Assembly: GCF_001461035.1 (NCBI RefSeq)
Contig: NZ_LNAM01000112.1
Coordinates: forward strand, 1-64,000
Source of the DNA: Acetivibrio ethanolgignens
Lineage (GTDB): Bacteria > Bacillota > Clostridia > Lachnospirales > Lachnospiraceae
Direction: 5' to 3'
Length of the DNA: 64,000 nt
Shown here: piece after piece, positions 1 through 64,000 of the stretch
Numbering within the stretch: position 1 is the stretch's first letter
Layout of the letters: each line of letters begins with the position of its first letter
Notes under the pieces: generated by a model
The model's input: the letters and a program-made list of their open reading frames with translations, nothing else
What the model was told of the DNA's origin: nothing
The model's database searches: none
Made by a program: the position numbers and the translations under genes

Positions 1-1529
1 TAGAGATACTGGAACACGTTTAGCTTGTTTGCTTTTGCAGTCTCTACCAGACTGTATATGATGCTGCTCGCTTTTGCTCCGTCTACGGATGTGTGGAACA
101 GGGAATTCTTTCTTCCTATGGCATAACTTTTTGCTTTGCGTTCTGCAGCATTGTTGGAAAGTTCACAACGGCCATCCTGCAGATAGGTGCGCAGACTATC
201 CCTGTGATTTTGGGCGTACTTCACCGCTTTCTCAAACTTGCTTCCCTTTGTAGGGGTTAGCGAATCGAGCCAGTTACAGAAACGATCCCATATTGGTACT
301 TCCTGTTCCTGTCTTTTGGCTTTTCGTTCTTCAAAGGATAGATCCTTGAATTCCCGTTCCAAATAGAACAGTTTATTGCAGTAAGCAACTCCGATCTCCG
401 CAGGAATGTACTTTTCCAGATCCTCCTGTGGTATTTCCGGTTCTTTGATTGCTTCCGGTGAGTTGATATCCAGCAGTTTCATGGTCTTTTTACGTTCCGC
501 AGGCAATGCTTCGAAAAATTTCCTGCGGCAATGAGCCATGCAGCATGCTAAAAGGACATCTTCCACCTTATTATAACCCTGATAACCGTCACACTGGAGC
601 AATCCCTTGAATCCTTTCAGGAACTGTTGTGGATAGATTCCTCCTCTGCCCGGCTGGTATTCATACAGAACGATCTTAGGAAGATCATCACTTCCGGAAG
701 TATAGAGCCACATATAAGAGGTGGACTGTGGTGTTTTGCCGTCCTCCCGTAAAACCTGACAGGTTGTCTCATCTGCATGTATCACTTCCCTGTTTAGAAG
801 TTCCTCATGCAGTCTCTCGTAGATTGGCACAAGGTACTTCTGGGTTGAAAGAATACACCAGTTAGCCATTGTCTCTCTTGGGATTTTTGCGCCCAACTGC
901 AGCATAGCTGCTTCCAGTCGATAATAAGGCAGTCCCATAAAGCATTTATTGAACATAACATATGACACAGACGATGCCGAAGCAGGACTGTGTGGGATCA
1001 ATGCTGCCGGAACGACGCCTTTCTTAAAGGATCCATCATGATCCTTTTTACACTCCGGACAGATAAGCACTTCCTGCATATAACGGATGCGCTCCACTTT
1101 TGCCGGTGTGATCCGTAGTTCTTCCCGGACAAAGGTTGGTTTCAGTGGAACCATCTCGGCATTGCACCAATCGCAGAAACGTTCCGTTTCCGGCACTGGG
1201 CAGATGATCTCCCTGACTGGAAGATTTGCGTATAGATCTTCCCTGGTCGCTTTTGGTTTACGCTCCCGGGTATGTGCCTTAACGTTGACTTTTTTCGTTT
1301 CTTCCGGACTGGATACTTCCTTCTTTTTACGTGCAGATGTTTTCTCACTGCTTACTCCGAAAAACTGGCGTTTGAACTCTTCCAGTGTTTCTTCCAGGTT
1401 TGCTTTCACAGAACGAAGTTCGTCCACAACTCCACGAAGCTCTTTGATGGTTGCTTCCTGTTCCTCGATACGAGATGCCTGCATCTCAATGATCTTTTTT
1501 AGTAGTTCAATTTCTTCTGTTGCTGACAT
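1..1529 (-). CDS. tnpC: IS66 family transposase TnpC, C-terminus cut by the window edge
   Basis: This is the DDE transposase of the IS66 element; about 509 codons are visible and no stop is reached. The minus-strand start at 1529 reads MSATEEIELLKKI, preceded by a GGAGG site. The protein opens with a coiled coil (residues about 1-45). A four-cysteine zinc-finger-like region follows (CPVPETERFCDWC, later CPEC), then the catalytic core with HADETTCQV and, late, the CELSNNAAER stretch that holds the last acidic residue. A second ATG five bases upstream gives only an 11-residue frame, so 1529 is preferred. It acts with TnpA and TnpB on the element ends. Confidence 0.93.
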   Translation of the reverse strand, partial: MSATEEIELLKKIIEMQASRIEEQEATIKELRGVVDELRSVKANLEETLEEFKRQFFGVSSEKTSARKKKEVSSPEETKKVNVKAHTRERKPKATREDLYANLPVREIICPVPETERFCDWCNAEMVPLKPTFVREELRITPAKVERIRYMQEVLICPECKKDHDGSFKKGVVPAALIPHSPASASSVSYVMFNKCFMGLPYYRLEAAMLQLGAKIPRETMANWCILSTQKYLVPIYERLHEELLNREVIHADETTCQVLREDGKTPQSTSYMWLYTSGSDDLPKIVLYEYQPGRGGIYPQQFLKGFKGLLQCDGYQGYNKVEDVLLACCMAHCRRKFFEALPAERKKTMKLLDINSPEAIKEPEIPQEDLEKYIPAEIGVAYCNKLFYLEREFKDLSFEERKAKRQEQEVPIWDRFCNWLDSLTPTKGSKFEKAVKYAQNHRDSLRTYLQDGRCELSNNAAERKAKSYAIGRKNSLFHTSVDGAKASSIIYSLVETAKANKLNVFQYL

Positions 1530-1673
1530 CTCATACCTCCTGCGTTTTCTTTTATTATAAGAAATACCAGAAGTATTGACAAATGGGTGTCTGCACAGGT
1601 ATCGTCATTTTGACGGTGTATAACTTTTCTGAAAGTCCTGTAAAACCTGTTGGTTTCCGTTTTTTTCAGATAT

Positions 1674-1749
1674 GTTATCCACATCAATGCCCTGAAGAGT
1701 ATGGAAAAGACCATTGTTTGTCTTACTTCAGAGCATTGATGTGGATAAC
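1674..1749. repeat. Imperfect inverted repeat between tnpC and tnpB
   Basis: Bases 1674-1697 and 1726-1749 are inverted copies of a 24-base sequence with one mismatch, separated by 28 bases. Each arm contains GTTATCCACATCAATGC. The structure lies in the 281-base gap between the start of tnpC (1529) and the end of tnpB (1811). It could fold in the transposase mRNA or be a remnant of a small palindromic element; neither is proven. Confidence 0.7.
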
Positions 1750-1810
1750 CGTAGTCTTTTCATGAATAACGGTTATTCACTAAAAAATATTTTTCTCCAT
1801 ATTGCACAAA

Positions 1811-2176
1811 TCAATAAGAGTGTTTCGCTTTTTTGTTTGTTGGACGGATTGCCTTTGGCTGGTCAATGGAAAGACCTTCCATCAGCCAGCGGAATTCCTG
1901 TCTGGTAAGAGGTCGTACCTCGGAAGGATTCCCTGGCCATTGAAATTTTCCATTACTGTCCAGTCTTTTATAAAGAAGACAGAAACCATCCTTGTCAAAA
2001 TACAGTGCTTTCAAGGTATTGCGACGTCTCCCGCAAAAAAGATAAAGTGCATTTGCATAGGGATCCATTTGGTATGTGTCCCGGATGATTGCCATTAATC
2101 CATCTATACTGCGTCTCATATCCGTTCTCCCCGTTATGCAGTATATCTTGGAGATCCCGGAAATATCGCCTAACAT
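1811..2176 (-). CDS. tnpB: IS66 family accessory protein TnpB (Orf2)
   Basis: A 121-residue protein of the IS66 Orf2/TnpB family, needed with TnpA for IS66 transposition although its exact role is unknown. The diagnostic region is residues 13-40 (YCITGRTDMRRSIDGL) followed by LYLFCGRRRNTLKALYFDKDG, which are hallmark sequences of this family. Length is normal for the family. It overlaps the end of tnpA by 7 bases, as is common in these elements, suggesting translational coupling. The C-terminus is lysine-rich. Confidence 0.93.
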   Translation of the reverse strand: MLGDISGISKIYCITGRTDMRRSIDGLMAIIRDTYQMDPYANALYLFCGRRRNTLKALYFDKDGFCLLYKRLDSNGKFQWPGNPSEVRPLTRQEFRWLMEGLSIDQPKAIRPTNKKAKHSY

Positions 2177-2553
2177 AGAAACCGCAACGCAGAGAGTGTA
2201 TTTTGAATGATCTCCTGTGTTGCTCCGGTTGAAATTTCAACCGATATTCCATGAACAGTCAATCGGACTGCCACTGCATTATCCGGTACAGTTTCTAAAA
2301 GTGTTTGGGATGCACCTTCATCATCCTCAATGATCAAAGGAACAACCTCCTGGACTTCATTTTTGCAGGAACCATTACGACTTGGAATTTCACAGGCCTT
2401 TTTTCGCAGCTGCTTTACATGATAATAAAAAGTAGGAGCTGCGATGTTGTTTTCCTGCAGCCACTGAAAGTCTGATTTGCCACTGGCTCTGCATTCCTGA
2501 ATGATGTTCAGCCAGTAACGGTCCTTTTCGGATAAGATTTCTTGATAATCCAT
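2170..2553 (-). CDS. tnpA: IS66 family accessory protein TnpA
   Basis: A 127-residue IS66 TnpA-type protein. Residues about 10-50 (ECRASGKSDFQWLQENNIA, then TFYYHVKQLRKKA) form the helix-turn-helix-like DNA-binding segment typical of the family. The C-terminal half ends in VRLTVHGISVEISTGA, a conserved beta segment of these proteins. It is the promoter-proximal gene of the element and overlaps tnpB. The distance from its start to the right element end is 179 bases. Confidence 0.9.
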   Translation of the reverse strand: MDYQEILSEKDRYWLNIIQECRASGKSDFQWLQENNIAAPTFYYHVKQLRKKACEIPSRNGSCKNEVQEVVPLIIEDDEGASQTLLETVPDNAVAVRLTVHGISVEISTGATQEIIQNTLSALRFLC

Positions 2554-2715
2554 TTGAGTATGTCAACTCCATCCCTGATGTACTTTGGAGTAAAATGCTT
2601 TCATTCTAAAACACATTTGAGAGTGAAATGCTCTTAAGCCAACATGACAGATCCGTAAGATATTTACTCCATGTATTAGGATTATCTCATAAAAAGGTGA
2701 TGCATAGGAACGGTA

Positions 2716-2732
2716 GGTTATTCATCGCTTAC
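2716..2732. repeat. Right terminal inverted repeat of the IS66 element
   Basis: Read on the minus strand these 17 bases are GTAAGCGATGAATAACC. IS66 elements characteristically begin with GTAA followed by GCG. The reading frame that resumes at 2733 has no start of its own, which fits an insertion boundary here. The partner repeat is outside the window. Confidence 0.7.
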
Positions 2733-3063
2733 GAAAATGGAGGAACCGGAACGCAAGAAGCGGATCCGTCAGTATAATGATATCCTTGCTGAAGCTTCCG
2801 AGCAGACAAAGAAGTCAGGAAAAGCCGTGGACATGCTGTTGGGTTGCACAGGTTTCTTGCCTCTTGAACAGACCTTGTCAATGGTGCTTAACGTATTGGG
2901 AATGTTAAAAGGGGCACCGGATATGATGCCGGGAGCAGAGGAAAAACAAAAAATGAAAGAGTTAAGTCAGGTGGCAGAGAAGCTGGGAGCACAGAATCCA
3001 GAAGAAACAGCGGAAGAGGTATATTTGTTAGACCGGATTTCTCCGGTTGCGATTTTAAGGTAA
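2733..3063 (+). pseudogene. 3' remnant of a gene cut by IS66; product not recognised
   Basis: The open frame (about 108 residues from an internal ATG at 2737) starts directly at the IS66 end and has no ribosome-binding site, because the bases upstream belong to the element. It encodes a highly charged, mostly helical sequence (EEPERKKRIRQYNDILAEA) with a short hydrophobic helix in the middle and an acidic C-terminal half. I do not recognise the family. The most economical reading is the C-terminal end of a longer protein whose 5' part lies left of the insertion sequence, outside the window. Confidence 0.65.
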
Positions 3064-3075
3064 AATTATCTTTTA

Positions 3076-3104
3076 TTGAAAATTTTGTTTAGGTGTGTTA
3101 TCGT
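3076..3104 (+). promoter_or_regulatory. Candidate promoter of the type I toxin mRNA
   Basis: TTGAAA at 3076-3081 is followed 16 bases later by TTATCG preceded by TGTG (an extended -10). The downstream leader contains a segment at 3111-3137 that is repeated in inverted form at 3312-3338. The -10 match is only moderate, so placement is tentative. Confidence 0.4.
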
Positions 3105-3161
3105 AATGATAGGTAGTCAACCTGCTGGGTGGTTTCCACTTCCGGAAGGAGGTGGTATCTG

Positions 3162-3260
3162 TTGAGTACATATGAAGAATTTATGATAATCATAGCTGTT
3201 GCAAGCTTGATAGTATCTATTTTAACATATAACGACAGCAAGAAAGGTAGAAAAAAATAA
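3162..3260 (+). CDS. Holin-like membrane toxin peptide of a type I toxin-antitoxin pair
   Basis: A 32-residue peptide starting at TTG 3162 (MSTYEEFMIIIAVASL, one hydrophobic helix, then NDSKKGRKK). This layout, an acidic N-terminus, a single membrane helix and a short basic tail, matches the putative holin-like toxins common in Bacillota. A strong AGGAGGTGG site sits just upstream. An antisense promoter lies beyond the gene and a shared bidirectional terminator overlaps the stop codon, which is the usual organisation of type I toxin-antitoxin loci. The peptide would insert in the membrane when the antisense RNA is lost. No experimental link is visible here. Confidence 0.75.
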   Translation: MSTYEEFMIIIAVASLIVSILTYNDSKKGRKK

Positions 3261-3342
3261 CCACCCCGCCGACCAAGTGAGTTGGTTATTTTTTAATAAC
3301 ATAACATAATTGGAAGCCACTCTGTGGAGTTGGCTACCTTGT
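3251..3342 (-). ncRNA. Candidate antitoxin antisense RNA
   Basis: A good minus-strand promoter (3349-3377) would start RNA near 3342 and run toward the toxin gene. The hairpin at 3256-3290 followed on the minus strand by a T-run (plus-strand A-run 3251-3257) would stop it within the toxin gene's 3' end. The two transcripts would therefore share about 40 bases of complementarity at the terminator. Ends are predicted only. Confidence 0.6.
3256..3294. terminator. Bidirectional terminator shared by toxin and antisense RNA
   Basis: Perfect 8-bp arms AATAACCA (3256-3263) and TGGTTATT (3283-3290), with Ts to 3294 on the plus strand and an A-run 3251-3257 giving Ts on the minus strand. It overlaps the toxin stop codon. 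Confidence 0.8.
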
Positions 3343-3348
3343 ACCTTT

Positions 3349-3377
3349 ATACTACATTACTTTTATTAAGATGTCAA
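3349..3377 (-). promoter_or_regulatory. Promoter of the antisense RNA
   Basis: On the minus strand TTGACA (3377-3372) is followed by a 17-base spacer and TAGTAT (3354-3349). This is the best sigma-A match in the 3.0-3.5 kb region and points toward the toxin gene, with no minus-strand protein gene behind it. Confidence 0.75.
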
Positions 3378-3381
3378 GTAA

Positions 3382-3468
3382 TATAAATATGACAAGATTT
3401 TTATAAAAGAATATGGTGAAGAAGTTGAATATTCATTGGATTTATTACAGATAAAAGATAAGCAATAA
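3382..3468 (+). other. Short open remnant, possible 3' end of a lost gene
   Basis: Bases 3382-3468 read as 28 in-frame codons ending IKEYGEEVEYSLDLLQIKD before a stop. The codon use looks coding, but there is no start codon or ribosome-binding site and a stop lies just upstream. It may be the tail of a deleted gene. The family is not recognised. Confidence 0.3.
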
Positions 3469-3518
3469 TACGCTGAAACAGACTCTTTTTCTAGAGTAGA
3501 GGAATAGAACGGAAAATT

Positions 3519-3992
3519 ATGAAAACTAAATTATTCTGGCTTCCAGCCGTAGCTTTAATGATAATAATATTTTATTTTTCCAGCCAGCCTGCGGAGGTTT
3601 CTGGAAATCTAAGCGGAGGAATTGCTTATCGGATTGTCCGTTTGGCAGCAGATGTGACTGGACAGGAATGGAAAGAGGAAGAATTGCTTTTGCTGGCAGA
3701 AAAGCTGGATTACCCGATTAGAAAGATGGCTCATTTAACAGAATATGCATTATTAGGAATGGCAGTCGCTTTAGGAGGAGTGCATGGAAGCAGTTGGAGC
3801 AACTACAGTATAAAAAAGCAGTATTTTCTGGTGCAGATAATCGGAAGTCTTTATGCGGCCGGTGATGAGATACATCAGCTCTTTGTTCCGGGGAGAGCCG
3901 GACTTGTTGGGGATGTACTGATTGATAGCTTAGGGATATTGATTGGGTGGCTGGTGTTTTACTTATTTGCCACTGTTTTCGGATTATACTGA
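3519..3992 (+). CDS. VanZ-like family membrane protein
   Basis: A 157-residue protein of the VanZ-like family. It has an N-terminal membrane helix (residues 5-20) followed by FSSQPAEVS, the typical first family motif. Later come RKMAHLTEYALLG (about 73-85) and the signature DEIHQLFVPGRAGLVGDVLID (split here only by description, about 119-139), then a last membrane helix. VanZ itself gives low-level teicoplanin resistance, but most homologues have no known role; nothing here links this one to glycopeptides. It stands alone, convergent with the next gene, and the two share a hairpin at 3994-4019. Confidence 0.88.
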   Translation: MKTKLFWLPAVALMIIIFYFSSQPAEVSGNLSGGIAYRIVRLAADVTGQEWKEEELLLLAEKLDYPIRKMAHLTEYALLGMAVALGGVHGSSWSNYSIKKQYFLVQIIGSLYAAGDEIHQLFVPGRAGLVGDVLIDSLGILIGWLVFYLFATVFGLY

Positions 3993-3993
3993 G

Positions 3994-4019
3994 GCGAGGC
4001 GGATAAATTCCGACCTCGC
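3994..4019. terminator. Hairpin between convergent genes
   Basis: Arms GCGAGGCGG and CCGACCTCGC (3994-4002 with 4010-4019, one unpaired base) enclose a 7-base loop and are followed by TATTTTC. It probably ends VanZ transcripts and, with a weaker T-run, those of the opposing regulator gene. Confidence 0.55.
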
Positions 4020-4029
4020 TATTTTCATA

Positions 4030-4419
4030 CTATCCTCTATTTTTCCGTTTCCGGAAAATTTTAATAGAAATCAAATCCACAAAATCCTCTTTCTCTTCAT
4101 TGGAAAGCTGGGAGAAAAGATTTAAAAGCTTTTGCTCCTGGGGAGAAAGAAGCTTAAGATTATCTGGAGAAGGAAGAGTCTCCGCCACCTCATTGGAAGG
4201 AATATTTTCTGCCGTACAAGGGGATAGTAGCTCAGACAGAGACATATTATATAAGGAAGCTAATTTTTCAAGTATGTAGAAATCAGGGGTTCTGGTCCCC
4301 TTTTCATAATGGCAGTATCCCTGTTTTGAGATATTCAGATAATTGCCTAGTGTCTGCTGGGTGAGGTGATGCTTTTGACGTAGACCTTTCAGTCTGATAG
4401 CTAATGATATGGAATCCAT
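4030..4419 (-). CDS. XRE-family helix-turn-helix regulator
   Basis: A 129-residue DNA-binding protein. Residues 5-62 are a classic Cro/C1-type helix-turn-helix: IRLKGLRQKHHLTQQTLGNY, then KQGYCHYEKGTRTPD and a trailing helix. After a proline/serine linker, residues 95-129 form an acidic helix (SNEEKEDFVDLI) and a basic tail. The target is unknown. It diverges from the polysaccharide gene at 4640, so regulation of that operon is possible but unproven. The start at 4419 gives the standard N-terminus and has an AAGAAAGG-type site upstream. Confidence 0.85.
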   Translation of the reverse strand: MDSISLAIRLKGLRQKHHLTQQTLGNYLNISKQGYCHYEKGTRTPDFYILEKLASLYNMSLSELLSPCTAENIPSNEVAETLPSPDNLKLLSPQEQKLLNLFSQLSNEEKEDFVDLISIKIFRKRKNRG

Positions 4420-4570
4420 GTTTCTATCCTTCTTTCATTTTTCTCAGAGTATCTGGTTTATGGAAGTATAACAAGTTTTAGACATAAAAGACGGAAAATG
4501 CAACGTAATGTTTATAAAATAAGTCAACGATATGAAGTGGATATCTCCTTTTATGATGGAAGGGTTTTCA

Positions 4571-4599
4571 TTGAATATTTTTAGCTTCTATAGTATAAT
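4571..4599 (+). promoter_or_regulatory. Sigma-A promoter of the polysaccharide gene pair
   Basis: TTGAAT (4571-4576), a 17-base spacer and TATAAT (4594-4599) lie about 40 bases before the Wzz-like gene. Confidence 0.75.
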
Positions 4600-4639
4600 A
4601 GAAATGCTGTAATATTATAAGATAAAAAGAGAGGTAATT

Positions 4640-6115
4640 ATGAATACAGAAGAAAGAGAAATTAGTTTGATTGATTTACTGGTTTATGTAGTAAAGGGAT
4701 GGAGAAGCATTCTGGTATGGATGCTGCTTATGGCAATTTTCTTAGGTTGCATACAGTATGTAAGAGAAGTAAAGGCCGCCAGGGAGTACCAGGTGGCAAA
4801 GCCGGTGACGGGTGAGGAGCAGAAGGAACAGGCTGCTGTTACGATAGAACAGCTTCGTAAGGAAATGCCGGAAGAAGAAGTAAAGGCAGTTAATAAGGTG
4901 GTACGCCTGGAAAAGGAATATGCTATGCAGTTCGATTATTTGCAGAACTCACTTTTGATGGCAATGAATCCATATGAAGTAGCAGTTGCGAGATTACAGT
5001 ACTGGGTAGATACGAAGCATAAGACGAACTATGCGGGAATTACAGAACGGGATGTTACTGTTGACATTGTGAAATCATACATAAACCGTGCAAAGGATGG
5101 CAGCTGGCAGAAGGCAGCACTAAAGGCAGCTGGTGTAGAAATAGAACCACAATATTTTGGCGAAATGATTAGTGTAATTGATAATAACACTTCTTTTACA
5201 ATTATCGTAAAGTATCCGGATGAGGAGAAGCTTCGCAAGATAATTGCTGTTCTGGAGAAGGAGCTGGAGAACTATCAGGATGAATTTGCCTCTGTATTTG
5301 GAGTACATAAACTGAGTCTGGTAAATGAGTCTGTTGAGATGACAGTGGATAATGATATTTATAATCTGCAACAGCTGAGGAAAAATAATTTATTAAATTT
5401 AGAAAATAATATTGCTAATTATAAGAATGCATTTAATGATAATCAGAAGAGCTTATATGCAGGTGAGATTATTGTAAGAGAAGAGGAAACAGAGGATACA
5501 GAGCAGACAGAGGCAGAAGAGCCGGTAATTGCAACACCGCCGACCCCACAGCTTAGAGTGAAATATATTCTTCTTGGAGCGATTCTTGGAGCTTTTTTGG
5601 TTTGTATGCTGCGGGCAATGAGATATATTCTTTCAGGAAAGCTGAAGGCAGAGGACAATATAGAAGGGTATCTTGGTATAGCTGGTCTTGGCTATATTGA
5701 GGAAAATGAAAAGGAAGCGAAGGGAGCTTTGGAAAAGCTGGATGCATGGATTGACGGCCTGTCAAAACGGAATTTTCCTAATCTGTCAAAGGAACAGCAG
5801 CTTAAAATGATAGTTTCTAATATTTCACTTTATTGCGAAAAGGGAGCTATGAAACATATTTATCTGAATAGTTCAGTAAATTGTACACAGGAAAAGACTG
5901 CTGAGCTGGTTCGGCTGTTGTCAGAAAAAGGCATCGAGGTGAAAGAAGGCTTTAGTATTTTAAGGGATGCTAAAGCTATGGAGGATATGAGCCGTGCAGA
6001 TGGCATTGTATTCTTTGAGCAGGCCGGTAAGTCCCGTTATGAGGATTTAGAGCGGGAAATCAAGCTTTGCCGGGAACACGGAAAGACGGTAATCGGCATG
6101 GTTGTTTTAGTGTAA
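4640..6115 (+). CDS. Wzz-like polysaccharide co-polymerase with degenerate kinase-like C-terminus
   Basis: A 491-residue inner-membrane protein of the chain-length-determinant type. The N-terminus has the short cytosolic motif EISLIDLLVYVVKGWRSI and a membrane helix (about 25-42). A long extracellular helical segment follows, then a proline-containing second membrane helix (about 307-330). This layout matches Wzz/CpsC-type proteins that set polysaccharide length. The cytosolic tail (about 390-491) resembles the fold order of the CpsD/BY-kinase domain: MKHIYLNSS, then ADGIVFFEQAGKSRYEDLE, and a final GKTVIGMVVL. However, the P-loop (GxxGxGKS/T) is absent, so it is probably a non-catalytic relic. 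It heads a two-gene operon with the dehydratase 24 bases downstream. Confidence 0.82.
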   Translation: MNTEEREISLIDLLVYVVKGWRSILVWMLLMAIFLGCIQYVREVKAAREYQVAKPVTGEEQKEQAAVTIEQLRKEMPEEEVKAVNKVVRLEKEYAMQFDYLQNSLLMAMNPYEVAVARLQYWVDTKHKTNYAGITERDVTVDIVKSYINRAKDGSWQKAALKAAGVEIEPQYFGEMISVIDNNTSFTIIVKYPDEEKLRKIIAVLEKELENYQDEFASVFGVHKLSLVNESVEMTVDNDIYNLQQLRKNNLLNLENNIANYKNAFNDNQKSLYAGEIIVREEETEDTEQTEAEEPVIATPPTPQLRVKYILLGAILGAFLVCMLRAMRYILSGKLKAEDNIEGYLGIAGLGYIEENEKEAKGALEKLDAWIDGLSKRNFPNLSKEQQLKMIVSNISLYCEKGAMKHIYLNSSVNCTQEKTAELVRLLSEKGIEVKEGFSILRDAKAMEDMSRADGIVFFEQAGKSRYEDLEREIKLCREHGKTVIGMVVLV

Positions 6116-6139
6116 GATTACGAATAGGATGAAATAGAG

Positions 6140-7999
6140 ATGCAGCTAGATAAACAGTTATGGGTACGTCGGGCGTTTTTGCTGATACTGGATGTGCTTC
6201 TGATAAATTTCGCATCGTTATGTGCGATTACGATACGATATGATTTTAGTATAGGAAATGTTGATCCTAAATACAGTGAAGCAATTATAAACTATATGTG
6301 GATACATACATTTCTAACCGTGGCGGTTTTCTTTGCTTTTCGCTTGTACAACAGCTTATGGAAGTATGCAAGTATAGAGGAAATGACAAATATTATTTAT
6401 GCCTGTATGCTTTCCGAGGTTGTACATTATGTTGGGATGAATTTTTTCCTGGAAGGTAAGTTTTCAGGCTATGTAATGCCGAGAAGCTTCTGGCCGCTGG
6501 ATTTGATGTTCCTATTGATTTTTGTCGGGGGAAGCCGGTTCTTTTATCGGGCTCTCAGGATGTTTAATAATCAATATCGGACGGATTCTAAAAAACATAT
6601 TATGATTATTGGTGCCGGAGCTGCGGCCAATACCATTATTAAGGAAATCAGTGAGAGTCAGTACCTGGACGGCAAGGTGGTCTGTGCCATTGATGATGAC
6701 AGAGTGAAGCTTCGCAGCTATATCCAGGGTGTTAAGGTAGTAGGGGACAGACGGGATATCGGCTGGGCGGTTAAGCGTTATAATGTAACAGATATTATTA
6801 TTGCTATTCCTTCTCTTCCGAGAAAGGATCTGAAAACTTTGGTAGACATATGTAAGGAAACAAACTGTACGATTAAGACACTGCCTGGTATTTATCAGCT
6901 GATTAATGAAGAGGTCAGTGTAAGCCGGCTTCGGAATGTGGAGATTGAGGACCTTCTGGGAAGGGATTCCATCGATTTGGATACAGGGAGAATCATGGGC
7001 TATGTCAAGGATAAGGTGGTTATGGTAACCGGCGGCGGAGGCTCCATTGGAAGTGAGCTGTGCCGTCAGCTGACAAAGCATCAGCCGAAGCAGCTGATTA
7101 TCCTGGAAATCTACGAAAATAATGCCTACGATATTCAGCAGGAGCTAAGGACAAAGTACCCGAAGCTGAACCTGGTTGTTTTGATTGCTTCTGTGAGGAA
7201 TTCTAACCGTATGGAGCAGATTTTTGAGAAATACCATCCGGAGCTGGTATACCATGCAGCGGCTCACAAGCATGTACCGTTGATGGAGGACAGCCCGAAT
7301 GAAGCCATTAAAAATAATGTCTATGGTACACTGAAGCTGGTACGGCTCTGTGATAAATATGGAGTAAAGAGGTTTGTACAGATATCTACAGATAAGGCTG
7401 TCAATCCGACCAATGTTATGGGAGCCTCCAAGCGGATGTGTGAAATGATTGTCCAGGCTTATAATAACCGCTCTGCAACAGAGTTTGTAGCAGTTCGGTT
7501 TGGCAATGTACTGGGGAGCAACGGCAGTGTGATTCCGCTCTTTAAAAAGCAGATAGCTGCCGGAGGACCGGTTACGGTGACTCACCCGGATATCATCCGT
7601 TACTTTATGACAATCCCGGAGGCGGTTTCTTTGGTGCTGCAGGCCGGAGCCCTGGCAAAGGGCGGCGAAATCTTTGTCCTGGATATGGGAGAGCCTGTGA
7701 AGATTGATGATTTAGCGAGAAATTTAATCCGATTGTCAGGCTATGTGCCAGATCGTGATATTGAAATCAAGTACACAGGGCTTCGTCCGGGAGAAAAGCT
7801 ATATGAGGAGCTTTTAATGGATGAGGAAGGCATGCAGAATACGGAGAACAAGCTGATACATATTGGTAGGCCAATTGATTTTGATGAGGAAGGCTTTTTA
7901 AAACGGTTGGATGAGATGTACCAGACGATTACCAGCGAACAGGCAGATGTGCGGGCTTTTGTAAAGAAGATTGTGCCGACCTATCAGCCGAAGGAATAA
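6140..7999 (+). CDS. Membrane-bound nucleotide-sugar 4,6-dehydratase (CapD/WbpM/PglF type)
   Basis: A 619-residue protein with four N-terminal membrane helices (about 10-125), a first nucleotide-binding-like domain (about 150-270, MIIGAGAAANTI) and a C-terminal extended SDR domain. The SDR domain carries TGGGGSIGSELC (about 295-306) for NAD(P). It also has STDKAVNPTNVMGASKRMCEM (about 415-435), where Met replaces the usual catalytic Tyr, as in the WbpM/PglF/FlaA1 group. These enzymes make UDP-4-keto-6-deoxy-HexNAc from UDP-GlcNAc, feeding bacillosamine- or FucNAc-type sugars. Length is typical of the membrane class. It follows the Wzz-like gene and is the last gene of a short polysaccharide fragment; no glycosyltransferases follow. 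Confidence 0.93.
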   Translation: MQLDKQLWVRRAFLLILDVLLINFASLCAITIRYDFSIGNVDPKYSEAIINYMWIHTFLTVAVFFAFRLYNSLWKYASIEEMTNIIYACMLSEVVHYVGMNFFLEGKFSGYVMPRSFWPLDLMFLLIFVGGSRFFYRALRMFNNQYRTDSKKHIMIIGAGAAANTIIKEISESQYLDGKVVCAIDDDRVKLRSYIQGVKVVGDRRDIGWAVKRYNVTDIIIAIPSLPRKDLKTLVDICKETNCTIKTLPGIYQLINEEVSVSRLRNVEIEDLLGRDSIDLDTGRIMGYVKDKVVMVTGGGGSIGSELCRQLTKHQPKQLIILEIYENNAYDIQQELRTKYPKLNLVVLIASVRNSNRMEQIFEKYHPELVYHAAAHKHVPLMEDSPNEAIKNNVYGTLKLVRLCDKYGVKRFVQISTDKAVNPTNVMGASKRMCEMIVQAYNNRSATEFVAVRFGNVLGSNGSVIPLFKKQIAAGGPVTVTHPDIIRYFMTIPEAVSLVLQAGALAKGGEIFVLDMGEPVKIDDLARNLIRLSGYVPDRDIEIKYTGLRPGEKLYEELLMDEEGMQNTENKLIHIGRPIDFDEEGFLKRLDEMYQTITSEQADVRAFVKKIVPTYQPKE

Positions 8000-8153
8000 G
8001 GATATTATCCAGATGGTACTCCAAAGCAGCCGAAGCCAGTTTCTATGATGGAAATTCAAAAAAGATAGGTTATGCCCAAGGATGTATCAGCTGACATAGG
8101 GATGGCGGGCGGAACAGTTACAGTAAAAAGTTAAAAATATATTTTTGATATTT

Positions 8154-8189
8154 AAACGGTAGAATTCAAGTTGAATTTTACCGTTTTTT
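8154..8189 (+). terminator. Terminator after the polysaccharide genes
   Basis: Arms 8154-8167 and 8173-8186 (AAACGGTAGAATTC with GAATTTTACCGTTT, one G-U pair) are followed by a T-run to 8189. The position separates the dehydratase from the nan region. Confidence 0.85.
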
Positions 8190-8350
8190 ATATATAATGC
8201 TGTTAAAATGATGAAAATTATAACAAATAGACAAAAATATGTGACAAGAGAAGAGAGAATGGAAAGAATATACAGAAAACTGTTTAAAATATACAAAAAA
8301 TAATAGATTGTGAAAGGGGAATATTGGTATAAATGAGATAAAAAAGAGAA

Positions 8351-8406
8351 AATACTTTCAAAACATTATTTATCTATTGAAAATAATTTCAAATATATGT
8401 TATAGT
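8351..8406 (+). promoter_or_regulatory. Promoter with overlapping palindromic operator, first nan operon
   Basis: TTGAAA (8377-8382) and TATAGT (8401-8406) are spaced 18 bases. The -35 is the left half of a perfect inverted repeat TTGAAA-ATAA-TTTCAA (8377-8392), and a further ACTTTCAAAA lies at 8354-8363. The same arrangement recurs at 15399-15426 in front of the second nan operon. A GAAA-spacer-TTTC palindrome is the kind of site bound by RpiR-family repressors, and an RpiR gene sits at 25822-26667 in this cluster. Assignment to that protein is inference. Confidence 0.72.
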
Positions 8407-8469
8407 GATAGTGCAGAAAAGCAATTGCTGGAAGCGGTAATTGTATCGGAGTAAACAAAAAGGAGGATT

Positions 8470-9822
8470 ATGCGCATTATGAAAAAACTATTAGCAATGG
8501 GAATGGCAGTTGTTATGGCATTATCATTGACTGCCTGTGGTGGCACAAAGGATCAGGCGAACAATACCAGTGCACCTGTAGAAACATCAGGAGGAGCAGC
8601 AAATCAAAACACATCAATTACCCTTTGGACTTACCCGATTGGTAAATGGGGAGATTCTGCAACTGTAGCTTCTTTAATAGCAAGCTTTAATGAGAAACAT
8701 CCTGAAATCAGTGTAACAGTAGAATATCTGGATTATACCAATGGTGATGACCAGATTAACACAGCAATTGAGGGTGGTCAGGCTCCTGATATTGTAATGG
8801 AGGGACCAGAACGTTTAGTTGCCAACTGGGGTGCACGCAAACTAATGGTTGATTTATCTGACTTGTTTGCAACAGAAGCGGGCGGTGAAATTTATGATTC
8901 TGTAAAAGCGGCTTGTAAATCCTCAGATGGTGCTTATTACGAATATCCACTTTGTATGGTAGCTCATTGTATGGCGATTAATCAGACAATTTTTGAAAAT
9001 GCAAATGCTATGCAGTATTTAGACTTAGATACCCATACATGGACAACAGAAAACTTCCTAAAGGCAGTGCAGGCGGTATATGATTCAGGTCATGAGAATG
9101 TGGCAGCTATTTACTGCTCCGGACAGGGAGGAGACCAGGGAACTCGTGCTTTAATTAATAATTTATACAGTGGAACCTTTACAAATCCAGAGCATACAGA
9201 GTATACAGCAAATAGCGAGGAAAATGTTAAGGCATTAGAGACTTTGTATGCACAGAAGGGAATCAACTTTGACGCTTCTATTAATGGAGGAGAAGAAATT
9301 ACATTATTCCGTAACGGAACTCTGGCTATGTCCTTATGCTGGAATGCAGCACAGCAGACAAATGCAGATGCTTCTGAAGCAGGAAAGACAAATAATGGAG
9401 ATACCATTATTCCTATGCTTTTCCCTTCTGATGATGGAAAAACTGAGCTTTGTGGCGGTATCTGGGGCTTTGGTGTATTTGATAATGGAGATCAGGCGAA
9501 AATTGATGCAGCTAAAACCTTCATAGACTTTATCTGTAATGATCCTGAACAGGTAAAAGAGAGTGTTCTTGCATCTACTTACTTCCCAGTACGTCCTACC
9601 TTAACTGGTATTTATGATGGAACTGATATTGCCGAAGTTATGAATACTTTTTCCGAGGACTTTATGCCTTCTATGGGTGACTACTATCAGGTAGTTCCAG
9701 GCTGGGCAACTGCTCGTACTGAATGGTGGAATATGTTACAGCGTGTCGGTACTGGTGGAAATGTTGCAACTGAGGTTGAAATCTTTGTTACTAGTGCAAA
9801 CAGTGCAGCAGCAGGAAACTAA
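8470..9822 (+). CDS. Sugar ABC transporter substrate-binding lipoprotein (family 1), probably for a sialic-acid sugar
   Basis: A 450-residue lipoprotein. The signal peptide ends in LSLTACGG (cysteine at about 26), so the mature protein is tethered to the outer face of the membrane. After a Ser/Thr-rich linker comes an extracellular solute-binding family 1 fold (ITLWTYPIGKWGD, FNEKHPEISVTVEYLD, QAPDIVMEGPERL). The first ATG (8470) is only three bases from AGGAGG and the second (8479) twelve, so the true start is uncertain. Two permeases follow. In Ruminococcus gnavus a transporter of this type imports 2,7-anhydro-Neu5Ac; here the ligand could be that or free Neu5Ac. No ATPase gene lies in the operon, so a shared MsmK-type ATPase is expected elsewhere. 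Confidence 0.88.
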   Translation: MRIMKKLLAMGMAVVMALSLTACGGTKDQANNTSAPVETSGGAANQNTSITLWTYPIGKWGDSATVASLIASFNEKHPEISVTVEYLDYTNGDDQINTAIEGGQAPDIVMEGPERLVANWGARKLMVDLSDLFATEAGGEIYDSVKAACKSSDGAYYEYPLCMVAHCMAINQTIFENANAMQYLDLDTHTWTTENFLKAVQAVYDSGHENVAAIYCSGQGGDQGTRALINNLYSGTFTNPEHTEYTANSEENVKALETLYAQKGINFDASINGGEEITLFRNGTLAMSLCWNAAQQTNADASEAGKTNNGDTIIPMLFPSDDGKTELCGGIWGFGVFDNGDQAKIDAAKTFIDFICNDPEQVKESVLASTYFPVRPTLTGIYDGTDIAEVMNTFSEDFMPSMGDYYQVVPGWATARTEWWNMLQRVGTGGNVATEVEIFVTSANSAAAGN

Positions 9823-9850
9823 AACTGTATCTGTATAAGGCTGAAATAGT

Positions 9851-9891
9851 AACGCACCCTTCTTTGCCTGAACGGGGCGGAAGGGTGCGTT
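9851..9891 (+). terminator. Intercistronic hairpin after the binding protein gene
   Basis: Perfect 12-bp arms (9851-9862 and 9880-9891, AACGCACCCTTC) enclose a 17-base loop and are followed by only ATTTATG. The T-run is weak, so partial termination or mRNA stabilisation is likely, giving more binding protein than permease. Confidence 0.75.
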
Positions 9892-9929
9892 ATTTATGTC
9901 TGGATATTTTTTGTGAAAGGAGTGTCTTC

Positions 9930-10841
9930 ATGGCAAACAGAACGAAAAAAGATAGCAGAAGCAAGGCTTTGGTAAGACGTGAAACAACGGCAGCCTACCT
10001 TTTTCTTTTGCCGAGTCTGATTTTCTTTGTTGGCTTTGTTATTATTCCTATGGTACTTTGTATCTTTACTAGTTTTTTTGATTCAACGATGGGAAAGGAC
10101 ACCCAGGATATTTTTATTGGTCTGTCAAACTATGGAGAATTGTGGAAAGATTCTATTTTCCTTCGTTCTCTGAAGAATACAATTATTATAGTAATAGTGT
10201 CGGTGCCGGTAGTGTGCATTTTTTCCTTGTGGGTAGCCTCTGTTATCTATAATTTAAAAGGAAAGGTTCTTTCTGTATTTCGATGTGTATTTTATCTTCC
10301 GGTGGTTACAGGTTCTGTAGCAGTTACAGTGGTTTGGAAGTGGATGTTTAATAACTATTATGGGATTTTTAATTATATAGGAAAAGGAACCGGCTTGATT
10401 GAAAATAACATCAACTGGCTGGGAGATGAAAGATTTGCCTTGTGGTGTATTATTCTTATTTTATTTACAACATCCGTGGGGCAGCCAATTGTGCTTTACG
10501 TGTCTGCATTGGGAAATGTAGATCCGAGCCTTGTAGAAGCCTCTCAGGTAGATGGTGCCAACAGCTTCCAGCTGTTCTGGAAGATTAAGTGGCCGCAGAT
10601 TATGCCTACGACATTATATATTTTGATTATTACAACGATAAACAGCTTCCAGTGTTTTGCGTTGATTCAGCTTTTGACTTCAGGCGGACCGAACCATAGT
10701 ACAGATACTGTTATGTACTATATTTATTATACTGCATTCAAACTGTATCGATATGGCTATGCCAATGCAATGGGTGTGGTTCTGGCCATTTTTATCGCAT
10801 TGCTTTCTGCAATACAGTTTAAGCTGGCAAAGGAAAAGTAA
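9930..10841 (+). CDS. Sugar ABC transporter permease, MalF-like
   Basis: A 303-residue integral membrane protein with six predicted helices. The cytosolic coupling loop EASQVDGANSFQLFWKIKWP (about 205-225) is the EAA motif that docks the ATPase. The start at 9930 (MANRTKKDSRSK) is preferred over an upstream in-frame ATG at 9864, because 9930 follows GAAAGGAG and the upstream choice would run through the hairpin at 9851-9891. It pairs with the next permease and the binding protein upstream. Confidence 0.92.
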   Translation: MANRTKKDSRSKALVRRETTAAYLFLLPSLIFFVGFVIIPMVLCIFTSFFDSTMGKDTQDIFIGLSNYGELWKDSIFLRSLKNTIIIVIVSVPVVCIFSLWVASVIYNLKGKVLSVFRCVFYLPVVTGSVAVTVVWKWMFNNYYGIFNYIGKGTGLIENNINWLGDERFALWCIILILFTTSVGQPIVLYVSALGNVDPSLVEASQVDGANSFQLFWKIKWPQIMPTTLYILIITTINSFQCFALIQLLTSGGPNHSTDTVMYYIYYTAFKLYRYGYANAMGVVLAIFIALLSAIQFKLAKEK

Positions 10842-10853
10842 GGAGGGAAAAAG

Positions 10854-11783
10854 ATGAATAGCGGTGTTAAGAAGGTTACCCCATATAAAATTATATCACT
10901 GATTATTCTGGTTATTTTAGCAATCCTGTTTGCCTTTCCGTTGTATTGGATTATAACGGGTGCTTTTAAAACCGGTGCATCCATTAATGCTACAACACCA
11001 GATTGGTTTCCGAAGGAATGGGTGTTAGATAATTTCCGTAAGCTGTTTAGTCGTCAGATGGCACCACTTTGGGAATTTTATATTCCATTTAGTGGGCGAT
11101 TTACTAAGGATGGTCAGGCAATTTTAATTTCAGCAGGACCAGTAGTGCCAGCAGCTATCCGCTGGTTGATTAATACAGTATTTATGGCGGTTATGGCCAT
11201 GCTTCTGACCTGTATAACAGCAGCTATGGCAGGGTATGCCTTGGCAAAAAAACGTTTTAAGGGGCAGACGATTTTATTTTCCCTAATTGTATGCGCAATG
11301 GCATTACCAAAGCAGGTTATTTTGATTCCACTGCTTCGTGAAATGTCAGCCCTGAATTTATATAATACAATATGGTCTGTAATTCTTCCTGCGGTAGGAT
11401 GGCCTTTTGGTGTATTTTTAATGAAACAGTTTTCAGAGGGAATACCAGGTGAGATGTTAGAGGCTGCCAGAGTAGATGGTGCAGGAGAGATAAAAACCTT
11501 TATCAATATTGTTCTGCCAATGATAAAACCGGGAATTGGTGCCTTAGCAATTTTTACATTTATTAACAGCTGGAATGATTACTTTATGCAGCTGATTATG
11601 CTAAGCAGTACCAGCAGGCTTACCATATCCCTTGGTATCGCAAAGCTTCAGGCAGAAAATTCTACAGATTTCGGACTTATTATGGCTGGTGCAACCCTAG
11701 CCGCTGTTCCTATTATTCTTGTATTTATTGCTTTTCAAAAATATTTTACAAAGGGCATTACAATGGGAGCTGTAAAGGGTTAG
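10854..11783 (+). CDS. Sugar ABC transporter permease, MalG-like
   Basis: A 309-residue membrane protein with the MalG-type order: an N-terminal helix (FAFPLYWIITGAFK), a large extracytoplasmic segment, five further helices and the EAA loop EAARVDGAGEIKTFINIVLP (about 203-222). It begins 12 bases after its partner permease with an AGGAGGG site and is followed closely by nanE, so import and breakdown are in one operon. Confidence 0.92.
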   Translation: MNSGVKKVTPYKIISLIILVILAILFAFPLYWIITGAFKTGASINATTPDWFPKEWVLDNFRKLFSRQMAPLWEFYIPFSGRFTKDGQAILISAGPVVPAAIRWLINTVFMAVMAMLLTCITAAMAGYALAKKRFKGQTILFSLIVCAMALPKQVILIPLLREMSALNLYNTIWSVILPAVGWPFGVFLMKQFSEGIPGEMLEAARVDGAGEIKTFINIVLPMIKPGIGALAIFTFINSWNDYFMQLIMLSSTSRLTISLGIAKLQAENSTDFGLIMAGATLAAVPIILVFIAFQKYFTKGITMGAVKG

Positions 11784-11798
11784 AGAAGGAGGACATGA

Positions 11799-12491
11799 AT
11801 GAAAAACAAGGTAGAGAGTTTACAAGGAAAGCTAATTGTATCCTGCCAGGCTTTACCTAACGAGCCGCTTCATTCTTCTTACATTATGGGAAGAATGGCA
11901 GTAGCAGCAAAGGAAGGTGGAGCCTCAGGAATTCGTGCTAATACAAAAGAGGATATTAAAGAAATTCAGTCTCTGATAGATTTACCGGTAATTGGTATTG
12001 TAAAACGAGATTATGAGGATTCTAAGGTCTATATTACACCTACGATGAAGGAGATTGAGGAGCTCATAGAGGTCAGGCCGGAAATTATTGCATTAGATGC
12101 TACGGGAGCACTTCGCCCGGAGGGTGTTACTTTAGATGATTTTTTTCATCAGATTAAGGAAAGATATCCAGAACAATTGTGGATGGCAGATTGTTCAACG
12201 GTGGAAGAGGCCATTCATGCAGATGAGTTGGGCTTTGATTTTATAGGAACAACCATGGTAGGCTATACAGAGCAGAGTAAAAATGATAAAATTGAAGCAA
12301 ATGATTTTGAGATTTTAAGGGAAATTGTTGCCGGAGTAAAGCACCGGGTAATTGCAGAAGGAAATATCAATACTCCGGAAAAAGCGAAGCGTGTAATAGA
12401 GCTTGGTGCGTTTAGTGTGGTGGTGGGCTCGATTATTACGAGACCACAGTTGATTACAAAGGCATTTGCAGAAGCATTGCTTGATTTTTAG
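11799..12491 (+). CDS. nanE: N-acetylmannosamine-6-phosphate 2-epimerase
   Basis: A 230-residue TIM-barrel enzyme that converts ManNAc-6-P to GlcNAc-6-P in cytosolic sialic acid catabolism. Typical NanE sequence is seen: [18 protein letters not shown] at the start, [51 protein letters not shown] and [14 protein letters not shown]. Length is normal for the family. It has a GGAGG site and lies between the permease and sialidase genes. A damaged second copy is at 15453-15754. Confidence 0.96.
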
Positions 12492-12506
12492 TAGGAGGAA
12501 GAAGTT

Positions 12507-14051
12507 ATGATATTGAGAAAGGGATGTATTTTTTTTATGATAGGTACTTTATTATTGGGGAACTCTGGTCTGGCCAGGGCAAGTGTAGAGCATATGGCAA
12601 ATAAACCGAAAAATGGAAAAACTGTAGAGGCTCCTTTTCCGAAGGGAACTGGTGGAAGTGAAAGCTTTCGTATCCCGGCAATGGTTACCTTAGATAGTGG
12701 GAGAATCGTAGCGGCTGCAGATGCACGTTGGAATACAACCTACGATGGAGGTGGCCTGGATACGATTGTCAGCTATTCCGATGACAAGGGGAAAAGCTGG
12801 AGGTATACCTTTGCCAACTATCTGGGAGACAACGGAAATACATATAATGGTGAAAAATCCACCTGCTTTATTGATCCGTGCCTGGTGACGGATGGAAAGA
12901 AGCTGTGGCTGTTCTGCGATTTATATCCTTATGGGGTTGCGTTAAATGGAAATGGAAAACAGACCATACCACAAAACGTCACAGGCTTCGATGCAAAGGG
13001 AAACTTACTTTTGAGTGATAATGATCATCGCAGCTATGACTATTACCTCAATCAAAAGAAAGGGACAATTCATAAAAGAAACAATGGTGAGGTTGTGGAG
13101 AATATAAAGGTAGACCGCTATTTTAATGTGACTGGCGGGGGTGTCAGCAGTAATTTGTTTTTTGAGGATTCTCCCTACAAGGTACAAAGAACCAGCTATC
13201 TTTATATGATTTCCTCAAAGGATGGTGGTGCTACCTGGTCAGCTCCAGCTCTGCTGAATCTTAAGCAGACAAGAGAACAGGCCTTTTTGGTAGCACCTGG
13301 AAGGGGCGTTTATACGAAGGATCGTAAAATTATAGTTCCTTGCTATGGCTATAATAATGCAAATGGAACGGTCAGTGAGTTTACCTGCTTTATTTATTCG
13401 GAGGATGGTGGTACTACCTGGAAGCGGAGCAGGGATGCTATGAAAAGCAGAAGCTCAGAAAGTGCTGTGGTGGAGCTGCCGAATGGAGTGCTGCGGTTTT
13501 TCTATCGGCATATGGATACGGGAACCTTAAACTATGTGGATGCTCTTCTGGTGGATGCTGGGAATCGAATGGAGTATAGATGGACTCTGCCGGTAAGGAC
13601 AGAAAATCCAGTAAATGCTAACTGCCAGCTGTCTGCAATTGTATACTCGGAGCCAGTACAGGGAAAAACTGCGATTTTGATATCTTGCCCTACGGGAAGA
13701 AATGAGGAGGGTTCTACCAGCAGTACCGGTGGGCCTTATGCACAAGGAGGCCATCGCTTAAACGGTAAGATTTTTGTTGGCCTGCTAAGTGGTGACTGGG
13801 ATAATAGGATGAGCTGGCTACTTCCGATGAATGTCAATGAGAACAATGCTGAGTTTATGTATTCCTGTATGACAGAGCTGAAGGATGGAAGTGTTGCCCT
13901 TTTGTATGAGGATCATCAAAATGGCTGGGGTGCTGGAGAGGATAAGTACTATACGATGTCTTATAGAGTCTATACCGCTAAGGAGATAATTAGGGACCCA
14001 AGGGTTAAAATTGGAAATGGGAGATCAATGCGTGTGGAGGTTAAAAATTAA
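12507..14051 (+). CDS. nanH: Secreted exo-alpha-sialidase (GH33)
   Basis: A 514-residue sialidase with a Sec signal peptide (cleavage near ARAS, residue 26). It has the FRIP motif (54-57, giving the first substrate arginine), an acid/base candidate Asp85 in GGGLDT, and three Asp boxes: SDDKGKSW (91-98), SKDGGATW (237-244) and SEDGGTTW (298-305). Near the end YSCMTELKDGS and YYTMSYRVY carry the expected Glu/Tyr region. There is no lectin-like CBM40, LamG or cell-wall anchor, so it is a minimal secreted enzyme. The loop ADARWNTTYDGGGLDT is unlike the ADERRLHHSDWGDIG loop I recall from intramolecular trans-sialidases, and no NanOx gene is present, so ordinary hydrolysis to Neu5Ac is more likely. 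Confidence 0.92.
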   Translation: MILRKGCIFFMIGTLLLGNSGLARASVEHMANKPKNGKTVEAPFPKGTGGSESFRIPAMVTLDSGRIVAAADARWNTTYDGGGLDTIVSYSDDKGKSWRYTFANYLGDNGNTYNGEKSTCFIDPCLVTDGKKLWLFCDLYPYGVALNGNGKQTIPQNVTGFDAKGNLLLSDNDHRSYDYYLNQKKGTIHKRNNGEVVENIKVDRYFNVTGGGVSSNLFFEDSPYKVQRTSYLYMISSKDGGATWSAPALLNLKQTREQAFLVAPGRGVYTKDRKIIVPCYGYNNANGTVSEFTCFIYSEDGGTTWKRSRDAMKSRSSESAVVELPNGVLRFFYRHMDTGTLNYVDALLVDAGNRMEYRWTLPVRTENPVNANCQLSAIVYSEPVQGKTAILISCPTGRNEEGSTSSTGGPYAQGGHRLNGKIFVGLLSGDWDNRMSWLLPMNVNENNAEFMYSCMTELKDGSVALLYEDHQNGWGAGEDKYYTMSYRVYTAKEIIRDPRVKIGNGRSMRVEVKN

Positions 14052-14052
14052 G

Positions 14053-14202
14053 ATGATAAAAGAGATAAGCCCAGAGAGAGTAGAAGGGCTTGCCCGGTAT
14101 TTTATGGAAAAGGGTGTAAAGGGATTGTATGTAAATGGTTCTTCCGGAGAGTGTATTTATCAAAGTGTAGCGGACCGCAAGCTAAGCCAGACTAAGTCCT
14201 AA
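14053..14202 (+). pseudogene. nanA: Fragment of nanA (N-terminal part, missing first codons and most of the gene)
   Basis: Starting at ISPERVEGLARYFMEKGVKG, this frame is nearly identical to residues 24-62 of the full nanA at 21504-22421. By eye there are only three base differences over about 124 bases (14060-14184 against 21568-21691). It lacks the first 22 codons and everything after ADRKL, ending in unrelated codons and a stop, so no aldolase can be made. It directly follows the sialidase stop. The near-identity shows a recent duplication or recombination joining the two nan operons. Confidence 0.9.
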
Positions 14203-14203
14203 T

Positions 14204-14560
14204 ATGATGAGCTTATTAGGTGTGTCTGAAAATGACAAGATTCTGGTTAAGTTCGGGGAAAAGCAAGAAATATTAAGAGTTCTGGCAAATGAAAATTTGA
14301 CGGATTATCAAATAGGAATTCCGGCACCTGCCCGGAAACGGATAGGAATGAACAGTGTAAATGATATTGTCATTGTCCACCGGGATATGGTTCATATTTT
14401 TTGGAGACATTCAGAGGAACAGACCATTGCAATACTGGGAACTGTTCTGGCGGTATTTCAGGTGGTTAGTAAAATGTGGATAGGAGCTGTTTTGTGCTTC
14501 GTATGTATACCGCTAATTATGTATTTTGTATTAAATGAGGAAAGGGTAAAGGTAAAGTAG
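14204..14560 (+). CDS. Small two-helix membrane protein, unrecognised
   Basis: A 118-residue frame. The first 70 residues look soluble and beta-rich (KILVKFGEKQEILRVLA, then RKRIGMNSVNDIVIVHRD) and the rest contains two membrane helices (about 73-90 and 95-110) with a charged C-terminus. I do not recognise the family. There is no good ribosome-binding site and the gene sits in a scar between two nan operons, so it may be the tail of a larger protein rather than a complete gene. A terminator follows at 14598. Confidence 0.5.
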   Translation: MMSLLGVSENDKILVKFGEKQEILRVLANENLTDYQIGIPAPARKRIGMNSVNDIVIVHRDMVHIFWRHSEEQTIAILGTVLAVFQVVSKMWIGAVLCFVCIPLIMYFVLNEERVKVK

Positions 14561-14597
14561 GATTTCGGAGGCTGTAAAAAACTCCCCCCTAAGAAAA

Positions 14598-14629
14598 AAA
14601 CGCTGAGGTCATGGGGCTTCAGCGTTTTT
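14598..14629 (+). terminator. Terminator ending the first nan operon
   Basis: Arms AAACGCTGA (14598-14606) and TCAGCGTTT (14619-14627), with Ts to 14629. It lies just before the group II intron. Confidence 0.85.
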
Positions 14630-14631
14630 GG

Positions 14632-15171
14632 TAGTTCGCCCAGCATGGGCGTAATCTAATCGGTGAAAGTCCGTAAAGCACCCTGATAGTGGGAAGCTTA
14701 CAGCCGATGACAAGGGTCCATCGTGAGGTGGAATCTGAAGGAAGTCGGATGCTCAAACCTCTGGTCTGACGAACAGAAATCACATATAAGGCATGGCATA
14801 TCGGGTAAGGTTGCTACACAAACTAAAGTCCTATAACTATCCGAAGATATGCTGTGTAAATGTGGCAGATAGGTGGAGGAAAAGATTACGCACCTTAACT
14901 GAGGAGGTCTATGAAAGTAGATGGAGGAAAGGACTTGACGGTTGGGATAAGACAGACACTATTTATCTGATGCTTGAAGATGGCAGTTGCTCGAAAGAGG
15001 TTGCTTATTTGAGGGTAGGTTGGAAACCGAGAGTAAAGGATAAGAACGCTTAGAGATAGGAATAGGTAGTGCAAGGCATAGGCACATCTTAGAACAACCG
15101 AACCGCCGCTTGCGGAACCGCATGAGCGGTGGTGTGAGAGGACGGGGGTTGGTCACCCCCTCCTACTCGAT
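14632..15171 (+). mobile_element. Group II intron without its reverse transcriptase gene
   Basis: The right part has a canonical domain V (about 15100-15141: GAACCGCCGCTTGCGG, then GAACCGCATGAGCGGTGG). A domain VI hairpin (GGGGGT/ACCCCC, 15144-15161) with a branch-site-like CCTACTC follows. The left part begins with TTCGCCCAGCATGGGCG and continues into GGTGAAAGTCCG and AAGTCGGATGCTC, typical of bacterial group II intron domain I. The total is about 540 bases. The roughly 1.2-1.8 kb reverse transcriptase/maturase frame normally found in domain IV is absent, and the 86-codon frame at 14793-15053 is only RNA-structure sequence. It can move or splice only with a maturase supplied in trans, if at all. 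Exact ends are estimates. Confidence 0.8.
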
Positions 15172-15398
15172 TAATTAATGATGGTAAGTCCTTTCTAATA
15201 ATAAATAAGTGCATATAATATGGTTAAAAACTGTAAAAATTATAACAAATACACAAAGAACTTCAATAATAGAACGGAAAATGGAAATAATATACATGTG
15301 ATTGTGCAATGCGTACAAAAATAAGGAAAAAAGAATGAAAAATATTAGTATAAATGAGATGAAAAAGAAGAAATTACTTTCAAAATACAAATTAACTA

Positions 15399-15426
15399 TT
15401 GAAAATAATTTCTTAAATGCTATACT
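15399..15426 (+). promoter_or_regulatory. Promoter with palindromic operator, second nan operon
   Basis: TTGAAA (15399-15404), a 16-base spacer and TATACT (15421-15426). The -35 lies in TTGAAA-ATAA-TTTCTT, an operator half-conserved with the perfect palindrome at 8377-8392. CTTTCAAAA also recurs upstream (15377-15385). The wider leader 15190-15430 is similar to 8190-8410. Both operons are therefore probably under one regulator, plausibly the RpiR protein of this cluster. Confidence 0.72.
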
Positions 15427-15452
15427 TGAGATATCAAAAGGAGGCATGACCG

Positions 15453-15754
15453 ATGAATAGTAGTATAGAGAATTTAAAAGGAAAATTAATCGTGTCTTGT
15501 CAGGCGTTACCTCATGAGCCACTACATTCTTCTTTTATTATGGTCGAATGGCAGTAGCGGCAAAAGAGGGAGGTGCCGTAGGTATCCGTGCTAATACCAA
15601 AGAAGATATCAGGGAAATTCAGGAACATGTAGATTTACCAATTATCGGTATTGTAAAGCGTGACTATGAGGATTCTAAGGTTTATATTACACCTGCCATG
15701 AGAGAAATTGTTGCAAAGGTAAAGCACAGAGTGATTGCAGAGGCACTTGATTGA
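15453..15754 (+). pseudogene. nanE: nanE pseudogene (frameshift plus internal deletion)
   Basis: The frame opens like the intact nanE ([21 protein letters not shown]) after a good GGAGG site. One base is missing near 15543 (ATGGTCGAATGG here, ATGGGAAGAATGG in nanE), which ends translation. The remaining frame ([20 protein letters not shown] onward) matches until MREI. It then jumps directly to [12 protein letters not shown], removing about 97 codons between two similar GAAATTG sequences, and stops at AEALD. It cannot encode an epimerase. It sits at the head of the Dpp-type operon, where its leader and translation start may still matter for expression. Confidence 0.92.
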
Positions 15755-15779
15755 TAAAGGATTAAAAGGAGGAGTTAAA

Positions 15780-17468
15780 ATGAAAAAAAGAGCTTTGGCA
15801 TTAGTTCTTACAGTTGCTATGGCAGCTACGATGCTAGTTGGGTGTGGCAGTGGAAACCAGGGTGCAGCACCGGTAGAGACACAGGCGGCGGCAGAGCCGT
15901 CAGAAAGCGGAACACCTGCAAGAGAAGCTGGTGTACTTTATAGTAACGGTGGTCCAACAGAATTTTTTGAGACCCCATGGTTAAATCCAGGTGTATTCAT
16001 ATACAACAAGGCATTATATGGACATCTTCTATTTGCAGATGAGAACTTATCTCCGATAGCTGGAGAAGGTGATTTGGCAACAAGCTATGAGATGGCAGAA
16101 GACGGTTCTACTTTAACATTTACTTTAAGAGATGGTATTACCTGGCATGATGGTGAGCCGATTACAGCAGAGGAAATTCAGTGGAATATTGAATATTCAC
16201 TGAAAACTACAGTTCTTAACTCTGTATTCCGTTCTACCTTTGAGGCTATTGAGGGTGCTGATAAATATGCAGCAGGTGAGGCAGAGCATATTTCCGGTAT
16301 TGCAGTAGATGGAAATAAGATCACTTTAACATTTTCCAAAGTTGCACCGGATGCATTACTGACCTTTACCCAGTTTGCACCTCTGCCAAAGAAGCATTTG
16401 GAAGATATTGATCCTGTATCTTTACAGCAGGCAAGCTACTTCCAGAGTCCGATTGGCTCCGGACCATTTAAGGTGGAAGAGGTTCAGATGGGCAGCTACA
16501 CAATTCTTGCACCTTTTGAAAACTATTATGGTGGAACAGCTTCCTATAAGATTCACTTAAATCCAAGTGCAGGAGATTCCGATCCGAACTTTGTAACCAA
16601 TGTAAAAGCCGGACAGCTTGATTATGCTTATACTAAGAACATTGCAGATATCCAGGCTCTGGAAGGAGTTGCAGGTATCATGATTGATAAGGTTGATGTA
16701 CGTTATACACGTTTGTTATATGTAAACAAATTTAACAGAGCAGATGGAAGCAAATCCCCTCTGGCTGATCCAAAGGTTCGTCAGGCGATTGCATACGCAA
16801 TCGATATGCAGGCTATCTGCGATGGTGTTATGAATGGTTCAGGTGTTCCTGCCAACAGCCTGACTCCAGATGGAGCAGATAAGGTAGACGGACTGAATAA
16901 TTACGATTACAATCCAGAAAAGGCAAAATCTTTATTAGCGGAAGCTGGATGGGATTCTAATACAGAGCTTAAGGTTGTTTACTACTATACCGATCAGGCA
17001 ACACAGGATTTAATGGCAGTACTTCAGCAGTACCTTGCAGAAGTTGGTGTTAAGATGAATGCAACTTTAGTAGAAGGAGACCTTGCTACTATTTTATGGA
17101 AAGCACCGGAGGATCCAGTAAACGGACCAAGTGCAGTTGACTGGGATATGTGTTATGCAGCAAATGCAGCACTTTCTATGCATGAGTATTATGATAGATA
17201 CCAGACTGGTTATTCCATCAACTCTCATACTCCAGGTGATGCAGAGCTGGATAAGCTGATTGCAGCAACAAACGCTTCTGTTGACCCAGAAGTGCAGAAA
17301 CAGGAATTCTTTGAAATTCAGAAATATGAGAATGAGAACTTATTTGTAATTCCGCTGTACTATCAGCCAATCTATCTTGTACATAGTGATAGAGTAAGTG
17401 GAATAGAAAAGGTTGGTAATCCACAGTTCAATTACAACTGGAATATCCAGAACTGGACAGTGAAATAG
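15780..17468 (+). CDS. Dpp/Sat-type ABC transporter substrate-binding lipoprotein (family 5)
   Basis: A 562-residue lipoprotein: signal peptide ending MLVGCGSG, a Ser/Thr/Glu linker, then a family 5 solute-binding fold (LTFTLRDGITWHDGEPITAE, LADPKVRQAIAYAIDMQAI, YNPEKAKSLLAEAGW). Start 15780 is chosen because AAAGGAGG lies just upstream; the longer frame from 15735 overlaps the nanE pseudogene and would spoil the signal peptide. Family 5 proteins usually bind peptides or nickel. In Haemophilus ducreyi a family 5 system (SatABCD) takes up sialic acid, and the neighbours here (nanA, nanK, nagA) favour a sialic acid or sialylated-sugar ligand. Confidence 0.88.
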   Translation: MKKRALALVLTVAMAATMLVGCGSGNQGAAPVETQAAAEPSESGTPAREAGVLYSNGGPTEFFETPWLNPGVFIYNKALYGHLLFADENLSPIAGEGDLATSYEMAEDGSTLTFTLRDGITWHDGEPITAEEIQWNIEYSLKTTVLNSVFRSTFEAIEGADKYAAGEAEHISGIAVDGNKITLTFSKVAPDALLTFTQFAPLPKKHLEDIDPVSLQQASYFQSPIGSGPFKVEEVQMGSYTILAPFENYYGGTASYKIHLNPSAGDSDPNFVTNVKAGQLDYAYTKNIADIQALEGVAGIMIDKVDVRYTRLLYVNKFNRADGSKSPLADPKVRQAIAYAIDMQAICDGVMNGSGVPANSLTPDGADKVDGLNNYDYNPEKAKSLLAEAGWDSNTELKVVYYYTDQATQDLMAVLQQYLAEVGVKMNATLVEGDLATILWKAPEDPVNGPSAVDWDMCYAANAALSMHEYYDRYQTGYSINSHTPGDAELDKLIAATNASVDPEVQKQEFFEIQKYENENLFVIPLYYQPIYLVHSDRVSGIEKVGNPQFNYNWNIQNWTVK

Positions 17469-17549
17469 GATTTAGACTAAATTGCAATGGACCGGGGGAT
17501 TGTATGAGGATTTTCGTGCAATCCCCATGCTTTATAGAAAGGTGATTGA

Positions 17550-18512
17550 ATGGCTAAATATACTTTGAAAAAGATTTTAGGCATGATTCCGATGCTTTTA
17601 ATCATTACATTTATTATATATTGGCTGTTGGACTTGACTCCGGGTGATCCGACATCCTATCTGATGGATCCGGAGGCCTTAGCCAGACTGAGTGCAGAGC
17701 AGTATGCAGCACTTCGGGCTCAGTATGGTTTGGACGATCCTTTTGTGATTCGTTATTTTAAGTGGCTGGTGAGACTGCTGCATGGAGATTTTGGTTATAG
17801 TGCGGCCAGCGGTGTTCCGGTAATTCAGATTATGGTACAGCGTTTGCCAGCAACTTTAGAGCTGGCAGCTGCAGCTTTAGTGATTTCAACAGTTCTGGGG
17901 AGTGTATTAGGTGTTCTGGGAGCTGTGAAAAAGGGAAGTATAGGTGATAATGTCCTAACGGTAGCAGGTATGATTGGAGTATCAATTCCTCAGTTTTTCT
18001 TTGGCGTTTGTGCAATTCTTATTTTTTCGCTGAAGCTGGGATGGCTTCCGGTAGGCGGGCGAACGGCCCCGGAGGTTGTTAATTTTCTTGGAAGAATAAA
18101 ATATCTGGTGATGCCGGCATTGGTGCTGGGAATTTCCATGACGGCAGGTGTTATGCGGTATGCCAGAAGCAGTATGCTGGATACGATGAATAAGGATTAC
18201 ATAAAAACAGCACGAAGCAAGGGCTTGCCGGAGTGGAGAGTTAATCTCATTCATGGTTTCAGGGTATCCCTGACGCCAGTTATTGTTCTGGTAGGCTTCC
18301 GCCTTCCAACGTTGATTGCTGGTTCTGTTGTTATTGAAACGGTATTTCAGTGGCCGGGAATCGGAAGTGCCTTTAATACGGCAGTACGTTCCCAAAACTA
18401 CAACCTGGTTATGATGCTTGCACTGTTATTTGTTTTCATGACCTTGTTTGCAAGTACTCTGGTAGATATTTTGACGGCGGCTCTGGATCCGCGTGTTAAG
18501 CTGAACGGTTAG
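17550..18512 (+). CDS. Dpp/Sat-type ABC transporter permease 1
   Basis: A 320-residue DppB-family permease. It has an N-terminal helix with LLDLTPGDPTSYL (residues 27-39), a periplasm-like loop, then five helices. The cytosolic coupling motif YIKTARSKGLPEWRVNLIH is at about 214-232, followed by FQWPGIGSAF near the end. It begins 81 bases after the binding protein and pairs with the next gene. Confidence 0.93.
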   Translation: MAKYTLKKILGMIPMLLIITFIIYWLLDLTPGDPTSYLMDPEALARLSAEQYAALRAQYGLDDPFVIRYFKWLVRLLHGDFGYSAASGVPVIQIMVQRLPATLELAAAALVISTVLGSVLGVLGAVKKGSIGDNVLTVAGMIGVSIPQFFFGVCAILIFSLKLGWLPVGGRTAPEVVNFLGRIKYLVMPALVLGISMTAGVMRYARSSMLDTMNKDYIKTARSKGLPEWRVNLIHGFRVSLTPVIVLVGFRLPTLIAGSVVIETVFQWPGIGSAFNTAVRSQNYNLVMMLALLFVFMTLFASTLVDILTAALDPRVKLNG

Positions 18513-18522
18513 GAGGGATAGG

Positions 18523-19452
18523 ATGAGTGCCAAAGCAAAGCAGGCCAGATTAGATAGAAAATTTGATAAAATAAGAAGATTGGAAGAGTCTGGCGAGCTG
18601 AAAAAGAGAAAACAGGGTAACCGTGCCTTGCGTAAGATGCTTAACAATCGTTTGGCTGTAATTGGAGGTGCGATTTTTCTTCTTATTTTACTGTGCTGTA
18701 TTTTCGCACCATTGATTACCAGTTATTCTCCGACTACAGTGGATATGAAAAATATTCTTCGAACACCGTCGACAGAGCATTTATTTGGAACGGATAAGTT
18801 GGGAAGAGATGTTTTTTCCCGTGTATTGTATGGAGGCCGGATGTCAATATCCATTGGCTTTGGAAGTGCTCTTGGCTGTGCGGCAATCGGAGTTTTGCTT
18901 GGTTGCTATAGTGGATACCGAGGTGGCCGTTTTGATCAGCTGATGGTTCGTATTTCTGAAATATTTATGTCAATTCCCCAGTTAATTCTGGTATTGATGC
19001 TGGTATCTATTCTTGGACAGAGTGCCAGAAACATCGTGATTATTTTTATTATCTGCGGCTGGGGTTCGTGCTTCCGTATGGCGAGGTCACAGGTGCTTTC
19101 CATCCGGGAGGAGGAATATGTACAGTCACTAAAGGTGTTTGGTTTGAATCCTTTTGTTATTTGCTATAAGCATATTTTGCCAAATGCCCTGAGTCCGATT
19201 GTTGTTAATGTTACTCTAAGTACGGCTATGTTTATTTTGGAGGAAGCTGCCCTTAGCTTTTTAGGACTGGGAGTCCCGTTAGAGATGCCGACTTGGGGGA
19301 ACATCCTGAATGCAGCGCAGGATATGTATACATTAGAGAATAATTGGTGGCTGTGGCTTCCTACAGGTATTGTAGTTTCTCTGTTTGTTATGAGTATCAA
19401 TTTCCTGGGAGATGGTATTCGTGACACAACAGATCCGACACAGCAGGGTTAG
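18523..19452 (+). CDS. Dpp/Sat-type ABC transporter permease 2
   Basis: A 309-residue DppC-family permease. A basic cytosolic N-terminus (about 1-35, AKAKQARLDRKFDKIRR) is longer than usual. It precedes the first helix and the family sequence HLFGTDKLGRDVFSRVLYGG (about 87-106). The coupling loop EEYVQSLKVFGLNPFVICYK lies at about 196-215 and the protein ends GDGIRDTTDPTQQG. It starts 10 bases after its partner, so the two are translated together. Confidence 0.93.
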   Translation: MSAKAKQARLDRKFDKIRRLEESGELKKRKQGNRALRKMLNNRLAVIGGAIFLLILLCCIFAPLITSYSPTTVDMKNILRTPSTEHLFGTDKLGRDVFSRVLYGGRMSISIGFGSALGCAAIGVLLGCYSGYRGGRFDQLMVRISEIFMSIPQLILVLMLVSILGQSARNIVIIFIICGWGSCFRMARSQVLSIREEEYVQSLKVFGLNPFVICYKHILPNALSPIVVNVTLSTAMFILEEAALSFLGLGVPLEMPTWGNILNAAQDMYTLENNWWLWLPTGIVVSLFVMSINFLGDGIRDTTDPTQQG

Positions 19453-19461
19453 GAGGTTCAA

Positions 19462-20484
19462 ATGAGCGAGCAGAAGGATGTAATTATTTCAGTTAAGAAT
19501 TTGAAAACGTATTTTTATACAAATCAGCGGTGCAATAAGGCGATTAATGGTGTCTCCATGGATATCCGGCGGGGGAAAACTTTGTGTATTGTAGGCGAAT
19601 CCGGTTGTGGAAAGAGTGTAACGGCTACTTCAATTATGCAGCTTCTGCCAAAGCTGTCGAGGATTGAAGAAGGTGAGATTATTTATCACAGTGGGGATGA
19701 GAGAGGAGATATTCATATTGAACAGCTGGAACGAAATGGGAAAGAAATGCGAAGCTTAAGAGGTAGGGACATTGCAATGATTTTCCAGGATCCGATGACT
19801 GCATTGAATCCGGTTTATACTATTGGATGGCAAATTAGTGAAATGATACGATCTCATGAAAAGGTATCAAGAAAGGAAGCGAGAGAGCGGGCTTTGCAGC
19901 TTTTGACAGATATGGGTATTCCAAATCCGCAGAAACGAATTGATCAGTATCCACATGAGTTTTCCGGTGGTATGCGACAGCGTGCAATGATTGCAATGGC
20001 AATGAGCTGCAACCCTAAGGTGTTAATTGCGGATGAGCCGACTACGGCACTGGATGTTACGATTCAGGCACAGATTTTTGAGCTGATGCATCATTTGAAG
20101 GAAGAATATAATACGGCAATTATGATGATTACCCATGATATGGGCGTTGTATGCGAACTGGCTGATGATGTGGCAGTAATGTATATGGGTAACATTATTG
20201 AAAGCGGAACAGCCGGAGAAGTGCTGGGAAAACCGGCTCATCCGTATACCCGTGCTTTGCTAAAATCCATTCCAGTGCTGGGAAGAGGAGCCAATCAGGA
20301 TATTAATCCGATTAAGGGCTCTACTCCAGACCCATTTGACCGTCCAAGTGGCTGTCAATTTGCACCTAGATGTGACTATGCCTGCGAGGGCTGTAATAAG
20401 GGAATGCCACAGGAGGCAATTATAGAAGGCGTGCATATGGTACGTTGTGCCAGATATCAGGAGGTGTTAGAGGATGCCAGATAA
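19462..20484 (+). CDS. Dpp/Sat-type ABC transporter ATPase 1 (DppD-like)
   Basis: A 340-residue ATPase with Walker A GESGCGKS (about 48-55), signature FSGGMRQR (about 168-175), Walker [13 protein letters not shown] and the switch histidine in MITHDMG. The C-terminal oligopeptide-transporter extension ([20 protein letters not shown]) has several cysteines, as in other DppD proteins. It forms a heterodimer with the next gene, whose start it overlaps by 11 bases. Confidence 0.94.
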
Positions 20485-21496
20485 AAAAGAAAAGGAAGCG
20501 TTATTAACACTTAAGGGTCTGAAAACATTTTTCCCGGTAAAGGGTGGATTTTTTGGAAAAACAACGGGCTATGTGCAGGCGGTTAATGATATTAACCTGA
20601 CAATTTATAAAGGAGAAACCCTGGGGCTGGTTGGAGAATCTGGTTGTGGAAAAACTACTCTTGGAAAAACGATTTTACAGCTTTATAAGCCAACGGAAGG
20701 GGAGATGATTTACGAGTTTGAGGATGGTCCTCGGAATCTGGCAGAGTTAAAAGGAAAAGAAATGGATATGGCAAGGCAGAAAATTCAAATTGTTTTCCAA
20801 GACCCACAGTCTTCGCTGAATCCTTCTTTTACCATTTATCGGTCTTTGTCGGATCCATTGAAAAAATTTGGAGTTAAAACAAAAGAAGAACGTCGGAAAA
20901 TTATTGGAGATCTTTTAGAGGCTGTAAATATGCGTCGGGAATATATGGATCGTTATCCCCATGAGTTTTCTGGCGGACAGCGTCAGCGTATAGGGATTGC
21001 CAGAGCCCTGTGCATTAATCCAGAGCTGGTCATCTGTGATGAAGCGGTCTCTGCACTGGATGTTTCTATCCAGGCACAGGTACTCAATCTTTTAAAGGAA
21101 TTAAAGGAAAAGCACAATTTGACGTATATTTTTATTACCCATGATTTAAGTGTGGTAGAGTATATCAGTGACCGAATTGCTGTAATGTACTTAGGACGGA
21201 TTGTGGAGCTGGCAGATGCAGATGAGCTATACCGTCATACCATTCATCCGTATACCCAGGCACTGCTTTCTGCGATTCCGGTAGCAGATATTCATTATAA
21301 AAAGAACCGTATTGTTTTGCAGGGTGATGTGCCTTCGCCGATGAATCCGCCAAGTGGCTGTCATTTCCATGGACGCTGTAATATGTGCAAGGAGCGGTGC
21401 AAAACGGAAAAACCAGAGCTTAAACGGTATGAGATTGATGGAAAAGAACATTATGTAGCCTGCCATTTTGCAGAGGAGATTATAAAAAAGGAGTGA
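20474..21496 (+). CDS. Dpp/Sat-type ABC transporter ATPase 2 (DppF-like)
   Basis: A 340-residue ATPase with Walker A GESGCGKTT (about 55-63), Q-loop VFQDPQSSLNP, signature FSGGQRQR, Walker B LVICDEAVSALD and FITHDLS. The C-terminal extension MNPPSGCHFHGRCNMCKERC is cysteine-rich. It completes the five-gene Dpp-type transporter. The stop is 7 bases before nanA, tying uptake to the first catabolic step. Confidence 0.94.
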   Translation: MPDKKEKEALLTLKGLKTFFPVKGGFFGKTTGYVQAVNDINLTIYKGETLGLVGESGCGKTTLGKTILQLYKPTEGEMIYEFEDGPRNLAELKGKEMDMARQKIQIVFQDPQSSLNPSFTIYRSLSDPLKKFGVKTKEERRKIIGDLLEAVNMRREYMDRYPHEFSGGQRQRIGIARALCINPELVICDEAVSALDVSIQAQVLNLLKELKEKHNLTYIFITHDLSVVEYISDRIAVMYLGRIVELADADELYRHTIHPYTQALLSAIPVADIHYKKNRIVLQGDVPSPMNPPSGCHFHGRCNMCKERCKTEKPELKRYEIDGKEHYVACHFAEEIIKKE

Positions 21497-21503
21497 AGAG
21501 GAA

Positions 21504-22421
21504 ATGAGGAATTTAGATAAGTACAAGGGTGTCATTCCGGCGTTTTATGCCTGTTATGATGAAAAAGGAGAGATAAGCCCAGAGAGAGTAGAAGGGCTTG
21601 CCCGGTATTTTATGGAAAAGGGTGTAAAGGGATTGTATGTAAATGGTTCTTCTGGAGAGTGTATTTATCAAAGTGTGGCAGACCGCAAGCTGATACTGGA
21701 AAGTGTTATGAAGGTGGCTAAGGGAAAGCTAACTATTATTGCACATGTAGCCTGCAATAATACAAAGGATAGTCAGGAGCTGGCTGCTCATGCAGAGAAA
21801 CTTGGGGTAGATGCAATTGCTGCTATTCCTCCGATTTATTTCCACCTGCCGGATTATGCGATTGCAGAATACTGGAATGATATCAGTGCAGCAGCAAAAA
21901 ATACAGATTTTGTTATCTACAATATTCCACAGCTGGCCGGAGTTGCTCTGACCCAGAGTCTGTTTGCAGTTATGAGGGAGAACCCTCGTGTGATTGGTGT
22001 GAAAAACTCTTCTATGCCGGTACAGGATATCCAGATGTTTAAACAGGATGCTGGTGAGGACTATATTATTTTTAACGGGCCAGATGAGCAGTTTATCAGT
22101 GGACGCGTTATCGGTGCAGAGGGAGCTATTGGTGGCACCTATGGTGTTTATCCGGATTTGATTTTAAAGATGGATGAATATGTAAAGGCTGGACAGATGG
22201 AAAGGGCAAGAGAAATTCAGTATGATGTAAACTCAATTATTTATAAGATGTGCTCCGCCCAAGGCAATATGTATGCAGTGATTAAGGAAATACTGAGAAT
22301 TAATGAAACATTGAACATTGGTGGAGTGAGAAAGCCGCTGATGAATTTACAATCTTCTGATTACGCAGTGGCAGAAAAAGCAGCAAAAATGATTCGTGAT
22401 GCCAGAGCAAAATATTTATAA
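21504..22421 (+). CDS. nanA: N-acetylneuraminate lyase
   Basis: A 305-residue DHDPS-family aldolase that splits Neu5Ac into ManNAc and pyruvate. The GSSGE loop (48-52), Tyr139 in VIYNIPQLAG and the Schiff-base Lys167 in IGVKNSS are in place. Length is normal. The GAAGAGG site lies 5-10 bases before the ATG. It follows the transporter and precedes a YhcH-type protein. Bases 21568-21691 are repeated almost exactly at 14060-14184 as a nanA fragment. Other DHDPS-family aldolases are possible in principle, but the context makes NanA nearly certain. Confidence 0.94.
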   Translation: MRNLDKYKGVIPAFYACYDEKGEISPERVEGLARYFMEKGVKGLYVNGSSGECIYQSVADRKLILESVMKVAKGKLTIIAHVACNNTKDSQELAAHAEKLGVDAIAAIPPIYFHLPDYAIAEYWNDISAAAKNTDFVIYNIPQLAGVALTQSLFAVMRENPRVIGVKNSSMPVQDIQMFKQDAGEDYIIFNGPDEQFISGRVIGAEGAIGGTYGVYPDLILKMDEYVKAGQMERAREIQYDVNSIIYKMCSAQGNMYAVIKEILRINETLNIGGVRKPLMNLQSSDYAVAEKAAKMIRDARAKYL

Positions 22422-22432
22422 GGACTGATAGA

Positions 22433-22882
22433 ATGATTTACGGAAATATAAAGCAGTTGAAGAACTTTTATTACCTCGAAAAAGAGATACTGGCTTGCTT
22501 TGAATATCTCAAAAGCCATGATTTAAAGTCTATGGAGCTAGGTAGCTATGAGATAGAGGGAAAAAGAATGTTTGTCAATCTGTGTGAGTATACAACTACG
22601 GTAGCAGAAGAAAGATTCTGGGAGGCTCATAAAGAATACCTGGATATCCATGTTATGCTAAGCGGCATGGAACAGATAGATGTATGTTTTATTGAAGCTA
22701 TGGAACAGAAGTCTTATGTGCCGGAGGAGGATTTCCTCCCATTAGAGGGAAATGCGACGGGACATGTAATTTTACAGGCAGGAGATTTTCTGGTATGCTA
22801 TCCACAGGACGGACATAGGACTGCCATTCAGGTGGAGGGGCCACAGAAAATAAAAAAGGCAATTTTTAAGGTGAAAATTTAA
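22433..22882 (+). CDS. YhcH/YjgK/YiaL family protein, probable sialic acid anomerase (NanQ-like)
   Basis: A 149-residue cupin-like beta-barrel protein of the YhcH family. Typical sequence includes WEAHKEYLDIHVMLSGMEQID (His residues for metal binding; about 63-83) and FLVCYPQDGHRTAIQ (about 118-132). In E. coli YhcH, renamed NanQ, speeds interconversion of Neu5Ac anomers. Placement 11 bases after nanA supports the same job. A terminator-like hairpin follows, so later genes may be expressed less. Confidence 0.85.
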   Translation: MIYGNIKQLKNFYYLEKEILACFEYLKSHDLKSMELGSYEIEGKRMFVNLCEYTTTVAEERFWEAHKEYLDIHVMLSGMEQIDVCFIEAMEQKSYVPEEDFLPLEGNATGHVILQAGDFLVCYPQDGHRTAIQVEGPQKIKKAIFKVKI

Positions 22883-22892
22883 TAAAGGCGAG

Positions 22893-22930
22893 AACCCCTT
22901 GGCTGCCGGTTAGGTAAGAAAGGGGTTTTT
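22893..22930 (+). terminator. Hairpin with T-run inside the second nan operon
   Basis: Arms AACCCCTT (22893-22900) and AAGGGGTT (22920-22927) and a run of five Ts. It lies between the YhcH-type gene and the first esterase. It probably reduces readthrough into the esterase-nanK-rpiR-nagA half. Confidence 0.7.
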
Positions 22931-22950
22931 GTGCAGAAAGGAAGGGGAAA

Positions 22951-23934
22951 ATGCCGACAAGAGATATACCTCTTTGTGAACTTAGAGAATATAAGGGAAT
23001 AACACCAAAACCAGCGGATTTTTGGGAGTTTTGGGATAAAAGGGTAGAGGAGGCCTTTTGCCTTCCCTTAACCTGGGAAATCCGTCCTTCAGAAATAAAA
23101 GCAACATCGGAAACAGAATTTTATGATATCTGGCTAAAGGGAGTTCGTGGGGCTAAGCTGTATGCAAAGTATGTGAAGCCGGTAAGGGAAGAAAAGGTTC
23201 CGGTAATACTACAGTTTCATGGATATCCGGGAGCTTCCCGGGGCTGGTTTGAGCAGGCGGCTTTTGCCGGAATGGGTATGGCAGTACTGGCAATGGAATG
23301 TCCGGGACAGGGTGGATTTAGTGAAGAATTGGGCGGTAGAAAGGGAACGACAGCCGCTGACCATATTATTATGGGATTGGACGGAAGACCGGAGGATTTG
23401 TACTATGTAGATGTATTTATGGATACCTGCCTTATGGTGCGGCTGGCAATGGAACTTCCGGGGCTCGATAAGGAGCGAATTTATGTAAATGGAGCCAGTC
23501 AGGGAGCTGCCTTGGGACTTGTCTGTACGGCTTTAAATCCAACGCATATCTGCAGATGTGCTGCACTATATCCTTTTTTATCAGATTATAGGAGAGCCTG
23601 GGAAATGGATCGGGATATTATTGTCTATGATGGCTTAAAATATTATACCAAATGGTTTGACCCGCAGGGGGAACGGCTGGAAGAGAGCTTTACGAAGCTG
23701 GGCTATATTGATGTGCAGAATTTTGTAGAGAGGATTTCATGCCCGGTATTGTTTGGTACAGGGCTAATGGATGAAGCATGCCCACCATCTTCGCAGTTTG
23801 CGGTATTTTCGAAAATTAGGGCACCAAAGAAACACTATGTTTTTCCGGAATATGGACATGAGGAAATAGCAGTCTTTGATGATAAGCTGATTTCCTTCTT
23901 TGGAAGGAAGGAGGATGCATTATGCCTGGAGTAG
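22951..23934 (+). CDS. AXE1-family carbohydrate acetyl esterase, probably acting on O-acetyl sialic acid
   Basis: A 327-residue alpha/beta hydrolase of the acetyl xylan esterase / cephalosporin-C deacetylase family. It shows the family sequence FHGYPGASRGWF and the nucleophile elbow GASQG with Ser183. Asp is in GTGLMDEACPPSSQF and His in PEYGHEE. Intracellular (no signal peptide). Among nan genes it would plausibly remove O-acetyl groups from sialic acids so that NanA can act, a role filled by unrelated NanS in E. coli; the substrate is inferred. Its end overlaps the start of a paralogue by 13 bases. Confidence 0.87.
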   Translation: MPTRDIPLCELREYKGITPKPADFWEFWDKRVEEAFCLPLTWEIRPSEIKATSETEFYDIWLKGVRGAKLYAKYVKPVREEKVPVILQFHGYPGASRGWFEQAAFAGMGMAVLAMECPGQGGFSEELGGRKGTTAADHIIMGLDGRPEDLYYVDVFMDTCLMVRLAMELPGLDKERIYVNGASQGAALGLVCTALNPTHICRCAALYPFLSDYRRAWEMDRDIIVYDGLKYYTKWFDPQGERLEESFTKLGYIDVQNFVERISCPVLFGTGLMDEACPPSSQFAVFSKIRAPKKHYVFPEYGHEEIAVFDDKLISFFGRKEDALCLE

Positions 23935-24878
23935 ATTGGCCGGTAGAACGCTTAAAGAGATATCAGGGGAGTTTTCCGGCTCCGGAGGATTTTGGACTTT
24001 TCTGGAAAAAGAAAAAGCAGGAAATTGAAAAAATAAAACCGGATATTTGTCAGGAGAGGGTGATTTTCCCAGGAGAAAAATTGCGATATTATCGTATTAG
24101 TGTAAAGGCGGTAGATGGTTGTGTTTTGAGGGCAAAGTATATCTGTCCTGATACGGAGAAAAGGTTTCCAACAGAAGTTGTTTTTCATGACTATCCACAG
24201 GCTTCCCGGGGATGGTTTTATTTGGGTCGTTACGCGGCCATTGGACGCGGGGTGCTGGCACCTGACTGCCGGGGGCAGGGAGGTGAAAGCGACTCTGGCT
24301 TTTGTGGAAAAGGACCTACAGCTTATGGACCAATGTTTAACGGATTAGAGGATGTAGTGGATAATATGTATCTGTGCCGGTTAATAGAGGATGCTTTTTT
24401 GTGGATAACAGTAGCGGAAGCTCTGCCATATGTGGATAAAGAGGAGCTTACTGTCTATGGCGAGGGGCAGGGCGGTGGCCTTGCAGTTGCCTGTGCTGCT
24501 CTTTACCCGGAAATCCGAAAATGTGGGGCACATTATCCTATGTTGTGCGATTATAAGCGAGTGTGGGAGATGGATTTTGATGAAGGTGCTTATGAAGGTC
24601 TTAGATATTTCTTTTGTTGGCGTGATCCATTGCATGAGCGGGAGGAGGAACTGTTTAAAAAGCTTTCCTATGTGGATGTTAAGAATTTTGCACCTATGGT
24701 AAAGGCAAAAACCTTGATGAGTACCGGACTTTTAGACAGGGTATCACCACCTTCAGCCCAGTTTTCAGTATTTAATGGACTTCAGTGCGAAAAACAGCAT
24801 TTGATTTATCCAAAGCACGGACACGAGAGGAATAATTTTTTTGAAAATGAGCATCTGAAATTTTTATTGGAAGGCTAG
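23922..24878 (+). CDS. AXE1-family paralogue lacking the catalytic serine
   Basis: A 318-residue paralogue of the preceding esterase with the same fold landmarks (FHDYPQASRGWFY, STGLLDRVSPPSAQF, KHGHER). At the nucleophile elbow the sequence is GEGQG (180-184), so Gly182 stands where Ser is required; Asp and His are kept. It therefore should not hydrolyse esters by the usual mechanism. It may be a partner subunit of the intact paralogue (AXE1 enzymes are oligomers), a binding protein, or a decaying copy. The frame is otherwise intact and translationally coupled to its neighbour. Confidence 0.83.
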   Translation: MPGVDWPVERLKRYQGSFPAPEDFGLFWKKKKQEIEKIKPDICQERVIFPGEKLRYYRISVKAVDGCVLRAKYICPDTEKRFPTEVVFHDYPQASRGWFYLGRYAAIGRGVLAPDCRGQGGESDSGFCGKGPTAYGPMFNGLEDVVDNMYLCRLIEDAFLWITVAEALPYVDKEELTVYGEGQGGGLAVACAALYPEIRKCGAHYPMLCDYKRVWEMDFDEGAYEGLRYFFCWRDPLHEREEELFKKLSYVDVKNFAPMVKAKTLMSTGLLDRVSPPSAQFSVFNGLQCEKQHLIYPKHGHERNNFFENEHLKFLLEG

Positions 24879-24892
24879 AATGGAGAGAAAAA

Positions 24893-25795
24893 ATGGAAAG
24901 GTATGTTAGCATTGATATTGGAGGAACTGCGATAAAATATGGAATTATTGATGAAAATGGGAAGATTCTGGAACGAAGGGAGAAGCCGACCGAGGCTTTT
25001 ATGGGCGGACTATCAATTTTAAAAAAAACCGTTGATATTGTAGAAAATTTTCAGAAGAATTTTGAAATCAATGGCATCTGTATTTCTACAGCAGGTATGG
25101 TAGATGTGAAAAAGGGCTCTATTTTTTATTCTGGGCCACAGATTCCGGATTATGCAGGTACGCAGTTTAAAAAGACCATGGAGGAACGTTTTGGAATTCC
25201 TTGTGAAGTGGAAAATGACGTTAACTGTGCTGGTCTTGCAGAGAGTGTATCCGGAGCAGCAAAGGACAGCTGTATTACTTTGTGTCTGACAATTGGAACA
25301 GGGATTGGTGGTTGCATTGTTATTAATGGAGAGGTGTTCCGTGGCTACAGTGGTAGTGCCTGCGAGGTGGGATATATGCATATGCTGGATAGCGATTTTC
25401 AGACACTGGGTGCAGCCAGCGTGCTGACTAAAAAGGTAGCTGCAAAGAAAAAGGAAGCGAAGAGCAGCTGGAACGGATACCGAATTTTCGAGGAAGCGAA
25501 AAAGGGAGATAGGATTTGCTGCGAGGCAATTGACGAGATGGTGGAGGTTTTGGGAAAAGGAATTGCTAATATCTGTTATGTTATTAACCCACAGATGGTT
25601 GTATTGGGCGGTGGAATTATGGCACAGAAGGAATATCTGTATCCACGGATTCTTTGTGCAATGGAGCGTTATCTGGTATCGAGCATCGCACAAAAGACAA
25701 CTCTTCGGATGGCAGAGCATAAGAATGATGCTGGTATGCTGGGGGCCTTTTATCATTTCAGGAATTGCCAGAAGGAAAGGGAAATGGTAAAATAA
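24893..25795 (+). CDS. nanK: ROK-family N-acetylmannosamine kinase
   Basis: A 300-residue ROK kinase, expected to phosphorylate ManNAc for NanE. ATP-binding SIDIGGTAIKYG (residues 5-16), catalytic Asp in VENDVNCAGLAE (about 104-115), IGTGIGGCIVINGEV and a late VVLGGGIMAQ are all visible. The usual ROK zinc loop (CxCGxxGCxE) is missing: after EVGYMH the sequence is MLDSDFQTLGAAS with no cysteines. It overlaps nothing but ends 26 bases before the RpiR start. Glucokinase is the alternative, less likely in this context. Confidence 0.87.
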   Translation: MERYVSIDIGGTAIKYGIIDENGKILERREKPTEAFMGGLSILKKTVDIVENFQKNFEINGICISTAGMVDVKKGSIFYSGPQIPDYAGTQFKKTMEERFGIPCEVENDVNCAGLAESVSGAAKDSCITLCLTIGTGIGGCIVINGEVFRGYSGSACEVGYMHMLDSDFQTLGAASVLTKKVAAKKKEAKSSWNGYRIFEEAKKGDRICCEAIDEMVEVLGKGIANICYVINPQMVVLGGGIMAQKEYLYPRILCAMERYLVSSIAQKTTLRMAEHKNDAGMLGAFYHFRNCQKEREMVK

Positions 25796-25821
25796 GGATA
25801 AGGAAGAGAGGACGTGGTGTT

Positions 25822-26667
25822 ATGGCAGGGTATGTGAAATCGATTATTCCAATTATTGAATCAAAGTATGATAATTTTACTCAAGTAGAGAAGTGTATTG
25901 CGGATTTTTTTCTTAAAAACAGGGATAATTTGGACTTTTCAGCCAAAAATATTGCAGAGCTGCTATTTGTATCAGAAGCGTCTCTTTCGCGTTTTGCGAA
26001 AAAATGTGGTTTTCATGGATACCGAGAATTTATTTACCAATATGAAGAATGTCTGTCAGAGTCAGAACGAAAGGAAGCTGCGGCTAGTAATACACGGACG
26101 GTGCTGAATATTTATCAGGATATATTAAATAAGACTTATAACCTAATGGATGAAGGTCAGGTTATGCGGATTGTGCATTATATGAATGAAGCGGAGAGAG
26201 TCTTTGTCTGCGGAAAAGGAAGCTCTGGGCTGGCAGCAAGCGAGATGGAAGTTCGATTTATGCGTATTGGCGTGGACATTGACTCATTGCAGGATACAGA
26301 TCGGATGAAGATGCAGGCAGTGTTTCAGGATAAGTATAAGCTGGTGTTTGGAATCAGTTTGAGCGGAGAGACAGAGGAGATTATCTATCTTTTGCAGGAA
26401 TCTTACAAGAGAGGAGCTAAAACGGTTCTTTTGACAGCTAGCAATATGACCAGCTTCCAGGAATTTTGCAGTGAAGTGGTTTTAGTACCTTCTTTAAAGT
26501 ATTTGAACCATGGAAATATTATATCACCGCAGTTCCCGATTTTAGTAATGATAGATATTCTTTATTATTACTATGTAAATCAGGACAAATATGGAAAAGA
26601 GATATTGCATGATAATACGCTGCGAGCCTTAAAGGAAGGAAAAAGGCCACAGCGAATGATAGAATAG
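25822..26667 (+). CDS. RpiR-family (HTH-SIS) regulator of the nan cluster
   Basis: A 281-residue regulator. Residues about 1-75 form the RpiR helix-turn-helix (FTQVEKCIADFFLKN, then FVSEASLSRFAKKCGFHGY). Residues about 110-260 form an SIS sugar-phosphate-binding domain (FVCGKGSSGLAASEMEVRF, GISLSGETEEI). The start at 25822 (MAGYVKSIIP) is chosen because the longer frame from 25765 overlaps nanK and adds a non-homologous basic stretch. RpiR-type NanR proteins sense ManNAc-6-P or GlcN-6-P. Palindromes overlapping the promoters at 8377 and 15399 are its likely sites. Confidence 0.88.
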   Translation: MAGYVKSIIPIIESKYDNFTQVEKCIADFFLKNRDNLDFSAKNIAELLFVSEASLSRFAKKCGFHGYREFIYQYEECLSESERKEAAASNTRTVLNIYQDILNKTYNLMDEGQVMRIVHYMNEAERVFVCGKGSSGLAASEMEVRFMRIGVDIDSLQDTDRMKMQAVFQDKYKLVFGISLSGETEEIIYLLQESYKRGAKTVLLTASNMTSFQEFCSEVVLVPSLKYLNHGNIISPQFPILVMIDILYYYYVNQDKYGKEILHDNTLRALKEGKRPQRMIE

Positions 26668-26678
26668 GAGATGGGAAA

Positions 26679-27818
26679 ATGATTATTCAAAGTGAAAGAG
26701 TGTGGATTGGAGGCCAGTTTATTCCAGCACAGTTAGAAATTTCCGATGGAAAAATCGAAAGGATTTACGGTTATCAGAAAAAGGCGGCCGATGTGGATTA
26801 TGGTACAGATAGGATGCTGCCGGGTTTTATTGATGTACATACTCATGGAGCTTATGGCTTTGACACAAACGATGGTGAGCCGGAGGGATTGCGTGAGTGG
26901 ATGAAGAGGATTCCGGAAGAGGGAGTTACCTCCATCCTGCCGACAACGGTGACACAGATGCCGGATGTGCTGACAAAGGCAGTTGCAAATGTAGCGGCAG
27001 TAATAGAAGAGGGGTATGAAGGAGCCGAGATTTTAGGAATTCATTTTGAGGGTCCATATCTGGATATGCAGTATAAGGGTGCCCAGCCACCGGAGGCGAT
27101 TGCTGAGCCTTCCGTGGAGCAGTTTAAGATGTACCAGGAGGCAGCGAAGGGCTGGATTAAGTATATTACGGTCAGCCCGGAGCATGATAAGGATCTTGCA
27201 CTGACCCGCTACTGTGCCCAGAACGGTGTGGTTGTCAGTATGGGACATTCTTCTGCTACTTACGAGGAAGGGGTGTTAGCAATAGCCAATGGTGCCTCCT
27301 CTATGACACATGTTTATAACGGAATGACGGGATTCTTGCACCGTGCACCTGGACTTGTGGGTACGGCACTCCGCGTAAGAGATATCTATGGTGAGGTTAT
27401 CGGTGATGGACACCATTCCCATGTGGCAGCTCTCAATGTATTTTTCCAGAGCAAGGGATGTGACAGAGGGATTCTTATAACGGATTCCCTTCGGGCAAAG
27501 CACTGCCCGCCGGGAGGAAATTACCAGCTGGGAGGTCATGACATCGAAATCAGTAAGGAGGGACTGGCTTATCTTAGGGGAACCCAGACTATTGCAGGAA
27601 GTACGCTTTCTATGAATATGGGACTTAAGATTCTGGTAGAAAAGGCAGGTATTCCAATGGATGCAGCTATCAATGCCTGCACAAGGAATCCGGCCAGATG
27701 CTTAGGTGTGGATAAAAGAAAAGGATGTCTGTGTGCCGGCTATGATGCAGATATTGTTGTACTGACAAATGATTATGAGGTAGTACAGACCTACTGCTGC
27801 GGCAAAGCATTTTTATAA
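26679..27818 (+). CDS. nagA: N-acetylglucosamine-6-phosphate deacetylase
   Basis: A 379-residue amidohydrolase converting GlcNAc-6-P to GlcN-6-P and acetate, the last step before the NagB reaction. Visible family sites: DVHTHGAYGFDTND, GIHFEGPYL, SMGHSSATYEEG, MTHVYNGM, DGHHSHVA and the catalytic Asp in ITDSLRA. Length is normal. It is the last gene of the cluster, 11 bases after rpiR, followed by a terminator. No nagB is in the window, so a chromosomal copy elsewhere is expected. Confidence 0.95.
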   Translation: MIIQSERVWIGGQFIPAQLEISDGKIERIYGYQKKAADVDYGTDRMLPGFIDVHTHGAYGFDTNDGEPEGLREWMKRIPEEGVTSILPTTVTQMPDVLTKAVANVAAVIEEGYEGAEILGIHFEGPYLDMQYKGAQPPEAIAEPSVEQFKMYQEAAKGWIKYITVSPEHDKDLALTRYCAQNGVVVSMGHSSATYEEGVLAIANGASSMTHVYNGMTGFLHRAPGLVGTALRVRDIYGEVIGDGHHSHVAALNVFFQSKGCDRGILITDSLRAKHCPPGGNYQLGGHDIEISKEGLAYLRGTQTIAGSTLSMNMGLKILVEKAGIPMDAAINACTRNPARCLGVDKRKGCLCAGYDADIVVLTNDYEVVQTYCCGKAFL

Positions 27819-27833
27819 TTGTGTGAGATTAGA

Positions 27834-27863
27834 AGAGGTGTGTCTTGGCATACCTCTTTTTTT
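27834..27863 (+). terminator. Terminator of the second nan operon
   Basis: Arms AGAGGT(GTG) and (CAT)ACCTCT around TCTTGG, followed by a run of Ts to 27863. Confidence 0.88.
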
Positions 27864-27864
27864 C

Positions 27865-27893
27865 TTGAATTTCCATGACGGCTATAGTATACT
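27865..27893 (+). promoter_or_regulatory. Sigma-A promoter of the cdaA operon
   Basis: TTGAAT (27865-27870), 17 bases, TATACT (27888-27893), about 47 bases before the first gene of the operon. Confidence 0.75.
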
Positions 27894-27939
27894 AAAAGTG
27901 CATGAGTATGTCTGCTGACAGGAAAGGAAGTAAAGAACC

Positions 27940-28356
27940 GTGCTTGATGAAAAAAGAATCCGTATTATGACCCGTCTGGCTCTGAGCGAAGAGAAGCATG
28001 GAAAGGAAAATTTTAATATCGGCAAGTACTACAAATCGGATTATATCCGCTGCAGCCTTTTGAAAACGATTCTTGCTGTGACTGTTGGCTATGTTCTGAT
28101 TTTAGGAATGATTGCACTTTATCATGCAGAGTATTTAATAGCGAATGCGGCAAAGCTTGATTACAGAACGCTTGGCATGTATATTCTCGGAATTTATCTG
28201 TTAATTTTAATGGTTTATTCAGGAATTACTGTGACGATTTCAACGGTAAAATATGCCAGGGCTGTCCGTTTTGAGAAGAAATTTGGCAATGTTCTTGGTA
28301 TACTCCACAAGCTTTATGAAGAAGCGAAGCTGGGACAGGAGGAACTTAGAAAATGA
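27940..28356 (+). CDS. Two-helix membrane protein, unrecognised, cdaA operon
   Basis: A 138-residue protein starting at GTG 27940 after GGAAAGGAAG. A soluble N-terminus (about 1-38) is followed by two membrane helices (about 40-60 and 75-105) and a charged C-terminal helix (EKKFGNVLGILHKLYEEAK). I do not recognise the family. Its stop overlaps the next start by 4 bases, so it is coupled to the multi-helix protein and lies in an operon leading to cdaA and cdaR, suggesting an envelope role. Confidence 0.75.
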   Translation: MLDEKRIRIMTRLALSEEKHGKENFNIGKYYKSDYIRCSLLKTILAVTVGYVLILGMIALYHAEYLIANAAKLDYRTLGMYILGIYLLILMVYSGITVTISTVKYARAVRFEKKFGNVLGILHKLYEEAKLGQEELRK

Positions 28357-29306
28357 TGTTTTTATTGGAAATAAAGGAAAGAATAAAGGAATTTTATTAT
28401 AAAAATAAAACTTTTGTGGAGCCTGTTTGGAAATTTGTTGCAGCAATTATTGTTTTTATGATTATAAAACAGCAGCTGGGATATAATGATAAACTGGCGA
28501 GTATTCCGGTAATTATGGTACTGGCGTTGATAGCAGCTTTTACCAGCTCTAGTATTTTTGTTTTTCTATCTTGCATTTTAACGATAGGTCTGGTGTTTAG
28601 TGCTTCGATGATACTGGCAGTGATTGTGGCACTTGTCTACGTTGTTATGTATTGTATGGTACTTCGTTTTACACTGAAATTCAGTTATGTGCTGGTGCTG
28701 ACACCTATTTTATTTGTACTGAAGATTCCATACTGTATTCCGCTGATTATGGGAATTATAAGTACACCGATTGCAATTTTACCGGTAAGCTGTGGAATTA
28801 TTGTATATTATATGTTTTTAGTAATACAGACAACCGCAAATACTACTTTTGGAGTATCAATGGAGGATGCTTTGAATATATATAAAATTGTTGCAGGTGG
28901 TGTGTTCTCAAATAAGGAGATGCTGGTAGACCTCCTGGTATTTGCCATAGCACTTTTAATTACTTACATTATACGCAGACAGGTAATTAACCATGCCTTT
29001 GAAATTGGTATTGGAGCAGGAACGATTGTGGTGATAGTAGGCTCCCTGGCCGGAAGGATGGTATTTGATACCGGTAATATAAGTACAGTGGTTATCGGTA
29101 CAGTAATTTCCGGTCTGATTGCACTGGGAGTCTGGTTCTTCCGGATGGGGCTTGACTATACAGCAGTGGAGAGAATACAGTTTGAAGATGATGATTATTA
29201 TTACTATGTAAAAGCAGTACCAAAGCTTTCGATTACGGCTCCGGAAAAAAATGTAAAACGGATTAATAATCCAAATCCTTCCGGAGGATTTGAGGAGGAA
29301 AGTTAA
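28353..29306 (+). CDS. Multi-pass membrane protein, unrecognised, cdaA operon
   Basis: A 317-residue protein with about eight hydrophobic helices between residues 28 and 265. A cytosolic acidic/tyrosine-rich stretch (FEDDDYYYYVKAVPKLS, about 277-293) and a proline-rich tail (NNPNPSGGFEEES) follow. No enzyme motif is visible. It is coupled to the gene before it and lies 35 bases before cdaA, so it may be an envelope or c-di-AMP-related membrane partner; this is inference from position only. Confidence 0.75.
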   Translation: MMFLLEIKERIKEFYYKNKTFVEPVWKFVAAIIVFMIIKQQLGYNDKLASIPVIMVLALIAAFTSSSIFVFLSCILTIGLVFSASMILAVIVALVYVVMYCMVLRFTLKFSYVLVLTPILFVLKIPYCIPLIMGIISTPIAILPVSCGIIVYYMFLVIQTTANTTFGVSMEDALNIYKIVAGGVFSNKEMLVDLLVFAIALLITYIIRRQVINHAFEIGIGAGTIVVIVGSLAGRMVFDTGNISTVVIGTVISGLIALGVWFFRMGLDYTAVERIQFEDDDYYYYVKAVPKLSITAPEKNVKRINNPNPSGGFEEES

Positions 29307-29341
29307 GAAAATTAGGTTAGTTGGTTTATGCGGAGGCAGGA

Positions 29342-30229
29342 ATGGATATTTTAAAGAGTATCTTTGAAAAGTATTTGACAATAGGCAGTTTGCCAACGAG
29401 GATAACACCGATTGATATTCTCGAAATATTGATTATAGCATTTGTTCTTTATCACATTATTATCTGGGTGAAGCAGACTAGAGCCTGGATTGTGGTAAAG
29501 GGCCTTATTGTGATACTTTTTGTAATACTGATTGCAGTGATTCTGGAGATGAGAGCGATTCTCTGGATTTTTGAAAATTCCATTCAGATTATTATCACAG
29601 CACTGATTGTAGTATTCCAGCCGGAGCTTAGGAAGGCCTTAGAACAGCTGGGAAGAAAGAATTATATTGCTTCCCTGATTCCTTTTGAGGATACTAAAGG
29701 AAAAGAACAGAAGTATTCGGAGCGTACAGTCAATGAGATTGTAAAGGCTGCCTATGAAATGGGTAAGAGCAAGACAGGTGCTTTGATTGTTATGGAACGG
29801 GAGGTTGCTCTAAACGAGTTTGAACGTACGGGTATTGCCTTGGATTCCCTGGTAAGCAGCCAGCTTCTGATTAATATTTTTGAACACAATACACCTTTAC
29901 ATGACGGTGCTGTCATTGTACGGGGAGACCGTATTACGGCAGCGACCTGTTATTTACCGCTGTCAGATAATATGGAGCTTTCCAAGGAGCTTGGAACAAG
30001 ACATAGGGCAGCGGTGGGTATTAGTGAGGTGACAGATAGTATTACAGTCATTGTTTCGGAAGAGACAGGTAAGGTATCGATTGCTTTAGAGGGTGAGATT
30101 ATCCGTGCAGTGGATGGCGAAACTCTGAAAAAGTATCTGCTGGCGGCGGAAAATGATACAAAGCCGGTAAAACGGAAAATTAAATTATGGAAGGGAAGAA
30201 GAAAAGATGAAAGAACGTCTGACAAATAA
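29342..30229 (+). CDS. cdaA: Membrane diadenylate cyclase
   Basis: A 295-residue CdaA/DacA enzyme making c-di-AMP from two ATP. Three N-terminal membrane helices (about 25-95) precede the DAC domain. The catalytic motifs LHDGAVIVRGDRI (DGA at 188-190) and GTRHRAAVG (RHR at 220-222) are intact. The start at 29342 (MDILKSIFEK) is preferred to 29321 because GGAGGCAGG lies immediately before it. The end overlaps cdaR by 23 bases, the usual cdaA-cdaR coupling. Confidence 0.95.
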   Translation: MDILKSIFEKYLTIGSLPTRITPIDILEILIIAFVLYHIIIWVKQTRAWIVVKGLIVILFVILIAVILEMRAILWIFENSIQIIITALIVVFQPELRKALEQLGRKNYIASLIPFEDTKGKEQKYSERTVNEIVKAAYEMGKSKTGALIVMEREVALNEFERTGIALDSLVSSQLLINIFEHNTPLHDGAVIVRGDRITAATCYLPLSDNMELSKELGTRHRAAVGISEVTDSITVIVSEETGKVSIALEGEIIRAVDGETLKKYLLAAENDTKPVKRKIKLWKGRRKDERTSDK

Positions 30230-31490
30230 TTTTGGCATAAAGCTTCTGTCCCTGTTTTTAGCAGCGATAATGTGGATTGTAATTATTAATCTGGACGATC
30301 CGATAATAGCAAGGACTTATCAAAATATTACTGTAGACATTACGAATGAATCAGCGATTGCTTCTCTGGGGCAGGTATATGATGTTGTAGAGGGGAGAAC
30401 AGTTTCTGTTACTGTAAAGGGAAAACGAAGCATTGTAGATAAAATCAAGGCTGCTGATTTAAAGGCGAGCGTAGATTTGTCTAATATTTCTTCTTTTAAT
30501 AAAGTAGAGATTACAGCTTCCTGTGAAAAATATGCTTATGAAAATCTGGAAATTACAGCGAAACCAAAGCTGATGCAGATAACCTTAGAGGATCGCGGTG
30601 AAAAGCAGGTCAATGTTAAGGTGACAACGACTGGAACCCCGGCAGATGGCTACAGTGTCGGTATGATTGAGGCGAAACCGGTGATGTTAGCTATCAGTGG
30701 AGCCGAATCTGTAGTTGCTAAAATTGAAGAGGCAAGGGTAATGGTTGATGTGAGTGGAGAGACAGAGACCTTTACACGAAAGGGACTGGAGCCGAAGCTG
30801 TATGATGCAGATGGTAATGAAATTGATGCTTCTCGTCTGACTTTTAATAAAAAGACGGTATCTGCAAAGGTAAATATTTTAAAAACCAAGAGTGTGCCGG
30901 TTCAAGTGACAACGGTTGGAACTCCGGCTCATGGCTATGGGATATATCAGGTTGATTATGAACCGAAGATGGTAGAAATTGCAGGCTCTGATGAAGAATT
31001 GGCTAACATAAGCTCTATCCCATTGGAAATTAATGTAGATGGGGTATCAGCAGATGTAGAGCAGACGATAGCTCTGGAAGAGCAGCTTGCAAAGGGCATT
31101 CGTATTGTGGATAATGTGGAGTCAGTAGTGGTGAAGATTACAATTAAGGCAATGGAAACCCGGGAATTTTATCTGAATCCGGCGGATATTTCTACAAAAA
31201 ATATGCCGGCAGGTATGAATTTTGCTTTTGCTTCTCCGGATACCTCTGTCAGGCTGCGGATTATGGGGATGGAAGAATCCTTAAGCCGCTTCAGTGTAGC
31301 TAATCTGGGAGCCTATATCGATTTGGAGGGGATTGGTGAAGGAACGCACCAGGTAGAAATTCAGCTTAATCTAGGTGAAGAGCTACATTTGGTAGAGACA
31401 CCGAAGATTTCAGTAAAGCTTACTCCGGAGGGGCAGGAAGAACCGACAGACAATCAGGACACAGAAGATGAAGGAGGAGAGAGTGAGTAG
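30207..31490 (+). CDS. cdaR: YbbR-domain regulator of CdaA
   Basis: A 427-residue protein with one N-terminal membrane helix (LFLAAIMWIVIINLDDP, about 12-28). Successive extracellular YbbR domains follow, recognisable by repeats such as VTTTGTPADGYSVGMIEAKP and VTTVGTPAHGYGIYQVDYEP. The C-terminus is acidic (QDTEDEGGESE). CdaR homologues modulate CdaA at the membrane. The canonical third gene, glmM, does not follow; an HPr-like gene does. Confidence 0.92.
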   Translation: MKERLTNNFGIKLLSLFLAAIMWIVIINLDDPIIARTYQNITVDITNESAIASLGQVYDVVEGRTVSVTVKGKRSIVDKIKAADLKASVDLSNISSFNKVEITASCEKYAYENLEITAKPKLMQITLEDRGEKQVNVKVTTTGTPADGYSVGMIEAKPVMLAISGAESVVAKIEEARVMVDVSGETETFTRKGLEPKLYDADGNEIDASRLTFNKKTVSAKVNILKTKSVPVQVTTVGTPAHGYGIYQVDYEPKMVEIAGSDEELANISSIPLEINVDGVSADVEQTIALEEQLAKGIRIVDNVESVVVKITIKAMETREFYLNPADISTKNMPAGMNFAFASPDTSVRLRIMGMEESLSRFSVANLGAYIDLEGIGEGTHQVEIQLNLGEELHLVETPKISVKLTPEGQEEPTDNQDTEDEGGESE

Positions 31491-31511
31491 TAATATATAA
31501 GGAGTGATAGT

Positions 31512-31778
31512 ATGGTTAGCAGGGCTACAACAATTAAGGACCCTAAGGGGCTGCATCTTCGGACAGCTACCATTTTCAGCGGCGAGGCATTGAAATTTAA
31601 GTGTTCCGTTAAAATACGTTCCGGGAATGCGACGCTGAATGCAAAAAGTGTTCTGGGGGTTTTGGGAACCTGTGCTAAATATGGTGATGAGGTAGAAATT
31701 ATTTGCAGCGGTGAGGATGAAGAGAAAGCGGCCGAGACACTAATTGAGATTTTGCGTAATTTAAACATAGAAGAATAA
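31512..31778 (+). CDS. HPr-family phosphocarrier-like protein with altered active-site loop
   Basis: An 88-residue HPr-fold protein. His15 is present in GLHLRTA where classic HPr has GLHARPA, and Ser46 in AKSVLGVLG corresponds to the HPr kinase site. The substitutions at Ala16 and Pro18 suggest a paralogue (Crh- or NPr-like or specialised) rather than the main PTS HPr. No enzyme I gene is nearby. The start has an AAGGAG site. A terminator follows, closing the cdaA operon. Confidence 0.82.
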   Translation: MVSRATTIKDPKGLHLRTATIFSGEALKFKCSVKIRSGNATLNAKSVLGVLGTCAKYGDEVEIICSGEDEEKAAETLIEILRNLNIEE

Positions 31779-31783
31779 AAGAG

Positions 31784-31818
31784 CTGCTGCGGAGCTTTTG
31801 TGTTTCGCAGCAGTTTTT
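31784..31818 (+). terminator. Terminator after the HPr-like gene
   Basis: Arms CTGCTGCG (31784-31791) and CGCAGCAG (31806-31813) followed by five Ts. Confidence 0.88.
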
Positions 31819-31854
31819 GGGGAAAAGAGAATTAGAAGTGGAGGATAGAAAAGC

Positions 31855-32715
31855 ATGTGGATTGCAGATGGATGGAAGGATTATGAAGTAATTGACTGTT
31901 CTTCTGGTGAGAAGCTGGAACGTTGGGGAAAGTATATTTTGGTACGGCCGGATCCACAGGTTATCTGGGATACGCCGAAACGGGACAGAGGCTGGAAGCG
32001 GCCAAATGCCCATTATCATAGAAGTCAAAAGGGCGGTGGCGAATGGGAGTTTTTTGATTTGCCAAAGCAGTGGCAGATACATTACCGCGATTTGACTTTT
32101 AATCTGCAGCCTTTTAATTTTAAGCATACAGGACTTTTTCCAGAGCAGGCAGCAAATTGGGATTGGTTCCGGGAGAAGATTGAGAAGGCGGGACGTCCGA
32201 TTAAGGTGCTGAATCTATTTGCTTATACAGGAGGAGCCAGTGTGGCAGCTGCAAAAGCAGGAGCCAGCGTAACCCACGTGGATGCATCCAAGGGTATGGT
32301 GACCTGGGCAAAGGAAAATGCAGCAGCTTCTGGCCTGTCGGATGCTCCAATCCGCTGGATTGTGGATGATTGTGTGAAATTTGTAGAGCGGGAAATCCGT
32401 CGAGGCAACCACTACGATGCAATTATCATGGATCCACCGTCTTACGGCAGGGGACCAAAGGGAGAAATCTGGAAAATTGAAGAAAAAATTCATCCGTTTG
32501 TCCAGCTTTGTACCCAGGTGCTGTCGGATGACCCATTGTTTTTCCTGATTAATTCCTACACAACTGGCCTGCAGCCGGCGGTGCTTTCCTATATGGTAAA
32601 TACAGAGGTGGTTTCCAGGTTTGGAGGACAGGTAGATGCTCAGGAAATCGGTCTTCCGGTATCGGGCAATGGCTTGGTGCTGCCGTGTGGAGCATCTGCC
32701 AGATGGGAAAAATAA
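31855..32715 (+). CDS. Class I SAM-dependent methyltransferase, RlmI/COG1092-like
   Basis: A 286-residue methyltransferase. The N-terminal segment (WGKYILVRPDPQVIW) is followed by a Rossmann core with SAM motif NLFAYTGGASVAAAKAGA (about 119-136), acidic VDASKGMV, VDDCVKF and the catalytic-type IMDPPSYGRGPKG (about 192-204). The DPPSY motif points to N- or C5-methylation of RNA. The closest group by sequence feel is the 23S rRNA methyltransferase RlmI/COG1092 family without its PUA domain; the target base is not known. Monocistronic with a strong terminator. Confidence 0.83.
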   Translation: MWIADGWKDYEVIDCSSGEKLERWGKYILVRPDPQVIWDTPKRDRGWKRPNAHYHRSQKGGGEWEFFDLPKQWQIHYRDLTFNLQPFNFKHTGLFPEQAANWDWFREKIEKAGRPIKVLNLFAYTGGASVAAAKAGASVTHVDASKGMVTWAKENAAASGLSDAPIRWIVDDCVKFVEREIRRGNHYDAIIMDPPSYGRGPKGEIWKIEEKIHPFVQLCTQVLSDDPLFFLINSYTTGLQPAVLSYMVNTEVVSRFGGQVDAQEIGLPVSGNGLVLPCGASARWEK

Positions 32716-32729
32716 GATATGGGGTAATA

Positions 32730-32773
32730 AAAAAAGGTAGCAGGCAGTTCTATATCTGCCTGCTACCTTTTTT
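32730..32773. terminator. Strong bidirectional terminator
   Basis: Perfect 18-bp arms (32730-32747 and 32756-32773) containing GGTAGCAGGCAG, with A-run and T-run on the two sides. It serves the methyltransferase and the convergent regulator. Confidence 0.95.
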
Positions 32774-33239
32774 ATTTGTGCATTATAAAGCTTTTGACGT
32801 TTCGGATACCTGCAACTGCAAAGGCGATAGCGCCGCTGAATAAGAACAGGAATCCAATAGGGAGAAGGAAAAAGCCTTCATGCAAAAAACCTTCGCTGTC
32901 GATGTATTCCACAGTAATCCCTTTCAAAAACAGGCAAGCTGCACCAATGCAAAGCAAGATACTTCCTATAATAATAATGCTGCGATTTATTTTTGCCCGA
33001 TTGGTTTCGCTTCCATCTTGAATTAATTTGTGTTCCATATCACTCCCTCCTAATATTAATTGATCAAGCGAAAGGTTAAATACTTTTGCAATTTTTACAA
33101 CCATTTCAAGATCAGGCAGATTTCGGTTATTTTCCCAGCTGGATATAGTCTGTCTGGAAACGTTTAGTTGGGTTGCCAGCTGTTCCTGAGTTAAGCCATT
33201 CTCTGACCTGATTTTTTTAATTTGTTCTCCAAAATTCAT
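32772..33239 (-). CDS. XRE regulator with C-terminal membrane domain
   Basis: A 155-residue protein. Residues 3-58 are a Cro/C1 helix-turn-helix (FGEQIKKIRSENGLTQEQLA, VSRQTISSWENNRNLPDLE). Two membrane helices follow (about 85-105 and 120-145) around a short acidic loop, with a basic tail. Membrane-anchored XRE proteins of this kind are common in Clostridia. Its stop overlaps the terminator with the convergent methyltransferase. A possible promoter on the minus strand has its -10 at 33360-33355. Confidence 0.85.
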   Translation of the reverse strand: MNFGEQIKKIRSENGLTQEQLATQLNVSRQTISSWENNRNLPDLEMVVKIAKVFNLSLDQLILGGSDMEHKLIQDGSETNRAKINRSIIIIGSILLCIGAACLFLKGITVEYIDSEGFLHEGFFLLPIGFLFLFSGAIAFAVAGIRNVKSFIMHK

Positions 33240-33435
33240 AAAGTAATCCTCCCTTTGCTCGTTATTATCATTTTAGGTAAACAGTGGATTTTCTGCAAGA
33301 CAGCCTCTCTGTCATAGGTAATTTTTGCACGCTAGAGTTGCTGTCATTGCCTTTATTATACTATATTGAGGCAAAGAAGTAAAAATATAGAAAAAATATT
33401 GTAAATGTAGATGAGGTTAGATACAATGGTTACAT

Positions 33436-33468
33436 GACATATCGGTGTCGTGTTTAACGTGCTATGAT
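33436..33468 (+). promoter_or_regulatory. Palindromic operator and -10 of the decayed WYL regulator region
   Basis: GACATATCGGTGTC (33436-33449) has inverted GACA/TGTC halves and is followed by TATGAT (33463-33468). There is no good -35, suggesting a regulated promoter. It lies immediately in front of a WYL gene that has lost its 5' part. Confidence 0.4.
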
Positions 33469-33929
33469 TTAAACAAAGGGTTGAACCATACTATCTAATT
33501 TTTCGGTGGTCGAGCTGGTATTTATGGGGCTGGTGTAAGGAACGTGAGGATTACCGGTTGTTTAAGCTGAATCGTATGGATAAGGTAGTTTTGTCGGATG
33601 TTGAATTTCCTAAACGTTCGGTTCCGCTACCGGATTTGAGTAGTGAGAGGATTTTCCCCGGAAATGTTCGGGTGAAGGCTCTTTTTGAGGCAGAATGTAA
33701 ATGGAGGCTGGTAGAGGAATTTGGGATAGAAAGCTTTGAGGAACAGCCTGATGGAAGGCTTTTGTTTCATACAGATTATACAGACAGGGAAAGCTTACTG
33801 AGCTGGATTTTGACTTTTCAGGATAAGGTGGTGCTGCTTGAGCCTGAGGGGCTTCGTGATGAACTGCTAATTGTATTGGATAAAATGAAAGAAAGATATG
33901 GAAGAGAGAAAGAAGATGGATTACATTAG
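33468..33929 (+). pseudogene. WYL-domain transcriptional regulator, 5' part deleted
   Basis: The open frame begins after a stop at 33465-33467 with no start codon. It reads QRVEPYYLIFRWSSWYLWGW, then CKEREDYRLFKLNRM, the typical WYL domain of YafY-type regulators, and ends normally. A TTG at 33558 is only an internal leucine codon. The N-terminal winged helix and about half the protein (usual length near 300) are missing, with promoter-like DNA joined directly to the WYL part. It cannot bind DNA as a normal YafY protein. It slightly overlaps the next gene. Confidence 0.82.
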
Positions 33930-34671
33930 AGTGACTGCTGAAAATTTGGATAAGGAGCACATCTGCTGTGCCATTTCTAATAACAAAGATCCGCAGGTGA
34001 TTGTAAAAAAGACGTGGCTTGCAGACAGATTTAAGGAGGGGCTGGTATTTTTAAAGGGAAATATTCGTGGCAAGTGTTTTATTGAATACATACCGGCAGA
34101 AAATGCATGGGTACCAATAAATGCAGAGAATTATATGCATATTAATTGTTTCTGGGTGTCTGGCTCATATAAAGGAAATGGCTATGCCAATGAGCTTTTG
34201 AAGCAATGCATTTCAGATGCAAAGGATAAGGGAAAAAGTGGAATTACGGTTATTTCTTCTGAAAAGAAAATGTCCTTTTTATCAGACCCTAAATATCTTA
34301 GCTATAAAGGCTTTCAGATTGCGGATGCTGCAGAGCCATACTTTACGCTTATGTATCTGCCTTTTGATGAAAATGCAGAGGTTCCAAAGTTTAAAGCTTG
34401 TGCAAAAGCTCCTCAAACGGATAAAGGAGGATTTACTTTATATTACACGAGTGGCTGCCCATATACGGCTAAGTATGTACCGGTTATAGAGAATTATGCT
34501 GTTTCTAATGGAATTGCTTTTAATTCGGTTCATTTGGATAGTAAGGAAAAAGCACAGAATGCACCTATGGCATGGACAAATTATGCCTTATTCTACAATG
34601 GACAATATATTACCAATGAAATTTTATCAGAGAAAAAGTTTCAGGCAATTTGTGAGGAACTTATGAACTAA
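33916..34671 (+). CDS. GNAT acetyltransferase with YoaP-type C-terminal domain
   Basis: A 251-residue protein. Residues about 1-140 are a GNAT domain with the acetyl-CoA loop in GSYKGNGYANELLKQC. The C-terminal part (about 165-251) contains YYTSGCPYTAKYVPVIENYA and resembles the YoaP extension found in a group of GNAT proteins. The substrate is unknown. The start at 33916 (MDYIRVTAEN) has AGAGAGAAAGAAG before it and gives the standard N-terminus; an in-frame ATG at 33898 is possible. It is the only intact gene between two decayed ones. Confidence 0.82.
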   Translation: MDYIRVTAENLDKEHICCAISNNKDPQVIVKKTWLADRFKEGLVFLKGNIRGKCFIEYIPAENAWVPINAENYMHINCFWVSGSYKGNGYANELLKQCISDAKDKGKSGITVISSEKKMSFLSDPKYLSYKGFQIADAAEPYFTLMYLPFDENAEVPKFKACAKAPQTDKGGFTLYYTSGCPYTAKYVPVIENYAVSNGIAFNSVHLDSKEKAQNAPMAWTNYALFYNGQYITNEILSEKKFQAICEELMN

Positions 34672-34734
34672 AAAAGCAACAGGCAATTACGGGCAGACAG
34701 ATAAAAGAAGAGGAGTAAAAAAGGAAACCGCCAG

Positions 34735-35163
34735 ATAGAAGGATATTTTGATTATGTTGTACCTCCACTGGAAGGCTTTTGGTGGCAGGATAATATAAAA
34801 GGGATAGATTATTCCCGCAAGGAGGATTTTAATTTTATTTCGGTTATTCGTCTGCCGGATTTTGTGACAAGAGAGGACTTTGCATGGGCGGTAGCAGTAG
34901 CGGCAGAAAAAAAGCAGGAGGATTTTTCAAAGGTTGAATTTTTGACTTACGATGAGGGCGTCTGTGTTCAATGTATGCATATCGGCCCTTATGATAACGA
35001 GCCCCAAACGGTACAGGTAATGCACGACTATATGGCTTCGGAGGGCTATGAGCTGGATATTACGGACACAAGATTACATCATGAGATTTATTTAAGTGAT
35101 GCCAGACGGGTGGCACCTGAAAAATTAAAAACAGTGATAAGACATCCAGTCAGAAAAAAGTAA
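34735..35163 (+). pseudogene. GyrI-like small-molecule-binding protein, N-terminus lost
   Basis: From 34735 the frame reads IEGYFDYVVPPLEGFWWQDN and continues to RLHHEIYLSDARRVAPEKLK. This matches the C-terminal two thirds of GyrI-like proteins of about 205 residues. The first 65-70 residues are missing and there is no start codon with a ribosome-binding site; the ATG at 34894 and nearby alternatives are internal. Such genes usually sit beside WYL/YafY regulators, which fits the decayed WYL gene upstream. Confidence 0.8.
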
Positions 35164-35239
35164 AAGCTTTGTCGTCAAAAGTTATACTAATATAGAAGAA
35201 ACACGTTCATTTTTGTGAAAAAAATATGGAAAAAAGTAC

Positions 35240-35268
35240 TTGCAATTATTTGCAACATGCTTTATAAT
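35240..35268 (+). promoter_or_regulatory. Main promoter of the S10-spc ribosomal operon
   Basis: TTGCAA (35240-35245), a 17-base spacer and a consensus TATAAT (35263-35268). It lies 245 bases before rpsJ and predicts a long 5' leader. Confidence 0.88.
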
Positions 35269-35274
35269 AGTATC

Positions 35275-35512
35275 TGCTGTGACATTGATAGCTGTGAAGC
35301 GTGAGGTTGCTGCCTGAGAATGGCAGGTGTTCCGTGGAGCGAATGTCAAGTTAGGAAACTGGCGACAAGTCACTGTACAAGTAGATAATTCTGTTTTAAG
35401 GCAGGAGAAGTGAGTAATTGCGGGCATTTGACACCGCGATACACACGGTTAAGTGTACAGTCACCACTTGTCGTACTGATATTTAAGTGCGAAAAGGAGG
35501 CAGCTTTTTTTT
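35275..35512 (+). promoter_or_regulatory. Structured 5' leader of the S10 operon
   Basis: The leader of about 238 bases can fold over a long distance: CGACAAGTCACTGTACA (35363-35379) pairs with TGTACAGTCACCACTTGTCG (35454-35473), with three unpaired bases. The intervening arm contains further hairpins. A structured leader of this length before rpsJ is consistent with ribosomal-protein autoregulation, for example by L4 as in E. coli. The binding protein here is not known. Confidence 0.6.
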
Positions 35513-35830
35513 ATGGCAAGTCAAGTAATGAGAATTACACTTAAGGCATACGATCATCAGTTAGTCGATCAGTCTGCTGGAAAAATCATTGAAACTGTAA
35601 AGAAGACAGGAGCTAAGGTGAGTGGACCGGTACCTCTTCCAACAAAGAAGGAAGTAGTAACTATCTTAAGAGCGGTACACAAATACAAAGACTCCAGAGA
35701 GCAGTTCGAGCAGAGAACACACAAGAGATTAATTGATATCATGTCCCCATCTCAGAAGACAGTAGATGCACTGTCCAGATTAGAGATGCCAGCAGGTGTT
35801 TTCATCGACATCAAGATGAAAGAGAAATAA
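35513..35830 (+). CDS. rpsJ: 30S ribosomal protein S10
   Basis: A 105-residue S10, the first gene of the operon. The family sequences are present: [19 protein letters not shown], then [20 protein letters not shown] and [19 protein letters not shown]10 (also NusE) sits in the 30S head and joins the antitermination complex. The ATG follows AAGGAGGCAG. A 184-base structured spacer separates it from rplC. Confidence 0.98.
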
Positions 35831-36014
35831 GATTAGGTAAGAATCCTTAGGGTTAATATATAGAGTCCAAGCAACGAAGAGCGTAGACCTACGACTTGGA
35901 TACCAAGCACTCGGTTATATAACCGTCTAGGATGAGCGTTAGGACTTTGAGCTGAGCAGAAGCCGTAGCTAGTCTATACAACGCTCCGCTGTAGATTAAA
36001 TAGGAGGTGCAACA
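35831..36014 (+). promoter_or_regulatory. 184-base structured spacer between rpsJ and rplC
   Basis: No gene is present. The spacer has several complementary segments, for example GAGTCCAAGC with the later GACTTGGATACC region, and GGTTATATAACC as a perfect palindrome (35914-35925). It is unusually long for this operon, where other gaps are 5-50 bases. An RNA control element or processing site is plausible but unproven. Confidence 0.45.
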
Positions 36015-36647
36015 ATGCAGAAAGCTATTTTAGCAACAAAAGTCGGAATGACTCAAATCTTCAATGAAGACGGAGTTTTAACTCCAGTAACTGTATTACA
36101 GGCTGGCCCTTGTGTAGTAACGCAGGTTAAGACAGTTGAGAACGATGGATACAGTGCAGTACAGGTTGGTTACGGTGACATCAGAGAGAAGTTACTGAAC
36201 AAGCCACAGAAGGGACACTTTGCAAAAGCAGGTGTTGCTAATAAGAGATATCTTAAAGAATTTAAGTTTGACAATGCTGAGGAGTACACAGTAGGACAGG
36301 AAATCAAGGTTGACATCTTTGCAGAAGGTGACAAGATTGATGCAACTGCTAAGTCAAAGGGTAAAGGATTCCAGGGTGCTATCAAGCGTCACGGACAGTC
36401 CAGAGGACCTATGGCTCACGGTTCCAAGTTCCATAGACATGCAGGCTCCAACGGTGCTGCTTCTGACCCAAGTAAGGTATTCAAGGGTAAGAAGATGCCA
36501 GGACAGATGGGTGCTGTAAGAGTTACCATCCAGAACCTTGAGGTTGTAAGAGTAGATGCAGAAAACAATGTTATCTTAGTAAAGGGTGCTGTTCCAGGAC
36601 CTAAGAAATCTATGGTAATGATTAGAGAATCAGTAAAGGCAAACTAA
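36015..36647 (+). CDS. rplC: 50S ribosomal protein L3
   Basis: A 210-residue L3, an early-assembling 23S rRNA-binding protein near the peptidyl transferase centre. It starts [19 protein letters not shown] and carries the core loop [20 protein letters not shown] reaching toward the catalytic site. RBS GGAGGTG. It is followed by rplD after 25 bases. Confidence 0.98.
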
Positions 36648-36672
36648 GCTTTAAGGAAGGAGGACTATACAG

Positions 36673-37293
36673 ATGGCAAACGTATCTGTTTACAATATGG
36701 AAGGCAAAGAAGTTGGCTCTTTAGAGCTTAATGATACAGTATTTGCTGCTCCAATAAATGAACATTTAGTTCACATGGCTGTAGTATTACAGTTAGCTAA
36801 CAAACGCCAGGGAACACAGAGTGCTAAGACTCGTTCCGAAGTAAGCGGCGGCGGAAGAAAACCATGGAGACAGAAGGGAACAGGTCATGCAAGACAGGGT
36901 TCAACCAGATCTCCACAGTGGGCAGGCGGCGGAGTTGTATTCGCACCAAAGCCAAGAGATTACTCTTTCAAGATGAACAAGAAGGAAAAGGCAGCAGCTA
37001 TCCGTTCTGCTTTATCTTCCAGAGTAAGCGAGAACAAGTTCGTTGTTCTTGATGAGTTAAAGTTAGATGAGATTAAGACAAAGAAGATGGTAGAGGTTCT
37101 TAACAACTTAAAGGTAAACAAGGCTTTAGTTGTTACTGCTGAAAAGGATGACAATGTAGTTCTTTCTGCAAGAAACCTTCCAGAAGTAAGAGCTGCTTTC
37201 ACAAACACAATCAACGTATATGACATCTTAAAGTATGACACAGTTGTTATTACTAAGGATGCAGTTGCTAAGCTTGAGGAGGTGTACGCATAA
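36673..37293 (+). CDS. rplD: 50S ribosomal protein L4
   Basis: A 206-residue L4. The long internal loop ([20 protein letters not shown] and [18 protein letters not shown]) that lines the exit tunnel is intact. In E. coli L4 represses its own operon, making it a candidate ligand of the leader at 35275. The stop overlaps the rplW start by one base (TAATG). Confidence 0.98.
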
Positions 37294-37592
37294 TGGCAGA
37301 TTTAAAATACTATGACATTATTTTAAAACCAATCATCACTGAGAAGAGTATGAATGCTATGAACGAAAAGAAGTATACTTTCTCTGTACACACAGATGCA
37401 ACAAAGACTCAGATTAAGGAAGCTGTAGAAAAGATGTTCGCAGGAACCAAGGTTAAGAGTGTAAACACCATGAACCTGGATGGAAAGAACAAGCGTCGTG
37501 GAAATACCGTAGGTAAGACCGCTAAGACAAAGAAGGCTATCGTTCAGCTGACTGAGGATAGTGCAGAAATTGAGATTTTCGCAGGCTTATAA
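37293..37592 (+). CDS. rplW: 50S ribosomal protein L23
   Basis: A 99-residue L23, the docking protein at the tunnel exit for trigger factor, SRP and Sec[21 protein letters not shown] and the basic [18 protein letters not shown] are typical. Start overlaps the rplD stop. Confidence 0.98.
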
Positions 37593-37646
37593 GAAGCCTA
37601 ACTATCGGGGCTTCTTCCCCGGATGATAGAAGAAAGGAGAAACATC

Positions 37647-38492
37647 ATGGGAATTAAAAAGTTTAACCCATATACACCTTCCAGAAGACATATGACAAGC
37701 TCTGATTTTTCTGAGATTACAACAAGTACTCCTGAGAAATCCTTACTTGTTTCTTTAAATAAGTCTGCTGGACGTAACAATCAGGGTAAGATTACAGTAA
37801 GACACCGCGGCGGTGGAAATAGAAAGAAATACAGAGTTATTGATTTTAAGAGAAATAAGGATGGTATTCCAGCAACAGTTAAGACTATTGAGTACGATCC
37901 AAACAGAACAGCAAACATCGCATTAATCTGCTACGCAGATGGTCAGAAGGCTTATATCCTGGCTCCTAACGGTTTAAAGGTGGGACAGAAGGTTATGAAC
38001 GGACCAGAAGCAGAAGTTCGTGTTGGAAATTGCTTACCACTTACAGAAATTCCAGTTGGTACTCAGGTACACAACATCGAATTATATCCGGGCCGTGGCG
38101 GTCAGTTAGTTCGTTCCGCAGGTAACAGTGCCCAGTTAATGGCAAAAGAAGGAAAATATGCAACACTTCGTCTTCCTTCTGGCGAAATGAGAATGGTTCC
38201 AATCATCTGCCGTGCAACTATCGGACAGGTTGGAAACATTGACCATGAATTAATTAACATTGGTAAAGCAGGACGTAAGCGTCACATGGGTATCAGACCT
38301 ACAGTTCGCGGTTCTGTTATGAACCCTAATGACCATCCACATGGTGGTGGTGAAGGTAAGACTGGAATCGGTCGTCCGGGTCCATGTACACCTTGGGGCA
38401 AGCCAGCTCTTGGTTTGAAGACCAGAAAGAAAAACAAGCACTCTAACAAGATGATCGTAAGAAGAAGAGACGGTAAGGCGTTAGGTAAATAA
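37647..38492 (+). CDS. rplB: 50S ribosomal protein L2
   Basis: A 281-residue L2, essential for subunit association and peptidyl transfer. It starts [14 protein letters not shown] at 37647 behind GAAAGGAG; the longer frame from 37623 is rejected. The conserved C-terminal [18 protein letters not shown], with the histidine linked to peptidyl-transferase activity, is intact. Confidence 0.98.
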
Positions 38493-38505
38493 GGAGGTAT
38501 AATTC

Positions 38506-38784
38506 ATGGCACGTTCATTAAAGAAGGGACCATTCGCTGATGCTCATTTACTGAAAAAAGTAGATGAGATGAATAAAGCAGGCGACAAGCAGGTTATCAA
38601 GACCTGGTCACGTCGTTCCACTATCTTCCCTACATTCGTAGGCCATACATTTGCAGTACATGACGGTAGAAGACATGTGCCTGTATATGTAACAGAGGAT
38701 ATGGTTGGACACAAGCTCGGTGAGTTTGTAGCAACCAGAACCTACAGAGGTCACGGTAAGGACGAGAAAAAAGGTAGAAAATAG
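38506..38784 (+). CDS. rpsS: 30S ribosomal protein S19
   Basis: A 92-residue S19 ([37 protein letters not shown]) of the 30S head, contacting S13 and the A-site region. RBS GGAGG, 13 bases after rplB. Confidence 0.98.
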
Positions 38785-38823
38785 TCATTTAACATTGGGT
38801 ATATTTGAAAGGAGGCTTCACTC

Positions 38824-39213
38824 ATGGCAAAGGGACATAGATCTCAAATTAAAAGAGAGAGAAATGAGAACCAGAGAGATACAAGACCATCTGCTAAGTT
38901 ATCCTACGCACGGGTTTCTGTCCAGAAGGCTTGTTTCGTACTGGATGCCATCAGAGGCAAGGACGTAAAAACAGCACTTGGTATTTTAGCTTACAATCCA
39001 AGATATGCTTCATCTTTAATAGAGAAATTATTAAAATCAGCAATCGCTAACGCTGAGAACAACAACGGTATGAATCCAGATAACCTTTATGTAGCAGCCT
39101 GCTACGCAAATAAGGGACCAACAATGAAGAGAATCAGACCAAGAGCACAGGGTAGAGCTTATAGAATCGAAAAGAGAATGAGCCACATCACAATCGTGCT
39201 TGATGAAAGATAA
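38824..39213 (+). CDS. rplV: 50S ribosomal protein L22
   Basis: A 129-residue L22 with a slightly extended basic N-terminus ([20 protein letters not shown]) before the core [20 protein letters not shown]. The tunnel-lining hairpin [20 protein letters not shown] is intact, with no sign of macrolide-resistance indels visible to me. Confidence 0.98.
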
Positions 39214-39224
39214 GGAGGGCAAAC

Positions 39225-39884
39225 ATGGGACAGAAAGTTAATCCTCATGGTTTAAGAGTTGGAGTTATTGCTGATTGGGACTCCAGATGGTATGCAGAGG
39301 CTGATTTCGCTGATAACTTAGTAGAAGACTACAATATCAGAAAGTTCTTAAAGAAGAAATTATACAGTGCTGGTGTTGCAAAAATCGAAATCGAGCGTTC
39401 TGCTGATAGAGTAAAGATTATTATTTTAACAGCTAAGCCTGGTGTTGTTATCGGTAAGGGCGGAGCTGAGATTGAAAAGTTAAAGAACGAATTAACAAAG
39501 TTTACTAAGGCCAAGGTTTTAGTAGACATCAAGGAAGTAAAGAGACCGGACAACAATGCTCAGTTAGTAGCTGAGAACATTGCACAGCAGTTAGAGAATC
39601 GTATTTCTTTCCGTCGTGCTATGAAGTCCACTATGTCCAGAACTATGAAGTCTGGTGCATTAGGAATCAAGACCGCAGTATCCGGCCGTCTTGGCGGTGC
39701 TGATATGGCTCGTACCGAGTTCTACAGCGAAGGTACTATTCCTCTTCAGACTCTTCGTGCAAACATTGATTATGGTTTCGCAGAGGCTGATACAACTTAT
39801 GGTAAACTTGGTGTTAAGGTATGGATTTACCAGGGCGAAGTACTTCCAACGAAAGGCGGAAAAAAGGAAGGGAGCGATAAATAA
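39225..39884 (+). CDS. rpsC: 30S ribosomal protein S3
   Basis: A 219-residue S3 with the KH domain ([17 protein letters not shown]) and C-terminal [19 protein letters not shown]. It guards the mRNA entry site and is part of the ribosomal helicase. The stop overlaps the rplP start (TAATG). Confidence 0.98.
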
Positions 39885-40321
39885 TGTTAATGCCTAAGAG
39901 AGTTAAGCGTCGTAAACAGTTCCGTGGCTCCATGAGAGGTAAGGCACTGAGAGGTAACAAGATTACCCACGGCGAGTATGGTATTGTGGCTTTAGAGCCA
40001 GCATGGATTAAATCTAACCAGATCGAAGCTGCCCGTATCGCGATGACACGTTACATCAAGCGTGGTGGTAAGGTTTGGATTAAAATATTCCCAGATAAAC
40101 CAGTAACAACAAAACCAGCTGAAACTCGTATGGGTTCCGGAAAGGGTACCCTGGAGTATTGGGTAGCAGTAGTTAAGCCGGGCCGTGTTATGTTCGAAAT
40201 CGCTGGCGTTCCAGAAGAGGTTGCTAGAGAAGCTTTACGTCTTGCTACACACAAATTACCTGTAAAATGTAAAGTCGTTTCTCGTGCAGATTTAGAGGGA
40301 GGTGCCGGCAGTGAAGAGTAA
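39884..40321 (+). CDS. rplP: 50S ribosomal protein L16
   Basis: A 145-residue L16 ([41 protein letters not shown]) near the A-site tRNA elbow. Its last codons overlap rpmC. Length and ends are normal. Confidence 0.98.
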
Positions 40322-40511
40322 GAATTATGTAAAGGACTTAGCAAATAAATCTGTTGCAGAATTAAATGAAGAATTAGTAGCTGCTAAAAAGGAACTGTTC
40401 AACCTTCGGTTCCAGAACGCAACAAATCAGTTGGATAACACTAGTAGAATCAAAGAGGTTCGGAAGAATATCGCAAGAATTCAGACCGTTATCTCTGCTC
40501 AGGCGAAATAA
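40311..40511 (+). CDS. rpmC: 50S ribosomal protein L29
   Basis: A 66-residue L29 near the tunnel exit. The start is GTG 40311 ([18 protein letters not shown]), with GGGAGG 8-13 bases upstream inside rplP; the longer GTG frame from 40302 has no site. Overlap with rplP implies coupling. Confidence 0.96.
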
Positions 40512-40554
40512 TAGCCTGTATAAGTGCATCTGATTGATAGAAAGGAGAATTGTT

Positions 40555-40809
40555 GTGGAGAGAAATTTAAGAAAAACGCGTACTGGTAAAGTAGTAAGCG
40601 ATAAGATGGATAAGACAATCGTAGTAGCAGTAGTTGACAACGTAAAGCATCCTCTTTACGGAAAGATCGTTAAGAGAACCTACAAGCTGAAAGCTCATGA
40701 CGAGAACAACGAGTGCAAGATCGGCGATAGAGTAAAAGTTATGGAGACCAGACCATTATCTAAGGATAAGAGATGGAGACTGGTAGAGATTATTGAAAGA
40801 GCAAAATAA
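40555..40809 (+). CDS. rpsQ: 30S ribosomal protein S17
   Basis: An 84-residue S17 ([20 protein letters not shown]), an early 16S-binding protein. The start is GTG 40555, eight bases after AAAGGAG; the TTG at 40534 would place the start before that site. Confidence 0.96.
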
Positions 40810-40833
40810 TCAGGTCGAAAGGAGAATTAAGGT

Positions 40834-41202
40834 ATGATCCAGCAGGAATCAAGACTTAAAGTTGCTGATAATACCGGAGCTAAGGAATTACTCTGCATCC
40901 GTGTATTAGGCGGTTCAACTAGAAGATATGCAGCTATTGGAGACATTATCGTTGCTTCTGTCAAAGATGCAACACCAGGTGGTGTTGTTAAGAAGGGTGA
41001 CGTTGTTAAGGCAGTAGTTGTTCGTACAGTAAATGGAACCCGTCGTAAAGATGGTTCCTACATTAGATTTGATGAGAACGCAGCAGTTATTATTAAGGAT
41101 GACAAGAACCCTAGAGGAACTCGTATTTTCGGACCTGTTGCTAGAGAGTTAAGAGAGAAGCAGTTCATGAAAATCGTTTCTTTAGCACCAGAAGTGTTAT
41201 AA
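40834..41202 (+). CDS. rplN: 50S ribosomal protein L14
   Basis: A 122-residue L14 ([20 protein letters not shown]) at the subunit interface, forming bridge B8 with 16S rRNA. The conserved [20 protein letters not shown] is present. Length is canonical. Confidence 0.98.
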
Positions 41203-41215
41203 GGAGGTGTCGACA

Positions 41216-41521
41216 GTGGCAACTAGTAAGATTAAGAAGGGTGATACCGTAAAGGTTATTACCGGTAAAGATAAAGGAAAAGAAGGCAAGGTTCTTTCCG
41301 TAAAGGACGGCAAGGTATTAGTTGAAGGTGTCAACACCATTACGAAACATGCTAAGCCAAGCCAGGCTAATCCAAATGGTGGAATTATTCATCAGGAAGC
41401 CCCAATTGATATTTCAAACGTAATGTATGTAAATAAAGGCAAGACTACCCGAGTTGGCTTTAAGATGGACGGCGACAAGAAGGTTCGTATCGCTAAAGCA
41501 ACTGGCGAAGTTATTGACTAA
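41216..41521 (+). CDS. rplX: 50S ribosomal protein L24
   Basis: A 101-residue KOW-domain L24 ([20 protein letters not shown]), an assembly initiator of the 50S. The start is GTG 41216, positioned correctly after AAGGAGGTG; the upstream GTG at 41207 overlaps that site. Confidence 0.96.
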
Positions 41522-41544
41522 TCGCAGAGAGGAGGAAATATACT

Positions 41545-42084
41545 TTGGCTCGTTTAAAAGAAAAATATTTAAATGAAATCATGGATGGTATGACAAAGAA
41601 GTTCGGCTATAAGAACGTAATGCAGGTACCAAAGCTTGAGAAAATCGTAATCAACATGGGCGTTGGAGAAGCAAAGGACAACGCTAAGGTTTTAGAGTCC
41701 GCAGTTAAGGATTTAGAGACTATTACAGGACAGAAGGCAGTTCTTACAAGAGCTAAGAAGTCCGTAGCTAACTTCAAGATCAGAGAGGGTATGGCAATCG
41801 GATGTAAGGTTACTTTAAGAGGCGAAAAGATGTATGAGTTCGCTGATCGTCTGATTAACCTGGCTCTGCCTCGAGTTCGTGACTTTAGAGGTGTTAATCC
41901 TAACGCATTCGATGGTCGTGGAAACTATGCACTTGGTATCAAGGAGCAGTTAATTTTCCCTGAAGTCGAATATGACAAGGTTGACAAGGTAAGAGGTATG
42001 GATGTAATTTTCGTAACCACAGCCAATACTGATGAAGAAGCTCGTGAATTACTGACACAGTTTGGTATGCCGTTTTCAAAATAG
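41545..42084 (+). CDS. rplE: 50S ribosomal protein L5
   Basis: A 179-residue L5 starting at TTG 41545 after [26 protein letters not shown] and [20 protein letters not shown] are typical. It binds 5S rRNA and contacts S13 in the 30S head. Confidence 0.98.
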
Positions 42085-42100
42085 TTAGGAGGTAAATTTC

Positions 42101-42286
42101 ATGGCTAAAACGTCTATGAAGGTAAAGCAGCAGCGTCCTGCTAAATTCTCTACAAGAGAATACAATCGTTGTAGAATCTGTGGTCGTCCACATGCTTATT
42201 TAAGAAAATACGGAATCTGCAGAATCTGCTTCCGTGAATTAGCTTATAAAGGACAGATCCCAGGAGTTAAGAAAGCAAGCTGGTAA
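42101..42286 (+). CDS. rpsZ: 30S ribosomal protein S14, zinc type
   Basis: A 61-residue short S14 with [20 protein letters not shown], whose four cysteines bind zinc. This is the C+ form usual in Bacillota when zinc is sufficient. RBS AGGAGG. Confidence 0.97.
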
Positions 42287-42302
42287 AAGGAGGAACAACC
42301 AA

Positions 42303-42704
42303 ATGACAATGAGCGATCCAATTGCAGATATGCTTACAAGAATCCGTAATGCAAATACTGCTAAACATGATACAGTTGATGTACCTGCTTCAAAGATGAA
42401 GGTTGCTATTGCAGATATTCTGTTAAAGGAAGGTTACATTAAGAGTTATACATTAGAAGAGGTTGGCGGCTTCAACAGCATCCATATTACCTTAAAATAT
42501 GGTCAGGATAAGAACGTTAAGATCATTACCGGTCTTAAGAGAATTTCCAAGCCAGGTCTTCGTGTTTATACAAGTGCTGAGAATCTTCCAAAGGTTCTTG
42601 GTGGTTTAGGAACAGCTATCATTTCCACCAATCAGGGTGTTATCACTGATAAAGAAGCTAGAAAGCTTGGTATTGGTGGCGAAGTTTTAGCTTTCGTATG
42701 GTAG
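42303..42704 (+). CDS. rpsH: 30S ribosomal protein S8
   Basis: A 133-residue S8 ([40 protein letters not shown]) of the central 30S domain. In E. coli it represses the spc operon; no such site was identified here. Confidence 0.98.
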
Positions 42705-42747
42705 GTTTAAACTAAGAGTGATTTATTAGAAAATAGGAGGTACGGGC

Positions 42748-43290
42748 ATGTCACGAATCGGAAGAATGCCAATCGCTATACCAGCAGGTGTAACTGTTGA
42801 TATTGCAGAAAATAATAAAGTGACTGTAAAAGGTCCAAAGGGAACGCTTGAAAGAGTATTACCATCTGAGATGATAATTAAGAAAGAGGGCGAGGAGATT
42901 ATCGTTACTCGTCCAAACGATTTAAAGAAAATGAAATCCTTACACGGATTAACAAGAACCTTAATTCATAACATGGTTGTTGGTGTTACCGAGGGTTATG
43001 AGAAGGTATTAGAGGTTAACGGTGTTGGTTACAGAGCTGCAAAGCAGGGTAAGACCTTAACCTTATCCTTAGGATATTCTCATCCAGTAGTAATGGAAGA
43101 CCCAGAAGGTGTTGAGTCCGTTCTTGATGGACAGAATAAGATTATTGTTAAAGGTATCGATAAAGAAAAAGTTGGCCAATACGCTGCTGAAATCAGAGAG
43201 AAGAGAGGACCTGAACCATACAAGGGCAAAGGTATCAAGTATGCTGATGAAGTTATTAGACGTAAAGTTGGTAAGACTGGTAAGAAATAA
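42748..43290 (+). CDS. rplF: 50S ribosomal protein L6
   Basis: A 180-residue L6 with two similar domains ([20 protein letters not shown], and late [20 protein letters not shown]), near the factor-binding stalk. RBS AGGAGG. Length is canonical. Confidence 0.98.
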
Positions 43291-43308
43291 TTGAGAGGAG
43301 AATAAACG

Positions 43309-43677
43309 ATGGTTAAGAAAGAATCAAGAAGTAAAATTCGTGAAAATAAGCACAGAAGAATTCGTAATCGTTTTGCAGGTACTGCCAAAAGACCACGTTT
43401 AGCAGTGTTTAGAAGTAATAATCATATGTACGCTCAGATTATTGACGACACAGTTGGTAATACCTTAGTATCAGCTTCTACTCTTCAGAAAGACGTAAAA
43501 GCAGAATTAGAGAAAACAAACAATGTCGAGGCAGCTGCTAAGTTAGGCGAGGTAATTGCTAAGAAGGCATTAGAAAAGGGCATTACAAACGTTGTCTTTG
43601 ATAGAGGCGGCTTTATATATCAGGGTAAGATCAAAGCTTTAGCAGATGCAGCTAGAGAAGCTGGTCTGGAATTCTAG
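43309..43677 (+). CDS. rplR: 50S ribosomal protein L18
   Basis: A 122-residue L18 with a basic N-terminus ([19 protein letters not shown]) that binds 5S rRNA and the core [20 protein letters not shown]. The end [20 protein letters not shown] is typical. Confidence 0.98.
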
Positions 43678-43696
43678 GCAAGGAGGAAAAAGTTAC

Positions 43697-44206
43697 ATGA
43701 GACGTGAGATCGTTGATGCTAGTCAATTAGAATTAGAAGATAAAGTAGTATCAATCAAACGTGTTACCAAGGTAGTAAAAGGTGGACGTAACATGCGGTT
43801 TACTGCACTGGTTGTTGTTGGTGACAAGAACGGACACGTTGGTGCTGGTTTAGGTAAAGCAGCTGAAATTCCTGAAGCTATCCGTAAGGGAAAAGAAGAC
43901 GCGATTAAGAAATTAATCAGCTTACCTTTAGATGAGAACGGAAGTGTACCACATGACTTTACAGGTAAATTCGGAAGTGCTACAGTTATGCTGAAGCGTT
44001 CCCCAGAAGGTACCGGTATCATCGCTGGTGGTCCTGCTCGTTCCGTACTTGAGTTAGCTGGCTTCAAGAACATTCGTACAAAGTCTTTAGGCTCTAACAA
44101 TAAGCAGAATGTAGTATTAGCTACTATTCAGGGCTTAAGCCAGTTAAAGACTCCGGAAGAAGTAGCTAGGCTGCGTGGTATTTCTGTAGAAGAGCTGTTA
44201 GGCTAA
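43697..44206 (+). CDS. rpsE: 30S ribosomal protein S5
   Basis: A 169-residue S5. The start at 43697 ([16 protein letters not shown]) follows AAGGAGG; the longer frame from 43646 overlaps rplR and is rejected. [20 protein letters not shown] and the C-terminal [16 protein letters not shown] are typical. It lies at the mRNA entry and affects decoding accuracy. Confidence 0.97.
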
Positions 44207-44222
44207 TTAGGAGGGAAATAAA

Positions 44223-44405
44223 GTGGCAGATAAGTTAAGAGTAACATTAGTAAAGTCTACAATCGGTGCTATTCCAAAGCACAGAAAGACTGTAGAAGCA
44301 TTAGGTTTAAAGAAGGTTAACAAGACCGTTGAACTGCCTAACAACGACGCTGTAAAGGGTATGCTGTGGCAGGTAAAACATTTAGTAAAGGTTGAAGAAA
44401 TTTAA
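44223..44405 (+). CDS. rpmD: 50S ribosomal protein L30
   Basis: A 60-residue L30 starting at GTG 44223 (ADKLRVTLVKSTIGAIPKHR) after AGGAGGG. It is small and basic, as usual. Confidence 0.97.
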   Translation: MADKLRVTLVKSTIGAIPKHRKTVEALGLKKVNKTVELPNNDAVKGMLWQVKHLVKVEEI

Positions 44406-44440
44406 TCGAACTACCAAAATATTAAGGAGGTGCAAGCAGG

Positions 44441-44881
44441 ATGAATTTATCTGAATTAAGACCTGCAGACGGCTCAAAACACAATGACAACTTTAGAAGA
44501 GGCCGCGGCCATGGTTCAGGAAATGGAAAGACCGCTGGTAAGGGTCATAAAGGTCAGAAGGCTCGTTCAGGAGCTCCAAGACCAGGTTTTGAGGGTGGCC
44601 AGATGCCATTATATAGAAGATTACCTAAGAGAGGCTTTACTTGTCCAAGCTCTAAGGAAATCGTAGGAATTAACGTAGATGTGCTTAACCGTTTTGAGGA
44701 TGGTGCAGAGGTAACTATCGACAGCTTACTGGAGACAGGTATCATCAAGAATCCTAAGGACGGAGTTAAGATTCTGGGAAATGGAGAATTAACTAAGAAG
44801 CTTACTGTTAAGGTGAATGCATTCAGTGCTGGTGCAGTAGAGAAAATCGAAGCTCTTGGTGGAAAAGCTGAGGTGATCTAG
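44441..44881 (+). CDS. rplO: 50S ribosomal protein L15
   Basis: A 146-residue L15 with the glycine-rich basic N-terminal extension ([20 protein letters not shown]) and the core [20 protein letters not shown]. It is a late-assembly 50S protein. secY begins two bases after its stop. Confidence 0.98.
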
Positions 44882-44883
44882 GG

Positions 44884-46218
44884 ATGATAAAGACGCTCCG
44901 TAATGCACTTAAGATTAAGGATATTCGGACAAAGCTTATTTACACATTCGTAGCCTTACTGATTGTAAGGCTCGGATGCCAGCTTCCGATTCCAGGTGTA
45001 AACAGAGACTTTTTTGCCAGCTGGTTTGAACAGCAGACAGCATTAAGCTTTTTTGATGCAATGACCGGTGGTTCCTTTACCCAGATGTCAATTTTTGCAT
45101 TAAATATTACTCCATATATCACATCTTCCATTATTATGCAGCTGTTAACAATTGCAATTCCTAAATTAGAGGAAATGCAGAAGGATGGCGAGGATGGAAG
45201 AAAGAAGATTGCAGAGTATACCAGATATGTAACCGTTGTTTTAGCTGTAGTAGAAAGCTTAGCTATGGCAATTGGATTTGGTAATCAGGGTCTGCTTGAA
45301 GGAGGTTTAACCTTCACAAATGCAGCCATTATTACAGTTTCTCTTACTGCAGGTTCCGCATTCTTAATGTGGTTAGGTGAGAGAATTACACAGAACGGTG
45401 TAGGAAATGGTATTTCCATTATCCTGTTAATTAACATCGTATCCAGAATTCCAAACGACATGATGTCACTTTACAATAAGTTCATCGCCAATGCATCTAT
45501 TATGAATAAGATCATTGCAGCCGTTATTATTCTGGCCGTTATCCTGGCTATGGTAATCTTTATCATTATTTTACAGGATGGCGAAAGAAAGATTCCTGTG
45601 CAGTATGCAAAGAAGGTTCAGGGAAGAAAGTTAGTTGGAGGCCAGTCCTCTCATATTCCTTTAAAGGTAAATACTGCAGGTGTTATTCCTGTTATTTTTG
45701 CCAGCTCCCTGTTATCCTTCCCAATCGTAATTGCCAGCTTTATGGGCATAAGCCCGGCTTCCGGAGCTGGTGCAAGCTTAATCCAGAAGCTGTTAAAGGT
45801 TTGCAACCAGGGTGCATGGTGTAATTTCACAAGCTTTGGTGAATTTAAATATACCCTGGGATTGTTAGCTTATATTGTATTAGTTATCTTCTTCGCATAT
45901 TTCTATACTTCAATTACCTTTAACCCGATTGAGGTATCCAATAATATGAAGAAGCAGGGTGGATTTATTCCTGGTATCCGTCCAGGAAAGCCTACCACAG
46001 ATTATCTGACAAAGGTACTCAACAACATTATTTTCATTGGTGCTGTAGGTCTTACAATTGTAGCAGTTGTACCGATTTTCTTCTCCGGTGCCTTTGGTGC
46101 AAACGTTTCCTTCAGTGGAACCTCCCTTATCATCATCGTTGGTGTTATTCTGGAGACTATGAAGCAGATTGAGTCCATGATGTTAGTACGTCATTACAAA
46201 GGATTTTTAAATGACTAA
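44884..46218 (+). CDS. secY: Preprotein translocase subunit SecY
   Basis: A 444-residue channel protein with ten membrane helices. Typical landmarks are QLPIPGVNRDFFASWF, the TM2 region MSIFALNITPYITSSIIMQL, the cytosolic loop ERKIPVQYAKKVQGRK that binds SecA and the ribosome, and GFIPGIRPGKPTTDYL. It is placed after rplO as in most Bacillota. A GC-rich hairpin and 96 bases separate it from adk. Confidence 0.98.
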   Translation: MIKTLRNALKIKDIRTKLIYTFVALLIVRLGCQLPIPGVNRDFFASWFEQQTALSFFDAMTGGSFTQMSIFALNITPYITSSIIMQLLTIAIPKLEEMQKDGEDGRKKIAEYTRYVTVVLAVVESLAMAIGFGNQGLLEGGLTFTNAAIITVSLTAGSAFLMWLGERITQNGVGNGISIILLINIVSRIPNDMMSLYNKFIANASIMNKIIAAVIILAVILAMVIFIIILQDGERKIPVQYAKKVQGRKLVGGQSSHIPLKVNTAGVIPVIFASSLLSFPIVIASFMGISPASGAGASLIQKLLKVCNQGAWCNFTSFGEFKYTLGLLAYIVLVIFFAYFYTSITFNPIEVSNNMKKQGGFIPGIRPGKPTTDYLTKVLNNIIFIGAVGLTIVAVVPIFFSGAFGANVSFSGTSLIIIVGVILETMKQIESMMLVRHYKGFLND

Positions 46219-46262
46219 AGAGCCTGTTAGGGATGTTTAGTCTGTATAGGTGAAATGTTAAG

Positions 46263-46292
46263 AGGGGGCGGTGAAAGTATTCATAGCCCCCT
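46263..46292 (+). terminator. Attenuator-like hairpin between secY and adk
   Basis: Arms AGGGGGC (46263-46269) and GCCCCCT (46286-46292), loop 16 bases, followed by TATAAG rather than a T-run. It is more likely an mRNA processing or stability element than a full terminator. Confidence 0.5.
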
Positions 46293-46314
46293 TATAAGTA
46301 AAGGAGAAAAAGGT

Positions 46315-46956
46315 ATGAAGATTATTATGCTGGGAGCACCTGGTGCCGGCAAGGGTACTCAGGCCAAGAAAATCGCAGAAAAGTATGCTATCCCACATAT
46401 TTCTACAGGAGATATTTTCAGAGCGAACATAAAGAATAATACAGAGCTGGGTAAAAAAGCAAAGACATATATAGACCAGGGACTTTTAGTTCCGGATGAA
46501 TTGGTGGTTGACCTGGTAGTGGATCGTCTGGCTAGGGAGGATGCAAAGAAGGGTTATGTTCTGGATGGCTTTCCGCGGACAATACCTCAGGCAGAAGCAT
46601 TGGATGCCGCTCTTTCTGAAAGAGGAGAAAAGATAGATTATGCTATTGATGTAGAGGTTCCTGACTCAGCTATTATTGAGAGAATGTCTGGTAGACGTTC
46701 CTGTAGCCAATGTGGTGCAAGCTACCATGTAGTCTTTAACCCTCCAAAGACAGAGGGCGTTTGCGATGCCTGTGGCGGCACCTTGATTTTAAGAGATGAT
46801 GATAAAAAGGAGACAGTAGAGAAGAGACTTTCCGTTTATCATGAGCAGACAAAGCCTCTCATTGACTACTATACAGGTCAGAACATTATAAAAGAAGTAG
46901 ATGGAACAAGGAGCATGGATGAAGTATTCAATGCTATTACAGGAATATTAGGGTGA
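46315..46956 (+). CDS. adk: Adenylate kinase, zinc-binding type
   Basis: A 213-residue enzyme interconverting AMP, ADP and ATP. P-loop [10 protein letters not shown] (residues 7-16), [14 protein letters not shown] and a LID domain with CSQC and CDAC for zinc are seen. Start 46315 ([10 protein letters not shown]) follows AAAGGAG; the frame from 46255 runs through the hairpin and is rejected. Confidence 0.97.
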
Positions 46957-46961
46957 TTTAA

Positions 46962-47747
46962 ATGTCTGTGACAATAAAATCTAACAGAGAAATTGAATTA
47001 ATGCGTGAAGCCGGTAAAATTTTATTCCAGGTTCACGATGAATTAGCAAAGGCAATTAAGCCGGGTATTTCCACGAAGGATATTGACCGGTTGGGCGAGG
47101 AGCTGATAAGAAGCTATGGCTGCACACCATCCTTCTTAAACTATAACGGTTACCCTGCCTCCATATGTGTATCTGTCAATGACGAAGTGGTGCACGGAAT
47201 TCCAAATAAAAAGCATATTATCCGGGAAGGCGATATCGTCAGTCTGGACGCCGGTGTCATCTACAAGGGCTATCATTCTGATGCAGCCCGTACCCATGCA
47301 GTAGGTGAAATCAGTCCGGAAGCACAGCGATTGATAGATGCTACCCGGGAGAGCTTCTTTGAGGGCATCAAATATGCAAAGCCAGGAAATCATTTATATG
47401 ATATTTCCAGGGCAATCCAGCGGTATGTAGAAGCCAATGGCTTTTCTGTGGTAAGGGATCTGGTCGGGCATGGTATCGGCACGAATCTTCACGAAGACCC
47501 ACAGATACCGAACTTTAAGCAGGTAGGCCGCGGTATCCGCCTGGTGCCGGGTATGACCCTTGCCATTGAGCCTATGGTAAATGCCGGTGCTTATGATGTA
47601 TGGTGGCTGGAGGACGACTGGACCGTAGTAACCCAGGATGGTTCCCTTTCTGCTCACTATGAGAACACAGTACTGATTACGGATGGCGAGCCGGAGCTTT
47701 TATCCCTGCCAACGTTTAAGCATAACATATCCAACGTAGAAATATAG
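46962..47747 (+). CDS. map: Methionine aminopeptidase, type I
   Basis: A 261-residue metalloprotease removing N-terminal Met from new proteins. The metal-binding residues lie in [31 protein letters not shown] and HYENTV. Length near 260 is usual for this branch. It starts 5 bases after adk and precedes infA, the common order. Confidence 0.97.
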
Positions 47748-47757
47748 GAGGTTAGAC

Positions 47758-47976
47758 ATGTCAAAAGCAGATGTAGTTGAAATTGAAGGAACCGTTGTGG
47801 AAAAGCTCCCAAATGCCATGTTCAGGGTAGAGCTGGAAAACGGCCATATCGTACTGGCCCACATCAGCGGTAAATTAAGAATGAACTTTATCCGTATTTT
47901 ACCTGGTGATAAGGTAACCTTAGAGCTTTCTCCATATGATTTGACAAAGGGAAGAATTATCTGGAGAGATAAATAA
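47758..47976 (+). CDS. infA: Translation initiation factor IF-1
   Basis: A 72-residue OB-fold protein ([39 protein letters not shown]). Length and sequence are canonical. It is followed directly by a strong terminator. In related genomes rpmJ, rpsM, rpsK, rpsD, rpoA and rplQ come next; none is found here. Confidence 0.98.
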
Positions 47977-47987
47977 AGACAAAAAGT

Positions 47988-48034
47988 AAAATCCCGTCCG
48001 GAAGCGGTAAAAGGCATCCGGGCGGGATTTTTTA
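47988..48034 (+). terminator. Terminator after infA, end of the ribosomal operon here
   Basis: Fourteen-base arms (47989-48002 and 48017-48030, AAATCCCGTCCGGA with one G-U pair) followed by a T-run. Confidence 0.9.
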
Positions 48035-48045
48035 TTGAGCAAAAA

Positions 48046-48254
48046 TTCTTGTTTTTCCTGTCCGGAGCAGATATAATAAAACAAACAGTAGAGAAAGTGG
48101 ATTGAAAGGATGATAGAGTGGAGATAAAAGAAATCGGAAGGATGATGTATACACTGCGGCTTAAGAAGGGGATTTCCCAGGAGGATCTGTGCCGTGGGCT
48201 TTGTTCTGTAGCCACGCTTTGCCGCATGGAAGTAGGGGAACGGCGGCCGGATAT
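48046..48254. repeat. Direct repeat, copy 1 (promoter and 5' end of HTH-TPR regulator)
   Basis: These 209 bases match 51672-51880 without gaps and with about 15 mismatches by eye (roughly 93%). The repeat carries promoter TTGTTT-17-TATAAT, the ribosome-binding site and the first 45 or so codons of the regulator. Beyond it the two loci differ completely. Confidence 0.92.
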
Positions 48255-48258
48255 ATGA
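48118..48258 (+). pseudogene. Truncated HTH-TPR regulator (first module)
   Basis: From GTG 48118 the frame encodes the helix-turn-helix of the intact regulator at 51744 (LRLKKGISQEDLCRGLCSVA) and stops at codon 47 after GERRPDI. The stop is created where the gene is joined to the end of an ABC-transporter gene. Without the TPR region it is not a complete regulator, although the 46-residue DNA-binding part could still be made. Confidence 0.85.
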
Positions 48259-48964
48259 GTATTTATTTACAGAAAAGAAAGCAGCGGAGGGAAAAGTGCC
48301 TGATCCCATGGGGCAGGGTGAACTCACTCTGTCTGTAGACATTTTTGAATTTGGATGGAAGGGAAAGGGAGGGCTCCTCAAAAATATCCACGAAGAATTT
48401 AAAGCCGGGGATAAGATTTTTGTCCAGGGAGAAAGCGGAGCAGGGAAAAGTACCTTTTTAAAATTGCTTTGCGGCTTTTATCCTGTCCGGGAAGGAGAAA
48501 TAAGACTTAATGGCTGCAATATTGCGGAGATTGAAGAGGAGGAGCTGTTTCGTTATATAAAAATCCAGTTTCAGGAGTCGATCATTCTGGAGGGAAGCCT
48601 GCGAAGAAATCTGGAGCTGGGGCAGAGCTTTTCCGAGGAGGAGATCTGGAACGCCTTAGAGATGGTGAATTTAAGCGGATTTGCAAAGGAAAACGGGCTG
48701 GAGCATCTGATTGCCGAAAATGGTAAAAATCTGTCGGGCGGACAAAAGCAGCGGCTGGCTCTGGCAAGGGTTTTACTAAGAAAACCGCCGATTTTGATCC
48801 TAGACGAAGCGACCAGTGCCTTAGATGAGGAAAATGAACAGGAGATCATAAAAAATGTAAATCGCTATGTGGAAGAAACGGGGGCTATTTTAATACTGAC
48901 TTCCCATAGGGAGGCATTGAAGAAGATCTGCAATAAAACCTTGTTTTTAAATTCTTCGGTATGA
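48257..48964 (+). pseudogene. ABC exporter nucleotide-binding domain, membrane part deleted
   Basis: In frame from 48257 the sequence reads EYLFTEKKAAEGKVPDPMGQ, a linker normally joining the membrane domain to the ATPase. A full nucleotide-binding domain follows: Walker A GESGAGKST, signature LSGGQKQR, Walker B ILILDEATSALDEE and TSHRE. The membrane domain is missing. The deletion joins it to the truncated regulator. It is a different, diverged homologue of the exporter at 56015. A GTG at 48296 could in theory start a free ATPase, but there is no good ribosome-binding site. Confidence 0.8.
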
Positions 48965-49010
48965 TGAAAAAAATAAAGAAAAAGAGGATTGCATAAAACT
49001 AGAGAAATCC

Positions 49011-49032
49011 AATTTATATAGTGCCTATATCC
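49011..49032. repeat. Operator-like repeat, copy 1 (ATATAG-TGC-CTATAT)
   Basis: The 22-base sequence containing ATATAGTGCCTATAT, an inverted repeat with 6-base halves, recurs exactly at 55972-55993 and in altered form at 55937-55958. Here it lies between the broken ABC gene and a copy of the island palindrome. Confidence 0.75.
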
Positions 49033-49033
49033 T

Positions 49034-49075
49034 AAACTGGAAAAATATTTTTTCCAGTTTTGTCATGGTCTTTTT
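49034..49075. repeat. Island palindrome, degraded copy
   Basis: Arms AAACTGGAAAA (49034-49044) and TTTTCCAGTTT (49050-49060) plus the following TGTCATGGTCTTT match the core and right side of the longer palindrome at 53770-53822. The outer left arm is lost. The hairpin plus Ts could end transcription from the broken ABC gene. Confidence 0.8.
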
Positions 49076-49092
49076 AGAGAATAGGAAATATA

Positions 49093-49293
49093 ATGTGGTT
49101 GAAACTAGAAACAACAAATTGTATTGGTTCACAGTATAGACATGTATATATATCTTCCGATACAGCTACTATAGATAATTCTGCACTTTCTCAAATAGTT
49201 AAAGGAGGAATAGGAACAGGGTAAAGATTAATCAATTCTGGTGGGCATTTAATTGATACAACAAAAATGTATAAACAAGTTATTGGGAGTTAG
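49093..49293 (+). pseudogene. Broken small gene, unrecognised (possible toxin-domain end)
   Basis: The frame MWLKLETTNCIGSQYRHVYI continues to GGIGTG, a TAA at 49222, then RLINSGGHLIDTTKMYKQVI in the same frame to 49293. The even codon use on both sides suggests one gene broken by a nonsense change. The Gly-rich and His-containing end resembles the C-terminal part of a secreted toxin domain, but I cannot name a family. The gene after it is a small membrane protein. Confidence 0.4.
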
Positions 49294-49316
49294 TTACAGG
49301 AAAGAGGTTAGAATAT

Positions 49317-49598
49317 ATGAATCAAAAATTATCACTTAATCTTCTTACAGTAGGTCCATTTGCTTTATGGGGCTATATTGCTCTTGGACTAAGTCGGATG
49401 AGAGATATGATTCCGTCAGAGCAACGCTTAGATACATATATTATAAGTGTATTCGTTTATCTTATATTTGTTTTTTATTATACCTTGTTAATATTGTATC
49501 TAAAAAAAGACTCCATTGACAATGTAAAGTACCAAAAGTATTGTATTGCCTGTCTTGTGATAGGTTTTGTCTTTCTTGCGAGTTCTTTAGTGTTTTAA
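49317..49598 (+). CDS. Small three-helix membrane protein, unrecognised
   Basis: A 93-residue protein with hydrophobic segments at about 10-25, 42-62 and 75-93, preceded by GAAAGAGG. It follows a broken gene and lies in a decayed stretch of the island. Small multi-helix proteins behind toxin-like genes are often immunity proteins, as in bacteriocin loci; this is only a positional suggestion. Confidence 0.6.
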   Translation: MNQKLSLNLLTVGPFALWGYIALGLSRMRDMIPSEQRLDTYIISVFVYLIFVFYYTLLILYLKKDSIDNVKYQKYCIACLVIGFVFLASSLVF

Positions 49599-49839
49599 TC
49601 TTTTAATACTGTCACCTATATAACGGCATACCAAACAGGAAATCTGAAAAAGGTCTTCAGAATTCCATGATATTAATACTTAATATTGATCCAGATAAAG
49701 CACTTAGTTATTATATTGGTCAGTATTATTTTAATTAATATATAATTAATAATCAGGCAACTAAGGAATTAAGAGATATTTTTAAAGGGATAGTAAATGA
49801 TCCGGTATCGGCATTGTGTTCAGAAGAAGGAGCATATAG
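49599..49839. other. AT-rich debris between island genes
   Basis: No complete gene is visible. Short open pieces such as DPDKALSYYIGQYYFN end in stops, suggesting remains of former genes. Confidence 0.5.
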
Positions 49840-51056
49840 ATGAATAATAGAAGTAGCAATAATTATTTGCAAGGATTTTCTAAAATTAAGAAATTGTATA
49901 TAAGTATAATGTTGTTATATGAATTAGCAGATAAATTGTTTGGCTCAATATATATTGCTTTTATGCGTTCAAAAGGGCTGACACTTATACAAATATCAAG
50001 ATTATTCAGTATTGAACAAATATTGTTAGCAATATTTGACTACCCGACAGGAGCTATTTCAGACAAGATGGGTAGAAAAAAGTGGCGGCTTACGGATTTA
50101 TTATATGGGGATTAGGAATCCTACAATTTGCATTTTCAACAAATTTTTGGTTATTTTTGCCAGCAATGGTATTAATGGCATTGGGATTGGCATTAATTTC
50201 CGGAGCTCCTTCTGCATGGCTGATTGATCAGATGATTGCTTATGGAGTATATGAAAAGCGAGATCAAATATTCCCTAGAATTCAGGCAAGTGTTCGTTTC
50301 TTTTCAATAATTGCATTAATTAGCTCATATATATTTATTGGTATAGCAGAACGGTTACCAATTATTATAGCTGGTTGTACAGCAATTATAGCAGGTATAA
50401 CTGCTTTGATTATTGGTGAAGATAATTATGGAGAAATAAACGGTAACAATATATTTAACATAATGCATATCTATTTAAAAGATTTTGTAAAAGAAAAAAA
50501 ATTAGTAGTATTAGCATTACGGAATATTATTTGTTATACTTCATTTATTGCTTTTGTTTTATACTGGCAAATTTATGCTACGGAGATAATAGAAATTAAA
50601 AATAAATATTTAGCAGTTTTTCTTATAGCATTTATGATTTTGCTTATGATGGGAAATTTTTCGGTAAGTATATTAACAAAGAGGATTAATAGTTTTATGA
50701 CTTCTATCTTAGGAATAGTAATCAGTATTCTGGGGTTCGGACTCCTTTTAACCTTCCAATCACTCACTATTTTTATAGTTGCAGCAGGATTAGTTGAGTT
50801 TGGTTTTGGAGTAGAACAGGCATCTACATCAACTTGGGTATGTGATTATATCAAAAGTGAAACAAGAGCTACTTATAGCTCTATATTCAGTACAATTCAA
50901 GCAGTAGGAGGTTTTTTGATTACTAATTTTTTGGGATTGCTAACAGAAGCTACTGCTGTAAATACGGCATGGATTGTGGCAATTGTGGCGATGATTTCAG
51001 ATATATTAATTTTAGTTGTTTTTTATTATAAATATAGAAATAAGAGAACCCTATAG
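49840..51056 (+). pseudogene. MFS transporter with a frameshift in an A-run
   Basis: Two overlapping frames (49840-50115 and 50082-51056) together make one 12-helix major facilitator protein of about 405 residues. The first ends with DYPTGAISDKMGRKK, the conserved loop 2-3 motif; the second continues with AAYGFIIWGLGILQF. The break is at the run of six As at 50076-50081: one more A would restore a single frame. It is therefore inactive as written, or phase-variable through slippage, or a sequencing error. Substrate unknown; efflux of an island product is possible. Confidence 0.85.
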
Positions 51057-51257
51057 TAAATATTTAGAAGATGGGATTTTTGAAATTCGTGGAAAAGTCG
51101 GAACAGATATATCAAGGGTATTATATTTTTTCTATTATGATGGAAAATAATTTTAACAAATGGATTTATGAAAAAGATGGAAAAGACACCCGTGAGCGAG
51201 ATAAAACGGGCAAAGAAGCGTAGAAAAGATTATTTGGAAAGGATGAATAGAAAATGA
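51052..51257 (+). pseudogene. HigB-type (Gp49-like) toxin remnant
   Basis: The frame KYLEDGIFEIRGKVGTDISR, VLYFFYYDGK, stop, then in the +1 frame IILTNGFMKKMEKTPVSEIK matches the C-terminal part of HigB/Gp49-family RNA-cleaving toxins. One A is missing in the run at 51144-51147. The N-terminal third is also absent, cut at the end of the MFS gene. The original end overlaps the antitoxin start by ATGA, the usual coupling. Confidence 0.85.
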
Positions 51258-51511
51258 AAACCTTGGATAGTTTTGTAGAAGAGTATGAAAGAATACAGCC
51301 AGAGATGGATGTTATCAGAGCAATCGTAGATGCAAGGATTTCCCAAAATCTGACACAAAAGCAATTAGCGGAAAGAACGGGGATTAATCAGGCCGATATT
51401 AGCAAACTGGAAAATGGAACAAGAAACCCATCTCTTAATTTGTTGAAGCGGCTAGCAGAAGGTATGGGAATGGTTTTAAAAATTGAATTTGTACCGAAGG
51501 CAAAAGTTTAA
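51254..51511 (+). CDS. HigA-type XRE antitoxin, partner toxin broken
   Basis: An 85-residue protein with an N-terminal dimer helix (TLDSFVEEYERIQPEMDVIR) and an XRE helix-turn-helix (ISQNLTQKQLAERTGINQAD, ISKLENGTRNPSLNLLKRLA). This is the usual antitoxin of HigB/Gp49 pairs. Its toxin gene immediately upstream is truncated and frameshifted, so this is an orphan antitoxin. It might still repress its own or related operators. A terminator follows. Confidence 0.88.
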   Translation: MKTLDSFVEEYERIQPEMDVIRAIVDARISQNLTQKQLAERTGINQADISKLENGTRNPSLNLLKRLAEGMGMVLKIEFVPKAKV

Positions 51512-51518
51512 AAATTTA

Positions 51519-51557
51519 GGCCTGGTGTCTGAAATCTATCAGATGCCGGGCGTTTTT
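51519..51557 (+). terminator. Terminator after the antitoxin gene
   Basis: Arms around GCCTGGTGTCTGA and TCAGATGCCGGGC (about 51521-51553) are followed by five Ts. Confidence 0.8.
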
Positions 51558-51671
51558 ATTATGTGGGTCATGACCCGGTTGAGCACGAAAGAGTACTTTG
51601 ATGATATTCGATAAACATGCAACTTAAAGTATAAGTATGGAAGTCTCCTTTATTTTATTCAATTAGGAAAG

Positions 51672-51880
51672 TTCTTGTTTATCCTGTCCAGAACAGATAT
51701 AATAAAACAAACAGTAGAGAAAGTGGATTGAGAGGATGATAGAGTGAAGATAAAAGAAATCGGAAGGATGGTGTATACACTGCGGCTTAAGAAGGGGATT
51801 TCCCAGGAAGACTTGTGCCGAGGGCTTTGTTCTGTAGCCACACTTTGCCGCCTGGAGGTAGGAGAACGGCGTCCGGATAT
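51672..51880. repeat. Direct repeat, copy 2 (promoter and 5' end of HTH-TPR regulator)
   Basis: Partner of 48046-48254. In this copy the repeat continues into the intact regulator. Confidence 0.92.
51675..51703 (+). promoter_or_regulatory. Promoter of the HTH-TPR regulator with a small palindrome in the spacer
   Basis: TTGTTT (51675-51680), 17 bases, TATAAT (51698-51703). The spacer holds CTGT-CCAGA-ACAG, which could be an autoregulatory site. The same promoter occurs in copy 1 with CTG-TCCGGAG-CAG. Confidence 0.65.
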
Positions 51881-53564
51881 TCTCGTATTTAATGCCCTGA
51901 TGCAACGTCTGGGCAAAAATCCATATATGATAGATACCGTATTAACGCTGGAGGAGTTCTCCTATTTTGTAAAACGGAGGAATATTGAGATTTCTCTGGA
52001 GCTGAAGGAGTATGAGCGGGCAGAAAAAGAGCTTTTAGAGCTGGAAGCAGAGGAAATACAGGAGCCATTGCGAAGGCAGGATATATATCGGATGTATGGG
52101 CTTTTGTATCTTTCATGGGAGAAAAAAGAAAAGGCAGAGGAATATCTGCAGAAGGCGATTTCCGAGACATTACCGGAATTTGCAGAGGCTGATATAAGAG
52201 AGCTTTGGCTGAGTGAAACAGAAACGGTTTTACTTCTGCTGTATGCATATGCACTGGAACCAGAGGCTAAAAATGTAGAAAAGCTGTTATTAGCTATAAA
52301 GCAGTATATCTGGCAAAAGATAACCGATGAGGAAGCGGCGGACAAAAGAATGGCACAGACCATGTATTTGCTGGCTCGGCTCAAAAGAAATCAAAAGCAA
52401 TGGAAGGAATGTTACCGATGCTGTGAAGCCGTCATTGAGGCAGAGGTAAAAAACGGAGTATTGCTTCTGCTTCCACAGGCATTGCAGATGGAGCTGCTCT
52501 GTCTGGAGCAGGGGCTTTCTATAGAAAATGCTGAGCTTAGAAAAAAAGAATACCAGGCACTCTCAGAGCTGATGCTAGAATATGGCAGAGGAATCGTGGA
52601 AGAAAATGAAAATCTTGTGTCATTTACAAAAGAAGCTTCGCAGGAAAAGCAGGTAATTGATGAATTAATCAGCAGGGCAAGGGAAAGAAAGGAAATGACT
52701 CAGGAGGAATTAAGTGAGCAAATCTGTGCACCGGAAACTCTGTCAAGAATCGAAAGGGGAAAACGTAATCCTACCATTAAAAATTTTCATGCGTTTATGG
52801 AAAGGCTGGAATTAGGGATGGGATATTATAACACGGATTTAAAAGTAAAACAATTTGAAACCTTGGAAAAAGGGCAACAGCTTCGGAAGGCGGTTATCCT
52901 GCAAAGATATGAAGAGGCAGAAGAGCTGTTAAAAGAAATTGAATTTGAAATCGATGCTACAGCAGTAGAAAATAAGCAGTATCTTGAGTTTTACCATATA
53001 GCAATAGATGAAAGTCTTGAAAAAATAAGTGCTAGTGAGGCACTGCAAAGATTAGAGAGTGCATTGGAGCTAAAGCTAAAAAAGCAGGAGGATGGTTTCC
53101 CACTACCAAAGCAGCTGACTTCAGTAGAAATCAGTCTATTTAATTCCATGGCCATCCGATGGAAAAAGCAGGGAAAACAAAAGAAATCGGTTGAGATTTT
53201 AAAAGCTCTTTATGATTATTTTAAAGAAAGTAAGGTAGAAAAGGAACTGGGAGCTTCTGAGCATGGAAGAGATTTTCTTATGGTTTTAAGCAATCTGGCT
53301 TCCCATACGGAAGAAACAGACGATTTGGTGCAGGCAATGGAGTATGTGAAAGAAGTAATTGAAGAAGGTATCCGAATCGGTGTAGGGATACGGATAGGAA
53401 AAAACCTGATATTAAAGGGCTATATTCAGGAGCGGGAGGGAAAAGAAATATGCCTGCAGACGTATCGACAGGCATATTATCTGTGTGAGCTATATAAGGA
53501 CTTTAAGAATAAACATAAAGTAAAAGAGCATGTAGAGGATGTTCTTAAATGCAGGTTAGAGTAG
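51744..53564 (+). CDS. Double HTH-TPR regulator of RRNPP (Rgg/NprR/PlcR) character
   Basis: A 606-residue cytosolic regulator starting at GTG 51744. It contains two similar halves. Each half has an XRE-type helix-turn-helix (residues about 5-58, LRLKKGISQEDLCRGLCSVA; and about 304-360, ARERKEMTQEELSEQICAPE, ending SRIERGKRNPTIKNF) followed by TPR-like helical repeats (for example YRMYGLLYLSWEKKEKAEEY). A single HTH plus TPR is the plan of peptide-sensing RRNPP regulators of about 290-420 residues; two units in one chain is unusual. A small exported-peptide gene lies tail to tail with it, one base apart. It probably senses that peptide and controls the neighbouring RiPP genes. A truncated sister copy is at 48118. 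Confidence 0.82.
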   Translation: MKIKEIGRMVYTLRLKKGISQEDLCRGLCSVATLCRLEVGERRPDILVFNALMQRLGKNPYMIDTVLTLEEFSYFVKRRNIEISLELKEYERAEKELLELEAEEIQEPLRRQDIYRMYGLLYLSWEKKEKAEEYLQKAISETLPEFAEADIRELWLSETETVLLLLYAYALEPEAKNVEKLLLAIKQYIWQKITDEEAADKRMAQTMYLLARLKRNQKQWKECYRCCEAVIEAEVKNGVLLLLPQALQMELLCLEQGLSIENAELRKKEYQALSELMLEYGRGIVEENENLVSFTKEASQEKQVIDELISRARERKEMTQEELSEQICAPETLSRIERGKRNPTIKNFHAFMERLELGMGYYNTDLKVKQFETLEKGQQLRKAVILQRYEEAEELLKEIEFEIDATAVENKQYLEFYHIAIDESLEKISASEALQRLESALELKLKKQEDGFPLPKQLTSVEISLFNSMAIRWKKQGKQKKSVEILKALYDYFKESKVEKELGASEHGRDFLMVLSNLASHTEETDDLVQAMEYVKEVIEEGIRIGVGIRIGKNLILKGYIQEREGKEICLQTYRQAYYLCELYKDFKNKHKVKEHVEDVLKCRLE

Positions 53565-53565
53565 T

Positions 53566-53712
53566 TTACTTATCATAGTCATCGGTAAAATCACATATAG
53601 AGATATGGCTCTCTGTTTTAGGAACCTGGTTGGTATTAGTTTGTAGGAGTGAACAGACTAATAGGGAAAAAATAATAAGTGATGCTAGGTGTTTTTTTAA
53701 AGTTTTTTTCAT
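53566..53712 (-). CDS. Small exported peptide, candidate signalling pre-peptide for the HTH-TPR regulator
   Basis: A 48-residue frame on the minus strand with a strong AGGAGG site nine bases before the ATG at 53712. The N-terminus is a signal-peptide-like MKKTLKKHLASLIIFSLLVC; it has no proper lipobox. The polar C-terminal part contains QVPKTESHISIC and an acidic end DFTDDYDK. Size, design and tail-to-tail position with an RRNPP-type regulator match pre-peptides such as those of NprX or Phr type. The mature signal would come from the C-terminal part. A minus-strand promoter-like TATACT lies at about 53751-53746. No homologue is known to me. Confidence 0.7.
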   Translation of the reverse strand: MKKTLKKHLASLIIFSLLVCSLLQTNTNQVPKTESHISICDFTDDYDK

Positions 53713-53769
53713 TTGGGATTTTCCTCCTCTGATGTAATTTTGTAGTATAGTATATCGAATATTCTAGTA

Positions 53770-53822
53770 AAAGACCATGACGAAACTGGAAAAAAATATT
53801 TTCCAGTTTCGTCATGGTCTTT
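53770..53822. repeat. Long perfect palindrome between the peptide gene and the RiPP operon
   Basis: Arms of 24 bases (53770-53793 and 53799-53822), each containing GACCATGACGAAACTGG or its complement, around a 5-base loop AAATA. It lies midway between the divergent starts of the peptide gene (53712) and the maturase gene (53882), and its right arm overlaps where the -35 of the maturase promoter should be. It could be a regulator site for both genes or a bidirectional terminator. A degraded copy is at 49034-49075. Confidence 0.88.
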
Positions 53823-53836
53823 CTAGGCTTTTTAGT

Positions 53837-53842
53837 TATAAT
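53837..53842 (+). promoter_or_regulatory. -10 element of the RiPP operon
   Basis: TATAAT at 53837-53842, 40 bases before the maturase start. The -35 region (53814-53819) is ATGGTC, far from consensus and inside the palindrome arm, suggesting activator dependence. Confidence 0.5.
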
Positions 53843-53881
53843 TGGAGTCAGAAGTTACGAAAAAGGAGAGCTGCATAAAAG

Positions 53882-55699
53882 ATGAGTAAACATTTATATT
53901 TAATTGATAGTAATTATATACTTGTGAAAATTGTTTCTTTACTAGATAAAAATAAAGAAAAAGCATTTTTGGTTTCTGGAAGAGAAAAAGAAGGGGATTG
54001 CATAGAACTAGAGGAATATTTTGATATGGAAGAATATGTACAAGCTGATTCCAGAAACTTGATGCAAATTGATAGACAGTTTTTTTATGCAGCATTAAAG
54101 GGATTTACAAAAGAAAACAAAATACTTATTTTTATTCATTCACACCCAAACACAAGAAAGGGAGAACTTCAGTTTTCAGCAGCAGATGATAATTATTATA
54201 TTTCTTTATTAAAAGAGGCCAAAAATATAGGCTATGATTTACCGCTTATATTTGCAGTAATAAATGAAGAGGATATAATATTTAAAGGATTTGATAAGAA
54301 TGGAGTAGGAATTGTTTGTTCTATTGAGGAAGGCTATGAAAACTATTCAGAGAAACGATATAGTATAGAGGTTATTTACAATGACGACTTTGAAAAAGGC
54401 GTTATTTACCATAAAGCAAATAATGAAGCTAAAGTTGTAGATAGAGAAACTGCAAAAGAAATTAAACATTGGCAATCAAAATATGAAAGTAATGTTTTAA
54501 GTAAACTTCAACAAATGGCATATAGAAGAATGATTACAGATAGTTTCCCATATAGGGAATACCGTCCGAATTTATCTGCACGGAATTATATGGATAATAA
54601 AACATTGGATAATTTACAGTTGATGCTCCAATTAGGTTGCAATCTTAGATGTAAATATTGTTATGCAGAGGCAGGGACTTATTTGCATAAGAAAAATATT
54701 ATTATGACAATAGATACAGCAAAAAAAATTATAAAGAGCTTACTTAGAAAAGGAATCCATACAATTCGTAACATTTTCTTTTTTGGAGGAGAACCGTCCT
54801 TATATCCTGAGGTAATTACTGGAGTATGTGATTATTGTGCGGAATTAGTTTCGCAAGGGAAATTGGAAAGTATGCCAACCTTTACAATGGTTACAAATGC
54901 AGTCAAAATGAATGAAGAGCTTATCACTGCAATAGAAAAATATGGAATTAAGGTAACTGTCAGTATAGATGGGCCGAAGGAAATTAATGATAAATTAAGA
55001 GTACGTCAGGACGGCTCAGGAACGTATAGTGTCATTCATCGTAATATAGAAAGAATGCAAGAAAAAAATGCCGCACCTGTTATGCTGGAAGCTACTTATA
55101 CTAAAATTCATGAGAAAAACCAAATGAGCAGAGATGAATTGAGAAACTATTTGCAAAAAGAGTTTGGTATTTCGACTGTGTATATAGCAGATTGTGATGG
55201 AAGTGAATTAGAGCCAGATGCTAAAGAGGATTCAGTAAAAGATTATATTCATTGTATTTGTAAAACAATGAATGAGAATAGGAAATTATCTGCTGATATA
55301 GGAAAGAAATTACTGCAAGTACAGAGTAATTTAAATAATAAAGGCTATAGAAATAACCTCTTCTGTTTGGCTGGATATAGAATGATTTGCGTGCTGGGTA
55401 ATGGAGACTATTATCCTTGTCATAGATTTATAAAGAATGCAGATTATAAAATTGGTAATCTGATAGAAGAGGGAACTCTTAATTTAAGGGAATATACTAA
55501 TAAGGACAACTATGATAAGTGTCGAAATTGCTGGGCACAAGAATTTTGTGGAGAATGTAGCTGGGATATTTTTTCTTCTGGTATTGAAAAGGCAAAATGT
55601 GATGATGTTAAAAAATTCACAGCTTATTCTATGTTAGCTATAGCAAATTTGAGTGAAAAGCAGAGAGCATTCTTTTATAATGAAGCAATAGGGAAGTAA
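53882..55699 (+). CDS. JAMM-protease / radical-SAM / SPASM fusion, RiPP maturase
   Basis: A 605-residue protein. Residues about 1-150 look like a prokaryotic JAB/JAMM metalloprotease: a candidate Glu26 (KEKAFLVSGR), HSHP (86-89) and FSAADD with Ser99 and Asp102, the zinc-binding pattern HxHP...SxxD. After a connector comes a radical SAM domain with C253-x3-C257-x2-C260 (LGCNLRCKYCY) and FFFGGEPSLYP. The C-terminus is a SPASM domain with cysteines at 495, 503, 513, 547, 550, 556, 559 and 573 for extra Fe-S clusters. SPASM maturases install thioether or other links in RiPP precursors; a 43-residue Cys-rich peptide gene follows at 55767. The fused JAMM part could remove the leader. The linkage type is unknown. 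Confidence 0.88.
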   Translation: MSKHLYLIDSNYILVKIVSLLDKNKEKAFLVSGREKEGDCIELEEYFDMEEYVQADSRNLMQIDRQFFYAALKGFTKENKILIFIHSHPNTRKGELQFSAADDNYYISLLKEAKNIGYDLPLIFAVINEEDIIFKGFDKNGVGIVCSIEEGYENYSEKRYSIEVIYNDDFEKGVIYHKANNEAKVVDRETAKEIKHWQSKYESNVLSKLQQMAYRRMITDSFPYREYRPNLSARNYMDNKTLDNLQLMLQLGCNLRCKYCYAEAGTYLHKKNIIMTIDTAKKIIKSLLRKGIHTIRNIFFFGGEPSLYPEVITGVCDYCAELVSQGKLESMPTFTMVTNAVKMNEELITAIEKYGIKVTVSIDGPKEINDKLRVRQDGSGTYSVIHRNIERMQEKNAAPVMLEATYTKIHEKNQMSRDELRNYLQKEFGISTVYIADCDGSELEPDAKEDSVKDYIHCICKTMNENRKLSADIGKKLLQVQSNLNNKGYRNNLFCLAGYRMICVLGNGDYYPCHRFIKNADYKIGNLIEEGTLNLREYTNKDNYDKCRNCWAQEFCGECSWDIFSSGIEKAKCDDVKKFTAYSMLAIANLSEKQRAFFYNEAIGK

Positions 55700-55766
55700 T
55701 AAAATTGAACATTGGTTCTTAAGCAAAAATGCTTTTGAATAAATAAAAAACACGGAGGAAAAGTAA

Positions 55767-55898
55767 ATGGAAATCAAAAATTTAGTAGAGGTAGAAATGA
55801 AAAATCTTTCAGAGGAAGAAATTTTAGATGCAGAGAAGGTAGCAGAAAATGTTGGCTCCTGCGGATTAGGCTGTGGTGGAACAAAAAGTATGTATTAA
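55767..55898 (+). CDS. Cys/Gly-rich RiPP precursor peptide
   Basis: A 43-residue peptide with a good GGAGG site, 67 bases after the maturase. The leader is helical and acidic (MEIKNLVEVEMKNLSEEEIL, then DAEKVAENV). The core is GSCGLGCGGTKSMY with two cysteines in CGLGCG and a terminal tyrosine. Such a leader plus short Cys/Gly core beside a SPASM maturase is typical of radical-SAM RiPPs, and I recall clostridial Cys-rich peptides with CGLGCG cores whose maturases are called CcpM; that link is from memory. Possible leader cleavage is at or before VG-SC. Confidence 0.85.
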   Translation: MEIKNLVEVEMKNLSEEEILDAEKVAENVGSCGLGCGGTKSMY

Positions 55899-55936
55899 TT
55901 ATTTTACCGATGAAATTATTGTAAAATAAGAGTAAC

Positions 55937-55958
55937 AATTTATATAGGTGCTGTATAC
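55937..55958. repeat. Operator-like repeat, variant copy
   Basis: AATTTATATAGGTGCTGTATAC, here described in two parts: AATTTATATAG followed by GTGCTGTATAC. It is an altered form of the repeat 35 bases downstream, with the same centre-to-centre face of about three helical turns. Confidence 0.55.
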
Positions 55959-55971
55959 TTTTGAGGAATCA

Positions 55972-55993
55972 AATTTATATAGTGCCTATATCC
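55972..55993. repeat. Operator-like repeat, copy 2 (ATATAG-TGC-CTATAT)
   Basis: Identical over 22 bases to 49011-49032. It lies 21 bases before the exporter gene. With the variant at 55937 it forms a tandem pair between precursor and exporter, suggesting a separate control of the exporter. Confidence 0.75.
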
Positions 55994-56014
55994 CAATAAG
56001 GAGAACTTAAGCTT

Positions 56015-57727
56015 ATGAAATCTAAAAAAGTTAAAATTAATTCATATTTTATAAAAAATAAAGGGGTTCTGTTTGGACTGGTTAGTTTTTCTATTTTGAG
56101 CGGAATAGGGGAAAGCTTGTGGTCCTTCATATTTCAAGAGCTTTATGAAATTACAGGACGTATGACCGTGCCCTCAATTCTAAGTCTTCTGTGTGCTGTG
56201 GCCGGAGTTTTTTGCTTTTGCATGATAACGGGGAATGTAGCTGTTTATTTTCGCAGAGTTTTACTGAAAAATATGAATCTGCAACTAAAAACAGATGTTT
56301 TTCAAACCATTATGAATAAGAATATAGAAGAATTTACGGAAAGCAACAGTGCAAGGTATATTTCACTTTTAAATAATGATGTAGCGAATCTGGAAAATCA
56401 ATATTTCCAGTCAATACCTATGATAATAGATAGAATTTGTATTTTTATAGCTTGTACTCTGGTTTTAGTTTATTATAACGTGTTTATTGCGATAGTTGTT
56501 ATATTGACAGCTTTTTTTCTGGCTTCTATTCCTATATTGTTTGGGAAGAAGATTACCGAAAGAGAAAGATTCGTCTACGAAGAGATGGAAAACTATAACG
56601 GAAAGCTGAAGGATTTGTTGAATGGATTTGAGGTTGTAAAAAGTTTTCATGCAACAAAACAAGCTGGCACACTTTTTGAAGAAAGCGTTACAAAGGTAGA
56701 AAATGCAAAATATAAGGTGAGGAAATTTCAGAATCCTTTCTCTGTATTTTTACTTATGCTGACTTACCTGGTGATTATTATGCAGCTTTTATTTGCGGCA
56801 TATATGGCTTATATTGGAAAGATACCGGCCAGTGCGATTATGAGTATTTTTTATTTGATTTCCAGTATTAACAATCCTGTGAAGGATATTGCAGAGGGGT
56901 TGTTGACGATACGTTCGGCTCTTCCAAATATTCAAAAGATTGAGATGCTTTTTGATGAGCAGACGAAGAAGGATAATAAAGATTTGGTGAAGAATGTGGA
57001 TTCTGTTATGCCACTGACAATAAAAGAGCTTTCCTTTGGGTATGAGAAAAAGAAAGAAATTTTACACAAGTTAAATTTTCAGTTTGAGAAAAATAAAAAA
57101 TATGCGGTTGTTGGCAACAGCGGCTCTGGAAAATCAACGCTGGTAAAGCTTTTGATGAAATATTATGATACCTATGATGGTAATATTTACTGGGGAGATT
57201 GTGAACTTAGAAACCTGGATAAAGAATTTCTCTGTACCCAGGTAGCTATGATTCATCAAAGAGTATTCTTATTTGAAGACACCCTGCGAAATAATATTAC
57301 CATGTTTCAGGAATATTCCGAGGAAGAAATTCAATATGCAGTGGAAAGCTCCGGGTTGAGGGAAGTAGTGGAGCGTCAGCCGGAGGGATTGGATTTTGTT
57401 ATTCACGAGAATGGAAATAATTTTTCCGGCGGGGAACAGCAGAGAATTTCGATTGCCAGAGCAATTTTGAAAAAGACAAAGGTACTGCTTTTAGATGAGG
57501 CTACTTCCAGCCTGGACAAGAAAATGGCTTCACAGATTGAGAAGCTTATTTTGAGTCAGCCGGAAATGACAGTGATTGTAGTAACACATAAATTAGATGC
57601 TGATATATTGAAGCAGTATGACTGTATTTTAGCTATGAACCATGGTAATTTTATAGAAACGGGAAGCTTCGATGAATTGATGGCAAAACGGGAATTTTTC
57701 TACAGCCTGTATACCGTTAATGAATGA
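56015..57727 (+). CDS. ABC exporter (fused membrane and ATPase domains) of the RiPP locus
   Basis: A 570-residue half-transporter. Six membrane helices (about 15-300) precede the ATPase domain with Walker A GNSGSGKST (about 367), signature FSGGEQQR (about 471), Walker B VLLLDEATSSLD and VVTHK. There is no N-terminal C39 peptidase domain, so it cannot itself cut a double-glycine leader. It follows the precursor by 116 bases and should export the modified peptide, as a homodimer. It may also give self-protection. Confidence 0.9.
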   Translation: MKSKKVKINSYFIKNKGVLFGLVSFSILSGIGESLWSFIFQELYEITGRMTVPSILSLLCAVAGVFCFCMITGNVAVYFRRVLLKNMNLQLKTDVFQTIMNKNIEEFTESNSARYISLLNNDVANLENQYFQSIPMIIDRICIFIACTLVLVYYNVFIAIVVILTAFFLASIPILFGKKITERERFVYEEMENYNGKLKDLLNGFEVVKSFHATKQAGTLFEESVTKVENAKYKVRKFQNPFSVFLLMLTYLVIIMQLLFAAYMAYIGKIPASAIMSIFYLISSINNPVKDIAEGLLTIRSALPNIQKIEMLFDEQTKKDNKDLVKNVDSVMPLTIKELSFGYEKKKEILHKLNFQFEKNKKYAVVGNSGSGKSTLVKLLMKYYDTYDGNIYWGDCELRNLDKEFLCTQVAMIHQRVFLFEDTLRNNITMFQEYSEEEIQYAVESSGLREVVERQPEGLDFVIHENGNNFSGGEQQRISIARAILKKTKVLLLDEATSSLDKKMASQIEKLILSQPEMTVIVVTHKLDADILKQYDCILAMNHGNFIETGSFDELMAKREFFYSLYTVNE

Positions 57728-57811
57728 GCGGGTAGCCTCCGATTCAGGAGCTGGAGACCCTATTTCTGCATATACTATAGAGAAATCTAAATAAAAAGGA
57801 TATGTAGACTT

Positions 57812-58717
57812 ATGGAAAATTATGCTGTTTTATCAATAGAAACCCATTTATTTTTTGCAAGAATTATGAGAGAGCATGCACTTTTCCTGGAGGCTGGCTT
57901 CCCTTGTAAGGAAACAGCCTGGATACAGAAGGCCGATTGGCTGCGGAGGCAGTTTGAGGCGCTGTTAAGAGATGTAACAGGTCTTGCCAATGGAAGAGTG
58001 GGAAGCTGTATATTGAATTCAGGAGAAGTGGTGACTGAGTTTACTATACCGGCAGAGAGAAAAACGGAAGGCTTAAGCGGAATCCCGATTGACAGCCGGA
58101 TTTCCCGGATGCAGCACAGGCTCCTGCCAGGCTGCCCGCGGAGAGAAAATAGAGAGCTTAACCGGATAGCTAAGGGGATTAATAGAAGAGCCATGGAGCT
58201 TTTGAAGGAACTGATCCGTTTTAAGGAGGCAATGCTTCAGAGAATTGGAGAGGGAGAGCTTTTTAATACCAATTATCCTCTTTTGATAGAGCATATACTT
58301 CGGGAAGCGAAGCTGTACCGGGCCACGATAGAGGGGCTTGAGAGAAATGATATGGTCTGCTATGAGGATCTTAGAGAAACAGAACGCTTCTGGAACCGGA
58401 TTATGATGGAGCATGCTTTGTTTATCCGGGGACTTTTGGATCCTACGGAGGAGGAGCTGATTGATATGGCAGACGGCTTTGCCGAGGATTATAAGAGGCT
58501 TCTGGAAATGGCAAAGCGGCAGGATATGCGAGCCATGGATGAGCTGACGAGAAAATCCCTAGAGGAAACGATAAAATACCGTGAGTTTAAAGCGACAGGT
58601 GCAGAGGGAATTTTAGATAATAAAATTGCCTCTATTATTTTACCTCTGCTTGCAGACCATGTACTCCGGGAGGCAAATCATTATATCCGGCTTTTAAGCT
58701 GTGACCGTAGAGCTTAG
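57812..58717 (+). CDS. DUF2935 protein with duplicated helical domain
   Basis: A 301-residue protein of two similar halves. Each half starts with an E/H-containing helix (FFARIMREHALFLEAGF; FWNRIMMEHALFIRGLL) and has a second metal-ligand-like helix (PLLIEHILREAKLY; PLLADHVLREANHY). The pattern of paired His/Glu in a four-helix bundle suggests a metal site, but function is unknown. No signal peptide. It is 11 bases upstream of a multicopper oxidase gene, so a role in that protein's metal supply or localisation is plausible. Confidence 0.82.
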   Translation: MENYAVLSIETHLFFARIMREHALFLEAGFPCKETAWIQKADWLRRQFEALLRDVTGLANGRVGSCILNSGEVVTEFTIPAERKTEGLSGIPIDSRISRMQHRLLPGCPRRENRELNRIAKGINRRAMELLKELIRFKEAMLQRIGEGELFNTNYPLLIEHILREAKLYRATIEGLERNDMVCYEDLRETERFWNRIMMEHALFIRGLLDPTEEELIDMADGFAEDYKRLLEMAKRQDMRAMDELTRKSLEETIKYREFKATGAEGILDNKIASIILPLLADHVLREANHYIRLLSCDRRA

Positions 58718-58728
58718 GAGGTGGGGAA

Positions 58729-61700
58729 ATGGAACTGTGCTGTTATCCGGACCTTGGGAAAACAAGGTATTATGAGATTGAAGCTATTGAAATTCCTATT
58801 GTTTACAATAAGTATGGAGACCATGACCCGAATGGGCTTTTATATGTACTGAAGAAGGATGCTGACAGAGTGCGGGAAGGGGCAATCCGTAATTTTTCCC
58901 AGGAGGTACCACAGCCTTATGAAGGGGTAAAGCCTTTAGTGATTCGTGCTAATGTAGGGGATAAAATTGTAGTCACCTTCCATCATTCCCTGAAGCGTGA
59001 CCTGTCCATCCATGTACAGGGGCTCGCCTATGATGTACAGACATCAGACGGTGCAAGCGTAGGCTTTAACCGGGATTCTACGACAAAGAACGGTATTGTT
59101 TATACCTGGTATGCTGTCCGGGAGGGTGTTTATCTGTTCAGCGACATGGGAGATACCAGAAGCAGTGAAGAGGGAACTAATGTACACGGGCTTTTTGGAG
59201 CGATAATCGTGGAGGCAGCAGAATCAAAATGGCTGGACCCACAGACAGGCGAGGAGCTGGAAAGCGGCTTGTTTGCTGATATTTATCATCCGACAAAGCC
59301 AGCCTTTCGGGAATATGCCGTTTTTTTCCATGATGAGCTGGAGATAAAAAACAAGGATGGAGAACAGCCGAAAGACCCTCATACGGGGCTGCCATCGGCT
59401 ACGACAGCCATCAGCTACCGTTCAGAGCCGATGAGAAACAGAGAACCTCTTACGGATGACCATGCAGATACCGGAGAGGATATTTCCATGAGCTCCTGGG
59501 TCTATGGTGACCCTGCACCGCCGATTTTACGGGCTTATGTAGGAGACCCGTCCAAGATACGGCTGATTCATGGAGGAGTGAAGGAGACTCACGTTTTCCA
59601 CCTGCACAATCATCAGTGGAGGCTGGAGGGAGAAAATCCTCTTTCGACCATTATTGATTCTATTTCTATCAGTCCTCAGGAGTGCTATACCCTGGATATT
59701 CTTCATGGAGCCGGCAGTCTGAATGGAATGATAGGAGATGCTATTTTTCATTGCCATTTGTATCCTCATTTTCATGAAGGAATGTGGACCTTGTGGAGGA
59801 TACATGACCGCCTGGAGGAGGGAGATGGAGAACTGCCGGACGGTACAAGAATACCGCCGCTTATGCCACTAAAGGATCGTATGCCGCCTCCGAAAAAGGA
59901 GGAAGAGCATCCGGGCTATCCGAACTTTATCAATGGAACGGTAGGGGAAAGACCGCTTCAGCCGCCACTTGGAGTGCTGGATATGGATGGAAATCCTACG
60001 AATGAGCCAACTGAGCTGGAGAGAGCAAATTTTGTGGAGGGCTTTGAGCCGGGAGCCCTTTATACAGATACCTGTCCATGTGAGGTAGAGACAAAGGTAT
60101 TTGAAATTGCTCTGGTGCAGGCAAAGCTTATCTATAACCGCTATGGCTGGAATGACCCGCAGGGAAGATTCTTTGTTATGAAGGAGGAGTTAGAACGGCA
60201 TGGTGGACTGGAGGCTTATATACAGAAGGTAGAGGCAGGGAAAATACGCGTAGAGCCGCTGGTTATCCGTGCCAATGCCGGAGACTGTATTGAGGTGCGG
60301 TTTACCAATCTGCTTCCGGAATATCTGGAGGAAAGTCCTTTCCAGATGAGGACGCTGACGGATATTACCGGCTATCATATCCATCTTGTAAAATTTGACA
60401 CGATTGTTTCCGATGGAGCGGCCAATGGCTGGAACAATATTGCCGGAGCCAGAAAATACGAAACCCTGATAGAACGATTTTTTGCAAATACGGAGCTTCG
60501 TACCGTGTTTTTCCATGACCACCTGTTTGCCAATGTCCATCAGATGCATGGAGTGTTTGGTGCTCTGATTGTGGAGGAGGCTGGGGCAACCTTCCATAAT
60601 ATACGGAATGGAAAGGAATTAAAATACGGTCCGCGGGCAGTGATAAGAAGAAAGGATGGTACCTCCTTCCGGGAATTTGCCCTGTTTGTGCATGATTTTT
60701 CCATGCTCTTTGATAAAAAGGGGCGTCCTTTAAATCCACCGGAGGTACCTGGCTCCCATGATGACCCTGGTGTTATGGGAATTAATTATCACTCGGAGCC
60801 GATGCGGGAGAGACTAAAATGTCATGATGACCCGGCCTATATTTTCAGCTCCCTGGTGCATGGAGACCCGGCCACACCGATTCTGGAAACCTATCCGGGA
60901 GATGAAATCATAATCCGTCTGCTGGACGGAGCTCATGAAGAACAGCATGCTTTTAACCTTACCGGTCTGTCCTGGAAAAAGGAGCCTTCTGATCCGGCTT
61001 CACCGGATACGGCCTCCCAGACCATAGGTATTTCCGAGGCCTTTAATATCCACATCACAAAAGGATATGCCGCAGGAGATTATCTCTATTATTTTGGAGG
61101 AATTGATGATGCATGGCTGGGACTTTGGGGAATTCTGAGAGCCTACGAAAAGCCGAAGAAATGCCTGAAGCCTCTGTGTAAGGGAAGGGACAGGATACTG
61201 CCGTTGCCGCTGTGTCCGGCTTGGGATGCGGTGATTCGGAAATACGAGGTAGCGGCGGTTCAAAGGGATATCCGGTATAACCGATATGGAGACCATGACC
61301 CGAATGGACTCTTGTTTGTACCACTGAAAGAGGCAGAGCGGGCTCTGTGTGACAAGGATTACCAGCCAAAGCCATTGATTCTTCGTGCTAATGCCGGAGA
61401 GTGGATAGAGGTGACCCTTCACAACCTCTTTGACCCGCAAAAGCCGATTCCGTATTTTGACTATCCAAGGGTTCCGCTGGATTGTGAGCATACGCCATCG
61501 GTAAGGGTTTCTCTGAATCCGCAGTTTTTAAGCTATGACCCGGTAAAGGATTCCGGTATCAATGTAGGCTATAATAATCAGGAGCAGACGGTAGGTATCG
61601 GAGAAAGTAAGAAATACCTGTGGTATGCCGATAAGGAATATGGTTCCTGTATCCTGCAGTCCTTTGGCGACATGAGAAACCATAGATATCACGGTTTGTT

Positions 61701-62382
61701 TGGTGCAGCAGTAATAGAACCACCAGGAGCAAGGTGGTATAATAGCTTTTCGCTTTGCCCGGCTCTTTATGAGGAAGAGGCGGTTATCAGTGCACCAGGA
61801 GCAGAAAGCTTCCGGGAGTGCGTTGTTATGATTCAAAATGGAATCCGTCTTTTAGATAAGGAAGGAAATCTGATTAAGACAACGGCTACTGAAGTAGGGG
61901 AAGAGCCGGACGCAGAGGATACCGGAGAAAAGGGCTATAATTACCGCTCGGAACGTTTTGCTAACCGGCTTAAACAGGATGACAGGATTTCAAAGGTATT
62001 TAGCAGCAGGGTGCATAAGGATCCAGCGACGCCAGTTTTCAAAGCCTACTCGGGTGAAAGAGTTATTTTCCGAACGATGATGCCTGCAGATAAGCCGAGA
62101 AATGTAAGCTTTGCAGTCCACGGTCATGTGTGGAGAGAGCAGCCAGGGGATGCCTATTCCCGAGAGATTCCGCTGCAGGGGGCTGTGAGTATTGGAAATA
62201 CCTATAATATGGAGCTAAAGGATGGAGCCTCCTGTCCGGGAGACTATCTCTACCGCTCCGGCAGTCTGAAGTGGGATGTAGAATCCGGTATGTGGGGAAT
62301 TTTCCGTGTACTGAAAAAAGGCTTTGGTTGTAAGTGCAAAAAAGCTTGTCAGAAAGCTGTAGAGAAAATAAAGAGAAGATAG
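58729..62382 (+). CDS. Six-cupredoxin-domain multicopper oxidase
   Basis: A 1217-residue protein of three repeats starting near residues 1, 447 and 829, each with a line like YNKYGDHDPNGLLYVL and two cupredoxin domains. The copper motifs are complete only once. HVFHLH (288-293, HxxHxH) and HCHLYPHFHEGM (341-352, type 1 plus trinuclear ligands) close repeat 1. HIH (550-552) and HDH (596-598) open repeat 2. Equivalent positions elsewhere have lost the histidines. The trinuclear centre should therefore lie between domains 2 and 3, not first and last as in laccases. No signal peptide; the tail is basic and Cys-rich (GCKCKKACQK). Role unknown: metal oxidation or a spore-coat oxidase are options. 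Confidence 0.88.
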   Translation: MELCCYPDLGKTRYYEIEAIEIPIVYNKYGDHDPNGLLYVLKKDADRVREGAIRNFSQEVPQPYEGVKPLVIRANVGDKIVVTFHHSLKRDLSIHVQGLAYDVQTSDGASVGFNRDSTTKNGIVYTWYAVREGVYLFSDMGDTRSSEEGTNVHGLFGAIIVEAAESKWLDPQTGEELESGLFADIYHPTKPAFREYAVFFHDELEIKNKDGEQPKDPHTGLPSATTAISYRSEPMRNREPLTDDHADTGEDISMSSWVYGDPAPPILRAYVGDPSKIRLIHGGVKETHVFHLHNHQWRLEGENPLSTIIDSISISPQECYTLDILHGAGSLNGMIGDAIFHCHLYPHFHEGMWTLWRIHDRLEEGDGELPDGTRIPPLMPLKDRMPPPKKEEEHPGYPNFINGTVGERPLQPPLGVLDMDGNPTNEPTELERANFVEGFEPGALYTDTCPCEVETKVFEIALVQAKLIYNRYGWNDPQGRFFVMKEELERHGGLEAYIQKVEAGKIRVEPLVIRANAGDCIEVRFTNLLPEYLEESPFQMRTLTDITGYHIHLVKFDTIVSDGAANGWNNIAGARKYETLIERFFANTELRTVFFHDHLFANVHQMHGVFGALIVEEAGATFHNIRNGKELKYGPRAVIRRKDGTSFREFALFVHDFSMLFDKKGRPLNPPEVPGSHDDPGVMGINYHSEPMRERLKCHDDPAYIFSSLVHGDPATPILETYPGDEIIIRLLDGAHEEQHAFNLTGLSWKKEPSDPASPDTASQTIGISEAFNIHITKGYAAGDYLYYFGGIDDAWLGLWGILRAYEKPKKCLKPLCKGRDRILPLPLCPAWDAVIRKYEVAAVQRDIRYNRYGDHDPNGLLFVPLKEAERALCDKDYQPKPLILRANAGEWIEVTLHNLFDPQKPIPYFDYPRVPLDCEHTPSVRVSLNPQFLSYDPVKDSGINVGYNNQEQTVGIGESKKYLWYADKEYGSCILQSFGDMRNHRYHGLFGAAVIEPPGARWYNSFSLCPALYEEEAVISAPGAESFRECVVMIQNGIRLLDKEGNLIKTTATEVGEEPDAEDTGEKGYNYRSERFANRLKQDDRISKVFSSRVHKDPATPVFKAYSGERVIFRTMMPADKPRNVSFAVHGHVWREQPGDAYSREIPLQGAVSIGNTYNMELKDGASCPGDYLYRSGSLKWDVESGMWGIFRVLKKGFGCKCKKACQKAVEKIKRR

Positions 62383-62393
62383 AACGAAAAAAT

Positions 62394-62438
62394 GCAAGGA
62401 GTGCCAGAAATTTCATAAGGTATTCCTTGCTTTTTTTA
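62394..62438 (+). terminator. Terminator after the multicopper oxidase
   Basis: Arms GCAAGGAGTGCC (62394-62405) and GGTATTCCTTGC (62419-62430), followed by seven Ts. Confidence 0.9.
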
Positions 62439-62467
62439 TTGAAAAAGGCTTGCTGATATGATATATT
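62439..62467 (+). promoter_or_regulatory. Sigma-A promoter of the last binding-protein gene
   Basis: TTGAAA (62439-62444), 17 bases, TATATT (62462-62467), about 49 bases before the start codon. Confidence 0.75.
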
Positions 62468-62515
62468 ACTACACAGGTGCAGTAATAGGCACTAGAGTAT
62501 AAGGAGGATGAGATT

Positions 62516-64000
62516 ATGAAAAAGAAACTTATCGCACTCGGTATGACTCTTGTAATGGGTCTTTCCGTAGCTGGATGTGGCTCTAAGGGCGAAGCACCAG
62601 TGCAGACACCAGCGGCTCAGACAGAAGCACCTGCTGAGGATGCTAAAAGAGAGCCAGCCGGACAGATTATCATTGGAAGTTCCAGTGAAACAAGCGGTGA
62701 TATTACACCATTCTGGTCAAATAGTAGCTCAGATTATGATGCTTACAAGATGGTTGACACTGGTGCTGACACTGTAATCATGACAAAAGATGAAGAATAT
62801 ATCTTTAATATGAATGTATTGGCAGAGGAGCCTCAGGAAACTGAAAATGAGGACGGCTCCAAAACCTACACCTACACAATTAAGGATGACTTAAAGTGGT
62901 CAAATGGTGAGCCGATTACTGCAGAGCAGTATGTATTTAAGGCATTGTTTTTAGGAAGTCCGGTTGTTGCTACAGATTTACAGGCAGGAAATGCTATTTT
63001 TGATGTACAGTATATTGATGGTATTGACGAATATATGGCAGGTGAGACGGATACCTTAAGAGGTATTCACCTGTTAGGAGATTATCAGTTCTCCTTAACA
63101 GTAAGAGCCGATAAGCTTCCATTCTTTTATGGAAGACATCTTGCAACGATAGGACCTATGTATATGCCAGGCTGGGTACCAGAGGATGTTGAGATTATAG
63201 AGACTGAAAATGGTGCTAAGTTCAATGACAAGTTTACAGCAGAGTATATTAAGGATACCGTAGAGGCTGAGAGATGGAATCCTACAGCTTCCTGCGGAGC
63301 GTATATGTTCGATAACTATGATAAGAGTGCTTACAGCTATACCTTAAAGGCAAATCCTAATTATGTAGGAAACTTTGAAGGATGTAAGGCTCAGATTGAG
63401 ACTGTTATCATTAAGTATACACCACAGGATACTATGATGGATGAGATTAAGACCGGCAGCGTTGACTATCTGCTGCAGACATCTGACGGCAAAGAAATCA
63501 ACGCAGGTCTTGATATGGTTGAAGTAGGTACTCATGACTACATCAGCTATCCTCGTAATGGTTATGGCCAGTTAATCTTTAAGTGTAATATAGGTCCTAC
63601 TCAGTTTACTGAGGTTCGTCAGGCAATTGCTTACTTACTTGACAGAAATGAGTTTGCAAAGACCTTTACCGGCGGTCATGGCGGTGTTGTAAATGGTATG
63701 TATGGAAACAGCCAGTGGATGGTGGAGGATGCAGCAGACCAGGTTGCAGAATTAAATGCATACAATTACAGCAAGGATGAGGCTGTTAAGGTTCTGGAGG
63801 AGGGTGGCTGGACCCTGGATAAGGATGGTAATCCATACAGTGGAACCGGTCTTCGTTACAAAGAGGTTGACGGAAAGCTTATGCCACTTTCTATCAAGTG
63901 GTGCTCTTCTGAGAACAACTCTGTATCTGACTTACTGGTCACCATGTTAGAGAAGAACCCTGATGTAGCAGAAGTAGGTATGGAAATCAACCAGAACGTA
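62516..64000 (+). CDS. Oligopeptide-type ABC substrate-binding lipoprotein (family 5), C-terminus outside window
   Basis: The frame runs from ATG 62516 (AAGGAGG upstream) for 495 codons to the window end without a stop. The signal peptide ends GLSVAGCGSKG, a lipobox. After a Gln/Ala/Glu linker come family 5 features: GSSSETSGDITPFWSNSSSD, TYTIKDDLKWSNGEPITAEQ, VRQAIAYLLDRNEF and YSKDEAVKVLEEGGW. It is an OppA/DppA-type protein distinct from that of the nan cluster. Permease and ATPase genes are expected to the right. A peptide ligand is most likely. Confidence 0.92.
   Translation, partial: MKKKLIALGMTLVMGLSVAGCGSKGEAPVQTPAAQTEAPAEDAKREPAGQIIIGSSSETSGDITPFWSNSSSDYDAYKMVDTGADTVIMTKDEEYIFNMNVLAEEPQETENEDGSKTYTYTIKDDLKWSNGEPITAEQYVFKALFLGSPVVATDLQAGNAIFDVQYIDGIDEYMAGETDTLRGIHLLGDYQFSLTVRADKLPFFYGRHLATIGPMYMPGWVPEDVEIIETENGAKFNDKFTAEYIKDTVEAERWNPTASCGAYMFDNYDKSAYSYTLKANPNYVGNFEGCKAQIETVIIKYTPQDTMMDEIKTGSVDYLLQTSDGKEINAGLDMVEVGTHDYISYPRNGYGQLIFKCNIGPTQFTEVRQAIAYLLDRNEFAKTFTGGHGGVVNGMYGNSQWMVEDAADQVAELNAYNYSKDEAVKVLEEGGWTLDKDGNPYSGTGLRYKEVDGKLMPLSIKWCSSENNSVSDLLVTMLEKNPDVAEVGMEINQNV

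Follow-up and report, generated by a model that had tools for sequence, protein, structure and literature searches.

A tandem HTH-TPR regulator, a convergent exported peptide gene and a predicted palindromic operator at a JAMM/radical SAM RiPP-type locus of Acetivibrio ethanolgignens

Gene content of the locus

The window analyzed here is a 64,000-nt stretch of Acetivibrio ethanolgignens DNA (contig NZ_LNAM01000112.1, positions 1 to 64,000). Between 51.7 and 57.7 kb it was found to carry, in this order, the gene of a tandem HTH-TPR regulator of 606 aa (51744..53564, plus strand), a gene for a 48-aa exported peptide (53566..53712, minus strand), a palindrome (53770..53822), the gene of a JAMM/radical SAM/SPASM fusion maturase of 605 aa (53882..55699, plus strand), a 43-aa Cys/Gly precursor gene (55767..55898, plus strand) and the gene of a 570-aa ABC exporter with membrane and ATPase parts (56015..57727, plus strand). 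The initial annotation had proposed each of these parts and all of them were recovered, although the span of 53566-57727 in which it placed them leaves the regulator just outside. The combination of a radical SAM/SPASM maturase, a short adjacent precursor and an exporter is that of a RaS-RiPP operon. An Rfam search of 47.5-58 kb gave no match.

Further features were noted elsewhere in the window. A decayed and rearranged remnant of a related locus lies at 48042-49092 (plus strand), comprising the 5' end of a regulator gene (91% identity, cut short by an early stop), a piece of an ABC ATPase and fragments of the JAMM start, the precursor-ABC spacer and half of the palindrome. At 49840-51056 an MFS transporter is present in two overlapping frames (91 and 324 aa) and is apparently a pseudogene. 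The region 57812-62382 encodes a DUF2935 protein and then a 1217-aa protein which, judged by eye, appears to consist of three multicopper-oxidase-like (HxH) repeat units. A cluster for the use of sialic acid (sialidase, NanE, NanA, kinase, NagA, and a YhcH-like protein), also read by eye, occupies 8470-27818 and has an oligopeptide-type ABC importer (15735-21496) inside it.

The maturase, its precursor and a second locus

Domain searches matched the fusion protein to radical SAM (E 2.7e-18), SPASM (E 6e-4) and Prok-JAB (E 0.007), the last of these falling below the Pfam cut-off. The radical SAM core (54629..55075, plus strand) has CxxxCxxC at residues 253-260, and CteB (5wgg) is its closest solved structure. 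The SPASM region (55364..55558, plus strand) has cysteines at residues 495, 513, 547, 550, 556, and 559. Against NCBIfam equivalogs the maturase scored 186 bits for PapB (cut-off 340) and 139 bits for the SCIFF type (cut-off 425); with scores under both cut-offs and a precursor that does not have six cysteines, it falls outside the SCIFF/PapB ranthipeptide maturases.

The N-terminal JAMM (MPN+) domain (53882..54376, plus strand) was recognized from an intact HSHP..SAAD motif. A two-sequence AF2 model of residues 1-165 was of moderate confidence (pLDDT 66), and its best PDB matches in Foldseek were JAMM/MPN proteins or complexes containing them (BubCD at 1.5e-6, Rpn11, Cap3, CSN5, and AMSH). 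A multiple alignment in which JAMM and radical SAM proteins were mixed misplaced the JAMM domain and was kept out of the modelling. With both the modelled fold and the HxH..SxxD zinc/catalytic motif of JAMM/MPN+ proteins, the N-terminal domain is supported as a predicted JAMM metalloprotease.

A search of 397 Lachnospiraceae genomes with the maturase yielded one outlier, in genome G173 (36% identity, E 3e-68), most other matches being shorter and near 110 bits. The corresponding locus, L036, consists of two adjacent HTH-TPR genes, a 63-aa exported peptide gene convergent with the second of them, a palindrome in front of a JAMM gene, and then radical SAM, precursor and ABC exporter genes. Homologous loci without the peptide gene or the precursor had been expected to speak against the initial annotation; L036 retains every part. 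Proteins of the two loci share 23–36% identity. Each half of the window regulator corresponds to one of the L036 regulators, in the same order (E 3e-16 and 7e-4), and the two exporters align at E 9e-43; the JAMM similarity is weak (E 1e-4, 23% identity over the aligned part), the motif of L036 (HTH..SKQD) being intact. In L036 the regulator is split in two and JAMM and radical SAM are separate genes; the occurrence of the same parts as fusions in one genus and as individual genes in another argues for a joint function.

These two JAMM and radical SAM loci were the only ones among roughly 1,000 genomes searched with the maturase. No further locus of this kind was found in viral contigs, plasmids, phages or named genome contigs, where the matches were other radical SAM maturases. 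A radical SAM profile run over the class and nearest relatives gave G411 and G422 as the sole other strong outliers, and these were rejected as further loci for having no JAMM gene nearby. A JAMM-domain search in 392 genomes of the order returned the window only; the G173 JAMM, with no more than 23% identity where it aligns, shows how insensitive such a search is.

The precursor gene is preceded by a GGAGGA ribosome site, and its product has a core ending in GSCGLGCGGTKSMY, with CGG directly before TKSMY. It is weakly similar to the 52-aa precursor of L036, which contains CGNAIFCKGC, and to a candidate precursor in Candidatus Pseudobutyricicoccus lothianensis (L078, 7219-7353; core CGMGCDSSF) that lies beside related radical SAM maturase and ABC genes. 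Both similarities exceed those of shuffled sequence (permutation p 0.002 each), and BLASTP of the window precursor against that of L036 gave no match. No JAMM motif or tandem regulator was seen in the L078 stretch read.

The radical SAM part may install a thioether-type or similar link in the CGLGC core, and the JAMM domain would probably cleave the leader or trim the product before the ABC protein exports the modified peptide. Domain searches found neither a C39 peptidase in the exporter nor a further protease elsewhere in the operon, a result in favour of JAMM as the enzyme that cuts the leader. Leader removal is the least certain step of the mechanism, and we lean towards it only slightly. 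JAMM proteins such as Rpn11, CSN5 and AMSH are typically isopeptidases acting after a C-terminal Gly. Given this specificity and the position of CGG in the window precursor, JAMM might instead act on the mature peptide, cutting it behind Gly-Gly, or it might remove some other adduct by hydrolysis or merely assist in holding the precursor. Gly-Gly is missing from the corresponding position in the G173 precursor, and the protease complement of the operon points the other way; we consider such a role for JAMM the less probable one, at somewhat under a third.

The regulator family, its peptide gene and the palindrome

The whole regulator protein matched HTH_3 (E 8e-18) in two stretches, and its halves align with each other (34% over 98 aa, E 1e-12), unit 1 occupying about 51744-52643 and unit 2 about 52644-53561, both on the plus strand. 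Its AF2 model was confident (pLDDT 89.6, pTM 0.88). When the model was compared with the PDB by Foldseek, PlcR-PapR came first (3u3w, 2.8e-7), and ComR and Rgg2 were included among matches into which generic TPR proteins were mixed. On this model the regulator can confidently be described as two RRNPP units in one chain. It has the N-terminal HTH, the TPR and the fold of RRNPP receptors, as well as an adjacent small exported propeptide gene (53566-53712, minus strand). At 606 aa, with about 300 aa per unit, the tandem protein lies outside a length of 250-500 aa, which is a detection rule and no functional definition (PMC10075063).

When the regulator and a ten-member profile were used as queries, tandem relatives of about 600 aa, sometimes divided into two genes, were identified in Lachnospiraceae. 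A class-wide sample of 331 genomes contained a regulator-family match in 2 only, both of them Lachnospiraceae. From these sequences the tandem regulators are a Lachnospiraceae family with diverse cargo, and the earlier view of the tandem regulator as special to this locus had to be abandoned, its members standing in front of many kinds of cargo. The closest relative (L183, G397:C1), at 54–57% identity, adjoins adk-map as in the window and has a different secreted protein beside it; no clear peptide gene was found in its flank, so the module is not universal. In the family loci the gene facing the peptide gene often encodes a secreted protein, and several loci have ABC or FtsX-type genes. Two are RiPP-like. 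L192 (G173:C72) has a tandem regulator and a convergent peptide gene beside genes for a PqqD-radical SAM protein and an ABC exporter, and is likely another RiPP operon under the same type of switch. In L226 (G122:C92) the same switch precedes genes for a ThiF-PqqD protein, an M16 peptidase and an ABC exporter.

The 48-aa peptide, a putative pheromone precursor, has a K-rich start followed by a hydrophobic segment and ends in SHISICDFTDDYDK. Its gene lies tail-to-tail with the regulator gene, 1 nt from the stop. A convergent short gene with a signal-type N-terminus, as called by a simple hydrophobicity rule, was present at the regulator 3' end in 20 of the 29 family members for which the C-terminal end and flank were available, compared with 7 of 147 other genes (Fisher 5e-14). 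The two genes of the 20 loci mostly range from a 4 nt overlap to 6 nt apart, and in one further member (L187) the overlap with such a peptide gene is larger. A short motif (for example ISIC, IQVC, VSTC, IETC, or IDVC) recurs in the tails of 14 of 21 peptides, where 2.3 would be expected and 5000 shuffles gave a maximum of 11; the motif was defined post hoc, after the sequences had been inspected.

The palindrome has two 24-bp arms (53770-53793 and 53799-53822) that are 100% complementary, with the half-site ATGACGAAACTGGAAAA. Its score is 24, and shuffles of the flank never exceeded 10. With as many as 3 mismatches allowed, it occurs at a single site in the genome, which suggests a local regulon. 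Within the 260 nt upstream of the family's peptide genes, large inverted repeats are present in most loci, typically 50–65 nt before the start codon, and a strong inverted repeat was detected at 9 of 21 peptide genes compared with 2 of 188 control genes (8e-9). The outer half-site is mostly ATGACG or ATGACT followed by TTT. Twelve family loci share a palindromic operator with the half-site ATGACgTTT, in which the half-sites span 38–57 nt from outer edge to outer edge.

Candidate promoters flank the palindrome on both sides. A TATACT box (53749..53754, minus strand) is located 22 nt outside the half-site for the peptide gene, and a TATAAT box (53837..53842, plus strand) 21 nt outside it for the maturase operon. 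Across the 12 operators a -10-like hexamer starts 21–22 nt outside the half-site in 23 of the 24 flanks (shuffle mean 7.3, maximum 16), the window for the box having been set only after the sequences were inspected. The half-site is thereby located about where a -35 element would be, and no good -35 hexamer is present. This fixed spacing underlies the reading of a bidirectional, receptor-dependent promoter: the palindrome looks like two facing promoters that depend on the regulator, and it is supported as the predicted operator of the tandem regulator. Each arm may be a complete site for one double-HTH chain.

The palindrome could instead act as RNA, as a two-way terminator or an attenuator hairpin, with the regulator binding elsewhere. 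It folds very stably (-47.8 kcal/mol, z -8), a scan flags it as terminator-like, T-runs follow the arm in some relatives, and the differing arm spacing between loci would be tolerable for a hairpin loop. However, the -10 boxes lie outside the palindrome on both sides, so that neither gene's transcript would contain it. This predicted position of both start sites makes an RNA-hairpin role unlikely, and the outer half-site is conserved across genera at a fixed distance to the -10 box, as expected of a protein site. We give the RNA reading little weight and retain that of a protein-bound operator.

The peptide-signalled RiPP system proposed in the initial annotation gains support from the pairing of regulator and convergent peptide, which recurs far above background, and from the recurrence of the palindrome as an operator. 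The pairing would also be expected if the peptide were merely a regulated product, for example a toxin-like or surface peptide exported as part of the regulon, with the regulator acting as a pheromone-responsive repressor or sensing some other input. Many cargo genes do encode other secreted proteins, and binding and activation by the regulator are steps that we infer. The fixed convergent position beside the receptor, the RRNPP fold, the lack of a good -35 hexamer and the similarity to Rgg/SHP group III (PMC13361665) nevertheless favour a cognate signal and activation. A regulated product without a signalling role, or a repressor, is in our judgment improbable, if somewhat less so than the RNA hairpin.

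Proposed switch and comparison with known systems

We think it probable that the locus is a RiPP operon complete in itself, switched by a pheromone and subject to positive feedback. The 48-aa peptide would be exported by way of its signal sequence and then trimmed, and its acidic C-terminal piece would re-enter the cell and bind the tandem TPR receptor. The loaded receptor would bind the palindrome between the divergent genes, probably with one double-HTH chain on each arm of about 20 bp. There it would substitute for the -35 element and switch on both the peptide gene, closing the feedback, and the operon of maturase, precursor and exporter.

A more far-reaching possibility, which we put forward tentatively and rate below even, is that the tandem receptors form an undescribed class of quorum-sensing receptors in gut Lachnospiraceae. 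They would be pseudo-dimers, made as a single chain or from two genes, in which two peptide pockets are combined with two DNA readers. Each receptor would recognize one complete 20-bp arm of a bidirectional promoter, and the class would serve as a portable switch for many secreted products. At this locus the switch would drive a RiPP pathway with JAMM in the maturase, modification and cleavage being coupled in one enzyme. Peptide quorum sensing has been little described in Lachnospiraceae, a dominant gut family. A full-text literature search combining RRNPP-type terms with Lachnospiraceae returned no paper, and no description of the family of receptor, signal and DNA switch was found in the literature searched, most subscription papers being outside its coverage. 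As the signal gene, operator and promoter geometry can be read from sequence, the receptor family is directly testable with synthetic peptides and offers a handle for switching on silent peptide-product operons. No relevant paper was retrieved when the literature was searched for JAMM or JAB together with radical SAM. With a JAMM protease joined to it, a radical SAM maturase would contribute a class of protease that goes unmentioned in a review of RiPP leader proteases (PMC10885120).

Several known systems resemble parts of the locus. PlcR/PapR is the best structural match of the regulator and has the same HTH and TPR with an adjacent exported peptide. PlcR has one unit, about 285 aa long, and works as a homodimer, whereas the regulator here combines two units in one chain, its gene converges with that of the peptide, and its predicted target is one local site. 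The maturase resembles the CteB/PapB ranthipeptide (thioether) enzymes, CteB being the nearest solved structure and PapB the best NCBIfam match. It differs from them in scoring far below the equivalog cut-offs, in its N-terminal JAMM domain and in a precursor without the six Cys of SCIFF. The JAMM domain has the fold and HxH..SxxD motif of JAMM/MPN+ metalloproteases (Rpn11, CSN5, BubCD, Cap3), but unlike these it is either part of a radical SAM RiPP maturase or the product of a gene next to one. As in the families found by RRNPP_detector, receptor and Sec-exported propeptide are neighbouring genes (PMC10075063). The default receptor length of that program is 250-500 aa (validated range 285-473), and it would therefore skip tandem receptors of 600 aa (PMC10075063).

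The closest parallel in function is the Rgg/SHP quorum sensing that controls the streptococcal RaS-RiPPs streptide, tryglysin and streptosactin (PMC13361665). The initial annotation had drawn this parallel, and it holds as a known one: in both cases a TPR regulator and an adjacent small exported peptide are found at a radical SAM RiPP operon. Half of the Rgg/SHP pairs of S. thermophilus adjoin ThiF or radical SAM genes (PMC13361665), and the cargo of L192 and L226 is of the same kinds. The shp genes of group III run towards rgg and overlap its 3' end (PMC13361665). Of the group III features (a short hydrophobic SHP, and a single-unit rgg with which its gene converges and overlaps), convergence alone is shared, and the locus is not of this group because peptide type and receptor architecture differ. 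Here the receptor either is a double unit in tandem, about 600 aa long, or is encoded by two adjacent genes; the peptide exceeds an SHP in length and carries a Sec-type signal together with an acidic tail motif; and a long palindromic operator with two facing promoters, a JAMM partner and a Lachnospiraceae host are further differences. The initial annotation had recognized no known match for the system. The system differs from the Rgg/SHP parallel in its tandem receptor, its Sec-type pheromone family, its operator and its pairing of JAMM with a maturase, while in its manner of working it would be like the Rgg/SHP control of RaS-RiPPs.
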